From NCBI RefSeq assembly GCF_000346505.1, contig NZ_ANOH01000113.1:1-64000 (forward strand): a stretch of 64,000 bases of DNA. The letters are read 5' to 3'. The notes under the pieces were generated by a model that was not told where the DNA came from, searched no databases, and saw nothing but the letters and a program-made list of their open reading frames with translations. Position numbers and translations under genes: made by a program. The first letter of the stretch is position 1; every line of letters begins with the position of its first letter. Source of the DNA: Aporhodopirellula sallentina SM41 (GTDB lineage Bacteria; Planctomycetota; Planctomycetia; Pirellulales; Pirellulaceae). Positions 1 to 64,000 of the stretch are shown here, piece by piece.

Positions 1-304
1 CAGCTAGGTGTTGAGTTCCAGTAGTCCAGCGGCCTGCTTGCGGACGGTGGTCGCCGCCCGGAAAGCGGGATGGCTCGTATCGAACAGCTTCTTCGATGCT
101 GATACCGATTTGGTGTCAGCGTCGAATGTTCCCGCAGCGATCCGAGTTTTGATCGTTGCTGAGCGTCTTGCGAACGCTCGGCCAGTGGATCTTCAAACGC
201 ACCGCAGTGGTTTCTGTCTGTAATCGTTCGCCGACACTGGCTAGCGGATTTTCGATTTCCAACGTCGGTTCGGGCTGACTTGCGTTGTTGAGTGTAGTGC
301 TCAT
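1..304 (-). pseudogene. Frameshifted planctomycete hypothetical protein, 5' part only
   Basis: Function unknown. Reading begins at the ATG at 304 (MSTTLNNASQPEP) and is good to about 150. There the sensible reading moves one base and continues as TRIAAGTFDADTKSVSASKK, then LFDTSHPAFRAATTVR. Near 24-32 a second one-base change is needed to read DYWNSTPS before the window edge. Without these shifts the frames stop at 116-118 and 4-6. From memory, planctomycetes carry intact proteins with a similar VR-x-TW, KKLxDTSHPAF and YW pattern, about 280 aa long, so this is probably a decayed copy or the sequence has indel errors. A strong hairpin with a U-tract lies 34 nt before the start. The gene follows the Ycf46-like ATPase on the same strand. 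Confidence 0.6.
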
Positions 305-337
305 GGTATTCCTCGAGACAAAGAAAGAGATTCCACT

Positions 338-373
338 AAAAAAGCCCCTCCGACTACGACGTCGGCGGGGCTT
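338..373 (-). terminator. Hairpin with U-tract, terminator or attenuator
   Basis: Read on the minus strand, an arm at 373-361 pairs with 354-342 (AAGCCCC, one mismatch, then CCGAC) around a 6-nt loop, followed by six T residues at 343-338. This is a textbook intrinsic terminator shape. It lies 230 bp after the AAA ATPase stop and only 34 nt before the ATG at 304, so it may act as an attenuator for that gene. The rest of 305-604 shows no gene. Confidence 0.75.
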
Positions 374-604
374 CTGTGGAGAAAGACTTGAAATTTCAAA
401 TTGAGAACACGCGGGGCCTCCGCATGTCAAGGTTTCTGAACTGAGACCTCCTGTGTTGCGTGATGTGAAAATGGTGACGAGCTGAGAGAACCACAAAGGA
501 TCTCTCGATGTTTCCGCAGAGGCATTGCGTCAAGGTTTGCCTGTGAAGCGATTGCGTCTATTGCAATTTTCGGGGATTGGTCCCGCTAGGGTGACTTGCC
601 GGCG

Positions 605-2107
605 TCAATTGATCGAAGGCTGCGAATTGACGCTTCGTCGTTTTGGAGAAGCCGTTTCTTCATGTCGAAACACGCCAACATGATCGGACGACAAACACCG
701 ACCGTTTGCCCATCGCCGCAACCGTGCCACAGACTCCGCGGACGTTGTTGCGATCGGCACGACGTTTTCCGCCGCTTGAATCAGCGGGACGTCCAGCAAC
801 GCCGCTAGGCGACAACATGACTTGATCTCCGCACCGGTCCACTGCTCGTCAACGGGCTGGGACTCATCGTCATTGATTCCGAATGCCGCGCGATACAGTC
901 GCCAGATCTCATCCTTCTGCTCGCGGCCGGGCAGATCGACAAAGAACACGCCGTCGAACCGTTCGGCCCGGCTGAACTCCGGCGGCAGACGCTGAACATC
1001 GTTCGCGGTACAGACGACGAAGACGTCCGACTCATGATCGTTGAGCCATGTCAGGAACGTGCCCATCATCCTTGAGGACACGCCACTGTCATTGATGCCT
1101 CCCGAAGCGGCACCGGCGAACGCCTTCTCCACTTCGTCGATCATCAACACGCAGGGAGCCATTGCGTCGATCGTCTGCAGGGCTTGCCGAGTCCGCTGTT
1201 CGGATTGACCAACCAACGAGCCCATCAAACTCCCCACGTCTAAGCTCAAGACCGGACGCCCGACCTCGTTGCCGAGGCATTTGCAGAACTCGCTCTTGCC
1301 GCACCCCGGCGGCGACAACAGCATGACGCCGCGTGCTTTGACAACACGAGCCTGCGAGGTGACCTGCCTCCGTCCTCGCATCAACGCTCGACGGGTGAAC
1401 GCCTTCAGGGCCGACAGGCCACCGAGGCTGGCAAAATCGCTTCCGCCACGATGCAGTGTCAACAGCCCCGAGTCCTTGAGCGTTTGCGTCTTGAGTTCCC
1501 AGATTGCGTCGGGCTGCAGTCGCCCGTGACGCACCAGGGAAAGCGAGAATGCGTTCTCGGATTCCAAGCGTGTCAGCCCGGTCGCGGCGTCGAGCACCGC
1601 ATCGAGTTTACCGCCGGCGGGTAACTCACCGTCCGCGGTCGCGACTCCCCGAGCGATCTCGGTGAGTTGCTCGCGGTCGGCGCGAGCGTGCTCCACGGTG
1701 ACGAAGAGTGTTTCCAACTCCGCCGGCAACTGGACTACCGGCGCCAGCACGACGACGAACGAGCGGCTGACTTTGCCGTCAATCACACGCCGCGTCACCG
1801 CCTGGATCACCTCGGGTGATTGCAGGAATCGATGAAAGTTCGTCAGGACCAAGATGGTCGTCTCGGACGCATTGGCATGACCGTCCAGTGACGACAGTGC
1901 CGCCAGAGGATCCTGGCTATTGCCTGCCTCGGCGGCATCGTCTGCGGGAATCACCCCGCGTTCAATGTCCCAGGTCATCAAACGCCATTGCTCGTGCCCA
2001 CAGAGTGCGAGTAGTTCGGCCAAAGCGTCTTGGTGTTCGTGCGATCGAATCCAGATGCCCGTGAAGCAGGCATCGATCAACTCACGCACCGATTCGGTGA
2101 GTGTCAT
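605..2107 (-). CDS. Ycf46-like AAA ATPase
   Basis: Cytoplasmic AAA-family ATPase of 500 aa, similar in layout to Ycf46 of cyanobacteria and algal plastids: an N-terminal regulatory region of roughly 240 residues and one C-terminal AAA module. Visible motifs are Walker A PPGCGKSE, Walker B CVLMIDEVEKAF, a sensor region FVVCTANDVQRLPPEF and the second-region-of-homology arginines in SRAERFDG. Substrate and partners are not known for this family. The ATG at 2107 was chosen because longer readings run back through the terminator and the DUF2997 gene. It follows DUF1257 and DUF2997 genes on the same strand, an association also seen in cyanobacteria. A U-tailed hairpin lies 35 nt upstream of its start, so expression may depend on read-through. 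Confidence 0.85.
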   Translation of the reverse strand: MTLTESVRELIDACFTGIWIRSHEHQDALAELLALCGHEQWRLMTWDIERGVIPADDAAEAGNSQDPLAALSSLDGHANASETTILVLTNFHRFLQSPEVIQAVTRRVIDGKVSRSFVVVLAPVVQLPAELETLFVTVEHARADREQLTEIARGVATADGELPAGGKLDAVLDAATGLTRLESENAFSLSLVRHGRLQPDAIWELKTQTLKDSGLLTLHRGGSDFASLGGLSALKAFTRRALMRGRRQVTSQARVVKARGVMLLSPPGCGKSEFCKCLGNEVGRPVLSLDVGSLMGSLVGQSEQRTRQALQTIDAMAPCVLMIDEVEKAFAGAASGGINDSGVSSRMMGTFLTWLNDHESDVFVVCTANDVQRLPPEFSRAERFDGVFFVDLPGREQKDEIWRLYRAAFGINDDESQPVDEQWTGAEIKSCCRLAALLDVPLIQAAENVVPIATTSAESVARLRRWANGRCLSSDHVGVFRHEETASPKRRSVNSQPSIN

Positions 2108-2141
2108 GGTAAGACCTTTTGATGTTGGTGATATAGAAATG

Positions 2142-2176
2142 AAAAAAGCCCGGCGGGTCCTAGGACTGCCGGGCTT
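2142..2176 (-). terminator. Hairpin with U-tract between DUF2997 and AAA gene
   Basis: On the minus strand the arms AAGCCCGGC and GCCGGGCTT (2176-2168 with 2154-2146) enclose an inner palindrome GTCCTAGGAC and are followed by a run of six T. The DUF2997 stop codon (2160-2162) lies inside the structure. It sits 35 nt before the AAA start, nearly the same distance as the hairpin at 338-373 from its gene, which suggests attenuation rather than plain termination. Confidence 0.75.
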
Positions 2177-2354
2177 GCTGTGATTGTTGATTGGCGACCG
2201 GTTGGTAGTACTCCGGTTTGAGCCGATGGCTCTGCCGCTCGCCGAGAGCCTCTTCGAGGAACTCACTGGCTTGCTGGCACTGGGCACCGGTGAAGCCGGT
2301 TGTTTCGATGGTCGAGGAACCGTCGGCGGCGACGAGGATGGTGATCTGCTTCAC
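2160..2354 (-). CDS. DUF2997 small protein
   Basis: A 64-aa cytoplasmic protein with the DUF2997 look: an opening beta strand KQITILVAADGSSTIETTGF, a conserved G-x-x-C (GAQC), then a helix with EEALG and a C-terminal lysine/tyrosine stretch. Start is a GTG whose bases overlap the DUF1257 stop (GTGA at 2351-2354), so the two genes are translationally coupled. In cyanobacteria DUF2997 genes lie next to ycf35 and a ferredoxin gene; no ferredoxin is seen here. Molecular function unknown. Confidence 0.8.
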   Translation of the reverse strand: MKQITILVAADGSSTIETTGFTGAQCQQASEFLEEALGERQSHRLKPEYYQPVANQQSQQARQS

Positions 2355-2749
2355 GACGCACCTCCGATCTGCCCCTGACCGTTTTGCCCTTGGCCCACCT
2401 GGATCGTGAGCTGGATCGAGCCATCCTCACGAAGCCGCTCGGTCACGCCGTAACCCTTTCGCCGAGCCTCCTGGGTGGCCTTCTCGACGGCGTAGGCCTG
2501 CAAGAACTCGTCGAGACGTTCTCGCTTGCCCCAGTGGCCTTGATAGTTGTCAAACTTGGTTTCACCGGTGTCGAGATCAAAGACAACCGGGTACCGCCAA
2601 TCACGAAGCTGCACTGCCAGTCCGGACACGGTCTCGCTGAACAGCCTCACCTCTCCTTCGACCGGCTCGTCGAGCCCGAGTCGACTGCACCCAGCCCGAA
2701 CCGCCGTAGCGTCCCGGACTTGGGTCTCAATCTGCACCACATGCGACAT
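2351..2749 (-). CDS. DUF1257 (Ycf35-like) protein
   Basis: A 132-aa soluble protein resembling the DUF1257/Ycf35 family: it starts MSHVVQIETQVRD, has a central WRYPVVFDLDTGE strand pair, FDNYQGHWG, then a helix LDEFLQAYAVEKA and a C-terminal strand VTERLREDGSIQLTIQV. The last 14 residues are Gly/Gln-rich. Biochemical role unknown. The ATG at 2749 has GGAAG about 8 nt upstream. First gene of the DUF1257-DUF2997-AAA set, with 430 bp of non-coding DNA before it that probably contains the promoter. Confidence 0.8.
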   Translation of the reverse strand: MSHVVQIETQVRDATAVRAGCSRLGLDEPVEGEVRLFSETVSGLAVQLRDWRYPVVFDLDTGETKFDNYQGHWGKRERLDEFLQAYAVEKATQEARRKGYGVTERLREDGSIQLTIQVGQGQNGQGQIGGAS

Positions 2750-3180
2750 GGTTGCACTTCCAAAAGGTGAATAGGTAAACGTCGGTAGCTACGCCGCCAC
2801 CGTCACCTATATGTAGCGCGAAACGGAGGGATATTTAGCTTGTCGCTCTCAATGTCTGCTTACCTTCGCCCGTTAAGGAAAACTAGCTGAAGTGAACTTT
2901 GTGTTTGACGTCCTTGTAAGATCATGCTGAATCGTCTATTTGCTCGAGCTGCAGTTGCTGCTCATCTATCAGGGTGTGATTCAGGCTTCCTGATCAAGTC
3001 GATCTGATGAGCAAAGAGGTTCTGTCTGAACACCGTGTCCAGCTATGTAGCGATTTTCTACAAGCTAGTCTTAGTGGCAACGTCGGAAACCCACAGCACG
3101 TTGTGACAGCCGCAAGTCATTCGCAATGACTTTCAAGACTCACGTCTTATGCGAGGAATCGAGAGTTTTGTTTTCGGTGT
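2750..3180. other. Intergenic region with one hairpin
   Basis: No gene was recognised in these 430 bp. They separate the stop of the Lon-like/TPR gene from the start of DUF1257, both on the minus strand, so the segment should hold the 3' end of one unit and the promoter of the next. The only clear structure is an 8-bp perfect stem, AAGTCATT/AATGACTT with a 3-nt loop, at 3114-3132. It lacks a T-tract and is a weak terminator candidate. Confidence 0.5.
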
Positions 3181-5013
3181 TCATAGGTGTGGGACTTTGC
3201 GAAACAGGCGTTCGATAGACGCCCAGTCTTGATCGTTCTCAAGCTGCGCAATCTCCCTTTCGTACCAATCGCGGATGCCTCTGAAAGCATTGCTAGCCGT
3301 CAAGTTGTGATACTCATCTAATTCCGAACGTAGAGCTGACCGGTCATGGGATAAAATGGCGATCGCCAGTGAGCAGAAGATATGCAAAACGCGTTTGATG
3401 TTAGTTTTGTCTCGCTCCATTCCATATGAGAAAGCTCGACTTGCGTGACCAAAATATTTCAATCGGGAGTGAGCGTCGCGGCCTTCTTGCCGGGCGATTG
3501 CTTGACACGCGAAACCACGAACGTGAAAGGTTGGGGCGATTGCGATGGCTGCTTCGCATTGCTGTTCGGTCCATTTTTTTCCCGCTTGTCGAGAACATTC
3601 AGCTGATAGCCAGATCTGAAATGCATTTGCCTTGTCTATGTTCTTTTCAAGTACCGTCCTGGCCCGCTCGAATTTCTGTGCCTTCAAATATCCGTGCACG
3701 AGGAAATTTTGAGTAACTGGCAAATTGCACGGATCGCATACGGATTGGATCTGTATCGAAAGTTCAAATAGCGATTCCCAGGTAACATCTTCCACGATCA
3801 CCAAGCAGCGAGCGAGTGTGTTTAGGAGCTTTGCGCGGGTCTCAGGCAAACAGATTTTGGGGTCCTGTTCAATACGTTTGTGCCAATGTTTCAAACATTC
3901 GATGGCAGTTGGAAACCGGTGGGCGTCGTATAAAGCGGCAGCGTGTCGATTGTCTGAGTCCGCCTCTCGCTCGTAGCTCGATACGAAAGGTTGTTCTGTC
4001 AATTTGACCCGCTCTTCTCGAAGTGCTATTGCAGCATCAAAGTTGCCGCGATGGCGGTGCAGATCTTCCTCGGCCGACAGTACTTCGAGGCAGATCTTGA
4101 TGGGCGTTTCGTTGTCAATCCTACGTCTAACTCGGTTGAGAAAAACCTCTGCTCGATCGTACTGGGATTCGTCCGAAAGCCAGCACTCAAGTTGACTGGC
4201 TATGGCGTTGCCATGACCGCTTCTAAGCGTGGTTTTACCCAGAAACGATCGCAGTAAATCAGCTTCGGCTAGGCAATCTGCCAGATCTGACAACGTTCTT
4301 ACTGGCCAGACTTGATCAAAGTGGGCGTCGAACGTGGCCGCGGCTTCGTCGTCAGCGTGCCGAACCAGTAGCGAACCTGAGCCAAACTCTCTTAAGAACG
4401 CATCCAATTTTGACGACACGGATTTAGATGCCTCCAACAGGCCGTAGTGCTCTTCATCATTCACTGGAGATACGACCGCTGCTACGGCACGCAGCAGGAT
4501 GTCTTCGTGGTTCGTGCTTGCATTGAAGATGGCGAGCAGACACGCGATGTCCATCGAATCACCCTCACAACGCTCCGCTAGTGAGTCGGTGATCTTGTAG
4601 GCGAACAGCTCTGGCAAGCTGTCATCAAGATCCGATCCACTGAGAACCCGAAGCAACAAGTTCTGGATGTGAACGGGACGAAACGGAAGATCTACTGAAA
4701 TGTCCCAGGTTGGATTGGGGACAACCTTTAGCTTGGTGACGTAACCTTGCCCCTGGTTGTCGACGACTAAACCGACGACGCCGATGTTGCTGCGGGTCGT
4801 TTTCAACATCGAGGAATCAACTCGAATCATTGTCGGAATTCGATGGAGAACGACGCCTTCGTCTTGCAACTGCAATAACTTCGCGAGTTGCCGCTGTTCT
4901 TGGTCTCGCCTACCTCTGCCCCGGTTGTATTCTCGGATGCTGGCCAGAACAGGGTTCGATCGAATCTGATTCTGGCTCAACCGAATCGGTGTCGCCTTTG
5001 CTTGTCCAGGCAT
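3181..5013 (-). CDS. Putative Lon-like (S16-type) domain fused to TPR-like repeats
   Basis: A 610-aa protein not matched to a named family. Residues about 75-225 read like a divergent Lon proteolytic fold: a strand GYVTKLKVV, then CEGDSMDIACLLA, where Lon has GPSAG with its catalytic Ser (here S153). After about 49 residues comes SSKLDAFLREFGSGSLLV, where Lon has its catalytic Lys (here K202). In E. coli Lon the Ser-Lys gap is 43. The C-terminal 350 residues are helical and TPR-like (AEVFLNRVRRR, FDAAIALREERVKL, FERARTVLEKNIDKA). No signal peptide. The ATG at 5013 was chosen because GGAG lies 8 nt before it; a TTG at 5112 would overlap the preceding gene. It is last in a minus-strand cluster with a 137-aa unknown and a sigma-like gene. 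The protease reading is inference; S16 homologues may be inactive. Confidence 0.55.
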   Translation of the reverse strand: MPGQAKATPIRLSQNQIRSNPVLASIREYNRGRGRRDQEQRQLAKLLQLQDEGVVLHRIPTMIRVDSSMLKTTRSNIGVVGLVVDNQGQGYVTKLKVVPNPTWDISVDLPFRPVHIQNLLLRVLSGSDLDDSLPELFAYKITDSLAERCEGDSMDIACLLAIFNASTNHEDILLRAVAAVVSPVNDEEHYGLLEASKSVSSKLDAFLREFGSGSLLVRHADDEAAATFDAHFDQVWPVRTLSDLADCLAEADLLRSFLGKTTLRSGHGNAIASQLECWLSDESQYDRAEVFLNRVRRRIDNETPIKICLEVLSAEEDLHRHRGNFDAAIALREERVKLTEQPFVSSYEREADSDNRHAAALYDAHRFPTAIECLKHWHKRIEQDPKICLPETRAKLLNTLARCLVIVEDVTWESLFELSIQIQSVCDPCNLPVTQNFLVHGYLKAQKFERARTVLEKNIDKANAFQIWLSAECSRQAGKKWTEQQCEAAIAIAPTFHVRGFACQAIARQEGRDAHSRLKYFGHASRAFSYGMERDKTNIKRVLHIFCSLAIAILSHDRSALRSELDEYHNLTASNAFRGIRDWYEREIAQLENDQDWASIERLFRKVPHL

Positions 5014-5071
5014 GCTCGCTCTCCGATTTGTTTTTGCGATCCAAGTCACCCGAGGCTTCACAGCCAACGGC

Positions 5072-5485
5072 TCACTCGTCTCCAACTTGGATGTCGAATG
5101 CGGATCCGCCAATAATGAAACTCACGTGACCCTTTTCGCTCGACAGCGGCTGGGACCAAGTGCGAACACCGTCAGCACCCACGTCCCAGTACCCATCTTT
5201 CACTTTCAGCCCCGCTGCACTCACCAATTTCGGCGCCTGCTCGTCCGCCGAAGCTGGGTAATAGACGAGGTCGAACTCCTCACCGTCTCGCTGAAGCAAA
5301 AGTTGTCCTGGCAAGGAGCTCTTGAGCGGAAGCGATGGTGGTGCTTCTGAATCAGACGCCCCAGGGCCACTCGCATCGGCAGCAAGCCCCGTGCTGTAGT
5401 CCATCCGGTGCTCGGCAACGATCGCCAGATCGGTGTACGAGGTATCGAAGTTTGGTTTCAGCAGTACCACCAGTTCGGCTTGCAA
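5072..5485 (-). CDS. Hypothetical protein
   Basis: 137 aa, not recognised. The N-terminus AELVVLLKPNFDTSYTDLAIVAEHRMDYS is followed by an acidic Ala/Ser/Pro linker and a beta-rich C-terminal half (GQLLLQRDGEEFDLVYYP, HVSFIIGGSAFDIQVGDE). No signal or membrane segment. The TTG at 5485 is assumed as start; the frame is open further upstream, so start is uncertain (ATG at 5404 is the alternative). It sits between the sigma-like gene and the Lon-like/TPR gene on the same strand with short gaps, so it is probably a partner in the same unit. Confidence 0.5.
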   Translation of the reverse strand: MQAELVVLLKPNFDTSYTDLAIVAEHRMDYSTGLAADASGPGASDSEAPPSLPLKSSLPGQLLLQRDGEEFDLVYYPASADEQAPKLVSAAGLKVKDGYWDVGADGVRTWSQPLSSEKGHVSFIIGGSAFDIQVGDE

Positions 5486-5514
5486 GCGAGTCTCGATCTG
5501 ATCACAAGCGACGC

Positions 5515-5799
5515 TCAGCAGGTCCCCGTCTTTTCGACTTGCTCGGTCAACCTTGGAAGCCGTTTCAGGATACAGACCAGGTAGGCGTCTTGTACCAAGT
5601 CATCCATCGCCCCCGACTGCTCCCAGGACTCTCCATCATAACCGAGATACTTGGGCGGCAAATTCCATTGACCGATTGCCTTGAGTCTTCGCCGCACCAC
5701 AGCGTGCAGGTGTTTTAGGATTGCTTGCTCATTCTCGAACGTGCCTTCGTGAAGTTCTCGCACGTGGTCGGAAAAGACCGTCTCGTCCTTGATGCTCAT
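5515..5799 (-). CDS. Sigma-70 region 2-like small protein
   Basis: 94 aa. The middle reads like the core of sigma-70 region 2: HLHAVVRRRLKAI, then after an insertion DDLVQDAYLVCILKRLPRL, comparable to EDLVQDVFL in ECF sigmas. No region 4 follows, so it is a short or truncated sigma-like protein; promoter recognition is not assured. Its ATG overlaps the preceding stop (ATGA, 5796-5799). Its own end lies 29 nt before the next start. Whether the C-terminus was shortened by a frameshift cannot be decided from this sequence alone. Confidence 0.5.
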   Translation of the reverse strand: MSIKDETVFSDHVRELHEGTFENEQAILKHLHAVVRRRLKAIGQWNLPPKYLGYDGESWEQSGAMDDLVQDAYLVCILKRLPRLTEQVEKTGTC

Positions 5800-6032
5800 T
5801 CGTCTTCTCCGAAAAGTCGAATCAACTCCGATTGCATACCGAGCAAATCCGCAGAGTCGAGTCTACCGATTAGTTGATCCTTTATTTTGACCATGTCTCT
5901 GATACGGAAATAGCGAGGCTTTAGCGCAAAGGCGGTTTTCTTTCTCAAGCCATTTGAAGGGCTTGGTTCAACGTAGAAGTTTGTTTCGTGACGATCAGCA
6001 GAGCGGATACCTGACTGCCATGGGGATTTCAA
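5796..6032 (-). CDS. Hypothetical small protein, start uncertain
   Basis: Not recognised. The frame from a TTG at 6032 gives 78 aa ending MVKIKDQLIGRLDSADLLG then MQSELIRLFGEDE; the ATG at 5894 gives only 32 aa. The ATGA overlap with the sigma-like gene is the main support. It may be the tail of a longer gene that lost its 5' part, since the IS110 element ends about 260 bp upstream. Confidence 0.35.
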   Translation of the reverse strand: MKSPWQSGIRSADRHETNFYVEPSPSNGLRKKTAFALKPRYFRIRDMVKIKDQLIGRLDSADLLGMQSELIRLFGEDE

Positions 6033-6288
6033 GTCCTACGCGAAAATTTTCTGTGATTGCGTACATTCCTCGTGCCACCGGTTGGTGGATTTTTGAAGGG
6101 CGCTGATTGAACTGCTCCGATCCCATTTGAGGATCCTCTCTGACGTCAATGATCACGTTCTCGCCATACAGGTGATACATAAGAGGAACGACCCCAAACT
6201 GCCATATCAGGCGGTGGTGATCCGTCAGAGCGTCATGCACCGGAAAGACAGGAATGCCACGGCCGACGAAGACGGTGTGGATCCTCAC
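5995..6288 (-). CDS. Hypothetical fragment next to the IS110 end
   Basis: A 97-aa frame containing IPVFPVHDALTDHHRLIWQF and HLYGENVIIDVREDPQMG. It looks protein-like but matches nothing known to me. It begins 7 bp after the transposase stop and overlaps the next frame by 38 bp, so it may be a remnant of the gene interrupted by the insertion sequence. Confidence 0.25.
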   Translation of the reverse strand: MRIHTVFVGRGIPVFPVHDALTDHHRLIWQFGVVPLMYHLYGENVIIDVREDPQMGSEQFNQRPSKIHQPVARGMYAITENFRVGLEIPMAVRYPLC

Positions 6289-6294
6289 TTGGGT

Positions 6295-7890
6295 TCAGGG
6301 CCGATCCTCAGGTTCTAGTGAATTGGTTTTGCTTACGTCATTTGGACTTACTCCGAGCCTAGCAAGAACGGCTGTCAGAAGCTTTCCAATGCCAACGGGA
6401 GCTCGTTTGCGTTTCGCGTGTTCACGAAGCACCTTTGACACCACCGTTGCTTCGTGACCTTGGGTGTGACCTGGTAGTTGTTCCACAGCTCTTGTCAGGT
6501 CAGTCAAGACTTGCTGCATTGGTGTTTGATGTAGTCGATGAAACTCGCGAAGTTTTTCCAAAATCGAATCGGGCGAGCGAAAGGCTGGATGTTTCAACGG
6601 TTGATCCCCAGCCAAACACGCGAAGGCTAACCTGGAAATCTTCTTCGCCGTCTTTACACGACTCGCTCGAATATCAACTCCGCGTGCGAAGTCCTGTTCT
6701 GCAAGTCCACGATAGTACGCGCAATGGGCAGCGAGGTTGTCCGCGATTCGCATCAACGCGCACCGCAAGCGTCGGTTCGCCTTTCGGATGATTGGTCCGC
6801 TAGAGTCTGTTTGATCGCTTTGGTGCCGCGATGGAAACAAACCGCATCTTCCAGTGATTGCGTTGGCGTTCGCATATCCATCAATAGGACCCATCTCGGC
6901 AGCGAGATCTGCTGCTGAAACGACATTGATTCCAGGGATCGCCATCAATCGTACATACGGTGTTTGAACAAGCACGCTCGCCAGATCCCTCTCAATCGCC
7001 GTAATTTGCCGGTTCAAATGCTGATTCAATTCGTCCAAGTCTTTAAATATCGCGTGGTGCAATGCTCCATCTTGAATCGGAGCATCAGCGGATTGCGATG
7101 CCCAACTGAGAATCTTGTCAATGGCGCGCTGGTTGCATCGTATTGACTCGTTACGTAACCGCTTACAGATGCCATCGCGACCGAGCTTGAGCACCTTGGC
7201 AGGTGACTCGCAGCAACGGCCGACCGACATCGCGGTGTGATTTTCGAGCAGTCGATCAAACAAGGCGGCATACCCTGGCATCGACAAGTGCAGGTTATCA
7301 CGTATTTGACACGCAAGGCTCGACGATTTCTCTACGAGGTTACGCCGATGGCGCGATCGAAGTTGCAATTCACGATAGGTGATTGGGAGCTCTCGCTCGC
7401 AGAGACCGAATCCAGCAACTGCTGCACGATGTTGCGCGTGTAAATCAGTCTCATCGGTCTTGTTGCCTGGATCAGCTGGCATCCGATACTGTTTGGTTGC
7501 AAAAGGATGCACCACGCGTGTCTCGAAACCGGCACTGGCGAAGGCACGTTTCGGTGCGAGGTGGTAGTTCCCGGTTCGTTCAACGACGACAATCGTGTCC
7601 TTGATTTGATGCTCTTGCTGAGCTTGGCGAACGAGTACGATGGCAGCCTTGAAATGTCCAGACTGATGTTCAAGCGTTTGCGGTTCGATGAGCAGCTTCC
7701 CGAAGTAATCGGCCATCATCCATTCCGAGCGATTCTTAGCTGGATCGATAGAAACGATTGCAAATCGGTCACCACCGACCTTGGTAACGCGATTCGTGAT
7801 GGCACCACTTGGCTTCTGCAAATGCTGTCGGTTCTTGGCACGCGACTTTGTGTAGGAACGACGTCGACTACCGCTGAGTTTACCGGCCAT
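6295..7890 (-). CDS. IS110 family transposase
   Basis: 531-aa recombinase of the IS110 family. The N-terminal RuvC-like DEDD domain shows VSIDPAKNRSEW, VVVERTGNYH and NKTDETDLHA; a central coiled region follows. The C-terminal Transposase_20 domain contains LMAIPGINVVSAADLAAEMG and GRCGLFPSRHQSD, where the catalytic serine of this family lies. It is longer than common members (about 300-450 aa) through a C-terminal extension rich in basic residues. The ATG at 7890 (MAGKLSGSRRRSY) fits better than the frame beginning at 7938. No frameshift or internal stop, so it may be active. IS110 elements are guided by a bridge RNA usually encoded in the flank upstream of this type of gene. Confidence 0.9.
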   Translation of the reverse strand: MAGKLSGSRRRSYTKSRAKNRQHLQKPSGAITNRVTKVGGDRFAIVSIDPAKNRSEWMMADYFGKLLIEPQTLEHQSGHFKAAIVLVRQAQQEHQIKDTIVVVERTGNYHLAPKRAFASAGFETRVVHPFATKQYRMPADPGNKTDETDLHAQHRAAVAGFGLCERELPITYRELQLRSRHRRNLVEKSSSLACQIRDNLHLSMPGYAALFDRLLENHTAMSVGRCCESPAKVLKLGRDGICKRLRNESIRCNQRAIDKILSWASQSADAPIQDGALHHAIFKDLDELNQHLNRQITAIERDLASVLVQTPYVRLMAIPGINVVSAADLAAEMGPIDGYANANAITGRCGLFPSRHQSDQTDSSGPIIRKANRRLRCALMRIADNLAAHCAYYRGLAEQDFARGVDIRASRVKTAKKISRLAFACLAGDQPLKHPAFRSPDSILEKLREFHRLHQTPMQQVLTDLTRAVEQLPGHTQGHEATVVSKVLREHAKRKRAPVGIGKLLTAVLARLGVSPNDVSKTNSLEPEDRP

Positions 7891-7929
7891 GACACTCTCC
7901 AGATTGAGGAATAGAAGCGAACTCCCAAT

Positions 7930-8240
7930 TTTCCCCAAGACAATCCAGGTTGCCTATTTTGTTCCAGGAAAGAGTTTTTTCTTTCTCTCTAGTGTCATAC
8001 CTGGCCGACACCCGCAGCACCTAGCAATTCAAGATTGGGTCTTTCGACCGCGGTTGTTCGGTGCCTGTATGGGATACAGGTTTGTTAGCCCGGCAGCGTC
8101 CTGGTAGCCCCAGAGCGCGGGAGTTTCTGAGAGATGGGTCGGCAGGATTGGCTGGCCGAGGGCGCGACGAATTGCGTCAGTAGGCCGGCAACCGGGGCCG
8201 TCCCTTGGCATCTTTCCGGCACGATTTTGCCTGCTGCATC
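7930..8240 (-). ncRNA. Candidate IS110 bridge RNA region
   Basis: About 310 bp without coding potential directly upstream of the transposase, GC-rich and foldable. The clearest stem is CCTGTAT-GGG-ATACAGG (7 bp, 3-nt loop) at 8064-8080. In the IS110 group the non-coding left end encodes the bridge RNA with target- and donor-binding loops; position and strand fit. No conserved bridge RNA sequence could be verified by eye. Confidence 0.35.
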
Positions 8241-8324
8241 GCCGCGATTAACGCAAACTTCGCAGTCCTTCGCCAATTATTATCGCAGTTCGCAGACCGA
8301 CGTTCGCTATTCTCTGTTGCGTCG

Positions 8325-8681
8325 TCAAGTAGCCACACAGCAAAGGGTAATCGTCATGCTGCGGGTCAGCTGCAGAGCGTATCTGGCCCAGCCCTTGGTG
8401 TAGCTTCGGCGGGTGTCGGCAAAATTAATTTTGATTTGGCGAATGGTCCGGCAGTCATGACACTGCACACGAGGCAAGGCGGCGACGACGACGGTCTGTT
8501 TCAGGCCGATCGGAGAAGCCCGAAATTCTCGTTGCTTGAACCCTCGACGGATCACGTTTCGACTGCCGCACATTGGACAGCAAACCGCCTTTTCACTTGG
8601 CTCGACATGAAATCGCGTGACACCTCCGGTAAACTCGATCCGGGTCTGCCGGTAGCCACGGATGCCAAAGAACTGATACAA
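8325..8681 (-). pseudogene. ISL3 family transposase, N-terminal fragment
   Basis: About 118 residues of an ISL3 transposase (normally 400 or more): YQFFGIRGYRQTRIEF, zinc-ribbon CPMCG with a later CHDC pair, FADTRRSYTKGWARYALQLT and RSMTI. The reading breaks exactly where a KDVAxHLGVSWD segment should follow and stops at 8325. The first codon is TTG. No catalytic DDE domain remains in any frame downstream. It lies just upstream of the IS110 element, which may have been the cause of the truncation. Confidence 0.75.
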
Positions 8682-8789
8682 CTAGGTGGTGGACATGTGC
8701 GTTTTTCAAAGAAGACTTGAGAAATCTCCTTGGAAGATGGCATGTCCACACTATTACTTCCATATGCCGAACTTTCAATCGCACTCAGC

Positions 8790-9165
8790 CTTGCGCACCC
8801 GTCAGTCGGATGAGCCTAAAAAACTTGCAACGTGTGCTACTCGAAACGTGCCTTGACCCTGCGTTGGCGACGATGCCCGCAAGCATGATGGGTTGTCGGA
8901 AAAACAACGAGACAAAATCATTCGGGATTTTTGCGAATGCGTCGGCACACGTTGGCCAACAGTTTGTGGCACATTTCGATATCAAGGATTTCTTTCCCTC
9001 AATTCAATTGTCCGACATCGTCGAAACGCTGCAGCGGTTGAAAACGCCAATGCTTTCCCACCTTGATCCGCAGCAAGCAGGATGGACCAAGGTTCCTTGG
9101 ACGCACGACACGGCCGTGTTGGTTTCGCGTTTGGCGACAAGAGCAGGTCTACTTGACTTCGCGGG
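8790..9165 (+). pseudogene. Retron-type reverse transcriptase fragment
   Basis: About 125 residues of a retron/group II-like reverse transcriptase: LKNLQRVLLETCLDPAL, NASAHVGQ, then FDIKDFFPSIQLSDIVETL, the RT motif with the first metal-binding Asp. RLATRAGLL follows, after which similarity ends. The YADD-box half and C-terminus are missing; the segment ends beside the stop of the FecR-like gene on the other strand. The normally conserved HGF-x-x-G-x-S segment is degenerate. A retron msr-msd cannot be recognised. It is a remnant with no expected activity. Confidence 0.65.
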
Positions 9166-9170
9166 GGGGC

Positions 9171-10535
9171 TCAAAGTTGAGGAAGCACAAAGATCCGCAG
9201 GTGATCGCGGCCAGCGCCGACATGGAAGGTGAAGTTGATCGTTCGCCCGTCCTCGCTGATGACAATCGTATCGCCAGACAGTAGACCTTCTTCTGTAGCT
9301 TTGTCCTCAAGGTGACGAAACTCGATCGCGGAGTAGTCTACATCGGGGAGTCCAAAGACTTTGTCGGTGCGTTTGAGTTGATTCCTCCAGATGGATACAC
9401 CTCGAATCGGGTTTTCGAAAGTAATACTTCCGCTGCGAGAGATGCGCCGCTCGATGGTTGGATCGGTTGGTGCTAAGGGCTGATAAACTAGCAGATAGCT
9501 ACTTAGGGTTTCGCCCGGTTCGATTGAACGTCGAGGCCCCTTCACTTTGGGCCAATCCAAGCCTGGCTCGAGAACGGCAAACGGAATCTCCTGCTCCACT
9601 TGGCGATCAAGTTGCTCAGCGATTAGGAACAACTTATGGTCATCCTGTAATGAGGTTATGTCAAGGCTAGCGGCAGGGGGCACGAACTCGATAAGGTCGG
9701 AGACTTCATCAACACCTGCCGCCAGCGGCCAAATCTCCTCGTATTTTGTCGCATCAAAGGGAACTTCGGAAACCCTCTTGCTCCGTCCAGAGTACTCGAT
9801 GCTCATTCCTCGTTCATAAGTTATTCTTCGGCTGTCGATTTGATTGAACGGTCGGATCTCAACGCCGCCGTCCAGTGCGGTAACGTCGATGGTTCCGTTG
9901 CGGTTTGCTTCCATTCCGAATGCCTTACCCCTATCGCGAACAAGCAGGTCACCTGCTTTGACTTCAAGTGTCGACTCCTCCCTCAGCATGCGGGCGACGA
10001 GCTTGCCCGATTCAAGATCGATGGAAGAGCCATCAATAACTTGGAAGGATGCAGGGGCGGCCACCGAGACAATGCTGCCGCCGCCCATCTCTAGGCGGAC
10101 TACGCCGTGCGTCAAGTCGTACGGAGTATGGTAAAGCAAGTAGTTTCCACGCGCAGGAACGTGCCCTCCGCCCCAGCTACAGCTATTGGCATAGGTCAGT
10201 GTTGCATGACCGGAGGGGCCGCTTTTCATAGTCCGGAACGGAAGCACGAAACCGGCAATCAAGCACGTCGCCATAGCTAAGAAGCCATACAGGATGCGGT
10301 GGCTAGGTCTCAGGCTCCTAGAAACAGCTCCATTCACTTGATTTGCAGTGATCGCGTCTTGGGCGAAAAGTTCCGCAATCGTGAAAGAATGCGATTGCAT
10401 TTGCATGAACAGTTTTGCTTTTTCGAGATCCTCCTGCAGAGACTTCTCAAACTCATGGAAGTCGTCGGATGACATCGTTCCGTCTTGATAAGTTGCTATC
10501 TGTATCCGAAACAGTTCTCGCTGTTGCTCGTTCAT
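9171..10535 (-). CDS. FecR-like membrane protein, putative anti-sigma factor
   Basis: 454 aa. A cytosolic N-terminal helix region of about 70 residues (MNEQQRELFRIQIATYQDGT), one membrane segment near residues 82-100 (ILYGFLAMATCLIAGFVLPF), then a periplasmic FecR-type beta domain (VVRLEMGGGSIVSVAAPASF, GKLVARM, LDGGVEIRPF) and an extra C-terminal beta domain of about 200 residues that I do not recognise. By family it should hold the partner sigma factor and respond to an external signal. Its ATG overlaps the sigma stop (ATGA at 10532-10535), so the pair is coupled. The gene ends against the reverse transcriptase fragment on the opposite strand. Confidence 0.8.
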   Translation of the reverse strand: MNEQQRELFRIQIATYQDGTMSSDDFHEFEKSLQEDLEKAKLFMQMQSHSFTIAELFAQDAITANQVNGAVSRSLRPSHRILYGFLAMATCLIAGFVLPFRTMKSGPSGHATLTYANSCSWGGGHVPARGNYLLYHTPYDLTHGVVRLEMGGGSIVSVAAPASFQVIDGSSIDLESGKLVARMLREESTLEVKAGDLLVRDRGKAFGMEANRNGTIDVTALDGGVEIRPFNQIDSRRITYERGMSIEYSGRSKRVSEVPFDATKYEEIWPLAAGVDEVSDLIEFVPPAASLDITSLQDDHKLFLIAEQLDRQVEQEIPFAVLEPGLDWPKVKGPRRSIEPGETLSSYLLVYQPLAPTDPTIERRISRSGSITFENPIRGVSIWRNQLKRTDKVFGLPDVDYSAIEFRHLEDKATEEGLLSGDTIVISEDGRTINFTFHVGAGRDHLRIFVLPQL

Positions 10536-11050
10536 GATTGTGTCAGTTCCGCTTTCCGATCGATACACTTTTGAAGTGACTTGTGGATTCGTGAAATCGA
10601 TTGGTAGACAGACCCTACCTTATTTCCCATTTGACGGGCGATTTCCGCGCCGGGGACATTGTCGAAATATCGCATCTGTAGAATAGTTTTACTGCGGGGA
10701 GTGAGCTCTTCGATGCAGGCGACAAGCAAATCGAGCAAATCGCTTTTATCCGTGCTACAGTCGGTGTCCCACGTTTTTTCCAACGACTCCATGGTCTCTT
10801 CTGAAAACACCAATTGCTGGCTCTCGCGATTTCGGAGAATGTCGATCGCTCGATTCCGTGAACACAAGCGAAACCAATTCAGCAAATGCTTGGGAGTCTC
10901 GAATTCGCTGGCCCGGTCGAGCGCTTTCATGCAAATCTCTTGAAATACGTCCTCGGCGATATGATAGTGGTTGGTTACACAAAAAATATGCGTGGTTAAA
11001 GAGAGTCGCTCTCGCAAAATCGTCTCGGTCGCTTCTTTGGTTGTCAGCAT
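10532..11050 (-). CDS. ECF-type RNA polymerase sigma factor
   Basis: 172 aa, a normal ECF length. Region 2 reads HIAEDVFQEICMKAL and LLNWFRLCSRNRAIDILR; region 4 reads LTPRSKTILQMRYFDNVPGAEIARQMG and GSVYQSISRIHKSLQ. It resembles the Rhodopirellula/Verrucomicrobium subgroup of ECF sigmas that is paired with FecR-domain proteins. It directs RNA polymerase to a small regulon. The glycosidase and sulfatase genes start just upstream on the same strand, so they are candidate targets, but no promoter motif could be confirmed. Confidence 0.9.
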   Translation of the reverse strand: MLTTKEATETILRERLSLTTHIFCVTNHYHIAEDVFQEICMKALDRASEFETPKHLLNWFRLCSRNRAIDILRNRESQQLVFSEETMESLEKTWDTDCSTDKSDLLDLLVACIEELTPRSKTILQMRYFDNVPGAEIARQMGNKVGSVYQSISRIHKSLQKCIDRKAELTQS

Positions 11051-11219
11051 TGAATCTTCCCTCCTACGCTTACGGATGAGGGCTCATTTTCTCGACATGT
11101 GTTTGTTGTGGAAAACGCGACGAAGACCGGCAAAAGCTCCAGCGTGAGATACGGTTCCATTGCGTGTAAACGCGGGGGTTTTACACCACAACAAGCTGTT
11201 TTCTTTTGGGAAAGCTTCA

Positions 11220-12569
11220 TCATTGCAGCTGAATCATTGATGCGTCGGACTGTGGAAAACCGAGCTGTTTTGGCGTATTGACCTTGCGTCCTGCAACAGT
11301 CGCGTTGTCGAACCGTAGTGTGATGTCGCCATGCATCTCGTTCTGATGCAGTGGCGGTCCGGCAAGCCGTAGGTTTCGAAACAACGTTTTCGAGACTTTC
11401 GCATCACCTGACATGTTGAAAGCAAAGAGCCGCCAAAGTTGAGGCTCTTCGATGGTGATGTTTTCAAAGAGAAAATCGCGGTGGTGTCCGCCCTGCTTTT
11501 TGGCCGCGTTGAATACGGCACGGTTGTTTGCATCGTGATCGTATTCGATATGAACGACGTCGCAGTCGCGAACTTGCACATCACGTGGTGACATGCTGTG
11601 CCAGTTCCACTGAAATGGTGCACCATTTTTGTATTGCCAAATCGTGACGTCGTTGATCCGCACGTGATCCCAATAGAGTTTCAGTGCGTCGTCGTTGACC
11701 TTCAGGAAGCAGTCGCTCACAAGCCCGTGTTCGGAAATGGCGATGCCGTCGCAGTTGTGATACCAGCCGATTGTTTTGATGTTAGAAATCACGCTGTGTT
11801 TGCCTGCGATCATGGCAAACGATGGGAAGTCAACAATCGTGATCCCTTCGTAGGTGCAGTCATTTGCACTGCGGCCATAGATCATCTTAAAGTCGTGAAG
11901 CCTCCCCGAGCCTGGATCTCCCTTGGTAACGTACTTCCGCCACTTGCCGGCCGAAAGGACTCCACGTCCTCGGACGGTGACTTCGTCGCCAAGAACACGA
12001 AAGCTACCCCAAACATAGGCGCCGCCGGCGATGTAGACGTTTTGGTTGTGGTGCAACTCTCGCCCGATACCGATGTCGTGTTGCCCCGGACCGAAGTATA
12101 GTACGTTTGGGTCGGCTGGGTCGGGGCAATCTTCCTCTATCGGGTCTGCGAAAAGTAGCATGCTGTGCGTGATATCGTTGTCGAACTCGATCGACAGTTT
12201 TTGAGGCTTATCAATGATAAAGGTCGCCGTGTTGTCGCGAACCCTTGCCTGGATGCTTTGACGACTGGGGCGAATGACACACGACTTGGCACGACCTTTG
12301 AGTTTCGTCACTTCCACCTGAATTGGCTTGGAAAACGAAAAAGTGGTCCACGACGTGGTGCGGTCTCGTTTATCGCGATGAAAGGTTGTTGTGGACTTGT
12401 AAACAAACGCCGGGTAACGTTGGCCATCCTGAAGTACCGTCACCGAGTATTGGTCCGATGCGTCAATTCCATCGGGGCCGGGATAGGTTTCGACCTCGGC
12501 AGAGCAGTTAATATGCAAGGCAGCGACAAGCAGGAGACAGTGAACGGGACGAGCAACGTGGGTGAGCAT
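11220..12569 (-). CDS. Exported beta-helix glycoside hydrolase (GH28/GH49-like)
   Basis: 449 aa with signal peptide (MLTHVARPVHCLLLVAALHI, cut near NCSA). An N-terminal beta-sandwich of about 130 residues precedes a right-handed parallel beta-helix with repeating turns: VYIAGGAYVWGSF, ISNIKTIGWYHNCDGIAI, VSDCFLKVNDDALKLYWDHV. The NCDGI and NDDALK pairs sit where GH28 and GH49 enzymes carry catalytic aspartates. The substrate cannot be read; polygalacturonase-, dextranase- or carrageenase-like roles are possible. The first gene of the minus-strand sugar block and nearest to the ECF/FecR pair. Starts at 12608 or 12671 are alternatives. Confidence 0.7.
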   Translation of the reverse strand: MLTHVARPVHCLLLVAALHINCSAEVETYPGPDGIDASDQYSVTVLQDGQRYPAFVYKSTTTFHRDKRDRTTSWTTFSFSKPIQVEVTKLKGRAKSCVIRPSRQSIQARVRDNTATFIIDKPQKLSIEFDNDITHSMLLFADPIEEDCPDPADPNVLYFGPGQHDIGIGRELHHNQNVYIAGGAYVWGSFRVLGDEVTVRGRGVLSAGKWRKYVTKGDPGSGRLHDFKMIYGRSANDCTYEGITIVDFPSFAMIAGKHSVISNIKTIGWYHNCDGIAISEHGLVSDCFLKVNDDALKLYWDHVRINDVTIWQYKNGAPFQWNWHSMSPRDVQVRDCDVVHIEYDHDANNRAVFNAAKKQGGHHRDFLFENITIEEPQLWRLFAFNMSGDAKVSKTLFRNLRLAGPPLHQNEMHGDITLRFDNATVAGRKVNTPKQLGFPQSDASMIQLQ

Positions 12570-12932
12570 AGCAGCCGAGTGGCGAGAAAACTTGGGGGAG
12601 AGAGGCATCAAGTAGGGGGGGAAGTGGTGTTTGTTGTCGCTATCTCGGTGGAAATGGTTGTTCGGCAGCAACTCAACATAAACAAGTCTTTCGACTGACT
12701 TGGTAAAACGCTTTTCTACTGTTGAGTTTGATTAGTGTGCCGCTGCGCCTTCGCGACAAATTGCTGTATAAAGGGGCCTTCTGGGTGACCTTGACGCAGC
12801 GACGAATTGGTCCAGTGGGCGATAAGGCGTACGTGTTCGAGCAGGTTGCTTTGCCCCGGTAATAGTCAGTGGGCAACTAAGATTGCCGGTTCCGCTAATG
12901 ATCTCCAGAAAGACATGTTGATTTGCTTGCGT
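12570..12932. other. Non-coding spacer
   Basis: Nothing recognisable in about 360 bp between the beta-helix hydrolase start and the broken DUF1593 fragment. It must contain the hydrolase promoter, but no convincing -35/-10 or ECF-type motif was found by eye. Confidence 0.4.
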
Positions 12933-13345
12933 TCATCGAGTGCTTTCGCTTTTAATCAATAGCTGTTCGACGGTGGGATGCTTGTCCGCAGACGCGTATT
13001 CTTTCACCGGACTGAATCTTTCAACTGCCCTCTTGATACATGACTCCGTGATCGAAATACGCAGGCGTCGGTCATCGATTTCCGCTTTCAATCGCGAAGC
13101 GTCGGCGAAATAGGCATTGGCATTATATTGATTCGCCCACGCGTACGGGGCTGGGGAGTGGCGTTGTTCTGGACGATGGGTACTGGCGACCACGATACCA
13201 AGCGTTTTGAGTTCATTCGGCATCAACACATAGCTAGCCATGGCCGGAACGCCACCTGGGGAGTTAAGGCCTTGGTCGAAATATGCTCGCTGTAAACTCG
13301 GGTCGCTCATACCGCTGTAAATTCAAACCTTGTTTTCTTGAGGGC
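12933..13345 (-). pseudogene. Broken DUF1593 (nucleoside hydrolase-like) fragment
   Basis: About 125 readable residues match the DUF1593 region of the 1376-aa protein encoded at 57057-61187: MAS(G)YxLMxNExxTLGIVVxSTHR, a WANQY/WANEY step, an SCIK motif and a final TVEQLL/TIAQLL. Just upstream, KV-stop-IYSGMSD aligns with KVWIITDMSD, so the conserved Trp codon has become TGA. The fragment ends about 190 residues earlier than the paralogue. It is a dead copy left between the beta-helix hydrolase and the sulfatase-GH43 gene. Confidence 0.75.
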
Positions 13346-13381
13346 ACAGACGCTTGTGCCAAAACGTATGTTCCTGGATCG

Positions 13382-16078
13382 CTACATCGATGCTGTGTCG
13401 TTCCGTGGGGCTGGGGAAAACGATTGAACCTCTTCAGGGCCCGGCGATGCATAGGGATCTGGAATCGCTCGTACCGAAATGTCGCCATTGTTCGTTTGCG
13501 AAACCTCCAGGGGGACAAGAGTCATTCCTTGAGCGTTGTAGGTCCATGCTTTGCCATTGTCGCAAAGGGACTGACCACGTTGGATATCTTTCTCTAGCTT
13601 GCCATTGCGAAATGCGGTCGTCCACCATTGTCCTGTTTTGTCTTGGAACGGCGTGCCGTGCCCACAAAATCGTCCGGCAAATCGACGTGGCCCATACGGC
13701 CCTGTCACACGATCGGCGGTGCAGTAGTAGAGGTTGTAAGTTCCCTGCCGTAGCTCGTCCTTGCTCCATGCAGTTCCAAACAATACGTACTTCTTGCCGA
13801 TTTTGCGGATGGAACAACCCTCGTGTCCAAGCTTGCGATCCGATGGCCCTATCGTGAATTCATCGCCGTCGAATCCACTGAAGTCAGCCTCAAGTTTGAC
13901 AACCTTGGCGCACGCCCAGACAAGCCAATTGCTGCCATCGTCGTCGGCAAAAAGAAACGGATCGTGTCGGTGGCCGAAGGAAACTTCCATGGGCTCGCGA
14001 AAGCCGGATTCCAATGCCTGCCCCTTAGCCTTAGACACTAGCAGGTTGGAGACTCTTCGATTGGTCGTGTGAATCGCGACCCATCGATTGCCCGTGAAAT
14101 GTAACTCGGGCGCCCACAACCAAAAGTCTTTTTGGGAATCAATTACGGGAGCCAGCGTGTTGATCCAGCTCGACTCGTCAAACGTCCACGGCACCCCGAG
14201 ACGTTTCCAGTTGGATAGATCGCTGCTCTTCCATACTTCGATACCTTGAACACCACCGGTCGTGTGACCTAGGCGTGTACTTGTCATGTAGTAGTGGCCG
14301 TCGGGGTGCAGGACGACGTAGGGATCACGCATCCATTCGCTACCGAGCAGGTGGATGGCTTGGCGATCGTTGTTTTCCGTTTCCGTCCTGTTGTTTTGCG
14401 AGAGAGTGTCGTCCGCAGGATGTGATGAGCGTTGCTCTTGTGGGCTTTGCTTCGGGCGGGTGGCGATAGCCTCGTTGAGTCTATTTTGCAGCTCCTGCTG
14501 TAACGCTCGTGTTTGTTCTTTGCCGGCAAGGTTCGTGACCTGAAAGGGGTCGTTTACCATGTTGTAAAGTTCAATGCTGTTGTCGTTGTATCGATTCAAT
14601 TTATGGGTCGACGTGCGAAGGCTGTGATTACCTTCCATATAGGTCATCAAGAGGTGTGGGTGAACGGGCGGGGCATCGGCATTTTCAATGAGAGATGCAA
14701 TATCTTTTCCTGCTTCGAGTGTCGGGGGCACACCCGTGTCGGCCATCACGCATATGGTTGGATAGAGATCATTCAGGCTGACCAATTGGCGACGGGGCTT
14801 TCCATCGCGTGAACCCGGCGAACGAGGATCATGAACGATGAACTGTACTCGGTTCGCTTCCTCCCAAAGGGCCTGTTTGGCAACATGGTATTTTGTTCCC
14901 AAGTGGTATCCGTGATCGCTCCAAAGAAATACGACGGTGTTGTCGTGATAGGGCGACCGTTCATAGCCTTCGAGCAATCGTCCCAGACAGGCATCAGCGA
15001 ACGCCACACACGCAAGATATGATTGCACCATTTCTCGCCAGGCGGGAACTTCCGCTTTCACGCCACCAACTGACCGAGCGTGTTCCATCACGACTTTCAT
15101 TTTCCCGCTGCCAAAATCGCTAAACCGTTGAGCGCCGCTAGGCAGGTCATCCAGATCGGCAACAATCGCGTCAAGTGATGATCGATTGAGCCCTGTCATT
15201 TCGTCCGTTGGGAACAGGTCGAAGAATTTTTGCGGGGCAAAGAAAGGCAAGTGTGGGCGAAAGAGTCCGCAACCAAGAAAGAACGGCTGGTCATTCGGCA
15301 AGGTTACCGAATCGGGGCCGACCTTACCGCGTTTCTTATCGTTTCGAATTTCCGCCGTCCCCGTTTCCAACAGTCTGGCCGCAAAGTCGGCGGTCATCCA
15401 ATCGCCTGATTCCTGCGTTGTTAGACGCGAGGGGCCGAAGACCATATTGCCACCGTTAATTGGCGAGTACTTACTCGGTCGACCGCCGTTACAGCCGCTG
15501 GCGTGGTTGATCCAGCTCGACCAGGAATATCTAGCGTCGGCCCAGTCGTTTTTGATCGGTCCATTGGCGTCGCCGACCGATTTGTGGAACAGTTTTCCTA
15601 AACCGGTCGTGTAGTAACCATTCTGTTTTAAACGTTGTGGCAGCGTGACGGCGTCTTTGAGGGTTTCGTACGTTCGGAAATGGCGGGTGTGAGTGTAGTA
15701 TCCCGAACGGCAAGGCGGCACGCCGGTCATCAGTGACGTGCGCGAGGGACCGCATAGAGCGCTCGGACAATACGCGCGTAGAAACGGAGCGCTTTGTTTG
15801 GCGAAGCGGTCGAGGTTGGGTGTCAAACGCTGGCAGACTTTCGCACGAACGCGTGCGTCTGGATAGATTGTCTGCAGGAAGTTGCCCGGTTCGTCCGCCA
15901 TGTATCCGGAGAAATCGTTCAGGTCATCAATCGCGATGAAGAGAAAGTTTGGACGCTTTGTGTGCGTCGGCTCATCGGCGGCAGTGTCGTGGGTGAGGCA
16001 AAGAAGCAGAGTAAGCATCGCTGCAAAGCGTGTGGCGTTGAATGCGCGGATCATCGGGAGTTTCGTTGCAAAAGTCAT
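13382..16078 (-). CDS. Exported sulfatase-GH43 fusion protein
   Basis: 898 aa. Signal peptide (hydrophobic stretch FAAMLTLLLCLTH). Residues about 40-520 are an iduronate-2-sulfatase-like S1 sulfatase: metal site AIDDLND, maturation motif CGPSR with the formylglycine Cys at residue 109, and WSDHGYHLG. A hydrophilic linker of about 45 residues leads to a GH43-type five-bladed propeller (about 575-880) with base Asp in WMRDPY (D585), second Asp in HRHDPFLF and acid Glu in GHEGCS. The protein should remove a sulfate ester and cleave a terminal arabinose/xylose-type residue; specificity unknown. The GH43 part closely resembles the middle module of the 1536-aa protein, and the sulfatase part resembles the gene at the right edge of the window. 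The sulfatase at 16118-17566 lies 39 bp upstream on the same strand. Confidence 0.85.
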   Translation of the reverse strand: MTFATKLPMIRAFNATRFAAMLTLLLCLTHDTAADEPTHTKRPNFLFIAIDDLNDFSGYMADEPGNFLQTIYPDARVRAKVCQRLTPNLDRFAKQSAPFLRAYCPSALCGPSRTSLMTGVPPCRSGYYTHTRHFRTYETLKDAVTLPQRLKQNGYYTTGLGKLFHKSVGDANGPIKNDWADARYSWSSWINHASGCNGGRPSKYSPINGGNMVFGPSRLTTQESGDWMTADFAARLLETGTAEIRNDKKRGKVGPDSVTLPNDQPFFLGCGLFRPHLPFFAPQKFFDLFPTDEMTGLNRSSLDAIVADLDDLPSGAQRFSDFGSGKMKVVMEHARSVGGVKAEVPAWREMVQSYLACVAFADACLGRLLEGYERSPYHDNTVVFLWSDHGYHLGTKYHVAKQALWEEANRVQFIVHDPRSPGSRDGKPRRQLVSLNDLYPTICVMADTGVPPTLEAGKDIASLIENADAPPVHPHLLMTYMEGNHSLRTSTHKLNRYNDNSIELYNMVNDPFQVTNLAGKEQTRALQQELQNRLNEAIATRPKQSPQEQRSSHPADDTLSQNNRTETENNDRQAIHLLGSEWMRDPYVVLHPDGHYYMTSTRLGHTTGGVQGIEVWKSSDLSNWKRLGVPWTFDESSWINTLAPVIDSQKDFWLWAPELHFTGNRWVAIHTTNRRVSNLLVSKAKGQALESGFREPMEVSFGHRHDPFLFADDDGSNWLVWACAKVVKLEADFSGFDGDEFTIGPSDRKLGHEGCSIRKIGKKYVLFGTAWSKDELRQGTYNLYYCTADRVTGPYGPRRFAGRFCGHGTPFQDKTGQWWTTAFRNGKLEKDIQRGQSLCDNGKAWTYNAQGMTLVPLEVSQTNNGDISVRAIPDPYASPGPEEVQSFSPAPRNDTASM

Positions 16079-16117
16079 GAGGTTGAATTTGACGGAGTTT
16101 TGTTGGACGCTCGATTG

Positions 16118-17566
16118 CTACTTGCTAGCTCGTCCCCGCGCCTGCCAATCGGGATGTTCGACGTGGGCTTCTTTCATCATCTTTTCGAGACGTTCGACGA
16201 CTTCGGGGTTGGAGGATGCAACGTCGTGTATTTCGCCGATGTCGTTGGAGAGGTCGTACAGTTCAGTAGTGCCGGTCATCCAGGGTTGGCGAACTGCTTT
16301 CCATCTGCCTGCACGAACGGCCTGACGCCCGCCTTGCTCGTAAAATTCCCAATACAGATATTCATGCGTTTTTTGACATTCGAAATCGCCCGTCAAAGTT
16401 GGGACCAGGCTTACTGAGTCAAGGTCGGAGGGCGGATCCACGCTCGCGAGTTCAGCAAACGTCGCCATCATGTCTCCGAAGTAGCCAACGTGGTTAGTCG
16501 TTTGGCCCGCAGGGATCACGCCGGGCCAGCGAGCGATCATTGGGACGCGCACACCACCTTCGTACAACGCTCTTTTCATCCCACGTAGCGGCCCGGCCGG
16601 ATCGAATGTTTCTGGATGATGCCCGCCCTCGTCGTGCGGACCATTGTCGCTGGTGAAGATGACAAGTGTTTCTTCGGCGATGTTCAGCTCATCGAGTAGG
16701 TCGAGGACTCGCCCGATGTCACCGTCCATTCGAGAAATCATCGCCGCCTGGCCCTTGTCCGGATCGCTCCAGTTTTTACCAGAGTATTGGCCGTAATCTG
16801 GAACTTCTTGGCCGTCGCCGAGTTCTTTGCCGGATTCGTTATTGGCGTGCGGAATGGTCATCGACAGATACAAAAAGAACGGGGCTTCCGCATCCGGTTT
16901 TACGTTCCGTTTGATGAACTGCAGTGCTTCGGTTGCAATTAGGTCATGGCTATAGTCGCCCCTCTTCGTCGCCCACCCACCGGTGAAACCTCCGTAAGAT
17001 CGATTCGCCCGTTGAACAATATTCCGCAACGGTACTTTCGTGTCACGTTTCCATAGGAACTCAGGGTAATAGTTGTGCGCGTGAACTTGGTTCATGTAGC
17101 CATATGAAAAGTCGAATCCTTGATTCATAGGGAGGCCAGCTTCGCCGCCCAGGGCAAAATCGCCGAGCCCCCACTTGCCGACCAGGCCTGTCCGATAGCC
17201 TGCCAATTTGAGAACTTCGGCGAGTGTCACGTCTTCGTCTCGCAAAGACTGCTTCGACATGTCCGGTCCGCCCGCGTTACCGCGAACATGAACGTGTCCC
17301 ATGTGCTTTCCCGTCATCAACACTGCTCTGGATGGAGCACAGACGGTGTTGCCGGCGTAGAAGTCAGTAAAACGCAAACCCTCCGATGCCATCTGATCTA
17401 GACGAGGTGTTTGGATTTGCTGCTGCCCGTAGCAGCCGAGTTCTCCGTAGCCTAGATCGTCCGACATCATGAAAATGATGTTGGGCTTCGTGCGGTCGGA
17501 GTGCGATTCGCCTGCAAAACCAGAAGAAGTGATTGAAGCGATCAGCAGGAGCAAGATCAGACGCAT
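16118..17566 (-). CDS. Exported arylsulfatase
   Basis: 482 aa S1 sulfatase with signal peptide MRLILLLLIASITSSGFAGE. Motifs: metal site MSDDLGYGELGCYG, maturation motif VCAPSRAVLMTG, GKWGLGD, and FTSDNGPHDEGGH. Resembles arylsulfatase A-type enzymes acting on sulfated sugars; substrate unknown. Needs formylglycine conversion of its Cys by an enzyme not encoded in the window. The ATG at 17566 was preferred to the in-frame TTG at 17578. Lies between the oxidoreductase and the sulfatase-GH43 gene with short gaps, so probably one transcript. Confidence 0.9.
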   Translation of the reverse strand: MRLILLLLIASITSSGFAGESHSDRTKPNIIFMMSDDLGYGELGCYGQQQIQTPRLDQMASEGLRFTDFYAGNTVCAPSRAVLMTGKHMGHVHVRGNAGGPDMSKQSLRDEDVTLAEVLKLAGYRTGLVGKWGLGDFALGGEAGLPMNQGFDFSYGYMNQVHAHNYYPEFLWKRDTKVPLRNIVQRANRSYGGFTGGWATKRGDYSHDLIATEALQFIKRNVKPDAEAPFFLYLSMTIPHANNESGKELGDGQEVPDYGQYSGKNWSDPDKGQAAMISRMDGDIGRVLDLLDELNIAEETLVIFTSDNGPHDEGGHHPETFDPAGPLRGMKRALYEGGVRVPMIARWPGVIPAGQTTNHVGYFGDMMATFAELASVDPPSDLDSVSLVPTLTGDFECQKTHEYLYWEFYEQGGRQAVRAGRWKAVRQPWMTGTTELYDLSNDIGEIHDVASSNPEVVERLEKMMKEAHVEHPDWQARGRASK

Positions 17567-17617
17567 GGGGAAAATCAAACTGAATTAGGGGGCAGATTGT
17601 CAACGAAGCAGGGATGG

Positions 17618-19003
17618 CTAAGCCGGCAACTCCCAGCCCTTGCGACGTTCACGCTGAAGCATTGCGTTGCCTTCGTCGCAATTGGTGAATCGTTCGGTCT
17701 TTGGATCCCATTGCAACGGTTCGCCCACCTTGCCGACTGCACGAGCGATATTCAACAGGTAGCAAATCGTAGTGCTTCGCTGGCCGATTTCGATGCCTGC
17801 GTTGGCCTTGGCTCGGCTTTTAACGCAGTCGGCAAAGTTCTGGATGTGAGGTACGTTTTGCGAACCCTTCAGTTGTCCGGGGTTGCCAGCGTTCTGTGTG
17901 AGTTCTTTCGGATTCGAAGCAACCTTGTTACGGTTGATTTCGATCTTTCCCCGCGTTCCTTCGAAGACCGCGCCAAAAGACGGTCCTTGGTCGTTTGTCA
18001 GAGAGAAGTCAATTTCAGTGCCGTTTTCATACCGCATAATGCAATGCCCGACCGGCCCGGTGATCTCCTTAGGTTCATCCGCCAACGCGGCAGCGGGCTC
18101 GTCATCGGTCGGCCGGTGAAAGTCACTCATGCCGGTTTCGTACGTTCGAACGTTTTCCATCAACGTGATACTGGTGGGGCCGGTCTCGTCGGTGCCAAGT
18201 GCGTTTTGAATTTGGTCATACGCGTGGGCTCCCCATCCGGTGACCCCGAAACTGCGTCCACCGCCGTCATAGTCCACATAGTTGATCCAGTTATAGAATA
18301 AGTTCGCGTTGTAATCATGGAACTCAGCTTGGTTGGTCCAGGTGTCCCACCACTTGGTATCGCTCCCCGCATCCTTGGGCATGGGATGTTTGGCGGTGAC
18401 ATTGATCGGCACCGGTCCGACGAAGTTCATCGTTTTGACGCGTTTGATGTGTCCGATTTTGCCGTCGCGAATTAGCCCACAGGCCCAGTTCGTCATCGGG
18501 TTGGATCGCTGCTGCGTTCCGACTTGCGTAACTCGATTGTGTTTTCGAGCACAGTTGGCCATCTCGCGTCCCTCTGCGATCGTCAGAGCCATCGGTTTTT
18601 CGATATACGCATCCAAACCCGCCGCCATCGTGTGACATGCGACCCAGGCCCGTTGGTGTGTCGCCGTCTCAATCATCACCGCGTCGAGATTTTCCTTTTC
18701 GATCATCTCACGGAACTCGGTGTAACGGCTCCAGGTCGCATTCGGATTGATCGCCGCAGTGTAGGTATCCAGCCGCGAAGGCAAGCAATCGCTGACCGCG
18801 ACGATGTTCATTGAGGGGACCTTCTTCAGGACATCGGCACCGACGCGGCGGCACCGCGCCCCGAGTCCTATCAGCCCAACATTGATGCGTTCACTGGGCG
18901 GAACGGCTCCGTCTTTTCCTAAAACGTGACCGGGAATATACAGTGGCGCAGCGACAGCGGCAGAACATTTCAGTACGGTTCGTCGAGAGAATTTTGAAGT
19001 CAT
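17618..19003 (-). CDS. Tat-exported Gfo/Idh/MocA family oxidoreductase
   Basis: 461 aa. Twin-arginine signal (SRRTVLKCSAAVAAPLYIPG), then a Rossmann domain with INVGLIGLGARCRRVG and the EKPMAL motif that carries the family's catalytic Lys. The C-terminal half is the usual alpha/beta dimer domain (WGAHAYDQIQNALG, VFEGTRGKIEINRNK). NAD(P)-dependent oxidation or reduction of a sugar is expected; several relatives act as glycosidases using NAD. Export through Tat fits folding with bound cofactor. It lies next to sulfatases and a sugar isomerase-like gene, so it probably handles a released sugar. Confidence 0.88.
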   Translation of the reverse strand: MTSKFSRRTVLKCSAAVAAPLYIPGHVLGKDGAVPPSERINVGLIGLGARCRRVGADVLKKVPSMNIVAVSDCLPSRLDTYTAAINPNATWSRYTEFREMIEKENLDAVMIETATHQRAWVACHTMAAGLDAYIEKPMALTIAEGREMANCARKHNRVTQVGTQQRSNPMTNWACGLIRDGKIGHIKRVKTMNFVGPVPINVTAKHPMPKDAGSDTKWWDTWTNQAEFHDYNANLFYNWINYVDYDGGGRSFGVTGWGAHAYDQIQNALGTDETGPTSITLMENVRTYETGMSDFHRPTDDEPAAALADEPKEITGPVGHCIMRYENGTEIDFSLTNDQGPSFGAVFEGTRGKIEINRNKVASNPKELTQNAGNPGQLKGSQNVPHIQNFADCVKSRAKANAGIEIGQRSTTICYLLNIARAVGKVGEPLQWDPKTERFTNCDEGNAMLQRERRKGWELPA

Positions 19004-19168
19004 AGGAGGTGTTAACTCGAGCTGGAAACGAAGATTCTTGTGAAAAGCATGAACGGACTAAGCGATTGAAGTGGCGGAACTCTGGCCGAGTGACTTGCGT
19101 CGCTATCAATAGAAGCCACGAGATTTCGAGGATGGGGCGTCGCGAGGCCGACTCAATGCAGTGCCGGC

Positions 19169-20161
19169 TCAGTTCGAAGCCGGGTCAATGGCTCGGTAGG
19201 CATCGATTACCGCTTGCTCGCCCGCCTTTCCGCGTAGCGAGTTGCCGTGTTCCATTCCGAATACAAAAGACTTTTTCTCTTTTACACATCGTTTATGAAC
19301 GTGTTCTAGCACGTTGGCGTAGTGGATCTCGCCTGTGCCTGGTTCTTTACGACCTGGGGTATCCCCGGTCTGGAAGTACCCGATCTCCTCCCAGCACTGA
19401 TTAATGTTTGGAATCAAGTTCCCTTCGGTAATCTGCTGGTGGTAGATGTCAAACAAAATCTTGCATGCCGGGCTATTCACCGCACGGCAGATCGCAAATG
19501 CTTGGTCGGATCGTTGAAGTAAGACGCCGCCATGGTTGGCATGCCAATTCAAAGGTTCCAGAACAATGGTCAAATTATGTGGCTCGAGTAGCGTGACACA
19601 CTCTCGAAGCAGGCCGATGGTGTTTGCCAGCTGGTAACCCTGCGACAAACGCGGGCCGCCGTACTTATTCCACGTCTTGTCATGAATCGACTGCTGATCG
19701 ATGGTGCCGGGGACGACGGTAAAGTGAGTTGCCCCGCAACGTTTGGCCACTTTGATGGACTGCTTGATTTGCCGAAGCACCTCTTCGCGGTACTCCGGCT
19801 TGTTAACCGCGAATGTTGGCCGTTCAAAATCGCTGTACCCGACGAACACCCCCATTTGCATATTTAACGTTTGCAGGAGTTTGCCAACCTCTTCCTGCAT
19901 CCGTGGCGTTTCACCGGCCATCGGATTGTGCTCCCATGCTGTGAACCCTTGGTCGTGGGCGAATCGAATCTGATCCAGGACGTTGTCTCCCGCGAGCGAT
20001 TTGAACATCATGGGATGCGGCGCAAAGGCTAGCGTGAAGTGCTCGGCCGATGGAGGCTTTGCGAACACGCGAGAGGTCAAGCTGGAACTAGCTAGCGTTG
20101 CTGCGGCGGTCGATAGAGAACGACAGAGTAAGTCACGCCGGTTAACAGGAGGGTAGGGCAT
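19169..20161 (-). CDS. Sugar isomerase-like TIM barrel (hydroxypyruvate isomerase type)
   Basis: 330 aa. A Tat-like N-terminus (NRRDLLCRSLSTAAATLASS) precedes an AP-endonuclease-2/xylose isomerase-like barrel. Metal and catalytic residues are visible in VLEPLNW, ILFDIYHQQ, EIHYANVLE and FGMEHGN. The closest named group is hydroxypyruvate isomerase, but planctomycetes have many paralogues of unknown sugar specificity. The ATG at 20161 was chosen; the longer frame from 20329 lacks signal features. First gene of the minus-strand sugar block, divergent from the DUF1559 gene with 516 bp between. Confidence 0.82.
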   Translation of the reverse strand: MPYPPVNRRDLLCRSLSTAAATLASSSLTSRVFAKPPSAEHFTLAFAPHPMMFKSLAGDNVLDQIRFAHDQGFTAWEHNPMAGETPRMQEEVGKLLQTLNMQMGVFVGYSDFERPTFAVNKPEYREEVLRQIKQSIKVAKRCGATHFTVVPGTIDQQSIHDKTWNKYGGPRLSQGYQLANTIGLLRECVTLLEPHNLTIVLEPLNWHANHGGVLLQRSDQAFAICRAVNSPACKILFDIYHQQITEGNLIPNINQCWEEIGYFQTGDTPGRKEPGTGEIHYANVLEHVHKRCVKEKKSFVFGMEHGNSLRGKAGEQAVIDAYRAIDPASN

Positions 20162-20677
20162 TTCAAATGCTATCGGGTGGATGGCGGGTGGCGATTTCTG
20201 CGAACTGAAATGGGGGGGCGAACTGCAAACCAAGCTGAGCTTGTCGCTATTGACCTTTCGTCGTTGCAATTGCCGGGGCTTGGAGGCGGGACCGGGGAAA
20301 GCGGGCAATAGCTGCCGCCGGTGGGCCACGGCATCACCTTCGGAACGCTACCCCGAACCCGAGACAGTCCCAATACGTTTGGGCCGTTCAATTCTCGACA
20401 CGGAAGCATCACGAAATGACGGGGGTGAGCAAAGAGCCGTCTCCTTTGGCGAGGGCTTGCCTCTCCCGTCTATTTAGGCATGCCGGGCAGGAAACTGGGC
20501 AATGAGGTGATGCGAAAGTGCCGTCATGAAAGCCAGGTGAAGATAGAGGCCTCAGAAAAAAGCCGTCGAGATGTAATGCAGCAGTTCGTAGTAGTTCTGT
20601 CAGCTCAAGACTGCCGCCCGTGCGCAGTGAATTGGGCTTTGCTGACGTGGTCTTTTGATCTAGTTGAGGATTATCGA
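20162..20677. other. Divergent promoter region
   Basis: 516 bp between a minus-strand and a plus-strand gene. No gene recognised. It should carry both promoters. The only clear signal is a GAGGA ribosome site at 20666-20670 ahead of the DUF1559 ATG. Confidence 0.45.
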
Positions 20678-21925
20678 ATGAATAAGAATTTGGGGAGTCG
20701 CAGCGGTTTTACGTTGGTGGAGCTGCTTGTGGTAATCGCGATTATCGGTGTGCTCGTCGGCCTGTTGCTGCCAGCTGTCCAGGCGGCGCGCGAAGCAGCG
20801 CGGCGGATGAGCTGCAGCAATAATGTGAAGCAGTTGGGGCTCGCGTTGCACAATTATCACTCTGCGTACAGGCAGTTGCCGCGGCAGATGGGCGGGACTC
20901 GTACGCCCAACAACGCTTTGAATAGTGGTGTGGCTGGCGGGGGGGCAGGCTCGAGTTCGCTCCGCCTAAGCTTTCTTGTTGGTCTGACGCCTTTCTTTGA
21001 GCAGCAGGCGTTGTGGGAGCAGATTTCTAATCCAAACAACGAGAACTCGGACGGCACCACTCCGGCAGTGCCGTGGTCGGCGATGGGTCCGATCCCGTTT
21101 ACGTCGCTTTACTCTCCCTGGGTGACCGAAGTTCAGACGCTGCGCTGCCCTAGTGATCCAGGCACTGGCTTACCAGCCATGGGCCGAACTAACTATGCCG
21201 CGTGCATCGGCGACGCTTTCACAAACAACAATGGTCGCTGCATCTACTACAAGAGCGGCACGAGCACTTGGATGGACGAGAGGAACTCGGATCGGGTCGA
21301 GTCAGGGCGAGCTAGCTTGCGTGGGATGTTCCGGCCGGCGTTCGTGACGCGGTTCCGGGATGTGCTGGACGGGCTTGCGAATACGATGATGGCTGGTGAG
21401 ATCAGTACGGACATAGGGGATAGGGACATCACGACCATGCCGCTGAATAACCCTGGTAAATGGGTTGATTTGAATGACAACCCTAGGAACTGTGCAACAT
21501 CGATTAGCAGTGATCGCCCTCGGTTCTGGGGCAGCGGAGTGGTTCAGGCATCGACTGCGGCGACAACCGACAATCAGCTGGAGTGGGCTAGTCGGGGACG
21601 GGGCTACCGCTGGGCTGATGGTTTGACCATCATGACTGGGTTTACCTCGATTCTGCCGCCCAATAGCGAGCTCTGTACAGTAAGCGGGGCTGATGCTGAA
21701 GCGGTTGCCTCGGTGAGTAGCCGTCATCAGGGCGGTGCTCACGTGTTAATGGGCGATGGTGCGGTAAAATTCATTACGGATTCCATTGAAGCTGGTGTCA
21801 GCACGTCTGGCCAAGTCTATCTTGCCGGTACCGACGATCGCGCGCCAGGCTCGCGGAGCCCCTTTGGGCTTTGGGGCTCGTTGGGGACGATGGCCGCCAA
21901 GGAAGTAATTGGCGAAGAGTTTTAG
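20678..21925 (+). CDS. DUF1559 protein with prepilin-like N-terminus
   Basis: 415 aa. Type IV pilin-like class III signal: [20 protein letters not shown], cut after Gly by a prepilin peptidase, followed by [20 protein letters not shown] typical of the planctomycete DUF1559 family. The body has the family features [22 protein letters not shown], a [10 protein letters not shown] segment and the C-terminal [17 protein letters not shown]. Probably a secreted or surface pseudopilin-like structural protein. Start at the ATG 20678 with GAGGA 7 nt upstream. A small lipoprotein gene follows, as for the second copy at 53400. Confidence 0.92.
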
Positions 21926-22146
21926 TCTTGCCACGTGCTCACTGGCGATTTCGATTCGGAACTACGGGTGAGCCTGCAGGGGTTTTCGGCGCGACTGCCA
22001 GGGCATGTCGCAGCAATTGTTCGCTGTGCTGCCGGGTGTCGCCGAGTGCGGCATCGCATTCTGTGGTGCCGCTTCGTATGTCGCCAGCGACTTGGTCGCT
22101 GGGTGGTGTTTTGCCAGTTTTCTTTTGGAAAGTTTAGGATTGAAAT

Positions 22147-22317
22147 ATGCTTGCTCGTGTTGCAATGGTCGCTTTGGTTTTTTGTCTCCTATTGACGTCG
22201 CTTCCGGGCTGCGGCAGCGGCGACGGAGCCTCTGTGATAGTTCCAGAGAATCAGGATCTTGTTCAGATGGAGATTGAAAGCGGGGACGCGCGGAGCAGTT
22301 CTGGCGAGGATCGCTGA
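22147..22317 (+). CDS. Small lipoprotein downstream of DUF1559
   Basis: 56 aa: MLARVAMVALVFCLLLTSLP then GCGSGDGASVIVP and a short acidic tail ending SSGEDR. The hydrophobic stretch ends in a lipobox, LPGC, so it should be lipidated and anchored in a membrane. Too short for a length-filtered gene list but has a clear start and stop. The second DUF1559 gene has the same kind of partner at 54750-54929, which supports both. Function unknown; possibly an anchor or assembly factor for the pseudopilin. Confidence 0.7.
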   Translation: MLARVAMVALVFCLLLTSLPGCGSGDGASVIVPENQDLVQMEIESGDARSSSGEDR

Positions 22318-22685
22318 TAGGTGTCGGCCGTCCCCGACTCCCCCCTCATTTCTTCCTGCCCCAATCGCGGTTCGCACCGGAAGGTGCAAAGGCGGCGATT
22401 GTCGCCTGCATCTATTGGCGACACTTCGTGTAACGACGGCCGATGGCTGGCGTCCCTGCCAGGATGCGAGGCGTGCATCGTCGGATCAAAAGAGAGCTTG
22501 CAGGAACTCCTCTAAAGCCAAGTTTGGGCGGTTCAGGCGATCACTGGCCCGCTGGCATGCTCCGCTACTGCTAGTAGTTTTTCAGGCGGACCTCTCTGGG
22601 AGACTTGCGTGCGTATGAGGTTGCCCTCTGGGGTTGGCTAAGGATGGCTCGTCTTTTCCAAGTCCATTTTTTTACTGCCGTCCCG
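22318..22685. other. Spacer before GH43-GH5 gene
   Basis: 368 bp without a recognisable gene. A small GC-rich hairpin, AGGCG...CGCCT, occurs near 22390-22410. It probably contains the promoter of the next gene. Confidence 0.4.
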
Positions 22686-24857
22686 ATGCGAAAATTGTTT
22701 ACCCCATGTTTACTGGCAACTGCCTTGCTTGCTTTTTCCCCGCCGCAGACTTTGCAAGGCGAGCAGCCTCGCGAATCGCCCCAGGCCGACAAGTATCGTT
22801 CGATGCGAGTTCCAGTCCGGCTGCATGAGCTTGCGGATACGCCAGGCGCCATCGCCAAGCCGTTTTTTACCGACCCATACTACAACGGATCCTGTGACCC
22901 CGAGGCCGTTTGGAATCCCGTGTTAAACCAGTGGTTTGTCTATTACACCGCACGGCGTGCAACTCGCAAGAAGGCAACCTACGTTGGAACGGCCATCGGT
23001 GTCGTCAGCTCGCCAAACCTGTTGAAGTGGACGTTCCGGGGATACTGCGGTTTTGATGGCAAGCTAGGCAAGCCTGACAATGAGAATACTCACTGGGCGC
23101 CGGGCGTGATCGTTGCAGGTAATCGCCTGCACATGTTTGCCACTTACAAAGACTCAGCCAAGCCGCCTTGGGGTGGCGCTGGGGTCATTCGGCACTATAG
23201 CACGTCGCTGGATGACCCGGTGTCTGGGTGGAAGCTTGAGGGCGTGCCGGATTTCAGGCAGCCGGATCCGATCGACGTCTCGCTATTGCAGTACGAGGGC
23301 CGTTACCACGCCTACTATCGCGTTGGCAAAGGCGGAGGCATTCAATGGGCCACGTCGATCGACTTGGTGCATTGGGAGAATCAGGGTCCGTGTCTTGGGG
23401 ATGTCAATTCCGAAACGCGTGGCTTCGGCTACCAGGAAGCGCCCTACGTGTTTAGGTTTAGCAATGCATATTGGATGTTGACCGATCCGCACGAAGGGCT
23501 GGCAGTGTTCCGTAGCGACGATGCGGTTCATTGGACGCAGGCAGGCCGGATTCTAAAGGAAGACGGCAACGGCCCGCGGGACACCAGTCGGGCGCGACAC
23601 CCTTCCGTCTGCGTGACTGGTGGCAAGGCCTATATCTTCTATCACGTCGAACCAAATCGCCCGTACCCGAATCCGCCCGCTGAGAAGCGAACGGTTGACC
23701 AAAAACTTTCTTATCTTCAAATCGCCGAATTGACGGTTAGACAGGGCAGACTCGTTTGTGAGCGTGACCGCCCTGTGGTGCGTGATTCCGGTGCGATCGG
23801 TCGCTGGTCGAAAGAACGTGCAAATCGATGGTACGCTGGAATCGATTGGCCTGTGGGAGCCAACTTTGTTCCTTCTACCGCGGTTAATCAACTGGAGATG
23901 TGGCAGGCTGAATCCTATGATCCGGAAACGATCGATCGTGAACTCGGTTGGGCGGCATCGATTGGTATGAATACCATGCGCGTCTTCCTGCACGACCTGG
24001 CGTGGAATCGAGATCCAGACGGGTTCCTAAACCGGATGGACGAATACCTGGCAATCGCGGACAGGCACGGCATCCGTACCATGTTTGTATTCTTTGACGG
24101 AGTTTGGGATCCTTATCCTCAAGCAGGCCGACAAACGGCGCCGGCCCCGCGGATTCACAACTCGGGCTGGGTTCAATCACCAGGCCGCAAGATATTGGAG
24201 TCTCCTGATCAGCATGCTTCTTTGGAGGCTTACGTAACTGCGGTGGTCGAGCGATTCCGTGACGATGATCGTGTGCTGGCATGGGATCTGTTCAACGAGC
24301 CTGACAATTCAAACCAAGGTAACTATGGTGGTGATAGCCGCAAGCCTGACATTTCCCCTGGGCTCAAGAGCCAGCGTGCGCTGGAGTTGATGTCCGAGGC
24401 GTTTAGATGGGCGCGAGACGCTCGGCCATCGCAACCGCTAACGGCCGGAGTGTGGGGCAAGCCGGATTGGTTAACCGATCCGGACCTGATCGAGACATTC
24501 TCGCTTCTTCACAGCGATGTGATCACGTTTCACACCTACGATGGGCCCCTGGCAACTCGCGAGCTTATCGGGGACCTGCAGAAGTACGGCCGCCCTATTT
24601 TGTGCACAGAGTACCCGGCGAGAGCCGGCGGTTCGACGTTTGAAGCAATCCTGCCGCTTTTTCATCGTCATCGTGTGGGGGCATGCAATTGGGGTCTAGT
24701 CAATGGAAAGACCAACACAATTTATCCATGGGACTCTTGGAGAAAGAGCTATTCAGACGAGCCAGCGCTGTGGCACCACGACGTGCTTCGTCAAGACGGC
24801 ACGCCCTATCGGACAACCGAAGTAGAGCTCATTAAAGAGCTTTCCCAAACGCCTTGA
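22686..24857 (+). CDS. Exported GH43-like / GH5-like bifunctional glycosidase
   Basis: 723 aa with signal peptide (MRKLFTPCLLATALLAFS). Residues about 45-385 form a GH43/GH32-like five-bladed propeller; candidate catalytic residues are Asp in GSCDPEAVWNP, Asp in PDPIDVSLL and Glu in GYQEAPYVF. After the hinge GAIGRWSKERAN comes a GH5-type TIM barrel (about 400-723) with LGWAASIGMNTMRVFLHDL, acid/base Glu in WDLFNEPDN and nucleophile Glu in LCTEYPAR. The GH5 half is a close relative of the C-terminal third of the 1536-aa protein. Expected to hydrolyse glycosidic bonds in the periplasm or at the surface; substrates unknown. ATG 22686 was preferred to 22605 because it begins the signal peptide. 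Confidence 0.85.
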   Translation: MRKLFTPCLLATALLAFSPPQTLQGEQPRESPQADKYRSMRVPVRLHELADTPGAIAKPFFTDPYYNGSCDPEAVWNPVLNQWFVYYTARRATRKKATYVGTAIGVVSSPNLLKWTFRGYCGFDGKLGKPDNENTHWAPGVIVAGNRLHMFATYKDSAKPPWGGAGVIRHYSTSLDDPVSGWKLEGVPDFRQPDPIDVSLLQYEGRYHAYYRVGKGGGIQWATSIDLVHWENQGPCLGDVNSETRGFGYQEAPYVFRFSNAYWMLTDPHEGLAVFRSDDAVHWTQAGRILKEDGNGPRDTSRARHPSVCVTGGKAYIFYHVEPNRPYPNPPAEKRTVDQKLSYLQIAELTVRQGRLVCERDRPVVRDSGAIGRWSKERANRWYAGIDWPVGANFVPSTAVNQLEMWQAESYDPETIDRELGWAASIGMNTMRVFLHDLAWNRDPDGFLNRMDEYLAIADRHGIRTMFVFFDGVWDPYPQAGRQTAPAPRIHNSGWVQSPGRKILESPDQHASLEAYVTAVVERFRDDDRVLAWDLFNEPDNSNQGNYGGDSRKPDISPGLKSQRALELMSEAFRWARDARPSQPLTAGVWGKPDWLTDPDLIETFSLLHSDVITFHTYDGPLATRELIGDLQKYGRPILCTEYPARAGGSTFEAILPLFHRHRVGACNWGLVNGKTNTIYPWDSWRKSYSDEPALWHHDVLRQDGTPYRTTEVELIKELSQTP

Positions 24858-25099
24858 ATTATGAACGTTTTCGATGTCGATCTCGGCAGCCTGAATACGT
24901 AACAGTTGGTGAATACTGGGTGCATCGCCACTGCATTTGCCACTATACCTTCCTCTTCTCTATGAGGCGAGGTTTTACAGGACAGCCCGTAAAGCGTTTC
25001 AGAAGGCAGCACAACTTTGACTCGCTTTGTTTGCTACAGGCGTTTCTTGTTGTTCGCCCCGACCTGCATTCGCTCGCCACACTTTTTTGACTAGTAAAT

Positions 25100-26194
25100 A
25101 TGAAGTTGCACCTTGGTCTTCTTGCTGGGCTATTCGTGGTCACGTCAGTGAACGCTCAAGTACGAGACTTCGATTCAATCAAGTTATATGAATTGAAGAA
25201 TGCGTCTGGGATGACGGTTAAAGTGACAAACTACGGCGCTATCATCGCGTCGATTATTGTGCCGGATCGCGATGGAGAAATGGTCGACATCGCACTCGGA
25301 TACGACAGGGTGGAAGACTATATCAATGCCGTCGACAAGCCTTATTTCGGTGCGGTTGTTGGTCGCTACGGGAACCGGATCGCAGACGGAGAGTTCACGC
25401 TGAACGGTGAAACCTATTCGCTGCTAAAGAACAACGGAGAGAATCACCTTCACGGTGGGGCAATTGGATTCGACAAGGTTGTTTGGACGGTCGACAGCTA
25501 CGTCGAAGGCAAATCGCTGGCGCTGTCGTATCTCGCAAAAGACAAGGAAGAAGGTTATCCGGGCAACCTCAAGCTCAAAGTGACCTACACGCTGAAGTCG
25601 GACAATTGTCTGGTCGTGGACTACCACGCAACAACCGACAAGGCCACGCCGGTAAACGTCACGCAGCACACCTACTTCAATCTTAAGGGTGAAGGCGAAG
25701 GCACAATTCTTGGTCACGAACTAATGTTGAACGCGAAGAAGTTCACGCCCGTTGGCGAAACCCTGATTCCGACTGGCCAGATGCCATCAGTCGCCGGAAC
25801 ACCCTTCGATTTCACGACTGCCAAACCCATTGGTCGCGACATCGAGCAAGATCACGAACAACTCAAGTTTGGGCTAGGTTACGACCACAACTGGGTACTC
25901 GACAAAGGCGATAAGACGGGTGAGCTGACGATGGCCGCAAAGGTTTGCGAACCGACCAGCGGACGCGTGATGGAGATTTACACGACAGAACCCGGAATCC
26001 AGTTTTACTGCGGCAACTTCCTTGACGGTCGTCTAACGGGAAAGTCAGGGAAGTCCTACGTCCATCGCGGCGGATTCTGTCTGGAGACACAGCACTATCC
26101 CGATAGCCCCAACCAAACAACTTTTCCATCCACGATTTTGAATCCGGGTGAAGAGCACACGTCACAAACTATCTTCAAGTTTTCGGTGCAATGA
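25100..26194 (+). CDS. Exported aldose 1-epimerase
   Basis: 364 aa, GalM-type mutarotase that interconverts alpha and beta anomers of aldoses. Signs: TNYGAIIASIIVPDR, GAVVGRYGNRIADG, NHLHGG (first catalytic His region), VTQHTYFNL (second His), GYDHNWVLD and C-terminal FCLETQHYPDSPN with the catalytic Glu. An N-terminal signal peptide (MKLHLGLLAGLFVVTSVNAQ) indicates a periplasmic form, unlike the common cytosolic enzyme. Its stop overlaps the next sulfatase start (26191-26194), so it opens a coupled plus-strand operon. Confidence 0.92.
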   Translation: MKLHLGLLAGLFVVTSVNAQVRDFDSIKLYELKNASGMTVKVTNYGAIIASIIVPDRDGEMVDIALGYDRVEDYINAVDKPYFGAVVGRYGNRIADGEFTLNGETYSLLKNNGENHLHGGAIGFDKVVWTVDSYVEGKSLALSYLAKDKEEGYPGNLKLKVTYTLKSDNCLVVDYHATTDKATPVNVTQHTYFNLKGEGEGTILGHELMLNAKKFTPVGETLIPTGQMPSVAGTPFDFTTAKPIGRDIEQDHEQLKFGLGYDHNWVLDKGDKTGELTMAAKVCEPTSGRVMEIYTTEPGIQFYCGNFLDGRLTGKSGKSYVHRGGFCLETQHYPDSPNQTTFPSTILNPGEEHTSQTIFKFSVQ

Positions 26195-27816
26195 TGAAAC
26201 AACTGTTGCTGCTGAAGCACCTGCTTGTCGTCCTTAATATGCTCGCATGCGCGGGCATGTGCAGTGCGGACGAACGCCCGAACATCGTGCTGATCATGGC
26301 CGATGATATGGGGTATTCCGATATCAACTGCTACGGCGGTGCGATCAACACGCCCAACATTGACAAGCTTGCTGAGGGTGGGTTGAGGTTTACGCAGTTC
26401 TACAACGCTGGGCGATGTTGCCCGACTCGTGCGTCGTTTCTGACCGGGCTTTACCCGCACGAAGCCGGTTTGGGGCACATGGTCTATGGCGACAAGGGCC
26501 CCGGCTATCATCCGTATCTGAACAAGCAGTGCGTCACGATTGCGGAAGTGCTTCGCGATGCGGGCTATCGAACCATGATGGCCGGCAAGTGGCACGTCGG
26601 TCACAAGCAGGGACAGTGGCCGACTGATCGCGGCTTCGAGCATTTTTACGGCATCCACCTTCAAGTTGACAGTTACTTCAAGGTGCTGCCGGGATGTCCG
26701 GTCTATCACAACGAAAAGATGGTGGTCCCACCGACGACTTCTCCAGAAAACACGCTGCATCCGGATCAGGAGTGGTACACAACGGCTGTGTTCGCTGATT
26801 GGTCGTTGAAGTTTCTAGACGAAGCGGCCGAAGATGAACGACCGTTCTTTCTCTACACGGCGTTTAACTCGCCTCATTGGCCGTTGGAAGCACCGGACGA
26901 AAACATTGCCAACTACGAAGGCAAGTACAACGAGGGATGGGACGTTCTGCGGGAACAGAAATTGGCACGGATGAAGGCCATGGGAATCGTATCTGCAGAG
27001 ACCGAGCTTTCTCCATCCAACTGTCCCGAATGGAAATCGCTTCCTGAACCCGATCAAAAAGAACTCGCCTTTCGCCGCCAAATCTACGCCGCTCAGATTG
27101 AACGCATGGACCAAAGCATCGGTCGCATCGTCGCGAAACTTCGTGAACTCGGAACGCTAGACAACACACTGCTGCTGTTTCTGTCAGACAACGGCTGCTG
27201 TGCCGAAGGCGGGATGTTCGGCTATCAGTGGAAGAAGAACACAAAGGCGAACTTCGCAGATTGGCGGAAGCAATCCGGACGATCCAGCAGCACGGGCGAA
27301 GCATGGTCCAGCGCATCCAATACACCGTTTCGACTGCACAAACGCTGGGTTCACGAAGGCGGAATCGCGACGCCGCTAATCGCACATTGGCCCAAGGTCA
27401 TCACCGAGGGTGGAAAGTTATCCCAGCAAGTCGGCCATGTGGTGGATGTCATGGCAACCTGTGTCGACGTTGCTGAGGCAGATTACCCCGAGGAGATCGA
27501 TAACAGAGCGATCAAACCACTTGCCGGATCTTCGCTGTTGCCGAACCTGCGAGACCGATCGATCGAGGCCGACCGAACTCTGTTCTGGGAACACGAAAAG
27601 CACGCCGCGATTCGCGTGGGTGATTGGAAGCTGGTGACGCTGAACGGAACCGACGAGGCCAAGTGGGAACTCTACGACATGAATCATGTCCGAACGGAAT
27701 CCAACAATGTGGCCGGCGAACAAGCGGAAAGAGTCAAACGATTAGCGAACCAGTGGACGACATGGGCTCAGCAAGCAAACGTACTTCCGTGGCCTCAAGA
27801 TCGAACAACCAAGTAA
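26191..27816 (+). CDS. Exported sulfatase
   Basis: 541 aa S1 sulfatase with signal peptide (LLLLKHLLVVLNMLACAGMCSA). Metal site MADDMGYSDINCYGG, maturation motif CCPTR, GKWHVGH with QWPTDRGFEHFYG, and LFLSDNGCCAEGG. Related to the gene at 61282-62864, with the same CCPTR version of the motif. Substrate unknown. The start overlaps the epimerase stop by 4 bp, and its stop is 7 bp before the 1889-aa gene, so these three are very probably co-transcribed. Confidence 0.92.
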   Translation: MMKQLLLLKHLLVVLNMLACAGMCSADERPNIVLIMADDMGYSDINCYGGAINTPNIDKLAEGGLRFTQFYNAGRCCPTRASFLTGLYPHEAGLGHMVYGDKGPGYHPYLNKQCVTIAEVLRDAGYRTMMAGKWHVGHKQGQWPTDRGFEHFYGIHLQVDSYFKVLPGCPVYHNEKMVVPPTTSPENTLHPDQEWYTTAVFADWSLKFLDEAAEDERPFFLYTAFNSPHWPLEAPDENIANYEGKYNEGWDVLREQKLARMKAMGIVSAETELSPSNCPEWKSLPEPDQKELAFRRQIYAAQIERMDQSIGRIVAKLRELGTLDNTLLLFLSDNGCCAEGGMFGYQWKKNTKANFADWRKQSGRSSSTGEAWSSASNTPFRLHKRWVHEGGIATPLIAHWPKVITEGGKLSQQVGHVVDVMATCVDVAEADYPEEIDNRAIKPLAGSSLLPNLRDRSIEADRTLFWEHEKHAAIRVGDWKLVTLNGTDEAKWELYDMNHVRTESNNVAGEQAERVKRLANQWTTWAQQANVLPWPQDRTTK

Positions 27817-27823
27817 GACGAAA

Positions 27824-30800
27824 ATGAATTCAAATATAGAAAACTCAGCAAGCAGTAATGATGGCAGAGGTAACTTGACGCCATCAGATTTCTCGACACT
27901 TTTTGGTAAGCCGAAGCGTAAGCGTAAGCGAGGGGCCAGTTCTTCGTTGGAGGCTATTGCTCGCAAAGGCTTCAGGTTTCCGATTCGGGCTCTTGCTTTA
28001 TCAATGCTCGTCTTGCTGGCCGCAGCCTTCCCTGCCTTCGCAGCCGAACGTCCAAACGTGCTGTTGATTTTGGTCGATGATCTGAAGCCTGCAATCGGAG
28101 CCTACGGCGACACATTGGCAAAGACGCCGAATATCGATCGGCTGGCAGCGAGCGGGATGCGATTTGACATGGCGTACTGCAATCAAGCCGTCTGCGCTCC
28201 CTCGCGGTTCACATTGATGCTCGGATCTCATTCAACCTCGACAGGACTGTACGGACTCGGAAGTCCATTGCGGCAGCTTGTCCCGAATGCGGTCACGATG
28301 CCGCAGTACTTTGCGAAACATGGTTATCGCACCGAGTCGCTCGGTAAAGTATTTCACATTGGCCATGGTAATCACGGTGACCCCGATTCATTCTCCGTTC
28401 CTCACTTCAAAGAAAAAGTGATTGAGTACGCTGACCCCGCTTCAACTCCCGGAGGCAAGCTGACTCGTGAAGAAGCGATGTTTCAGAACGTGGAAGCACC
28501 GAAGGGCGGGATGAATTCGTTGCCTCGAGGAGCAGCTTTTGAGAGTCCTGACGTTGCCGACGAAGCTTATGCGGATGGTCGGGTTGCGGCGGAAGCCATT
28601 CGGCGTTTGCAAGCAGCCAAAGAACGCGACCGGCCATTCTTTATCGTCGCTGGATTCGCTCGGCCTCATTTGCCGTTCTCGGCTCCGAAAAAGTACTGGG
28701 ACTTGTACAATACGGACGCGTTGAAGCTGGCCGCGAATCCCGACCTTCCAATCGATTCACCCAAGGTGGCTCACAAGCGTGGCGGCGAAATTCGTAATTA
28801 CTTCCCAGTTCCGGATAAAAATGACCCCGCCGCGATCGACGAAACAACTGCACGCAAACTCATCCATGGATACTACGCCAGCACAAGCTTTGTGGATGCT
28901 CAGATTGGCAAGATCCTTGACGAATTGGAGTCCTCTGGCCAGAGCGACAACACGATTGTCGTGCTTTGGGGCGACCATGGATTTCATCTCGGCGATCTGG
29001 GCATCTGGACCAAACACACAAACTACGAACAAGCCAATCGCATTCCGATTCTGATCTCAGCGCCCGGCGTCACGAAGCCCGGTTCTTCGACGAAGCAACT
29101 CACTGAAAGCGTCGACATCTTCCCAACGCTTGCGGAACTCGCAGGTCTTGACACCCCGATTGGTCCGCAACCGATCGACGGTTTGAGTCTTGTTCCGGTT
29201 TTGAAAGATCCGTCCGCTCGTGTTCGTGATCATGCTTATCATGCCTATCCAAATCAAAAACTCGGTCGCGCGATCCGGACCGAGCGATATCGAATGGTCG
29301 AGTGGCGAGCTTTTGGAGCGGCGGAAGATACAGCGGAATACGAACTCTATGACTACCAGAAAGATCCGTTAGAGCGACTGAATCTGGCCGCGACTCGGCC
29401 TGAAGTCGTCTCAAGGCTAAAAGAAATGCTGGCCAAATACCCGAATCCAGTCCCACGTGGAAAAAGAAGGAAGCCGGCAAAGAAAACGGTCGAGAAGCAG
29501 CTGACAATCCAAAAGTCGAACAACGCCCCAAACTTCGTGTTCATCCTCACTGACGATCAAGGCTGGACCGGTTTGAGCGTTCCGATGGACAAGTCGCGTA
29601 CAAACTCGCAAAGCGACTACTACCAAACTCCCAACATTGCTCGACTGGCAAAGTCCGGGATGCGATTCTCGCGAGGCTATTCACCGGCACCGAATTGTTC
29701 GCCATCACGGTACGCCAACCTCACTGGCAAGACCTGTGCACGGTTGTCGTTCACCGACATCGTTGGTCGCGGGCATGTCATAGATCTTAAGGGGAAACAG
29801 AAGCTGCGTCCCGGCGGCAAAGGAACGCGGGAGATTCTGGCAGCGGACATCACCATACCGGAATTGCTGAAGACACTTCCCGTCGGTTACCGGACGGCTC
29901 ATTTGGGAAAATGGCATTTGAAAGGAGGCGGGCCGGAAGCACATGGTTTCGACGTTTCTGATGGTGCAACAGGCAACAAAGAAGGCAGCAAAGGTCCCGC
30001 CGTAAAGAGCGATCCCAAACTAGCTTTCTCGATCACGTCACGAGCCAACGCGTTCATGGAGGCGTCCGTTGCCGACGGCAAACCATTCTATTGCCAAGTC
30101 TCTCACTATGCGGTGCACCAGAAGATTCAGCATCGCGCGGAGACACTGAAGAAGACTCAGGGATGGAAGTCAGGCAAAGCCCATAGCGATCCGGCTTACG
30201 CCGCGATGGTAGCCGATCTTGATGAGGCGGTCGGTCAGTTGCTGAATAAGATCGAAGACCTTGGCATCGGAGACAATACCTACATCATCTACCAAGCCGA
30301 CAACGGCAGCCCCAAATTTCTTTCCGAGAGCCCACCATTACGGAGGTATAAACCCGAAATCTGGGATGGCGGCGTTCGTGTGCCGACCTTCCTGAGCGGT
30401 CCCGGTATCGCAGCCGATTCCCAGTGTGATCATCCGGTCATGGGAATCGACATCCTGCCGACGATCTGGGAACTTGCCGGCGGCGATGCCGAACAATTGC
30501 CTGAAGACATTGACGGGGGCTCCATCGTTCGGACGGTCAAAGCAATCAGTGAGAAGGCAGTTGCAAGTCCCAACATTGAGAGAACCGGTGAACTGGTTGT
30601 CCATTCGCCGCACTACGTCCTCACGAAGGACCTCGCCAAGAACCAACGCCCATCCTCGGCAATCTTCGACGGCAAGTGGAAGCTTGTGGCGTGGTACGAG
30701 ACAGGTGAAGTTCAACTATTCGACCTCGATGCAGACATCTCCGAATCGACCGATGTCAGCAAACAGCATCCCGAGGTGAAACATGATCTCTGGACACGGC

Positions 30801-33493
30801 TTCGCGACTACTTGGCAAACACGAACGCGAGGCTACCGACGCTGGATCCGTTACACGAAAGTAATCCGGGCAAAGATGGTGACGCGGACAACGATGGTCT
30901 TCCCGATGAATGGGAGTTCCGCCAACTGCTGACGCATGTTCTCGGTCCAGAGGACGATTCAGATCAGGACGACAAGAGCAACCTTGCCGAGTTCAAAGCT
31001 AAGTCGGATCCGCTGGTGGCCAAACAACAACTGCAAACTGGATCCGCCGCATCGGCTCAAAAATCGAAGTCGTTTTCGCAACTTTCGGCTCGGTCGAGTG
31101 CAGAGATTCCTTACCCCATCCAGCTCGTCCACGAAGTGGAGTTAGCCCCCAAAGACTTCTGGCATCGACGTGTTGAGACCAATCACCAAGTGACCGTTTG
31201 GCATAACTTCCAGCAATGCGAAATCACCGGTCGGCTTAACAACTTTCGCAAAGCAGCGGGTGAGAAGCCCGGCTTCTACGAGGGGCTGCGATTCAACGAC
31301 TCAGACGTTCACAAGATCGTTGAAGGGGCAGCTCGCATTCTGGCGGTGAATGACGATCCAAAGCTCGATGAGTATCTGGACAAGCTGATCGCGACGATGG
31401 CGAAGGCTCAGGAGGACAACGGCTACCTCTACACCGTGATGCAAGTTCCTCACAATCCAAATCAGAGGCCAGTCAAAGGCGTGGTCTTCGGCGAACGCTG
31501 GCTGCACGAACAGGAGAGTCATGAAACCTATGCGATGGGACACCTCATCGAGGCTGGTGCAGTTCATTACGAAGCCACCGGAAAGCGCAACCTGCTCGAC
31601 ATTGCTATTAAGGCAGCAGACTGTCTGGACAAAGCGTTTGGGCCCGGCAAACTGGAGTTGCCTCCCGGTCACCAGCAGATTGAAATCGGCCTGGCAAAAC
31701 TCGCAGCCGTCACAGGAGAAGAACGCTACACCCGCCTTGCGAAGTTTTTTCTGGAACAACGGGGGCGGCGATCGGATGACCGCCGTCAAACTTGGGGCGT
31801 GTATTTCCAAGACCATCTTCCTGTCACCCAGCAGGCTGAAGCCGTTGGGCACTCCGTTCGCGCGGCATATCAATACATGGCGATGGCCGATCTGGCGGTA
31901 CTCACGGACGATGACGACTATCGCGACGCGCTTCACGATCTCTGGGAGAACGTAGCAAAGAGGAAACTGTATTTGACAGGCGGCATTGGCGGTGGCTCAG
32001 GCGAAGGATTCTCCGGGGAGTATCAGCTTCCCAACTTTCGCGCTTACAACGAAACCTGCTCGTCCATCGCCAACATACTTTGGCACCGTCGCATGTTTCA
32101 GTTGGAAGGCGATGCGAAGTATATCGATATCCTAGAACGCTGTCTTTACAACTCGTTCCTGTCTGGAGTAGGGATGGACGGCGACACGTTCTTCTATCCC
32201 AACAAGCTCACTTCGGTCACCGGTCACCGGCGTTCTGCATGGTTCAATTGTGCCTGTTGTCCGCCGAACGTGACTCGATTTCTTCCCCAGATCCCTTCGC
32301 TTATGTACGCGAAGAGTGACGACACTCTGTTCGTCAATCTGTTTGGATCAAACAACGCTTATTTCGCACTCGCCAACCAGACAGTCAAAGTTGAGCAATA
32401 TTCCAATTACCCCTGGGACGGGAACATTCAGCTCACGGTGCGACCTGCTGAACAGTCCGCGTTCAAATTGGCGTTGCGCATTCCAGGTTGGCTGAAGGTG
32501 CCATTTCCATCGGATCTTTACCGCTACGCCAATGACACCAAAACTGCTCCCCAGATTCAGGTTAATGGCGATCCGGTCGAGTTCTCAGAGAACAACGGTT
32601 ATGCGGTTATCACGCGCATCTGGCAGCCCGGAGACAAGATTGAACTCTCGCTTCCGATGACGGTTCGTCGCGTACTCGCTCATCCGAACGTCGCGGCAAC
32701 TCGAGATCGTGTGGCTCTGATGCGAGGTCCAATCGTGTATGCGGCAGAGGGCCCTGACAATGATGGCAAGGTTCACTCGTTGACCGTCCCCGACGAAGCG
32801 GCATTCACTGCAGAGTTCAGGGACAACCTGCTTGGTGGCGTCAATACGCTCATCGGGACGGTCAAAACTGTTGCGCGTTCTGGAAGCGAACTAAAGCAAT
32901 CGGACCACCAGCTTACCGCGATCCCTTACTACGCATGGGCACATCGCGGCGCTGCTCCAATGCGAGTCTGGCTGGCCGCCGAACCAAAGTCCGCATGGCC
33001 GTGTCAATCAGAGATGGCATATAGCCGAGCCAATGTCACTTCGTCGGGCAAGAATCCTTGGACTTCAGCTTCCTCTGCCAATGACCAGATTTTTGCCCCG
33101 GTATCTGGCGACAATGAAACGCCACGGTTCCTGTGGGACAAAACCTCCACGGCGCCAATCGGTGCGGAAGAGTTGGCAGGAACCGCAAAAGCCGACAGTC
33201 AGACCGGCGGCGTCCGTTGGATTCAGTACGACTTTGACGAGCCGGTTGAGATTTCTTCAACGGCTGTCTACTGGGTGACCGGTGGAAACGGGAACTGGGC
33301 GTTGCCACAGCAGTGTCGTCTGCTCTGCAAAAGAGATGGCGAGTGGCAGCAGGTAGACGCTGAACTGCCTCAGCCTAAAGCAGACATGTTGCAAAAAGCC
33401 GAATTTACTCGCCTCACTACGACATCTGTTCGTTTAGAGGTCGTTCCTCAGATAGGCAAGACTGCCGGCATCATGGAATGGGTCGTTGACTGA
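27824..33493 (+). CDS. Giant sulfatase-sulfatase-GH127 fusion protein
   Basis: 1889 aa. A long basic N-terminal leader (KPKRKRKR) precedes a hydrophobic signal core near residues 58-74 (SMLVLLAAAFPAFA). Sulfatase 1 (about 76-540) is iduronate-2-sulfatase-like, with VDDLKPAIGAYG and VCAPSRF (Cys 124). After a Lys-rich linker, sulfatase 2 (about 565-1010) has LTDDQGW, NCSPSRY (Cys 625) and QADNGSP. A calcium-type Asp loop, DGDADNDGLPDEWEF, sits near 1020. Residues about 1095-1700 are a GH127 domain with the Glu/Cys3 zinc site: YNETCSS (E1410, C1412) and CACCPPN (C1478, C1479). GH127 enzymes cleave beta-L-arabinofuranosides and related bonds. The last 150 residues form a beta-sandwich. All domains are in one uninterrupted frame with no internal signal peptides. 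Confidence 0.9.
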   Translation: MNSNIENSASSNDGRGNLTPSDFSTLFGKPKRKRKRGASSSLEAIARKGFRFPIRALALSMLVLLAAAFPAFAAERPNVLLILVDDLKPAIGAYGDTLAKTPNIDRLAASGMRFDMAYCNQAVCAPSRFTLMLGSHSTSTGLYGLGSPLRQLVPNAVTMPQYFAKHGYRTESLGKVFHIGHGNHGDPDSFSVPHFKEKVIEYADPASTPGGKLTREEAMFQNVEAPKGGMNSLPRGAAFESPDVADEAYADGRVAAEAIRRLQAAKERDRPFFIVAGFARPHLPFSAPKKYWDLYNTDALKLAANPDLPIDSPKVAHKRGGEIRNYFPVPDKNDPAAIDETTARKLIHGYYASTSFVDAQIGKILDELESSGQSDNTIVVLWGDHGFHLGDLGIWTKHTNYEQANRIPILISAPGVTKPGSSTKQLTESVDIFPTLAELAGLDTPIGPQPIDGLSLVPVLKDPSARVRDHAYHAYPNQKLGRAIRTERYRMVEWRAFGAAEDTAEYELYDYQKDPLERLNLAATRPEVVSRLKEMLAKYPNPVPRGKRRKPAKKTVEKQLTIQKSNNAPNFVFILTDDQGWTGLSVPMDKSRTNSQSDYYQTPNIARLAKSGMRFSRGYSPAPNCSPSRYANLTGKTCARLSFTDIVGRGHVIDLKGKQKLRPGGKGTREILAADITIPELLKTLPVGYRTAHLGKWHLKGGGPEAHGFDVSDGATGNKEGSKGPAVKSDPKLAFSITSRANAFMEASVADGKPFYCQVSHYAVHQKIQHRAETLKKTQGWKSGKAHSDPAYAAMVADLDEAVGQLLNKIEDLGIGDNTYIIYQADNGSPKFLSESPPLRRYKPEIWDGGVRVPTFLSGPGIAADSQCDHPVMGIDILPTIWELAGGDAEQLPEDIDGGSIVRTVKAISEKAVASPNIERTGELVVHSPHYVLTKDLAKNQRPSSAIFDGKWKLVAWYETGEVQLFDLDADISESTDVSKQHPEVKHDLWTRLRDYLANTNARLPTLDPLHESNPGKDGDADNDGLPDEWEFRQLLTHVLGPEDDSDQDDKSNLAEFKAKSDPLVAKQQLQTGSAASAQKSKSFSQLSARSSAEIPYPIQLVHEVELAPKDFWHRRVETNHQVTVWHNFQQCEITGRLNNFRKAAGEKPGFYEGLRFNDSDVHKIVEGAARILAVNDDPKLDEYLDKLIATMAKAQEDNGYLYTVMQVPHNPNQRPVKGVVFGERWLHEQESHETYAMGHLIEAGAVHYEATGKRNLLDIAIKAADCLDKAFGPGKLELPPGHQQIEIGLAKLAAVTGEERYTRLAKFFLEQRGRRSDDRRQTWGVYFQDHLPVTQQAEAVGHSVRAAYQYMAMADLAVLTDDDDYRDALHDLWENVAKRKLYLTGGIGGGSGEGFSGEYQLPNFRAYNETCSSIANILWHRRMFQLEGDAKYIDILERCLYNSFLSGVGMDGDTFFYPNKLTSVTGHRRSAWFNCACCPPNVTRFLPQIPSLMYAKSDDTLFVNLFGSNNAYFALANQTVKVEQYSNYPWDGNIQLTVRPAEQSAFKLALRIPGWLKVPFPSDLYRYANDTKTAPQIQVNGDPVEFSENNGYAVITRIWQPGDKIELSLPMTVRRVLAHPNVAATRDRVALMRGPIVYAAEGPDNDGKVHSLTVPDEAAFTAEFRDNLLGGVNTLIGTVKTVARSGSELKQSDHQLTAIPYYAWAHRGAAPMRVWLAAEPKSAWPCQSEMAYSRANVTSSGKNPWTSASSANDQIFAPVSGDNETPRFLWDKTSTAPIGAEELAGTAKADSQTGGVRWIQYDFDEPVEISSTAVYWVTGGNGNWALPQQCRLLCKRDGEWQQVDAELPQPKADMLQKAEFTRLTTTSVRLEVVPQIGKTAGIMEWVVD

Positions 33494-33547
33494 CCCAATC
33501 GAACCAGTAACACAACTTGAAAGACAATCAACATCCTGAGATCAAAC

Positions 33548-36500
33548 ATGCGAACATTACCTTCTATCATCGCGGCATTCGTCTGCTTAGGGCTGTCCAC
33601 ATCTGGCTGGACACAAGAAATCGTCGACGACTGGCGATACACTCTTCGACGTCCTGCGAACGAGTGGCGTCAAGTCAATTTTGACGACTCGGAGTGGACG
33701 AAGGGCACTGGCGGTTTTGGAACATACGGAACTCCCGGCGCGCGAGTTGGTACGACTTGGGCGACGAACAGTATCTGGCTGCGTAAATCGTTTGAATTGA
33801 CTTCAATTCCTGCGAACCCCGCTCTGCTGATGCACCATGATGAAGACGCCGACATCTATATCAACGGAAAGCAGGTCGGCAATGTCGCAGGGTATACGTC
33901 AAAGTATGTCGTCATTCCGATCGACAATGAAGAGCGCGGCGTCTTGAAGACCGGCAATAACACCATGGCCGTCCACTGCAAGCAAACCACTGGCGGGCAA
34001 TTCATTGATGTGCACTTGATCGACGCAGGCAGTGTGCCTGAGCTTCCCAAGCCAAAACGCAGCACGAAGCCATTTTTGTCGGAGTTGATTACCAAATGGG
34101 GAGCCGAAGTGACTCCTGAAAACGCGTGGACCGAGTACCCACGTCCCCTCATGCGGCGAGACAACTGGACGAACCTCAATGGCAACTGGGATTACGCCGT
34201 CACTCCGATCGATGTCCAAGAAAAGCCTACGGATTGGTCGGGCAAGATCCTTGTTCCTTATAGCCTTGAATCTAAACTCGGCGGTGTGCAGCGACTGCTG
34301 GATGCAAGTGAAGCGCTTTGGTACCATAGGTCGTTCCGTCTCGAAGAGAAATCGGCAGGCAGAAGTTGGTTACTGAACTTTGAGGCCGTGGACTACCGAT
34401 GCGAAGTCATCGTCAACGGCAAGTCGGTTGGCACACACACCGGTGGCAATACACCCTTCTCGCTCGATATTTCCGACGCGATCAGCGAAGGCGACAATGA
34501 ACTGGTCGTTCGCGTCGAAGATGCAACCGAAGCATTTCAGCTTCGCGGCAAACAGGTCATCAACGCACGTGGCATCTGGTACACTCAGGTGTCCGGTATT
34601 TGGCAGACGGTGTGGCTGGAAGAAGCCGCTGGCGATCACATCGATGATTTGAAGATCAGCACTTCAGCCAAAGAAGGTTCGATTACCGTTGAAACGAAAA
34701 CGGTTTCCAACAAAACCGTCGAGGTCGTTGTCAAAGATGGTGAAACCACGGTCGCAACGGTCAAGGGTGGAACGACAACGACGCTCAAGCTAGATGGTGC
34801 CAAGCTTTGGACGCCGGCGAATCCTCATCTATATGACATCACCGTCAATTTGCTCGACGAAAGCGGACAGGTGGTTGATTCAGTCGACTCATACGCAGGC
34901 ATTCGTGATGTCGGCAAAGTCAAAGATGCCGATGGTCATTGGCGATTCACACTCAACGGCGAAGTCGTCTTTCACTGGGGACCGCTCGATCAAGGCTGGT
35001 GGCCGGATGGATTGCTGACGCCGCCATCGGACGAAGCGATGCTGTTCGACATTGAATGGCTAAAGTCGGCTGGATTCAACATGATTCGCAAGCACATCAA
35101 GGTCGAGCCGCGACGGTACTACTACCACTGCGATCGCTTGGGCATGATGGTTTGGCAGGATCAGGTCAGCGGAGGAATTGGACGCAACAATGGCTGGCCG
35201 GCTTGGACACGACTGATGCCCAATCCTGTTGACGCGATGTGGCCGCCCAAGCAGCACAAACAGTTCATGGCGGAGCTGGAAGAAATGATTGGCTCGCTGG
35301 AAAGTCATCCGTCGATCGTTTGCTGGGTACCATTCAACGAAGCATGGGGTCAGCATCAGACGGTGAAAGTTGGCAAGTGGACTTCGCGGCGCGATCCCTC
35401 ACGACTGGTCAACGTCGCCAGCGGAGGCAACTTCTGGCCGGCTGGCGATATCGTCGACGAACATCGTTACCCGCATCCGGGATTCCCGTTCGATCTGAAC
35501 ACCAACGGTCGCTTCGACGACTACATCAAGGTCATGGGCGAATTTGGTGGGCATGGCTACCCGGTGAAGGGGCATCTATGGGACGCCAACCGACGCAACT
35601 GGGGTTACGGTGGACTCCCGCAAAACGAGGAAGAATACAAAGAACGATATGCAACATCGCTCAGGATGCTGAATGAACTTCGCGGCAAAGGTATTGCAGC
35701 CGGCGTTTACACTCAGACGACCGATGTCGAAGGAGAGATTAACGGCTTGATGACCTATGACCGCAAGGTGATCAAGATTCCGGCGAAGGACTTGGCCGTG
35801 CTTCATCAGGTGCTATTTACAGAAACTCCGCAGCAAGCCGCGAAGGCTGACCAGTTTCCTAGAGAGGCCTTGCGCGAAGTTCCCACGAATCGCAAACCTG
35901 CGCCTGTGATGAGCGCGGAGACAATCCTAGCTGGCTTAGAATCACACGACAAAGCTCTGTACATCAAAGCGGGTTGGATTCGCGATCCCTACATCACGAC
36001 AGGGCCAGACGATTTCTATTACCTCACTGGCACTCAGCCCAAAGAAGGCGATCCTCGCGAAGCGAAGAATCCGTACAACATTGGACTTGGCGATGCGAGC
36101 ATCGTTGGCGATCAGGTTCGACTTTGGCGCAGCAAGGATTTGATCAACTGGGAATCGCTCGGTCCGATCTTCACGGTTGACGATACGATGAAGGCGAAAA
36201 GCGGAAAGAAGATTCCAAAACGATTGATCTGGGCACCGGAAGTCCACTGGCTTGCTGACAAAGGTCGGTGGGCGTTGGTGCATTGCCCGGGGATGCACTC
36301 TAGCCTCGCGTTTACTGAAGGCAAGGAATTGCGTGCACCGTGGACGCATCCCATGAACGGCGCGATGGGTAAGCGGCACGATCCCTCTATCTTTACCGAC
36401 GACGATGGCAAGCGTTACCTGCTATGGGCCAATACGTCGATCGCGCCGCTTAGCGATGACCTGACCGGCTACACCGCCAAACCGGTTCGCATCGATCCTG

Positions 36501-38158
36501 CCGGATCGCGACCCGGCCCTGATGGAGAACCGATCAGTCGCATCGGTCACGAAGGTGCAACGATGATCAAAGTAGGCGACAAGTACGTTCATCTGGGCAC
36601 AGCTTGGTCAACCGATCAAGGCCGCAAGGGTTCTTACAACCTCTACTACTGCGTGGCTGACAAAATTACCGGCCCCTATGGTCCTCGAAAGTTTGCCGGT
36701 CGCTTCCTTGGGCACGGAACGCCATTCAAAGACAAACAAGGCAAATGGTGGTGCACGGCGTTCTTCAACGGCAACGTCCCACCGGTCACGCGTGCAGGCA
36801 TCCAGACAAGAGACATTGGCGATAACGCCAAAACGATCAACGAACAGGGCGTCACGATTGTCCCGCTGGATGTTCGAATGCTGGACAACGGCGAAGTCTA
36901 CATCCGAGCCAAAGACCCGGACTACGCCAATCCCGGCCCGGACGAAGCTCAAAAGTTCGATGACGTAGGACAGGCTGCCAACCTGTCAACGAGCCTCAAA
37001 ACACGAAAGCAGGCGGGCAGCCTGCACTACGATGACTTAGCGGTTTCCGGTCGTTGGTCCGCTGACCGAATCAATGCGTGGTACGACGCACATCCCTGGT
37101 TGGTCGGATGCAACTACTATCCCGCCACGGCGATCAACCAAATCGACATGTGGCAGGCAAGCACTTGGGACCCTAAGCAAATCGACAAAGAACTCGGTTG
37201 GGCCGAATCGATCGGCATGAACACGCTGCGAGTTTATCTGCACGACCTGGTGTGGGCCGATGACGAAGAAGGACTCTACAAACGGATGGATGAGTTCCTG
37301 GAGATCTGCGAGAATCACGGCATCCGCCCTTTCTTTGTGTTCTTTGACGACTGTCACTACCCGAAACCAAAACTCGGTGAGCAGCCCTTGCCGGTGAGAG
37401 CGTGGCATAACTCTGGTTGGCTCAATTGCCCAGCTCGCGATGTCGCTCTGCGATACGCCCACGGCACAGCAACTCAAACCGAGGTCGCTCAACTGAAGGG
37501 CTACGTGCAACGGACGATGCAGCGGTTTGCGAATGATGAGCGGGTGCTGGCTTGGGAACTCTACAACGAACCAGGACGTGGTGCTGGCAACTTGGATGGA
37601 CAAGCCAAACGCGGCGCGATCGGTGATTTGTCGCGAAAGCTCGTACACGACTCTTGGGTCTGGGCCCGCGAAGTTAATCCTTCCCAGCCGATCACTTCCT
37701 GCACGGCCGGAAGCGTTGGCGAAATGAACAAAGCGATAAATTATGCAAATGCTGACATGCACTCGATCCATTGCTACTCGCCGCCGGAAGAGCTCGAGAA
37801 ACTCATTGAAGAATACCAGGCCGATGGTCGTCCGATCTTGATGACAGAATGGTTGGCCCGATCCGCGGGAAGTACCGTTCAAGATTGCCTGCCGGTCCTG
37901 AAGAGACACAACGTCGCCGCGATCAATTGGGGTTTGGTTGTTGGTAAGTCGCAAACGCATTACCCATGGAGCAGTCGCAAAGGCCCGAATGGAAAGCGTT
38001 TGGACGTAAACGAAACGCGAGCGAGCGGCCACATCATACGCCCGGGAGAACCATTCCCTGAACCAAAGGTTTGGTTCCACGATTTGTTCCGCATGGACGG
38101 CACACCCTTTGATCAAGCCGAGATCGATACTTTCCGTGAACTGATAGGAATAGAATAA
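33548..38158 (+). CDS. GH2-GH43-GH5 three-enzyme fusion protein
   Basis: 1536 aa with signal peptide MRTLPSIIAAFVCLGLSTSG. An N-terminal jelly-roll (about 30-165) precedes a GH2 module (about 175-770) with acid/base Glu in FNEAWGQ (E598) and nucleophile Glu in MGEFGGHG (E665). The GH43 module (about 800-1145) has WIRDPY (D813), KRHDPSIF and GHEGATM. The GH5-type barrel (about 1170-1536) has WELYNEPGRG (E1341) and LMTEWLAR (E1434). The GH43 module matches the C-terminal half of the sulfatase-GH43 protein and the GH5 module matches the 723-aa protein. GH2 relatives are beta-galactosidases, glucuronidases and similar; specificity cannot be read. Probably a secreted or surface multi-step enzyme for one polysaccharide. 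The next gene starts 6 bp downstream. Confidence 0.9.
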   Translation: MRTLPSIIAAFVCLGLSTSGWTQEIVDDWRYTLRRPANEWRQVNFDDSEWTKGTGGFGTYGTPGARVGTTWATNSIWLRKSFELTSIPANPALLMHHDEDADIYINGKQVGNVAGYTSKYVVIPIDNEERGVLKTGNNTMAVHCKQTTGGQFIDVHLIDAGSVPELPKPKRSTKPFLSELITKWGAEVTPENAWTEYPRPLMRRDNWTNLNGNWDYAVTPIDVQEKPTDWSGKILVPYSLESKLGGVQRLLDASEALWYHRSFRLEEKSAGRSWLLNFEAVDYRCEVIVNGKSVGTHTGGNTPFSLDISDAISEGDNELVVRVEDATEAFQLRGKQVINARGIWYTQVSGIWQTVWLEEAAGDHIDDLKISTSAKEGSITVETKTVSNKTVEVVVKDGETTVATVKGGTTTTLKLDGAKLWTPANPHLYDITVNLLDESGQVVDSVDSYAGIRDVGKVKDADGHWRFTLNGEVVFHWGPLDQGWWPDGLLTPPSDEAMLFDIEWLKSAGFNMIRKHIKVEPRRYYYHCDRLGMMVWQDQVSGGIGRNNGWPAWTRLMPNPVDAMWPPKQHKQFMAELEEMIGSLESHPSIVCWVPFNEAWGQHQTVKVGKWTSRRDPSRLVNVASGGNFWPAGDIVDEHRYPHPGFPFDLNTNGRFDDYIKVMGEFGGHGYPVKGHLWDANRRNWGYGGLPQNEEEYKERYATSLRMLNELRGKGIAAGVYTQTTDVEGEINGLMTYDRKVIKIPAKDLAVLHQVLFTETPQQAAKADQFPREALREVPTNRKPAPVMSAETILAGLESHDKALYIKAGWIRDPYITTGPDDFYYLTGTQPKEGDPREAKNPYNIGLGDASIVGDQVRLWRSKDLINWESLGPIFTVDDTMKAKSGKKIPKRLIWAPEVHWLADKGRWALVHCPGMHSSLAFTEGKELRAPWTHPMNGAMGKRHDPSIFTDDDGKRYLLWANTSIAPLSDDLTGYTAKPVRIDPAGSRPGPDGEPISRIGHEGATMIKVGDKYVHLGTAWSTDQGRKGSYNLYYCVADKITGPYGPRKFAGRFLGHGTPFKDKQGKWWCTAFFNGNVPPVTRAGIQTRDIGDNAKTINEQGVTIVPLDVRMLDNGEVYIRAKDPDYANPGPDEAQKFDDVGQAANLSTSLKTRKQAGSLHYDDLAVSGRWSADRINAWYDAHPWLVGCNYYPATAINQIDMWQASTWDPKQIDKELGWAESIGMNTLRVYLHDLVWADDEEGLYKRMDEFLEICENHGIRPFFVFFDDCHYPKPKLGEQPLPVRAWHNSGWLNCPARDVALRYAHGTATQTEVAQLKGYVQRTMQRFANDERVLAWELYNEPGRGAGNLDGQAKRGAIGDLSRKLVHDSWVWAREVNPSQPITSCTAGSVGEMNKAINYANADMHSIHCYSPPEELEKLIEEYQADGRPILMTEWLARSAGSTVQDCLPVLKRHNVAAINWGLVVGKSQTHYPWSSRKGPNGKRLDVNETRASGHIIRPGEPFPEPKVWFHDLFRMDGTPFDQAEIDTFRELIGIE

Positions 38159-38164
38159 CTCATC

Positions 38165-39364
38165 ATGACAAGGCGAAAATTCTTGAAGCAATCGGGAGTT
38201 CTGGCGGCTACATCTGCACTTGGCTCGAATCGGATTTTGCGTGGTACGGAGCCTGCGACGGACGACCTTTCAGGTCACATCGTTGAACACGCCGAATTCA
38301 AAAATGTGCGATTCAGCTATCCACGCTCGGTTGGAAAGAACGGTCGGATAGGTCACCACGGACAGCATAAGTCAGTGCCCATTGCCAAGATACATACAAA
38401 CCAGGGTGCAATGGGATGGGGGATCGCACCGGGCAACGCCCAGCAAAACCAACGACTGATCGACGCCGTTGTTGGTAAACCTCTAAACGAGTTGTTCAAT
38501 GTCGGTGTCGGCATTCTGGATGGGGTTCCACAACGATTCGATTTTGCGTTGCACGATCTTGCTGGAATCAGTCTTGACCAACCGGTCTACAAGCTGCTCG
38601 GCACCAAAGGCAAGAAAGCAAATACCGTCTACAGTGGCATGATCTATCTCGACGAATTGGAGCCGGTGGATAACCCTGCCGGATTCGACAAAGTCATCGA
38701 GAATTGCCAGTGGGACATCGACTACGGATACCGGCAACTCAAGGTGAAGATCGGTCGAAGCGGCCGATGGTATCCGCACGACGAAGGCCTGCGTGCAGAC
38801 ATCGCCATCGTAAACCGCATTCATGAGATGTTCGCCGACCAGGGCGTTGTGATTCTGGTCGATGCGAACGATGTGTACAGCTTTCAGGACACCATCGACT
38901 TCTTACATGGAATCAAAGATGTGCCCTTGTATTGGTTGGAAGAGCCGTTCGTAGAAGAACGAAAAAAGTGCAAGCAGTTGCGGCAGTGGATGGATTCCAA
39001 CGGGTTTGAAAAGACGCTTTACGCAGATGGAGAACGGGAGCCTAATCTCAAGCTTTGTTCGGAGCTCTACAAGCAGGGATCCCTCGATGTCTGCCTGCAC
39101 GACATCAACAGCTATGGCTTCACCAAATGGCGAAAGCTTATGCCAAAGCTGATCGAAACCAAGACGGTGGTAAGTCCTCACGCATGGGGATCGCGATTCA
39201 AGACTCAATACTGTGCTCATCTGGCAGCTGGTCTGGGCAATTTTTGCACCATCGAAGGTGTCACATGCGAATCAGAAGACGTCGACTTCGGCGACTACTC
39301 GATCAAGGATGGAAAATTGCATGTTTCTGACAAACCCGGCTTCGGAATGAAACTGCTGGTTTAG
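38165..39364 (+). CDS. Tat-exported enolase-superfamily (mandelate racemase-like) enzyme
   Basis: 399 aa. Twin-arginine leader (TRRKFLKQSGVLAATSALG). Enolase-superfamily barrel with KxK catalytic pair (LKVKIG), metal ligands in LVDANDVYS, WLEEPF and YADGE, and a C-terminal SPHAWGS with a likely catalytic His. Members dehydrate or epimerise acid sugars; which sugar acid cannot be told. Export is uncommon for this family but fits its place among secreted enzymes. It lies 6 bp after the GH2-GH43-GH5 gene and 67 bp before a GH2 gene. Confidence 0.82.
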   Translation: MTRRKFLKQSGVLAATSALGSNRILRGTEPATDDLSGHIVEHAEFKNVRFSYPRSVGKNGRIGHHGQHKSVPIAKIHTNQGAMGWGIAPGNAQQNQRLIDAVVGKPLNELFNVGVGILDGVPQRFDFALHDLAGISLDQPVYKLLGTKGKKANTVYSGMIYLDELEPVDNPAGFDKVIENCQWDIDYGYRQLKVKIGRSGRWYPHDEGLRADIAIVNRIHEMFADQGVVILVDANDVYSFQDTIDFLHGIKDVPLYWLEEPFVEERKKCKQLRQWMDSNGFEKTLYADGEREPNLKLCSELYKQGSLDVCLHDINSYGFTKWRKLMPKLIETKTVVSPHAWGSRFKTQYCAHLAAGLGNFCTIEGVTCESEDVDFGDYSIKDGKLHVSDKPGFGMKLLV

Positions 39365-39431
39365 ACAATTCGGCCACATCAACATTTACGTTGGGCTCGG
39401 CGCACGACAAAATACGAAGTGAAACTGAATA

Positions 39432-41771
39432 ATGAATGCTCTCAGAACCAGTTGTGCAATCGCCGCCACTTTCATGGCTACAGTTGCGACGGCCCAGTGG
39501 AAGCCAGCTGATGGACCAATGAAAACACGTTGGACCGATCAAGTCACACCGGAGAATGTGTTGCCGGAGCACCCGCAACCGCTTTTTCGGCGGGACGCTT
39601 GGATGTCGCTCAACGGGCTTTGGAATTTCAAACTTGAAAAGACGGAGTTCAAGGCAATTCAAGGCTTCATCGAGATGGCCAGCATGACCGAAGGAGCCTC
39701 TCCTCAGGAGTGGGACGGCGAATTGCTGGTCCCATTCACGGTGGATGCCCCGCTTTCTGGAGTGATGCATATACTGCGTCCACAAGAACGTCTGTGGTAT
39801 CAGCGCGAATTCAACTTGCCAGAAGGCATGCAAGGCAAACGGATATTACTCCACATTGAAGCGAGTGATTGGGAAACCTCGGTCTACGTCAATGGCAAGA
39901 AGGTGGGGCAGCATCGCGGAGCCTACGATCCGTTCTCGTTCGAGATCACAGACGCATTGGTCTCCGGATCCAACAAGTTGTCGGTGTGCGTTTGGGACGC
40001 AACCGAGCAACAGGCTCAGCCACTTGGCAAACAGATCATGCCGGAAAACCGAATGGGATTCCGCTATCAGCCGACCGGTGGGATTTGGCAACCGGTGTGG
40101 ATCGAAGCGGTATCGAAGAGCTACCTCGCATCGGCCAAATTGCGTTCGGACGTGACCGGATTGACCGTGACACCTGACGTTGTCGGTTCTGGAACAGTAA
40201 AGGTTCGTGTGCTGGACGGCGAACAGGTCGTCGGTGAAGCAGTAGGCGAGGGGGAGATTCGGGTTGACGTGCCGTCTCCGAAGCTGTGGTCGCCGGAAAC
40301 GCCCAACCTCTATGCAGTCGAACTGCTGCTTGAAGAAGATGGCAAGGTGGTCGATCGTGTGTCCAGCCACACGGGTTTGCGAACCATCTCCAAAAACGAC
40401 GCCGGCGAAATACTACTCAACGGCAAGCCCATCGTGATGTACGGGCCTCTAGATCAAGGCTATTGGCCCGATGGAATTCTTACCCCACCGTCCGACGAAG
40501 CGATCATCTACGACCTGCAGTACCTGAAAGACATCGGTTGTAACATGGTGCGTGTCCACATTAAGACGCATCCGGCGCGTTGGTACCATCACGCCGATCG
40601 GCTCGGTCTGCTGGTGATCCAAGACATGATTTGCATGCCAAAGTACGGACAGACGGTGACTGCTGAGGCCTCGGCCAATTGGACGCGTGAGTTTGCTGAG
40701 ATGATCGCCGATTTCGGAAACCATCCATCAATCATTTCGTGGTGCGTCTTTAACGAAGCGTGGGGACAACACGAAACCATTCAACAGACAGCGTGGGCGA
40801 AAGAAACGGATCCCAGTCGATTAACGCTCAGTGCCAGCGGTTGGACCGACCGTGGCGTGGGCGACATCCTGGATGTTCATCAATACGCCACCTATCCCAC
40901 GATGCCGATTGAGGACAAATCCGGTCGATGCATCACGATTGGTGAGGCGGGCGGCCACAACTTGATCGTCGACGACCACCATTGGCATGGCAAAAAAAAC
41001 GCTCGACGTTCTTCGCCACCGATGTCAGTGTCCGGCAAACGAATGACCTTTGCCGGCATTGAAGATATGGATCGTAAGTACGACTTCTATTTTCGCAACC
41101 TTCGGCACTTCGTTACCCGCGGCGGATGCCGAAGCATTGTCTACACGCAAATCGCTGATGTCGAGCACGAGTGCAATGGCTACATGACCTACGACCGCGA
41201 GGTCTCCAAGTTGCCGAAGAAGCGATTTGCAGACATCCACGAGTGGCTCTTCAAGCCGGTGGAGTACTCGGTGGTGAACGGTGGTCGCTGGCAACGCATG
41301 TCTCTGGTAACTCCGAAAGGCAAGAAACCGAAACTTGATTGGGAAAAAGCGACCGGAGAATGGACCACCACGGAACTTCCCATGGAATCGGCCCAAGGGC
41401 TAGGTACCGATGAAGAACGTTCCATGCTGGCACTCAAGCAGCAATTTGAGATCAGCGAGTCACCGCAGAGAGCCGTGCTGGAGATTCGCTTCAAGAATGG
41501 TTCGTTCAACCGAGAGCCGAAGCCCGAGAGACTTGATGGCCATCAACCTCGCCCTGCAGTGACGACGCGGGTCGCAATCACGCTTGACGGCAAGCCTTTT
41601 CGCGACCACCTGATGAGCGTTCACACAGGCCACGGCCTGTCCGTGAGCTATTTGGAATTGACCAATGAAGAAGTCGCCGCCTTAAGCACCGGGGCACACG
41701 AAATCGGCTTGATGTTTCCAGCGGCGAATGAACTCTATTCGTTGGATGTTCAATTGCTGAGTTACCGGTGA
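39432..41771 (+). CDS. Exported GH2 family glycoside hydrolase
   Basis: 779 aa with signal peptide MNALRTSCAIAATFMATVATAQ. Domains in order: sugar-binding jelly-roll (about 45-210, LLHIEASDWETSVYVNG), an Ig-like domain (about 215-325), TIM barrel with acid/base Glu in FNEAWGQ (E442) and nucleophile Glu in TIGEAGGHN (E505), then a C-terminal beta domain. It is the full-length relative of the truncated gene at 43360-44517. Family members include beta-galactosidase and beta-glucuronidase; specificity unknown. A palindromic repeat follows its stop at 41810-41865. Confidence 0.9.
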   Translation: MNALRTSCAIAATFMATVATAQWKPADGPMKTRWTDQVTPENVLPEHPQPLFRRDAWMSLNGLWNFKLEKTEFKAIQGFIEMASMTEGASPQEWDGELLVPFTVDAPLSGVMHILRPQERLWYQREFNLPEGMQGKRILLHIEASDWETSVYVNGKKVGQHRGAYDPFSFEITDALVSGSNKLSVCVWDATEQQAQPLGKQIMPENRMGFRYQPTGGIWQPVWIEAVSKSYLASAKLRSDVTGLTVTPDVVGSGTVKVRVLDGEQVVGEAVGEGEIRVDVPSPKLWSPETPNLYAVELLLEEDGKVVDRVSSHTGLRTISKNDAGEILLNGKPIVMYGPLDQGYWPDGILTPPSDEAIIYDLQYLKDIGCNMVRVHIKTHPARWYHHADRLGLLVIQDMICMPKYGQTVTAEASANWTREFAEMIADFGNHPSIISWCVFNEAWGQHETIQQTAWAKETDPSRLTLSASGWTDRGVGDILDVHQYATYPTMPIEDKSGRCITIGEAGGHNLIVDDHHWHGKKNARRSSPPMSVSGKRMTFAGIEDMDRKYDFYFRNLRHFVTRGGCRSIVYTQIADVEHECNGYMTYDREVSKLPKKRFADIHEWLFKPVEYSVVNGGRWQRMSLVTPKGKKPKLDWEKATGEWTTTELPMESAQGLGTDEERSMLALKQQFEISESPQRAVLEIRFKNGSFNREPKPERLDGHQPRPAVTTRVAITLDGKPFRDHLMSVHTGHGLSVSYLELTNEEVAALSTGAHEIGLMFPAANELYSLDVQLLSYR

Positions 41772-41809
41772 GCCTACCAAACAAACGTATGGAAAGAGTT
41801 TCCATAGCC

Positions 41810-41865
41810 GTAGTGGATCTTGCCAACGATCCCATCGCGGCACGATTTTTAGCAAGATCCACTAC
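41810..41865. repeat. Palindromic intergenic repeat
   Basis: Perfect 14-bp inverted arms, GTAGTGGATCTTGC at 41810-41823 and its complement at 41852-41865, around a 28-nt loop. A second small palindrome, ATGGAAA-GAG-TTTCCAT, lies just before at 41789-41805. A near copy of the arms occurs at 52475 and 52955-52970. It could form a stable RNA hairpin between the GH2 and sulfatase genes and act as a REP-like element or processing site. Confidence 0.8.
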
Positions 41866-41895
41866 CCGCATACCATAATAACAAGACCAGCTGAC

Positions 41896-43341
41896 ATGAA
41901 ACTTGCCGCATTGTTTTTTTCTGTGATCGTTGCCTCGACGAACATCTGCTTCGCCGAACAACCGAACATCGTTGTCTATTTGTCCGACGACCACTCTCAA
42001 TTTGACTCCAGCCTCTATGGCAACGACAACATTCCCACGCCTCAGATGGAAGCGTTGGCGGCCGATGGAATGACGTTCACTCACGCCTTTGTAGCGTCAC
42101 CATCGTGTGCGCCAAGTCGTGCGGCAATGCTGACCGGGTTGATGCCAGCTCGCAATGGCGCAGAGGCCAATCACACGTTTCCCAAGCCTGGAACGCATTG
42201 TTTGATTCAGGACTTGCAAGCCGCAGGATACGAAGTGGTCTCGTTTGGCAAAGTCGCTCATGGCAGCCCCAAGCAAGTCGAACGGTACGGTTTTGACTTC
42301 GTCGGTAACGGCAAACCGATCGATCAAGTCCGAACGCAGGTTCTTCAGTTCCTCAAGCAACGAGAACGCGCAGATCGGACGGACAAACCGCTTTGCCTGT
42401 TCGTCGGCACCACCAACCCGCACGTGGCCTGGGAAAGTCCCGCGACTTTTGATCCAGCGAAGGTTGAGTTCCCACCGCATCATCTCAACACACCGGACAC
42501 CCGATCGCACCGGGCGGCTTACTACCAGGAAATCAAGGAACTCGATGCGTTTCTTGGTGAGCTTCGAGGCATCGCGGACAAACAGCTTGGCGACGACACG
42601 CTTTTCATTCACACCAGCGATCACGGTTCGCAGTGGCCGTTCGGCAAATGGACGCTCTACGACTACGGGATTCGCGTTCCGTTCATTGCCGCGTGGAACG
42701 GCAAGATTGCGGCGGGATCAAAATCCGAGGCAATGATTAGTTGGGTGGACTTGCTGCCAACTTTACTGGACATCGGCGGTGCGAAGACTTCCGAGGAACT
42801 CGACGGTCGCTCTTTCGCGGGAGTATTGCGGGGTGAAACGGAGCAGCATCGCGACGTGATTTTTACGACGAACACGGGCGACGGGATTAAGAACATCTTT
42901 CCCATCCGCAGCATTCGTACCCGACAGTGGAAACTGATCCATAACCTGCATCCCGAGTTTGCATTCACCAATCACACGGACCTGGATCGCAAACCGATGG
43001 CGGGAGCGTACTGGACCGAGTGGGCCGAGCTTGCCAAGACGGATGATCGAGCAAAAGAGATTGTCGATCGCTACTACCAGCGACCTGAGTGGGAGCTATT
43101 CGACGTCAGCCAGGATGAATGGGAGCAAACCAATCTAATCGATGAACCTGCGCAATCAGAACGCATTGCCGAGATGAAAGAACAACTCGCAGCTTGGATG
43201 GAATCACAAGGCGACCAGCATATCGTCAACAGCGAACCGCGACTGCTGGAGGACAAAGAACGCTGGCATCCTGACTTCTATGAACTTCAACGACAAGTAA
43301 ACGAGGCGACTCTGCAGCGTTCACGGGGGCAGGCAAAGTAG
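41896..43341 (+). CDS. Exported sulfatase (N-sulfoglucosamine sulfohydrolase-like)
   Basis: 481 aa with signal peptide MKLAALFFSVIVASTNICFA. Metal site LSDDHSQFDSSLYG, maturation motif SCAPSRAAMLTG, and HTSDHGSQWPFGKWTLYDYG. This layout resembles heparan N-sulfatase-type members of family S1, though the substrate here is unknown. A shorter relative with altered metal residues is encoded at 48978-50279. Preceded by the palindromic repeat and followed after 18 bp by the truncated GH2 gene. Confidence 0.9.
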   Translation: MKLAALFFSVIVASTNICFAEQPNIVVYLSDDHSQFDSSLYGNDNIPTPQMEALAADGMTFTHAFVASPSCAPSRAAMLTGLMPARNGAEANHTFPKPGTHCLIQDLQAAGYEVVSFGKVAHGSPKQVERYGFDFVGNGKPIDQVRTQVLQFLKQRERADRTDKPLCLFVGTTNPHVAWESPATFDPAKVEFPPHHLNTPDTRSHRAAYYQEIKELDAFLGELRGIADKQLGDDTLFIHTSDHGSQWPFGKWTLYDYGIRVPFIAAWNGKIAAGSKSEAMISWVDLLPTLLDIGGAKTSEELDGRSFAGVLRGETEQHRDVIFTTNTGDGIKNIFPIRSIRTRQWKLIHNLHPEFAFTNHTDLDRKPMAGAYWTEWAELAKTDDRAKEIVDRYYQRPEWELFDVSQDEWEQTNLIDEPAQSERIAEMKEQLAAWMESQGDQHIVNSEPRLLEDKERWHPDFYELQRQVNEATLQRSRGQAK

Positions 43342-43359
43342 ATCGGTTGCCATTGAACC

Positions 43360-44517
43360 ATGTCTCCATTTCAACTCTATCAAAGTACGCCTCGGACCAA
43401 GTGCCCTCCGTATCGAAAGGTTGGGTGGAGTGTGCGCCGATGGCTGGGACGGTTGGTCGCGATCGTTTTCGTGGCGTTGTTGTACTTCCCGTGTTCGGCA
43501 GATACGCCGTCGGGTGATGCGGCGACCGCTGGTGCGATCTTCAAACATCATCGCAGGCTACAAGACACAGAAAATATTGTTCACTGGGCCGAGGATCTAC
43601 TGCCCAATCACATTGTTTCTGCTGCCAGCGGCTGGGACGACGTCGACGATCTCGGCGAAATTCGCGATCTTCATGACTACGAACGATTCCCGTCAGTGAC
43701 GTACCCGGACCGCGAAACAGAACGCGCCATTGTCTTGGGCGAGACTGGCGGATTTGGTGTTCCGATCAATGGGAATAACTGGTTGTCGATGCCCAAACCA
43801 CGTGATCCAGGAACGCCAGACGGTCGAGTTCCTGAAAGAGCTCGACAAGGTGCGATGGCGCCAAGGAATGCTCGAGCGGACGAAGATTTTTTCAGTGATA
43901 TCAAACGTCCTGTCTACAGCACCTCGGCGTTGGCCCAACACTACGAACACTACATCGACACGATGTGGTTGGGGCAAAGCTACGGGCTGTCTGGCGGTGT
44001 CTACACGCAGTTCACGGATATGCGCCACGAACAGAACGGCTGGCTCACGTTTGACAGGAAAGTCAGCAAGATTCCCGTCGACAAGCTGCGTCAGATTCAC
44101 GAACGACTCTTCCAGCCTGTCCCCAAACGAGTGCCGCTGATCGATCGCCGATCGCACTGGAATGCCGCAAACGGAAGACCACAGAGTGCACCGTTTGACT
44201 TCTCAGACTCGCAACCGGCAACGTTCACGACGCAATTTGTTGTCGCATCGAAGGTGCGGGCGGCGACGCTCAATATCGAAATCACAACGAGCCAAGCAAA
44301 CGTGCAGGCATTCGGATACCTACTGGTGTATCTGGATGGAAAACTGATCTTTGATGACAAGACGCGTCATCGAAAACCCGAGCATCGAATTTCCTGTATC
44401 CCGCTCACTGCCAACCAACTCGAGCTGCTCAAACCGGGGACGCATGAACTCAAGCTAGAAGTGAAGCCCAAGTTTCCCATCACGGCGTTGGACGTGCATC
44501 TGGATGCGGTTGAATGA
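43360..44517 (+). CDS. Truncated GH2-like protein with signal peptide
   Basis: 385 aa. A signal-anchor-like segment (RRWLGRLVAIVFVALLYFPCSA) leads within 40 residues into the C-terminal half of a GH2 hydrolase: ASGWDD, LHDYERFP, ERAIVLGETGGFG (keeps the nucleophile Glu region), GGVYTQFTDMRHEQNGWLTFDRKVSKIP. It lacks the sugar-binding domain, Ig domain and the barrel half with the acid/base Glu that the 779-aa paralogue has. Around 43815-43880 the reading looks unlike the family and may be a local frame slip. Likely inactive and possibly a pseudogene, although one frame is open throughout. The stop overlaps an upstream frame of the next sulfatase, whose ATG is at 44574. Confidence 0.6.
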   Translation: MSPFQLYQSTPRTKCPPYRKVGWSVRRWLGRLVAIVFVALLYFPCSADTPSGDAATAGAIFKHHRRLQDTENIVHWAEDLLPNHIVSAASGWDDVDDLGEIRDLHDYERFPSVTYPDRETERAIVLGETGGFGVPINGNNWLSMPKPRDPGTPDGRVPERARQGAMAPRNARADEDFFSDIKRPVYSTSALAQHYEHYIDTMWLGQSYGLSGGVYTQFTDMRHEQNGWLTFDRKVSKIPVDKLRQIHERLFQPVPKRVPLIDRRSHWNAANGRPQSAPFDFSDSQPATFTTQFVVASKVRAATLNIEITTSQANVQAFGYLLVYLDGKLIFDDKTRHRKPEHRISCIPLTANQLELLKPGTHELKLEVKPKFPITALDVHLDAVE

Positions 44518-44573
44518 GTCACAAGGTGTTTGAACGAAATGGCATTAGCAGGACTATAAAAGGACGAACCTCA

Positions 44574-45956
44574 ATGATGAGAATGATTCTGTTTGCTGCG
44601 TTGATCGGTATGACCGCAACGTCAAATGCAGGTCAACCACCGAACGTTGTCCTGGTGTTCATCGACGACATGGGGTGGGAAGACTTTTCGTGCTTCGGCA
44701 ACGACGACGCTGATACGCCGCATATCGACCGGCTGGCCAACGAAGGCATTCGCTTTGAACAGTTCTACGTGAACTCGCCAATCTGCTCGCCGTCGCGCAC
44801 CGCGATTTCGACCGGCCAGTACCCGCAGCGATGGCGGATCACTTCGTTCTTAAACAACCGCAAGGACAACAGTCGCCGCGGCATGGCGCAGTGGCTTGAT
44901 CCCAAAGCACCGATGCTGGCCCGATCGCTGCAACAAGCCGGCTACGCGACCGGGCATTTCGGCAAGTGGCACATGGGCGGCCAACGCGATGTCAATGAAG
45001 CGCCCGCGATCACCGAGTATGGTTTCGACGAATCGTTGACCAATTTTGAAGGCATGGGCCCCAAGCTTCTGCCGCTGACGCTGAAGCCGGGGCAAAAGAA
45101 GCCCGGCAAAATTTGGGGTAAGGCCGAAAATTTGGGCGAGGGCTATCAGTGGATGCTTCGCAGTGAGATCACGACTGGCTTTGTCGACGCAGCATTGCCG
45201 TTCATCGACAAAGCTGCGGAAGCTAGCAAGCCGTTCTACATCAATCTCTGGCCCGATGATGTTCACGCACCATTTTGGCCTCCCGTGGAAACTTGGGGTG
45301 ATGGTTCAAAACGACGGCTTTACTTGTCGGTGCTGGAGTCGATGGACAAGCAGTTCGGCAAACTGTTTGATCGCATTCGAGACGACGACGCACTTCGTGA
45401 AAATACGTTGATATTGGTTTGCTCTGACAACGGTCCGGAACCAGAGGCTGGCAAAGCGGGACCGTTTCGCGGCTTCAAAACGCAGCTCTACGAAGGCGGC
45501 GTCCGTTCGCCGCTCGTGGTATGGGGGCCAGGAATAGTGAAGAAGCAAAACCATGTGGACAAGCAGTCTGTGTTCTCGGCCATCGACCTTGTCCCGACTC
45601 TATTAGAACTGACGAACACGCCGTTTCCCAAAGACGCAACATTCGATGGTGAGCCTCTGGTCAACACGCTGCTTGGCGAAGGTGGCTCACGCGACGCACC
45701 CATCTTCTTCCGCCGCCCACCCGATCGAAATTCCGTCTACGGGGTCGAAGACCTTCCTGATCTGGCGGTCCGATCCGGCAAGTGGAAGTTGCTTTGCGAG
45801 TACGACGGTAGCGAAGTCGAGCTGTACGACCTGAGCACTGACCCATCGGAGTCAATGAACCTAGCCGACCAGCATCTGGAACTTGCAAGCGAACTAACGA
45901 AGTCGCTGCTGAGTTGGCATCAGTCGATGCCGCCAGACAATGTTCCCATCCTTTAG
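44574..45956 (+). CDS. Exported sulfatase
   Basis: 460 aa S1 sulfatase, signal peptide MMRMILFAALIGMTATSNAG. Metal site FIDDMGWEDFSCFG, maturation motif ICSPSRTAISTG, GKWHMGGQ, and VCSDNGPEPEAG. Resembles arylsulfatases of the A type; substrate unknown. ATG 44574 was chosen because AAAGGA lies about 9 nt before it and the signal peptide begins there. The next sulfatase starts 24 bp after its stop. Confidence 0.9.
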   Translation: MMRMILFAALIGMTATSNAGQPPNVVLVFIDDMGWEDFSCFGNDDADTPHIDRLANEGIRFEQFYVNSPICSPSRTAISTGQYPQRWRITSFLNNRKDNSRRGMAQWLDPKAPMLARSLQQAGYATGHFGKWHMGGQRDVNEAPAITEYGFDESLTNFEGMGPKLLPLTLKPGQKKPGKIWGKAENLGEGYQWMLRSEITTGFVDAALPFIDKAAEASKPFYINLWPDDVHAPFWPPVETWGDGSKRRLYLSVLESMDKQFGKLFDRIRDDDALRENTLILVCSDNGPEPEAGKAGPFRGFKTQLYEGGVRSPLVVWGPGIVKKQNHVDKQSVFSAIDLVPTLLELTNTPFPKDATFDGEPLVNTLLGEGGSRDAPIFFRRPPDRNSVYGVEDLPDLAVRSGKWKLLCEYDGSEVELYDLSTDPSESMNLADQHLELASELTKSLLSWHQSMPPDNVPIL

Positions 45957-45980
45957 CGAATCCATGCAAGCGAAAACCCA

Positions 45981-47402
45981 ATGAAACTTCAACTCTTCTA
46001 TTACATTTTCGTTGTCGCGGCACTGATCTGTGTCGTTCCAGCCAATGCTGATGCGCCGAACATCGTGCACATCATTGCCGACGATCTGGGCTGGAATGAT
46101 GTTGGCTATCACGGTAGCGAAATTAAAACGCCGCATTTGGATGCGTTGGCTTCAGAGTCCGTGATCCTCGATCGGTTCTACGTGACTCCGATTTGTTCGC
46201 CGACGCGAGCGGGAGTGCTGACCGGTCGATACCCATTCCGATTCGGAATCTGGGGCAGCGTCTGCAACCCGCTCGCCCGCCATGGATTGCCGCCCACGGA
46301 GCAAACAACATCCGAACTGCTGAAGTTAGCCGGATATCAACACCGCGCAGTCTTCGGCAAGTGGCACTTGGGTCTCGCGTCGACCAAGTTCCATCCTTTG
46401 CGACATGGTTTCACGGATTTCTACGGTCACTACAACGGTGCGATCGACTACTTCAGCCGAAAGCGATTTGGTCAGTTGGACTGGCATCGGAACTACGAAA
46501 GCGTTCAGGAGGAAGGATACTCGACCGACTTACTCGGCGCGGCAGCCGTCAACTTCATTAGCGAGCGCAGTGCAGAGTCGCCTTTCTATCTGCTCGTCAC
46601 CTTCAACGCACCCCACTCGCCCGTTCAAGCCAAGCCCGAAGACTTAAAGGCGTACGGTTTTGATCCAAACGGTGATCGCGCGCCAAACACCGATGCGGGA
46701 ATCGCCCGGCGCGAGAAGTTTGCGGCTTACGGCGAAGGAGCCAAGGGGAACACCGTACGTCAGACATTCGCCGCCATGACGACGGCGATGGACCGCAACA
46801 TCGGAACGATTCTCGATGCGCTGGACGAAAATGGTTTTCGCGAAAATACGCTGGTGATCTTCCACAGCGACAACGGTGGTGACCCCAAGCATGGGGGCAA
46901 CAACCAACCGCTACGAGGCAAGAAGTTCACCACATGGGAAGGCGGTGTCCGTGTTCCAGCGATCATGCGTTGGCCTGCAAGGCTTAAAGGAGGAACGAAG
47001 TACGGCTCCGTCACCTCCTATATTGACATCCTGCCAACCCTGGCCGGAGCGGCTGGAATAGCAAATCCAACCGGAATTGATGGTTCCAATCTCCTACCGT
47101 ATTTGGAAGGCAGACAACCTCCGCCTGAGCGAGTGTTGTTACTCAGCGAAGACACTGTAGTCACCGATCAATGGAAGCTGATAGGCGGCGAGATATTTGA
47201 CTTGAAGAACAATCCAGCGGAAACCGGTCCGCTCTCGGACCCACCGGCAGATGTGTTGACGCAACTACACGGTGAGCTGGCGCGTTTTGCCGAACTTGAA
47301 GGACCGCCAACCGTTTCAACTGCGCCAAACCCCACAAACTGGCCGCCGAAGGATTGGAAGCTGCCCGAAGAAAAAGAACAACCAATGGAGCCTTCAGAAT
47401 GA
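45981..47402 (+). CDS. Exported sulfatase (arylsulfatase B-like)
   Basis: 473 aa S1 sulfatase, signal peptide (LQLFYYIFVVAALICVVPANA). Metal site IADDLGWNDVGYHG, maturation motif ICSPTRAGVLTG, VFGKWHLG and HSDNGGDPKHGG. The short sequence between HLDAL and the Cys motif resembles arylsulfatase B/GALNS-type enzymes. The C-terminus is Pro/Glu-rich. Its stop overlaps the start of the following broken sulfatase by ATGA (47399-47402). Confidence 0.9.
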   Translation: MKLQLFYYIFVVAALICVVPANADAPNIVHIIADDLGWNDVGYHGSEIKTPHLDALASESVILDRFYVTPICSPTRAGVLTGRYPFRFGIWGSVCNPLARHGLPPTEQTTSELLKLAGYQHRAVFGKWHLGLASTKFHPLRHGFTDFYGHYNGAIDYFSRKRFGQLDWHRNYESVQEEGYSTDLLGAAAVNFISERSAESPFYLLVTFNAPHSPVQAKPEDLKAYGFDPNGDRAPNTDAGIARREKFAAYGEGAKGNTVRQTFAAMTTAMDRNIGTILDALDENGFRENTLVIFHSDNGGDPKHGGNNQPLRGKKFTTWEGGVRVPAIMRWPARLKGGTKYGSVTSYIDILPTLAGAAGIANPTGIDGSNLLPYLEGRQPPPERVLLLSEDTVVTDQWKLIGGEIFDLKNNPAETGPLSDPPADVLTQLHGELARFAELEGPPTVSTAPNPTNWPPKDWKLPEEKEQPMEPSE

Positions 47403-48829
47403 AAGTACATAGTTCAAACCGCCAACCTGTCAGTTGTTTTCGTGCGACGATTTGCTGGCTGGCAACCTGCACGCCGTTGTTGGTGTGGGGAGCACCTGCG
47501 GTCGCCTCACGCCCTAACATCATCGTGATCTTCACGGATGATCAAGGCTACTCGGATCTTGGCTGCCAAAATATTCGCGATGCCATCAGTACTCTGCACA
47601 TTGATGGACTGGCTGAGCGGGGGGCGCGAATAACCCACGGGTTCGTTGCCTCTCCTCAGTGCATGCCTTCGCGTATCGGATTACGGACGGGATGCTACCA
47701 GCAACATTCGGGTGTAGAGACCAATGTTTCTGCAACGGAGCCGAACAGAGTCGCTGCGATGATTGCAGAAGTGGAAACGATTGCGAATCATATGAAACGG
47801 GCTAGCTGTACGACCGGAATGTCGGGCAAATAGGGCGTCGGTGGCGGTCCGTCACGTGTTGAACAGAAACGGGGAAGCTTGACTCTACGAAAGAGTGACC
47901 TTGCATTGCTGCGGTCCGCACGTGGCTTCGAGGAGTATTTTTCCGGCGTCAGCAATGTCTATACGGCATCGCACGGGCTCGATGGGACTCCGACTCCCGA
48001 CGTACCACAGTTAATCAAGGAAAGTCGGTACCGAGTCGAAGTTCAAGCCGAAGCGGCCTTGAGTTTTGCTGAGCGTCTTGCCGACGATGACGAGCCTTTA
48101 ATTCTCTATCACGCCCCATATTCCCCGCTCGCACCGTATGAAGCTCCACACAACTATCTCGATCAATTTGCTCACGTCGAAAACAGCGCCCGCCATATTT
48201 GCTTGGCCATGATGGCCCGTGTCGACGATTCTGTTGGCCGTCTTGTTGGGGAGCTCCGGCATCATGAGATCGAAGTACAGACGCTGATCTGGTACATCAG
48301 CGACAACGGTGCTCCGAAAAATAGTGGCGGTTTCAATCAATCGTTCGCCGGTGCCAAGGGAAGTCTGCTCGACGGCGGCGTCCTAGTGCCGTCTATCGTT
48401 TCGTGGCCTGGGCAGTTGCCTGAGGGGGGCGAGTATTTACTAATGGTCAGCTCGCTGGATGTTCTACCGACGTGTCTCGCTGTCGCTGGTGTGACCGAGA
48501 TACCGCAGGATCTCACAAGGATTGATTTGATGCCTTTCCTGAAGGGTAGCCGAAACGATGCTCCTCACGAGCGCCTTTTCTTTCGTTGGACGTTCCGAGG
48601 AATCGAGCAGGCGGCCATCCGATCGGACCTGTGGAAATTACTTCGCACAGGAAAACTACAAAGTCTCTTCGATTTGGTAGCTGTCCCTGGTGAAACTCAA
48701 GACGCGACGTCCCAGAATCCAGTAGTGGCGAATGAGCAACAACAACTTGATGGTTGGATCGCGACACTTCCAGCAGTGGCCGAATCTCCGAAACACAAGC
48801 CACGGCGATTTCAAGAGCGAACATCATAG
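47399..48829 (+). pseudogene. Sulfatase with in-frame amber codon in the GKW motif
   Basis: Reading starts at ATG 47399 (ATGA overlap with the previous gene), has a signal-like N-terminus, metal site FTDDQGYSDLGCQ and maturation motif QCMPSR. It then meets TAG at 47831-47833 directly after MSGK, where sulfatases have GKW. The same frame continues without further stops as GVGGGP and on to 48829, including WYISDNGAPKNSGG and the C-terminal sulfatase region. A single TGG to TAG change explains it. Total would be about 476 aa. Recent decay, a sequencing error or stop read-through are the options; nothing nearby supports read-through. Confidence 0.8.
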
Positions 48830-48977
48830 AAACCTCCGATAGCAACATCGCGATGCGCATGAGACGCTTCCGTTACACAGGTTGACAGCCTATGAAATAC
48901 TTGGCTGACGCCATTGTCGACTGAGTTGGCAGAGGGAAGTTTGACTAGAATCCTATATTTAGCATCGAGTTACAACG

Positions 48978-50279
48978 TTGACAAACTACATAACTCACTT
49001 ACTGCGACTCTTGCTACTCATCGTGTGTTTGTTTACAAGGAATAGGTTTGGCCAAACGAAGCCAAACATCGTTTTCATCATTGCGAACGATTTGGGAGTT
49101 CGCGATACCGGCTTCATGGGTAAGGCCGATGTACGGACTCCGGCATTGGACGAACTCGCATTACGCAGTGTTTTGTTCGATCGCGTTTTCGTCGCGTCGC
49201 CTAGCTGTGCTCCGTCACGCGGCGCGTTGCTGTCGGGACTCATGCCGTTTCGCAACGGTGCTGAACCTAACCACACGTTGGTTGGCGACGATGTGACCGA
49301 GCTTCCCAGCTACATGCACGACATTGGCTACGAAGTCGCAAGTATCGGAAAGATCACTCACGGCACTGACAAACGGGCTGGCTTCGATTTTGACAATCGA
49401 ATACTTTCACTGGAAAATATCGACATCGTTCGTAAGTATTTAAACAATCGCGAGTACGATAAACCGCTACTTTTGATGGTGGGCATCAAAGATCCGCATG
49501 TCCCGTGGCCCAGAAAGCACTTTGGTCACTACGATCCGCTGCGGCTTTCGCTGCCCGCGCGTTTGGTCGATACGCCTGAGACTCGGATCGAGCTGGCTAG
49601 GTACTACAGTGCGGTCGAGCGAATGGATTTGCAGGTCGCTGCCACGCTGAAGGCGGTCGACCAGCATTTTGGACCCGGGACCATCATTCTCTTCACAAGT
49701 AACCACGGCGCGCAGTTACCATACGGAAAATGGAACACCTACGACGGTCGCTTGCGTGTCCCGTTGTTGGTTTCTTGGCCAACAGTCCCGACCTTGGGAA
49801 CGCGAAACTCGTCGCTCCTTTCGTTTGTGGATCTGCTGCCAACCTTGATTGAAATGTCAGGTGGCGACCCACCTAGGGCTGGGTACCGTGAAAACGAAAT
49901 CAACGGACGATCCTTCCTGCCTTTGTTGCGGGGAAAATCAGACCACTATCGCGATCATGTCTCCTCGACTAATTCATCAGCGGCTCATCATACTTTTCCG
50001 CTTCGCAGCGTTCGCGCTGAACAGTTTCCGTACATCAAGAATGTTTATCCGGAACTGAACTTCACCGTCCAAACGGATCACAACCCGAGAGCGGAAAGCC
50101 ATGGGATGTGGAAATCTTGGGTTCGCCAAGCCGAGTCGGACGTTGACGTTGCTAAAAAGTTGAGACGCTATCACTGCCGATCACCGGACGAACTCTACGA
50201 CGTCGAGAATAATCTGTACGAACAGAACAATCTCGTCAACGACCCAGACTCTATGACAACGCTCGAATCTCATCGTTAA
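48978..50279 (+). CDS. Degenerate sulfatase-like protein
   Basis: 433 aa, related to the sulfatase at 41896. It keeps the maturation motif SCAPSRGALLSG and a signal-like N-terminus (THLLRLLLLIVCLFT). However, the metal site reads IANDLG where relatives have SDDH/ADDLG, and the second site reads FTSNHGAQ where relatives have TSDHGSQ. Both changes are Asp to Asn at calcium ligands. No ATG exists before the metal site; a TTG at 48978 is the only plausible start. It is also shorter at the C-terminus. It is probably an inactive paralogue or on the way to becoming a pseudogene, though a binding role cannot be excluded. Confidence 0.7.
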   Translation: MTNYITHLLRLLLLIVCLFTRNRFGQTKPNIVFIIANDLGVRDTGFMGKADVRTPALDELALRSVLFDRVFVASPSCAPSRGALLSGLMPFRNGAEPNHTLVGDDVTELPSYMHDIGYEVASIGKITHGTDKRAGFDFDNRILSLENIDIVRKYLNNREYDKPLLLMVGIKDPHVPWPRKHFGHYDPLRLSLPARLVDTPETRIELARYYSAVERMDLQVAATLKAVDQHFGPGTIILFTSNHGAQLPYGKWNTYDGRLRVPLLVSWPTVPTLGTRNSSLLSFVDLLPTLIEMSGGDPPRAGYRENEINGRSFLPLLRGKSDHYRDHVSSTNSSAAHHTFPLRSVRAEQFPYIKNVYPELNFTVQTDHNPRAESHGMWKSWVRQAESDVDVAKKLRRYHCRSPDELYDVENNLYEQNNLVNDPDSMTTLESHR

Positions 50280-50404
50280 TTGGTGGGTCATTGGATCAAA
50301 CAGAGCCGCGACACGCTTCAAAAGCACGGCAAGCCAATGGACTTGCTGCTGCCGATCAAGACGAGTACACGATAAGAAGATATTCATCCTATCAAATAGA
50401 AAAT

Positions 50405-52477
50405 ATGACACACCTTCAAAACAAACTCCTTTGTCTCTGCGCAACATTTTGTAGCGTGGTTTTGCTTTGTCCTGCAGCCTACTCATCACAACCGAACATC
50501 TTGTTTGTATTCACCGATGATCTGGGCTGGGGCGATTTGGGCGTCTTTTATCAGAACGAATCAAAAAACGACAAAAAGCATCGAACACCTCACCTGGATC
50601 GTTTGGCTGGTGGCGGGTTGCAGATGCGAGCCCACTATTGCCCCGCACCGGTTTGTGCCCCCAGTCGCTCGTCGCTTCTTACAGGCGTCCATCAAGGCAA
50701 CGCCGTTATCCGAAATAACCAATTCGACAAGGGACTCGAGGACAACCACACGCTTGGATCAGTGCTACGTGAAGCCGGGTATCGAACCTGCATGATTGGC
50801 AAGTACGGATTGCAGGGTGGTCCGAAGGGAAAGCAACAAACCGGAACACCGTCCGATTGGCCGTCGTATCCGACCAAACGTGGGTTCGATGAGTTCTTTG
50901 GTTATGTCAGCCACTATGCGGGCCACCTGCACTATCCAAACGATCCTTGGAAATTGGCCAACAAAGGCCATCAGGGTGTGCCCAATCTGTGGCACTCAGA
51001 TGAATCCGGCGACTATGAAATCAGTGAGTCGTTGTCGAAGTGCTATACGACGGATTTGTTTACCGCTCGTGCAAAACACTTCTTGAAAACGCATGTTCAA
51101 TCCAACGGCGATCAACCGTTCTTTTTGATGTTGAACTACGACACGCCGCACGCGGCATTGCAAATCCCAACGATTCCTTACCCCAGCGGTGGTGGCGTGG
51201 GTGGCGGCTTGCAGTGGACGGGCGGAACAAAGCCGGATGCGATTTCGCAACCCGCAATCAACACTGCAACTGGCGAAGTCGACTCCTTCATCCACCCAGA
51301 CTACGCGGCAGAGGACTGGTCGGATGTCGAAAAGCGGTTCGCCACCATGGTTCGCCGGATCGACAACGCCGTCGGTGACTTGAACGAGACACTGGAAGAT
51401 CTTGGTCTGGCCGAGGACACCTTGGTTATCTTCACCAGCGACAACGGTCCCCATCACGAAGCCTATTTCAAAGGCGAATCTTGGGGGGCGTCTAGCTACA
51501 GCCCGCAAGCGTTCCAGTCCTACGGTCCTTACGATGGGACGAAACGAGATTGCTGGGAAGGCGGCATTCGCATGCCAACGCTGGCTTGGTGGAAAGGCAC
51601 GGTCGCTGCGAACAGAATCGACAGCACGCCCTCTCAGTTTCATGACTGGATGGCGACGCTCTGCGATGTCGCGGGCGTGCCAGCACCCGCCCGATGCGAC
51701 GGAGTTTCGCTACTACCCACGTTAACGGGTGAGGGCGAACAAGCAGAAAGCCTCGTCTACATTGAGTATCAAAACGGAAGCAAGACGGCGGACTACAAAG
51801 ACTTTCTCGCTTCGAGACGAGACCGACCGCGCAAGGAGATGCAGGTCATCCGCATGGATGGTTCGGATGGCAAATCGTACAAAGGCGTTCGCTACAACAT
51901 CAAGTCCGCCGATGACGATTTTGAAATCTACGATGTTGAGTCGGACGTCGATGAAGCCAGCAACCTAGCGGGAACATCGGAGGCGGTGAAGCAACTGCAG
52001 TCGCGAATGAAGGCGAAGGTCTTGCAAGTCCACAGCCCGAATGAATCGGCGATAAGACCCTACGACAAGGCCGCTATCCCGGCGTCGGAACAAGCGCCGG
52101 CGGGTTATCAGGTGCATCGCTTTGCGCTTCCGGGCAACGTTTCCTACGTTCCCACTGCGACTGGTGAATCGGATCCTGTTTCGTCAGACGTCATCGAAGA
52201 CGCACAAGGAAAGCAAACGTTCACGGCACCGGGCCCCGGCATCTACGAAATTCGTGGGGCGATGGCATTGGACGAAGTCGGCACATACGCGATCCACGTC
52301 GAATCCGAATCAGCGTGTTTTATGCGTCTGCATGAGAGCCACGCGATCGACCTGCAAGAAAGTGGCCAAGCGACCAGTGCAAAACGCATTCTCGCAGCGG
52401 GCAAACATCCGATCGTGCTTACCATTCGAGTCGAGAAGCAAGGCGCCAAAACGACCTGGACTATCAACCACCCTTAG
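50405..52477 (+). CDS. Exported sulfatase with C-terminal beta domain
   Basis: 690 aa. Signal peptide (LQNKLLCLCATFCSVVLLCPAA), S1 sulfatase domain (about 28-570) with FTDDLGWGDLGVF, VCAPSRSSLLTG, IGKYGLQGG and FTSDNGPHHEAY, then an added beta-sandwich of about 115 residues (YEIRGAMALDEVGTYAIHVE, KRILAAGKHPIVLTIRV) resembling PA14-like sugar-binding domains. A Gly-rich loop (GGGVGGGLQW) is inserted in the sulfatase domain. The start is ATG 50405; the frame is open back to 50291 without signal features. The stop codon TAG is itself part of a palindromic repeat arm. Confidence 0.9.
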   Translation: MTHLQNKLLCLCATFCSVVLLCPAAYSSQPNILFVFTDDLGWGDLGVFYQNESKNDKKHRTPHLDRLAGGGLQMRAHYCPAPVCAPSRSSLLTGVHQGNAVIRNNQFDKGLEDNHTLGSVLREAGYRTCMIGKYGLQGGPKGKQQTGTPSDWPSYPTKRGFDEFFGYVSHYAGHLHYPNDPWKLANKGHQGVPNLWHSDESGDYEISESLSKCYTTDLFTARAKHFLKTHVQSNGDQPFFLMLNYDTPHAALQIPTIPYPSGGGVGGGLQWTGGTKPDAISQPAINTATGEVDSFIHPDYAAEDWSDVEKRFATMVRRIDNAVGDLNETLEDLGLAEDTLVIFTSDNGPHHEAYFKGESWGASSYSPQAFQSYGPYDGTKRDCWEGGIRMPTLAWWKGTVAANRIDSTPSQFHDWMATLCDVAGVPAPARCDGVSLLPTLTGEGEQAESLVYIEYQNGSKTADYKDFLASRRDRPRKEMQVIRMDGSDGKSYKGVRYNIKSADDDFEIYDVESDVDEASNLAGTSEAVKQLQSRMKAKVLQVHSPNESAIRPYDKAAIPASEQAPAGYQVHRFALPGNVSYVPTATGESDPVSSDVIEDAQGKQTFTAPGPGIYEIRGAMALDEVGTYAIHVESESACFMRLHESHAIDLQESGQATSAKRILAAGKHPIVLTIRVEKQGAKTTWTINHP

Positions 52478-52970
52478 TGGACCTTGCCAAACCGCTTGAG
52501 GTGGTGCGACGCGACGGAGAGGCTGATCTTAAATTGACACCGCGATTTCGCTTCGGGCTACCCGTGACATTCACGCGAACACCAAGAATCGGACCAGCTG
52601 AGGTTTGCGTCGATGCAGGTTACGACAGCGAAACCGCACGAGATGTCTTGCGATGTTTGGGTATGAAGCGGTTTACCCGCATACGAGGTGCACCGCACGG
52701 CAGCCAGGCGTGGCGAGTCTGTGGGGGCGTCGCGCGTTCGAGCGATTAGCTCAAGGGGGATTCGTCGTTTACGACTGCGTTATGAATGTCGCGAAGCGGT
52801 GATTCACGGATGGGCAACGCTTTGAATCAGGCATAATGCCGTTCAGCTTGCCAATTGATTTCAAGGCCGAGCCATTGCAATCTGTCATCAAAACAATGGT
52901 TTTCTGTCCGGCTGTATGGGTTAGAACACATCAATTGATTGCCAACGAAAAAGCGGCAAGGATCCACTAG
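52475..52970. mobile_element. IS5-like remnant inserted in a palindromic repeat
   Basis: The left arm TAGTGGACCTTGCCAA (52475-52490) matches the arm at 41811-41826 at 15 of 16 bases. The inverted partner GGCAAGGATCCACTAG is at 52955-52970. Between them, TTGCCAA occurs twice in direct orientation (52484-52490 and 52939-52945), bracketing about 450 bp that contain the transposase remnant. Removing one TTGCCAA plus the insert restores a compact hairpin like the one at 41810. No terminal inverted repeats were seen on the insert. Confidence 0.6.
52560..52825 (+). pseudogene. IS5 family (DDE) transposase remnant
   Basis: The reading PAEVCVDAGYDSETARDVLR then CLGMKRFTRIRGAPHGSQAWRV corresponds to the RADAGYDSxAAR... 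segment with the second catalytic Asp of IS5/IS4 transposases. After a frame change near 52730 it continues as GIRRLRLRYECREAVIHGWATL, the typical KGFRRLRxRYER end, stopping at 52823-52825. The N-terminal two thirds and clean termini are gone. Confidence 0.7.
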
Positions 52971-53399
52971 GGAAATATATCGTTGGGCAACAGTCAACAG
53001 AGGGCTTCTCGCAAGTAGGCGACATGATGCGCAATCAATCAGGGCCTTACCAATTGTAGCCACTTCGCATGACGAAATTTCTTGCCGATATCCTGGATTG
53101 TTTGTCGAGACTATTTCGTGTCAATCGTATATGACATGTATTGAACACATGCTTTAAGTGTGTTTGTGCGTGTGGAGGAATCGTCCTGGCGTGAAATTGC
53201 CGGCAAAGTCTCTGCTGTCAGGGTGAAGAATGAGCGTGCTCGCTGCTGTAAATGTGGTGGAGTTTTCTGTTTGTTTTTCTCCGGTCATCACGCGTGGATT
53301 ATTTGCTGGCCGAAGTAGGGTGCGTCGCATTCAAGTCGGCTTGGTCTCCTTTTCGTGCCAGGTGTTGGTCTGGTTTTTGCTCTTTTTGTGGAGAAGGTT
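52971..53399. other. Spacer upstream of second DUF1559 gene
   Basis: No gene recognised in about 430 bp. It probably holds the DUF1559 promoter; a strong GGAGAAGG ribosome site lies at 53390-53397. Confidence 0.4.
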
Positions 53400-54653
53400 A
53401 TGTCAACGAAGCGTTTTTCCCGACCAGCGTTTACGCTGGTCGAGTTGTTGGTGGTGATCGCCATCATCGGTGTTTTAGTCGGGTTGCTCTTGCCGGCGGT
53501 TCAAGCGGCTCGGGAGGCTGCACGTCGAATGAGCTGCAGTAACAACTTCAAGCAGATTGGCTTGGCGATTCACAATTACCATAGTGCGTACAAGCAACTC
53601 CCTGTGCACGGCGCGGGGACAAGGGTAGTTGGTAATCAGGGCAACGGTACTCCGGCTACATCAAACAATGGGTTGCGATTGAGTTTTCTTGTCGGGATCA
53701 CTCCGTTTATCGAACAGCAGGCGATTTGGGAGCAAATCTCGAATCCACTTGACCTAGACGGGGATCCTTTAACTACAGGAGACGTCTACAATGCGATGGG
53801 GCCAACGCCTTGGACCGCACAGTACACTCCTTGGCTGACGGATCTTCCGACGTTTCGTTGCCCTAGTGATCCGGGGGTCGGGTTGCCGTCGCTCGGTCGC
53901 ACCAACTACGCCGCGTGTATCGGAGACGGGATTTGGTACAACAGTATTGGTGGCTATCAATGGCGGTCGGGTGCTTGGGCCGATTGGAATAACGCAACCC
54001 ATGAAGAGGAGCGAGCTCTGCACACGCGGGCAGCCTGCCGAGGCTTCTTTGTCACTCGCCAGGCGATGAAGTTCCGGGACATTTTAGATGGGCTCTCTAA
54101 CACAATTGCCGCTGGGGAGATTGCAACGGACTTGGGTGACCGGTCGATAAAAACTCAGCATATGAATAATCCCGGCGGAGGCTCAGTGTTGCGTGATAAC
54201 CCAACTCATTGTCGCACGGCCTCGCCGGGAATTGATCCCGCTCGCCCGCAGTTTTGGGACGGCGGTGTTGTTGAGGTAGCGTCAGGTCAGCCAGGCGCCG
54301 GTCAATTAGCCAAAACAGTTGACCGTCGTGGTTACCGTTGGGCCGACGCTCGGCCACTGTTTGGCTGCGTGACAACGATCCTTCCGCCAAACACAGAGCT
54401 TTGCCTCACATCAAACGATGGCTCGGACGGCACGCTTGCACCAAGCAGTCAACATCAAGGCGGTTGCCACGTGTTGATGGGCGATGGAGCGGTCAAGTTC
54501 GTCACTGACTCCATCGAAGCTGGGTCGTCTACTAATGGTACCGTGCATCTCAATGGTGGTGGCGGGCAGGCTCCAGGCGCCATGAGTCCGTACGGCCTGT
54601 GGGGTGCCTTGGGTACGCGAGCCGCTAAGGAAACAATTGAAGAGGATTTCTAG
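53400..54653 (+). CDS. DUF1559 protein with prepilin-like N-terminus, second copy
   Basis: 417 aa, clearly paralogous to the gene at 20678. Class III signal [18 protein letters not shown] followed by [20 protein letters not shown]; body with FRCPSDPGVGLPSLGRTNYA, DILDGLSNTIAAGEI and C-terminal [20 protein letters not shown]. Expected to be processed by a prepilin peptidase and displayed outside. ATG 53400 with GGAGAAGG just upstream. A small lipoprotein gene follows after 96 bp. Confidence 0.92.
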   Translation: MSTKRFSRPAFTLVELLVVIAIIGVLVGLLLPAVQAAREAARRMSCSNNFKQIGLAIHNYHSAYKQLPVHGAGTRVVGNQGNGTPATSNNGLRLSFLVGITPFIEQQAIWEQISNPLDLDGDPLTTGDVYNAMGPTPWTAQYTPWLTDLPTFRCPSDPGVGLPSLGRTNYAACIGDGIWYNSIGGYQWRSGAWADWNNATHEEERALHTRAACRGFFVTRQAMKFRDILDGLSNTIAAGEIATDLGDRSIKTQHMNNPGGGSVLRDNPTHCRTASPGIDPARPQFWDGGVVEVASGQPGAGQLAKTVDRRGYRWADARPLFGCVTTILPPNTELCLTSNDGSDGTLAPSSQHQGGCHVLMGDGAVKFVTDSIEAGSSTNGTVHLNGGGGQAPGAMSPYGLWGALGTRAAKETIEEDF

Positions 54654-54749
54654 GAAGAGTCAGCTTTTTGATCGTTGAGGTGTCGCGGCAATTGTTTCTG
54701 GTTGTTGCGGCACGTCTTTCCAGGTGTCGACTAAAACGATAGATCATCC

Positions 54750-54929
54750 ATGAACAACTCAAATCACAGTCAATTTCTTTTGCTGCTCTTTTGCCTTCTT
54801 CCGATAGTTGTTGCGTGCTCCTCGAATGAACCAAAGGTCGTGGAGATGACGGACGAATACGCGAAAATGTATGATGAGTACGACCAGGAGTATCAAGCCT
54901 CCGAAGGCAACCAAGAGTACGGTGAGTGA
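54750..54929 (+). CDS. Small lipoprotein downstream of DUF1559, second copy
   Basis: 59 aa: a hydrophobic stretch FLLLLFCLLPIVVAC with lipobox VVAC, then SSNEPKVVEM and a very acidic Tyr-rich tail (EYAKMYDEYDQEYQA). Same position relative to its DUF1559 gene as 22147-22317, although the mature parts differ in sequence. Membrane-anchored; role unknown, possibly linked to the pseudopilin. Confidence 0.7.
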   Translation: MNNSNHSQFLLLLFCLLPIVVACSSNEPKVVEMTDEYAKMYDEYDQEYQASEGNQEYGE

Positions 54930-55566
54930 AGGAAGCTACGTCAGTGGCTCTCGCTCGCGCCTTAGTGCAGGTTGCTTGTTTCAGTTCGCAGCGCAGCTTG
55001 GGGCAGGTCGGAAGTTTGCTTGCTTCCGATGAGTGTTCTGGGCTGCGAAAAAACTTGTGTGAAGCCACAGCGATCGAGTTGCTTCATCCCTGAAATGCTG
55101 GTGAATCTGATGACGAGCTCAATGTTCATCTGTCATCGCGAGAGTCGCTCGGTCCGCTTAATTGGCCGGTGGTGTGTTCATCCCTGGCGGGCTCGCTATT
55201 GGCGCGTCAAGTAGGTGGTGGGCGCACGGTTGTTTTGGACGCCAACGTAGTGAAAGCATTAAGCGGCGGTGATCTGTCTTGTGCAGTCGGGGTTAGGCCG
55301 TCACGGTCGCCCCGCCTGGATAGCCAGTGAAGGCTATCGAGACATTCTGGCTGTCGAGTCGAAAGGGTGCGGCAAGATTCACGGTGGCGGTCGAATGCTC
55401 TCTGCGGGCATTCGTCCGTTTGCCAACCAAGTCGACAAAGAAGCCGTTTGGGCGGTGTGGTCGATTTCAGCTATTGTCTCGCTCCGCTTGCCAGCAAGTT
55501 GGATTTGGGCCAAAGCGGGAGTAAGTCCGTGCTGCGTTGCTGATTGATAGTAAGGAAAAGACATAA
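54930..55566. other. Unassigned region before sulfatase gene
   Basis: 637 bp. A frame open from 55094 to 55330 reads GESDDELNVHLSSRESLGPL then NWPVVCSSLAGSLLARQVGG but has no start codon and matches nothing known to me; it may be a gene remnant. Otherwise only the ribosome site AAGGAAA near 55553 for the next gene was seen. Confidence 0.35.
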
Positions 55567-57000
55567 ATGTTCGGTTTCAATCGAGATTCAATGAAGATGC
55601 ATCCGTTGCTGCTTGTCGTGTTCGTCTATCTGGCGTTTGAGGAGACTGCGCAGGCGGGCGACGCGCCAGGACCAAACAAGCCAAACATCGTGTTTCTGTT
55701 TGCCGATGACCAGCGATCGGGGACGCTGAATCTCGGTGGTGAGGGCAATCCGGAAACAATTACTCCGAACCTGGATAAGCTCGCTCGACGCGGCGTGCAT
55801 TTTCGAAACGCATATGTTTTTGGCGCCGATCGCGGGTCGGTTTGCTATCCATCGCGTGCTCAATTGCTGAGTGGTAAGTCGCTGTTTCAATCCGAAATGA
55901 TAGACACACCCAGCAGTGGAATCGACGATCTGAATTTGCCGGCGGCCCTGCGACTCGCAGGCTATCAAACGATGCGGAGCGGAAAAGCGAACAATGTTCC
56001 TTACGGCATCAACATGGAATTTGATGTCAACGTCGAACGGGCGAATCGCGGTTCGGTCGCGGGAAACGTTGGCTATTTCCAGGACGCATCTGACTTCCTC
56101 GACCAAAAGCAACTCGATGGACTCGGCGACGTGTCGTTCACTTGGGATGGCGAGAGTCCGTTTTTCATCTATCTCGCCGTCGGTACGCCGCACGAACCGT
56201 ACCCGCGAGACGAAGCCGCTGTGGAACTTTACAAAGGCAAAACGGTGACGGCTCCGAAAGACGCTTTGGTTCTGCATGACGTTTATGCCGAACTGCTGGA
56301 CCAGTTTCTTGATCGCGACTCAACGCTTGAGGATGTGGCTTCGGAGACACGCAATTACTACGCGTCCATTTCTTTCATGGACCGTCTGTTCGGCGAACTG
56401 GTCGAACAGCTACGTGCCAAAGGACTGTACGAAAACACGATCTTCGTGTTTGCCGGTGACAACGGCCTGTCGATCGGCAGCCACGGATTGCATGGCAAAT
56501 CCAACTTAATGGAATTCGGCGGTATGCATGTGCCTCTGATCTTTGCGGGACCGGGGGTCACGTCCGCTCGCAGCGATGCTCTGGTCTATTTGTTGGACGT
56601 TTTTCCAACGTTGTCCGACTTGGCAGGTGCCGCCAAGCCGGCTTCTCTCGACGGCAAAAGCCTCTGCAAACTGCTGCGTGGCGAGGAAAAGAAGGTTCGA
56701 GATTCGCTGCTGACAGTTTACACCAACGACGCGGAACTTCGTGCGGTACGCGATGACCGTTGGAAGCTGCACTACTTCCCATCAAAAGAACGGTATGAGC
56801 TTTACGACTTGGCGAGCGATCCACGGGAACTAAAAAACCTTGCTAGCGACCCGGCTCACGGTCAAACGCTCGCACGCATGAAGGGATTGATGGAAAGAGA
56901 TCGCAAGCACTGGAAGGACCCGTACCCTAAAGCCGCAACTGTTAAGCGCGTCTTCAAGAAGTCCAAACTTCCTGAAGGCCAGATTCTTCCCGTTCTATGA
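55567..57000 (+). CDS. Exported sulfatase
   Basis: 477 aa S1 sulfatase with signal peptide (MKMHPLLLVVFVYLAFEETAQA). Metal site FADDQRSGTLNLGGEG, maturation motif VCYPSRAQLLSG, and FAGDNGLSIGSHGLHGKSNL. The Lys in SGKANN replaces the usual GKWHxG, a known variation. Substrate unknown. ATG 55567 has AAGGAAA about 10 nt upstream; ATG 55591 is possible. The next gene starts 57 bp after the stop. Confidence 0.9.
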   Translation: MFGFNRDSMKMHPLLLVVFVYLAFEETAQAGDAPGPNKPNIVFLFADDQRSGTLNLGGEGNPETITPNLDKLARRGVHFRNAYVFGADRGSVCYPSRAQLLSGKSLFQSEMIDTPSSGIDDLNLPAALRLAGYQTMRSGKANNVPYGINMEFDVNVERANRGSVAGNVGYFQDASDFLDQKQLDGLGDVSFTWDGESPFFIYLAVGTPHEPYPRDEAAVELYKGKTVTAPKDALVLHDVYAELLDQFLDRDSTLEDVASETRNYYASISFMDRLFGELVEQLRAKGLYENTIFVFAGDNGLSIGSHGLHGKSNLMEFGGMHVPLIFAGPGVTSARSDALVYLLDVFPTLSDLAGAAKPASLDGKSLCKLLRGEEKKVRDSLLTVYTNDAELRAVRDDRWKLHYFPSKERYELYDLASDPRELKNLASDPAHGQTLARMKGLMERDRKHWKDPYPKAATVKRVFKKSKLPEGQILPVL

Positions 57001-57056
57001 AAACTTCATGGACGTTTGTTGACACGAAACCAACACGAATACTTTAGGCTTATATT

Positions 57057-60000
57057 TTGCTCCACAGATTGCCCCCGGTTCGATCACGACCGCATCGATC
57101 TATTCATCCCGCAATCATCCTCATTGGGTTGATCTTGGCGCTCGCATCGTCAACCGTGGCGGGCCAGCCAGAACGAGACCAAGTGGTCGTCGAAGCGCTG
57201 CTGCGTTTGCAAGACCAAGGACCAGAACTGGCACGCAGCCAAGCCAGTGTCCGGGAATCGGTCGAGCGATACCTTCTGTCGCACGCCGGACAGCAACAGT
57301 ATCTCGACGCCGTGTCTTCTTTGGAACTGAAACAACATGCCGACGGCTTAACGTCGTTTCTGAAACCCGACGTCGACGCGAGCTTGCAAGTCGACTCGAT
57401 TCGCTTGCTGGTCGAGTACGGCGAATTCGATCGGCTCAAAACACTACTGGAACAGAACGACGATTCGGCGGTCGTCGTCGCTAACGGGTTGGGTCTGGTC
57501 GGCGGTGACCAAGCACGCGAACTGCTCCAGGACGTCGTCACTTCCCCGACCGCGAAAGCCTCGCTAAGAATCGCTGCGACCAGCGCGTTGGGACGTGGCA
57601 CGTCCGGGCAACGTTTTCTGCTGGAGCTGATTCAAGCGGGAATTCTTCCGAGTGAATGTTACTTTGCCGCGACCGATGCACTGCTGGCATCGTCGAACCA
57701 AACGCTCCGAAAGGCGGTTACGGAATACTTGAAACCCACAGGCACCAAGTCCGGTAAAATTTTTCCGCCAATCTCGCGTTTAATCAGACGACGTGGTGAC
57801 GGCAAGGCGGGAAAGTTGATTTTTCGCGGCAAGGGGACGTGCTCAAAGTGCCATAAAGTTCACGGCGACGGCCAAGAAGTGGGGCCGGATTTGTCGGAAA
57901 TTGGCAGCAAGCTTTCTCGTGAGGCGACGTATGTCGCGATTCTAAATCCGAACGCAGGCATCAGCCACAACTACGAACAGTACACTGCCGTGACCATTGA
58001 CGGCTTCGTCCTCACGGGGCTGCTGGTCAACCAAAACGATGACGCGGTCACATTGAAGACAGCCGAAGGAGTCGTCCGAACGATCGCTCGGGACGACATC
58101 GAAGAGCTGAAACAAAACTCGACGTCGCTGATGCCCGAAAACTTGCACCAACTGATGTCGGTGCAGGAACTACTGGACTTGGTCGACTATTTGATGCTGC
58201 TGAAGAACAAGAAGCAGGCGGGCTTCCATGTGCACGGCGACAAGGGTACCGAAGCGGCCACGGCGATCAACAAACGAGATCCTGAAAACGCTGTCGAAGG
58301 CATCGACATTGCCGAAGGCTTAGCAGCGACGCTGTTTTCCGCTGAACCCGATTTGTACAGCCCCAGCAACATCGACGTCGACCATCTGGGACGCGTTTGG
58401 GTTTGTGAAGTCGTCAACTACCGGCACTTCCGCAATCCATACAACCGGGTTCGTAAAGACGGCGATCGGATTCTGGTTTTGGAAGACACCGATGGCAACG
58501 GTCGAGCTGACAAGAAAACCTTGTTCTATCAAGGTACCGACATCAACTCGCCGCACGGCGTGTGTGTGCTTGGCGACCGAGTCATTGTCTCGGCTGGTAA
58601 TCGAGTTACCTCATTTCGTGATCTCAACGGCGACTTAAAGCCGGACGAAAAGACTCTGCTGTTCACGGGCATCGGCGGTGTTGAACACGACCACGGAATC
58701 CACGCGTTCACTCCCGGACCGGACGGCAAGCTGTATTTCAACTTTGGCAATGAAGGCCACCAGTTGAAGGACGCGAATGGAAACATTGTGGTGGACAAAT
58801 TTGGGCGAGAAGTTCGCGACCATGGCGAGCCCTATCAACAGGGCATGGTTTTCCGCTGTGATGTCGATGGTACAAACGTGGAAACGCTGGCTTGGAACTT
58901 CCGAAACAACTGGGAAGTCTGCGTTGATTCCTTCGGTACGATGTGGCAATCCGACAATGATGATGACGGCAACCGCGCGACGCGTATCAACTACGTGATG
59001 CCGTACGGTAACTATGGCTATCGAGGCGAACTCGACAAATCGACGTGGTCGGTTCCGCGCACGGGCATGCATTCAGATGTCTCGCTGCGGCATTGGCACT
59101 TGAACGATCCGGGAGTCGTGCCCAACGTGGTCCAAACGGGCGCGGGTTCGCCGACGGGCATCATGGCTTACGAGGGCGATCTGCTGCCAAAGCGTTTTCA
59201 TGGCCAGCTGATTCACTGCGATCCCGGTCCGAACTCCGTGCGATCCTACGTGCTGCAAGACGACGCTGCGGGCTATGCCGGAAAGATCAGTCCGCTGATG
59301 ACCGGAAGTCGTGACCGGTGGTTTCGTCCGGTTGATGCTTGTGCGGCTCCGGATGGTTCACTATTTGTCGCCGACTGGTACGACCCCGGCGTGGGCGGTC
59401 ACCGCATGGGTGACACGGAGCGAGGACGCGTTTTTCGCCTAGCGCCTGCCGATCATGCAGCATCCTACGCGATTTCAACACCGGATTTGTCAACCGTCAG
59501 TGGCGCGATTGAAGCGTTGCAGAGCCCCAATGTGTCGATGCGATTCCTTGCGGCTGAACGTCTGCGAAAGATGGGTGATGGCGTCATCCCACAGTTGATC
59601 CAATTCATCGAAGGCTCGGAATCTCCGTTGCATCGTGCAAGAGCGTTGTGGGTTTTGGGAAGCCTTTCACCGAAACAAGCGATCGAGTTGGCAAGTGAAG
59701 ACGGCGACCACCGGGTTCGATGTGTGGCTCTGCGAATTGTCCGACAGTCTGCAGCCGACGCTGTCGAAGTGGCATCGAACTTCGCGAGCGATTCCTCACC
59801 GCAAGTTCGGCGTGAAGCGGCGATTCTTTTGCGTGGCGAACACTCCAATGCCGCGGCCAAAGTCTGGTCGCAACTTGCGCAGCAACACGATGGCAAGGAC
59901 CGTTGGTACCTCGAAGCTTTGGGGATCGCCGCCTCGGGAAATTGGGACCAGTGTTTGGAAAAATGGTTATCGGTCGTAGGCGATGGCTGGAAGACTTCGG

Positions 60001-61187
60001 TGACGGGCCGGGACATTGTTTGGCGAAGTCGAAGCAAATTAACGCCCAACTTGCTCGCGGGAATACTTACAGGGCCATCATTGCCGCAAGGAGACAGCGA
60101 GTTGCGTTACTTGCGTGCTTTTGATTTTCAGGCAGCATCTCCCGAAAAGGATGCCGCGCTTGTAAACATCGCCACGAGTACCAATAGGACAACGGACTTG
60201 CGGGCGAATCAGTGGCGTCCCAAGGTTTGGATCATCACGGATATGAGCGACAAGCGAGTCAAGCGTGCCAACGATGGGCACAGCGTCAACGACCCGGACG
60301 ACATCTCTGCGATGGCCGGGTATCTGTTGATGGCCAACGAATTTGAAACACTGGGCATTGTTGTCACGAGTACCCATCGTGACGTCCATCAAACGTCTTC
60401 CAACCAGGCCGCTTGGGCGAACGAATACTTCGGTGAAGCGTATCGTTCGGAGGTCTCGGCTTTGAACAAAGCGATTGGCGGCTATCCCGACGACATTCAG
60501 TTCACTCAGTCGTGCATCAAAGAGACGGCCGAGCGATACAACCCGAAACGAATCTATCGCTCCCTCGCGAAGTACGACACCATCGCGCAGTTGCTTGCCA
60601 CCGCCGACACGATCGAAGAAGGCGAAACGCTGAACGTCTTGTGCTGGGGTTCGCTCACCGAACCGGCGATCCTCGTGAACCATTGCCTGGCAACTGGAAA
60701 ACACGAGTCACTCAAGCGGCTTCGTTTCATTACTCATTGGACCAACTCACCGCTTCACCAGGGATCGCCAGAACATCCTGAACGGGTTGCCAATTGCCGC
60801 GAAGATGCCGCCGCATGCAGCTACATCAAACAGGTCGCTGCGGACAAGAAGATTGCCTATTACGAATGTGGGGCGATCGGACAGCACGGCATCGTCAATG
60901 GAGCCCCCAAAGGTCACGAATACTACGATCAGTTTCGCACAAGCAAGCTCGGCAACATCTTTGTTGAAGGCAAGTTCGCCCACAATGGCATCGATCATTC
61001 CGACTCGGCAACCTATTGGACGTTGCTGGGCAAATGGGGCGTGCGTCTTAAAGACATTCCCAGCGACGGAACCAACAGCGCAACCATCGAAAAGAAAAAC
61101 GAAACCGCCTTCCGCCGGAACTCAAGACGCATTCACGAAGAACTGCTGAAGCGATCCCGCGCCGCCGCAGGTAATCCGAAGCAATAG
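57057..61187 (+). CDS. Heme-binding / dehydrogenase / HEAT / DUF1593 fusion protein
   Basis: 1376 aa. Signal segment near residues 18-35 (AIILIGLILALASSTVAG). HEAT-like helices (about 40-225) lead into a planctomycete-type heme-binding domain with CSKCH at 262-266 and VGPDLSEIGSKLSRE. Residues about 395-810 form a six-bladed propeller of the PVC membrane-bound dehydrogenase type (LYSPSNIDVDHLGRVWVCEV, MAPDG-like blades, VADWYDPGVGGH), then HEAT repeats (about 820-1000). The C-terminal 320 residues are DUF1593, a nucleoside hydrolase-like fold (KVWIITDMSD, NDPDDISAM). In most PVC proteins the heme domain follows the dehydrogenase; here it precedes it. Start uncertain: the only usable codon is TTG 57057. 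Probably periplasmic sugar oxidation plus a glycosidase-like activity. Confidence 0.8.
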   Translation: MLHRLPPVRSRPHRSIHPAIILIGLILALASSTVAGQPERDQVVVEALLRLQDQGPELARSQASVRESVERYLLSHAGQQQYLDAVSSLELKQHADGLTSFLKPDVDASLQVDSIRLLVEYGEFDRLKTLLEQNDDSAVVVANGLGLVGGDQARELLQDVVTSPTAKASLRIAATSALGRGTSGQRFLLELIQAGILPSECYFAATDALLASSNQTLRKAVTEYLKPTGTKSGKIFPPISRLIRRRGDGKAGKLIFRGKGTCSKCHKVHGDGQEVGPDLSEIGSKLSREATYVAILNPNAGISHNYEQYTAVTIDGFVLTGLLVNQNDDAVTLKTAEGVVRTIARDDIEELKQNSTSLMPENLHQLMSVQELLDLVDYLMLLKNKKQAGFHVHGDKGTEAATAINKRDPENAVEGIDIAEGLAATLFSAEPDLYSPSNIDVDHLGRVWVCEVVNYRHFRNPYNRVRKDGDRILVLEDTDGNGRADKKTLFYQGTDINSPHGVCVLGDRVIVSAGNRVTSFRDLNGDLKPDEKTLLFTGIGGVEHDHGIHAFTPGPDGKLYFNFGNEGHQLKDANGNIVVDKFGREVRDHGEPYQQGMVFRCDVDGTNVETLAWNFRNNWEVCVDSFGTMWQSDNDDDGNRATRINYVMPYGNYGYRGELDKSTWSVPRTGMHSDVSLRHWHLNDPGVVPNVVQTGAGSPTGIMAYEGDLLPKRFHGQLIHCDPGPNSVRSYVLQDDAAGYAGKISPLMTGSRDRWFRPVDACAAPDGSLFVADWYDPGVGGHRMGDTERGRVFRLAPADHAASYAISTPDLSTVSGAIEALQSPNVSMRFLAAERLRKMGDGVIPQLIQFIEGSESPLHRARALWVLGSLSPKQAIELASEDGDHRVRCVALRIVRQSAADAVEVASNFASDSSPQVRREAAILLRGEHSNAAAKVWSQLAQQHDGKDRWYLEALGIAASGNWDQCLEKWLSVVGDGWKTSVTGRDIVWRSRSKLTPNLLAGILTGPSLPQGDSELRYLRAFDFQAASPEKDAALVNIATSTNRTTDLRANQWRPKVWIITDMSDKRVKRANDGHSVNDPDDISAMAGYLLMANEFETLGIVVTSTHRDVHQTSSNQAAWANEYFGEAYRSEVSALNKAIGGYPDDIQFTQSCIKETAERYNPKRIYRSLAKYDTIAQLLATADTIEEGETLNVLCWGSLTEPAILVNHCLATGKHESLKRLRFITHWTNSPLHQGSPEHPERVANCREDAAACSYIKQVAADKKIAYYECGAIGQHGIVNGAPKGHEYYDQFRTSKLGNIFVEGKFAHNGIDHSDSATYWTLLGKWGVRLKDIPSDGTNSATIEKKNETAFRRNSRRIHEELLKRSRAAAGNPKQ

Positions 61188-61281
61188 CGAGGAAAAGAAA
61201 TCAAGCCAGGATCCCTCGCTGACGCTTCGGAATACCTATGAACACTGAACACAACAGCTTGAATTGCTGAAATTGATACCT

Positions 61282-62864
61282 ATGCAACACCTCCGACTGC
61301 TTACAACCGTCGCCATTCTTGGCGTCACTTCATTCGTATCCGCCGAACAGCGGCCCAACGTCATCATCATCATGGCGGACGACATGGGTTATTCCGACAT
61401 CGGATGCTACGGCGGCGAGATTCAAACTCCCAACCTTGACGCACTTGCCAAGAATGGTCTGCGGTTCAGCCAATTTTACAACACTGCACGCTGTTGCCCG
61501 ACGCGAGCCGCTTTGCTGACGGGGCTTCACCAGCATCAAACCGGTATCGGGCAAATGACCGAGACCCCAAAAGGCCTGCACGGTGATAAGCGACCGGCGT
61601 ATCAGGGCTATCTCAATCGCAAGTGTGTGACTATTGCCGAGACCTTGAAGCCGACTGGTTACCACACTTATATGACAGGCAAGTGGCACCTGGGTTACCA
61701 CGGAAAAGAAAATGGCCCCGGCAACGAGGCTTTGATCGGTTCTATGGTTCAATCGCTGGCGCAACCAGCTACTTCAAACCGCAAGGGAGCCGAGGCATAA
61801 CGCTAGGGAACGAGAATCTCGATCCCCCCAAGGATCCGGATTACTACACGACCGATGCGTTCACGGACTACGCGATTCAGTTCCTCGATGAGCAGACAGA
61901 CAACGCTCCGTTCTTCCTATACCTCGCCTACACCGCTCCCCACTGGCCTTTACATGCTCGCGAAGAAGACATCGCCAAGTACGTCGGAAAGTACCGTGAC
62001 ATCGGATGGGACAAACTACGCGAACAGCGTTTGACTCGGCAAAAGGAAATCGGGCTGTTTGATGATTCCATTCAGCTACCGGCACGCGACGAAGGAGCAC
62101 GGCCGTGGTCGAAGTTGAATGAAAAGCAACGCGACGAACTCGACTACCGCATGGCTGTTTATGCCGCGATGGTCGATCGGATGGACCAAAACATTGGCCG
62201 CGTGGTGACGTGGCTGAAAGAACACGGCCAACTCGACAATACGCTGTTACTGTTCCTGAGCGACAACGGCGGATGTGCTGAGCCATACAAAGATCTCGGC
62301 GGTGGAAGATTCAAAGATATCAACAATCCGAATCTTTCCGGAGCAATCAGTTACGGGCAAGGCTGGGCCAATGCCAGCAACACACCGTTTCGCAAGTTCA
62401 AAGTATTCAGTCACGAGGGTGGCATCTCGACGCCGCTTATCGTTCATTGGCCCAAGGGCCTTAAGTCCAAGTCCGGCTCGATCACCAACACTCCGGCTCA
62501 ATTGATTGACTTGATGCCAACGATACTCGATGCGACCGGAGCGACTTACCCGAAAGAGTTTGCCAAACAAATGATACAACCGCTCGAAGGCGTCAGTTTG
62601 ATGCCAACGATCGCTGGTAAGCAGAGACAGCCCGCGGAATGGATGTACTGGGAACACGCCGGGCACAAAGCGGTTCGCAACGGCAACTACAAAGCTCTGT
62701 TGCCAAAAGGTACGAAGTCGTGGGAACTGTACGACCTCGCCAAAGACCGCCAAGAGACACGCGATCTGTCACAGGAACTGCCAGAGCGGGTAGAGCGGAT
62801 GGCAGCCAAATGGAAAGAGTGGGCGATCAGTCACGACGTCATCACACCTGAGGTGAACAGATGA
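61282..62864 (+). pseudogene. Sulfatase with a one-base frameshift
   Basis: The first frame (ATG 61282, signal peptide MQHLRLLTTVAILGVTSFVS) contains MADDMGYSDIGCYGG, CCPTRAALLTG and GKWHLGYHGKENG, then goes out of frame and stops at 61800. The sensible reading resumes in the next frame as WPRQRGFDRFYGS and runs to 62864 with LFLSDNGGCAEPY and a normal C-terminus. Adding one base in GAAAATGG near 61706-61714 restores the typical GxWPxxRGFD sequence seen in the related gene at 26191. So it is a recent pseudogene or a homopolymer-type sequence error. About 527 aa if intact. The stop overlaps the next start (ATGA, 62861-62864). Confidence 0.85.
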
Positions 62865-64000
62865 TCGTTTCTCTTCGTCAATACCGCGACGCGGTTGCCG
62901 AACGTCGATCGCCGCTTCGTCATCTTTATCCTTGTTGTATGCGGCACATCGCATTGCTTTTCCTATTGCTGTTGGTTTCATCATTCGCGATGGCCTATGA
63001 CTCCCCAGGCGGGACCTCACCAAACCAAGAATCGCCGCGCCCGAACTTTCTGTTCATCGCAATTGACGATCTGAATGACTTTGCTGGGTACGCGGCGGAG
63101 GAACCTGGAAATTTTTTGCAAGTCATCTACCCAGATGACGAAGTCCGCGCGGAGGTCTGCAAACGGTTGACACCCAACCTGGATCGGCTGGCTCGCACCA
63201 GTGCTCCGTTCACGCGAGCCTATTGCCCGAGTGCTCTTTGCGGGCCTTCGCGAACCTCGTTAATGACGGGTGTTTCACCAGTTCGATCAGGTTACTACAG
63301 CCACAAAACGCACTTTCGCCCGTATGACACGCTCAAAGATGCGATCACTTTACCGCAACAACTCAAGAACAACGGCTACTTCACAACCGGCCTCGGCAAG
63401 CTCTTTCATAAGCCTGTTGGAACAGTTGATGGTCCCCTGAAGGATGACTGGGCCGATGCAAAGCACTCGTGGTCGCAATGGGTCAACCATGTCAGTGGCT
63501 GCAACGCTGCTCGTCCGAGCCGGTTTTCGCCTCCCAACGGTGGCAACATGGTGTTCGGGCCTTCGCGGCTGAACCTCATGCAGTCCGGCGACTGGATGAC
63601 GGCCGACTTTGCGGGCCGGTTGTTAGAACACGGGACGGCGAAAATCAAGGAAGGCGGAAAACGTGGCAAAGATGGCCCCGATTCGGCGACGTTGCCTGCG
63701 GATCAACCATTCTTTCTCGGTTGCGGCATCTTCCGTCCTCACCTTCCTTTCCACGCACCGCAAGCGTTCTTCGATCTCTTCCCGGTCCAGCAGATGACCG
63801 GGCTGAATCGTGCGTCGCTCGACGCGATCATTTCGGATCTCGACGACCTGCCCAGCGGCGCCGAGCGATTCACCGACTTCACCAGCGGAAAGATGAAGGT
63901 CGTGATGGATCACGCTCGCAAACTAGGCGGCACGGAGGCAGAGATTCCTGCATGGCGTGAGATGACGCAATCGTATCTAGCCTGTGTCGCGTACGCCGAC
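62861..64000 (+). CDS. Iduronate-2-sulfatase-like sulfatase, 5' part
   Basis: 380 residues to the window edge; the gene continues outside. Metal site AIDDLNDFAGYAAE, maturation motif CGPSRTSLMTG, PLGKLF-type segment GLGKLFHKPVG, and CGIFRPHLPFHAP. It is a close paralogue of the sulfatase half of the 898-aa fusion at 13382-16078, with near-identical order of motifs. The start at 62861 overlaps the previous stop; ATG 62939 (MRHIALLFLLLLVSSFAMAY) starts the hydrophobic signal directly and is an equal candidate. Whether it too has a GH43 tail cannot be seen. Confidence 0.88.
   Translation, partial: MIVSLRQYRDAVAERRSPLRHLYPCCMRHIALLFLLLLVSSFAMAYDSPGGTSPNQESPRPNFLFIAIDDLNDFAGYAAEEPGNFLQVIYPDDEVRAEVCKRLTPNLDRLARTSAPFTRAYCPSALCGPSRTSLMTGVSPVRSGYYSHKTHFRPYDTLKDAITLPQQLKNNGYFTTGLGKLFHKPVGTVDGPLKDDWADAKHSWSQWVNHVSGCNAARPSRFSPPNGGNMVFGPSRLNLMQSGDWMTADFAGRLLEHGTAKIKEGGKRGKDGPDSATLPADQPFFLGCGIFRPHLPFHAPQAFFDLFPVQQMTGLNRASLDAIISDLDDLPSGAERFTDFTSGKMKVVMDHARKLGGTEAEIPAWREMTQSYLACVAYAD

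Follow-up and report, generated by a model that had tools for sequence, protein, structure and literature searches.

A predicted sulfatase-sulfatase-GH127 fusion protein of Aporhodopirellula sallentina and permuted fusions of related modules in Planctomycetota

Introduction

Does one long open reading frame of the planctomycete Aporhodopirellula sallentina SM41 encode a single exported protein with two sulfatases and a GH127 enzyme, and on which glycan would such a protein act? Genomes of this kind carry very many sulfatases, few of them with an assignable substrate, and fusions suggest sulfatase-glycosidase pairings. In two planctomycetes, 34 and 21 multi-domain sulfatase genes have been estimated, mostly with glycoside hydrolase and hypothetical domains (PMC4807772, available part). 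Sulfatase fusions with GH10, GH32, and GH29 domains have been described (PMC6388578, available part), and characterized multi-modular CAZymes of the phylum are said to be still wanting in the accessible portion of PMC11131199. In this study, we analyzed the window, a stretch of 64,000 nucleotides (contig NZ_ANOH01000113.1, positions 1 to 64,000). We consider it probable that the frame encodes a fusion of three enzymes that were once separate genes of a single catabolic locus, exported as one chain and working as a desulfation-then-cleavage relay.

Results and Discussion

An uninterrupted frame with a single signal peptide

The original prediction described an 1889-aa protein with no frameshift and one signal peptide, and both points held. 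The frame at exactly 27824-33493 on the forward strand begins with an ATG, and its translation is uninterrupted, with no internal stops. The most hydrophobic 15-mers of the whole chain all begin at residues 50-61, which points to a single signal peptide with a putative cleavage site, read by eye, at AFA-AE. The ATG lies 7 bases 3' of the stop of an upstream sulfatase gene. Translation probably begins with codon 42, a TTG (27947), and would yield a protein of 1848 aa, since GAGGGG stands upstream of this codon, an ordinary signal peptide runs from there, and codons 1-41 are off-pattern (G+C by codon position 0.37/0.56/0.41 versus 0.61/0.44/0.58 in codons 42-100). Residues are numbered throughout from the ATG of the 1889-aa frame, as in the original prediction. 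The predicted features are as follows.

26191..27816, + strand: sulfatase gene ending 7 bases before the fusion ATG
27824..33493, + strand: sulfatase-sulfatase-GH127 fusion protein, 1889-aa open frame
27947..28048, + strand: probable TTG start and signal peptide, to about residue 75, hydrophobic core about 56-72
28052..29443, + strand: sulfatase module 1, residues 77-540, iduronate-2-sulfatase-like (Pfam; nearest solved chain 6HHM, 303 bits)
28193..28207, + strand: formylglycine motif CAPSR, C124 (module 1)
29516..30856, + strand: sulfatase module 2, residues 565-1011 (Pfam; nearest solved chain 9FO1, 223 bits)
29696..29710, + strand: formylglycine motif CSPSR, C625 (module 2)
30875..31021, + strand: Asp-rich linker, residues 1018-1066 (weak TSP3-repeat-like match)
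31136..32974, + strand: GH127 module, residues 1105-1717, with catalytic, middle, and C domains (Pfam, solved relatives)
32003..32260, + strand: GH127 active-site stretch, E1394 (acid/base), E1410, C1412, C1478 (nucleophile), C1479
32981..33490, + strand: C-terminal F5/8-type (galactose-binding-like) domain, residues 1720-1889

Pfam recognized two stretches of Sulfatase PF00884 (294 bits; cut-off 25), two stretches of SGSH_C, and the GH127 domains. Homologues close to each module exist without the other two, which argues that the three-module reading is not due to chance. As judged from its sequence, the product is a secreted single chain with three catalytic modules whose active sites are intact.

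Two sulfatase modules

The motifs CAPSR and CSPSR begin at residues 124 and 625 and are thus 501 residues apart, as predicted. Both modules combine the C-x-P-S-R of S1 formylglycine sulfatases with conserved metal- and sulfate-binding residues. In an alignment of 95 rows, 11 of 13 active-site positions were identical between the modules (the paired Asp, formylglycine Cys, Pro, Ser, Arg, Lys, His, His, Asp, and Lys). One differing position, H385 in module 1 and N827 in module 2, is N or H in all other sulfatase rows compared, and the other, H398/P844, is variable among the other sulfatases compared. Module 1, which we take to belong to SulfAtlas subfamily S1_7, has orthologues that reach 85% identity within the family. 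Its nearest solved chain, 6HHM, is presumably an ulvan-locus enzyme, and 9FO1, nearest to module 2, is labelled a kappa-carrageenan sulfatase S1_16. The genome is sulfatase-rich, with 241 matches to the fusion protein. For formylglycine maturation, it has two FGE-type PF03781 matches over the cut-off, one of them partial, and the best match in the genome to a radical-SAM sulfatase maturase reached 26 bits, below the cut-off.

An arabinofuranosidase-like GH127 module

The GH127 module scored 328.6 bits with PF07944 (catalytic; cut-off 24.9), 85.9 with PF20736 (middle; 24.2), and 84.9 with PF20737 (C-terminal; 23.7). Its E1394, E1410, C1412, C1478, and C1479 align with E322, E338, C340, C417, and C418 of HypBA1, of which we take E322 to be the acid/base and C417 the nucleophile. 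The alignment confirmed the full Glu/Cys3 site that had been predicted (E1410, C1412, C1478, and C1479) and adds E1394, not named before, as the acid/base Glu. The nearest solved structures were 6EX6 (577 bits; titled beta-arabinofuranosidase BT3674), 4QJY (463), HypBA1 (3WKW; 314), and 5MQO (BT_1003; 308). The substrate-site residues of HypBA1 are H142, Y145, H194, and R273 (PMC10850190). In this study, we found them kept in the module as H1233, Y1236, H1283, and R1346, and the same four are kept in all 21 window-side relatives picked for comparison.

A GH127 tree was made from 63 of 83 aligned rows, the 20 left out comprising near-copies, repeat copies from a single locus, and two rows that matched poorly. 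The window module shared only one weak open fork (64/91) with 6EX6, with 4QJY and HypBA1 across it. A wider DagA-like clade of 16 rows (100/100, branch 1.47) holds two Flammeovirga enzymes and excludes the window module, and at two positions where the window module and HypBA1 have H and R, N and L stand in all ten rows of an inner DagA-like clade. Based on the pocket residues and the clade, the GH127 of the window is, by sequence comparison, arabinofuranosidase-like and not of the carrageenan type. The guess that an L-arabinofuranose-type unit is released gains from this, in that the pocket residues match those of beta-L-arabinofuranosidases. Two further genes for GH127 enzymes in this genome, L002 and L005, lie inside the carrageenan-type DagA-like clade, apart from that of the window.

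The best NCBIfam name for the module, aceric acid hydrolase NF049879, was rejected at 455.3 bits versus a cut-off of 950. A structure model of the GH127 and C-terminal domains, built with 4 sequences, was of low confidence (mean pLDDT 59.7), and the fold matches of this low-confidence GH127 model agreed with the sequence searches.

The linker carries the motif DADNDG at residue 1020, in keeping with the Asp-rich calcium-type loop of the original prediction, but a calcium-binding repeat is weakly backed, as TSP3_bac matched at E 0.002 and 18.3 bits, below the cut-off of 25. The last 170 residues matched F5/8 type C at E 5.1e-5 and 23.8 bits, below the cut-off of 28.2; the homologous C-terminal domain in L190, another planctomycete protein, reached 28.3 bits.

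Neighboring genes of the locus

The following genes flank the fusion.

22605..24857, + strand: GH43/GH159-like - GH5-like fusion, 750 aa
33548..38158, + strand: next gene, 1536 aa, jelly roll - GH2 - GH43 - GH5-like fusion (jelly roll is our own reading of the N-terminal part)
38165..39364, + strand: enolase-superfamily (MR_MLE) protein with a twin-arginine-like signal
39432..41771, + strand: second GH2 protein

The GH2 of the next gene has 7SF2 and beta-D-galactofuranosidases (9J6N, 389 bits) as its closest matches. The sole solved-chain match of the GH43-like part of 22605-24857 was the GH159 enzyme Ch_Gaf159A, and GH159 enzymes are reported to act on beta-galactofuranosides and alpha-L-arabinofuranosides (PMC9278983, available part). 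The export signal of the MR_MLE protein seems unusual for a sugar-acid enzyme; its nearest solved chain, 3N4F, gave no specific name. A DUF1559 protein is also encoded in the window and, like the wealth of sulfatases, would suit a Rhodopirellula-like planctomycete.

Occurrence and history of the architecture

An architecture search had been proposed as a check, and it found the full sulfatase-sulfatase-GH127 arrangement in the genome of the window only, a single draft genome, among the candidates scored in overlapping family, class, and phylum samples. The best candidates were scored per genome (up to four in the family, up to two in the phylum and class), and the search may have passed over weaker relatives. 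In the family, 74 of 241 genomes matched the GH127 part at E 1e-75, and 19 listed GH127 places besides the window had an open frame of more than 1000 aa. Three of them (G183, G093, and G184) also hold one sulfatase, which is of another type; a long region separates it from the GH127, which belongs to another clade. In the GH127-bearing frames of the remaining 16, no sulfatase turned up by blastp with modules 1 and 2, although the piece examined ended 55-73 aa short of the open frame for six; one of the 16 comes from the genome of the window itself (C39). Pfam scans of seven of these 16 gave Sde182, GH43, F5/8, second GH127-like, 3-keto-disaccharide-hydrolase-like, or weak DUF1349 matches and no sulfatase. 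In the phylum sample, 36 of 392 genomes matched at E 1e-120, and all nine frames of more than 1000 aa were without a sulfatase by blastp. In the class sample (35 of 397 genomes at E 1e-140), the only frames of more than 1000 aa apart from the window's were those of G177, G182, and G183, which were already in the family set. Among 1036 plasmid records with a match, none covered 80% of the whole protein.

The closest GH127, 68% identical, was a separate gene with its own signal peptide (by eye) in a Verrucomicrobiota MAG (L048), where a four-base overlap joins its ATG to the stop of a sulfatase gene with 36% identity to module 1. In G138, a genome of another genus, sulfatase 1 (85% identity) continues in frame into a sulfatase 2 stump that runs over a stop and corresponds to window residues 892-995 (49% identical, E 8e-23). 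The orthologue of the gene that follows the fusion in the window (jelly roll 74%, GH2 79%, GH43 83%), a 1167-aa frame without the GH5-like part (L107), lies directly behind the stump, and a GH127 match was not found between the two. The simplest history suggested by these comparisons would be a successive fusion of locus neighbors, with the first step common to another genus. Sulfatase 1 was matched at E 1e-125 in nine of the 12 other genomes of the genus, in eight of them at 70-78% identity, and it looks native to the genus. Modules 2 and 3 look imported, since sulfatase 2 was found at E 1e-90 in none of these 12 genomes and the GH127 matches, present in seven at E 1e-60, were at most 43% identical.

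Permuted fusions of related modules

We compared 81 relatives of sulfatase 1, namely the best 75 of 127 listed non-own family places and six of 12 non-own phylum places; some of these neighborhoods are cut by contig ends. Among the 52 family places left out, only G085 has a frame of more than 700 aa (998), and the six phylum places left out have 491-623 aa. Of these relatives, 51 stand alone, 17 have nothing more than a C-terminal tail of 143-162 aa, and 13 are fused to a further module. In each of the 13, the fusion partner was a homologue of something in the window's locus.

G138: sulfatase 1 + sulfatase 2 stump
G009: sulfatase 1 + GH2 (cut short)
G190: sulfatase 1 + GH2-GH43
G215, G203, G214, G210: sulfatase 1 + GH5-GH43
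G205, G060, G061: sulfatase 1 + GH5
G528: sulfatase 1 + GH43
G454: sulfatase 1 + relative (47%) of the sulfatase of 41896-43341
G317: GH5 ahead of sulfatase 1

The fusions in G060 and G528 come from one-contig genomes. In three genomes (L142, L145, and L147), sulfatase 1 stands beside a protein that joins relatives of the sulfatases of 41896 and 44514, and a window-type GH127 is fused behind GH2 and a jelly roll (L190, L191) or ahead of them (L192). Counting order, nine combinations were found outside the window (S1-GH2, S1-GH2-GH43, S1-GH5-GH43, S1-GH5, GH5-S1, S1-GH43, GH2-GH43, GH2-GH127, and GH127-GH2, where S1 is sulfatase 1), and GH2-GH43-GH5 and GH43-GH5 are fused within the window itself. 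Since relatives of the locus modules are fused in nine other combinations elsewhere in the phylum, these recombined fusions hint that sulfatase 1, GH2, GH43-like, GH5-like, and GH127 modules are tied to one pathway. Partners were recognized by homology to the window's locus, a bias that is limited because no unfused sulfatase 1 relative has an extra part of more than 162 aa behind it. In a small control of four further long sulfatase proteins from the window's genome, one had a beta-helix with GLAA-B barrels, one YHYH, one nothing that Pfam knows, and one, encoded just beyond the window, GH43 domains. The permutation pattern is more interesting than the single architecture.

A 1590-aa frame of G232 (L103:2893-7662) contains three sulfatase domains, and sulfatase 2 of the window shares 44% identity with the middle one.

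Proposed mechanism and alternative explanations

In the proposed relay, a formylglycine-generating (FGE-type) enzyme would convert C124 and C625 before export. The two sulfatases would clear the non-reducing end of an oligosaccharide of its blocking sulfates. With its Cys nucleophile on Zn and its Glu acid/base, the GH127 would then free the terminal furanose thus exposed, for which a beta-L-arabinofuranose-type unit is most likely. The C-terminal F5/8-type domain may hold the glycan, and the neighbors (the GH2 near beta-D-galactofuranosidases and the GH159-like protein) would carry on the same breakdown. The advantage would be desulfation and then cleavage, in order, on one captured chain. 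From the sulfatases and the furanose theme of the GH127, GH2, and GH159-like relatives, we propose a sulfated, furanose-bearing polysaccharide as the target. Since relatives of the same few modules recur in many pairings, a handful of expressed proteins could reveal which glycan is attacked, in what order the steps run, and whether desulfation-dependent cleavage is faster when the enzymes are joined. A bolder and quite tentative idea is that Planctomycetota repeatedly re-cut one pathway for an undescribed sulfated furanose-rich polysaccharide into various fusions, the window protein being a self-contained desulfate-desulfate-cleave unit. If true, this would be the first enzyme for sulfated beta-L-arabinofuranosides, and fused neighbors would show which pathway steps adjoin. 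Weighing against the proposed relay are the restriction of the full architecture, as far as searched, to one draft genome, the weak fork with 6EX6, the aceric acid hydrolase name as the best NCBIfam hit, though far below its cut-off, and the quite different glycans of the nearest solved relatives of the two sulfatases. In addition, 68 of the 81 sulfatase 1 relatives lack a fused enzyme module.

An assembly or base-calling artefact, in which a lost stop or an indel joined two or three adjacent genes, is highly improbable. The genome is a draft of 491 contigs, the closest GH127 (L048) is a separate gene whose ATG (9929) overlaps a sulfatase-gene stop, and the split sulfatase genes at 61264-62864 could mean base errors in the assembly. 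However, a lost stop between exported genes would leave their signal peptides, and no ATG or hydrophobic segment was found at either joint (only GTG at codons 572, 1065, and 1105). The maximum hydropathy is 0.23 and 0.47 at the joints versus 2.3 in the real signal peptide, and the coding G+C pattern is kept in both linkers, with 0.50/0.42/0.54 in the first, which is short (24 codons), and 0.67/0.40/0.55 in the second (93 codons). The sulfatase 2 stump joined in frame to sulfatase 1 in G138, from another genus, also argues for a true fusion.

Two other explanations accept the fusion and dispute its function. We rejected as very unlikely the reading of the GH127 as an alpha-1,3-(3,6-anhydro)-D-galactosidase (DagA type) in a protein that works on carrageenan, because the 16-row clade with the two Flammeovirga enzymes (stand-ins here for Zobellia DagA) includes L002 and L005 and excludes the window module, and because the pocket residues N and L of the inner clade differ from the H and R shared by the module and HypBA1. 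What speaks for carrageenan is that marine GH127 enzymes of Zobellia beside sulfatases are DagA enzymes (PMC5698469, available part), that sulfatase 2 is nearest to a kappa-carrageenan S1_16 sulfatase, and that a carrageenan-use-like Flammeovirga locus combines GH127, sulfatases, GH2, and MR_MLE. This locus also holds an aldehyde dehydrogenase, a 2-dehydro-3-deoxygalactonokinase, and an aldolase, a gene set close to the carrageenan-use genes in the accessible text of PMC5698469. The modules may also be linked for shared export or anchoring only, each acting on different residues or glycans with no hand-over. We regard this as unlikely but worth serious consideration, as co-export would also explain that sulfatase 1 has several different fusion partners in different species. 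The nearest solved relatives of sulfatases 1 and 2 come from different polysaccharide systems and quite different glycans, namely ulvan (presumably, for 6HHM) and kappa-carrageenan. On the other hand, the partners in all 13 fused relatives among the 81 examined are homologous to the window's locus, and the small control gave two proteins with unrelated partners, one with none known to Pfam, and one with GH43. The relay of two desulfations and a cleavage is the reading that we prefer.

Comparison with known systems

The original claim that no enzyme with this arrangement has been described stood for the exact arrangement, as no report of two sulfatases with a GH127, or of permuted fusions of one module set, was found in the available parts of the open-licence literature. 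Total novelty is too strong a claim, since two-sulfatase genes and sulfatase-glycosidase fusions are published (PMC4807772, PMC6388578, and PMC8511951, each in its available part). Like the window protein, P36 of Formosa agariphila has a sulfatase (S1_25) and an exo-glycosidase (GH78 rhamnosidase) in one polypeptide, for ulvan. According to the accessible part of PMC8511951, its sulfatase desulfates the non-reducing-end sugar and GH78 then removes it, in consecutive steps, which sets a precedent for the proposed relay. It differs in having one sulfatase, GH78 and not GH127, and a place in a Bacteroidota ulvan pathway. Porphyra-associated planctomycetes have fused adjacent sulfatase genes and sulfatase-glycoside hydrolase fusions, as here, but no GH127 and no three-enzyme chain are described in the available part of that report (PMC4807772).

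BT3674 (6EX6), Ara127N (4QJY), and HypBA1 (3WKW) share with the GH127 module the domains, the Zn site, and the catalytic and four substrate-site residues; they are 45, 43, and 38% identical to it over aligned columns, and their deposited chains are without a sulfatase. In the same family, L053, L054, and L055 (frames of 1819, 1770, and 1735 aa) join a sulfatase and a GH127 in one chain, as here. Unlike in the window, their one sulfatase is of another type, a long region lies between, and the GH127 is of another clade at 44-45%; the long region of L053, the sole one scanned, gave a weak DUF1349 match. From other planctomycete lineages, L190 and L191 (GH2 - jelly roll - GH127) and L192 (GH127 - GH2 - jelly roll) have a window-type GH127 (48-51%) and the same C-terminal domain, and the GH2 and jelly roll fused to it are homologous (42-50%) to modules encoded by the gene after the fusion in the window. 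They differ from the window protein in having no sulfatase in the chain, and the order is reversed between L190/L191 and L192.

Other observations in the window

The sulfatase split over the overlapping frames 61264-61800 and 61623-62864 (profile positions 1-110 and 113-301) is a broken gene or a sequencing error. A sulfatase fragment at 47879-48829, preceded by a 159-aa ORF at 47354-47833, begins at profile position 113 and is possibly a second broken sulfatase gene. The 385-aa protein of 43360-44517 has no Pfam match; by eye, it resembles the C-terminal part of the GH2 neighbors with a new signal sequence and without the catalytic part. In a divergent neighboring cluster, 13382-16078 on the reverse strand encodes an 898-aa sulfatase - GH43 fusion. 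Across the end of the window, a 1234-aa frame (L066:853-4554; contig C113, 62852-66553) combines a sulfatase with GH43 in two stretches.
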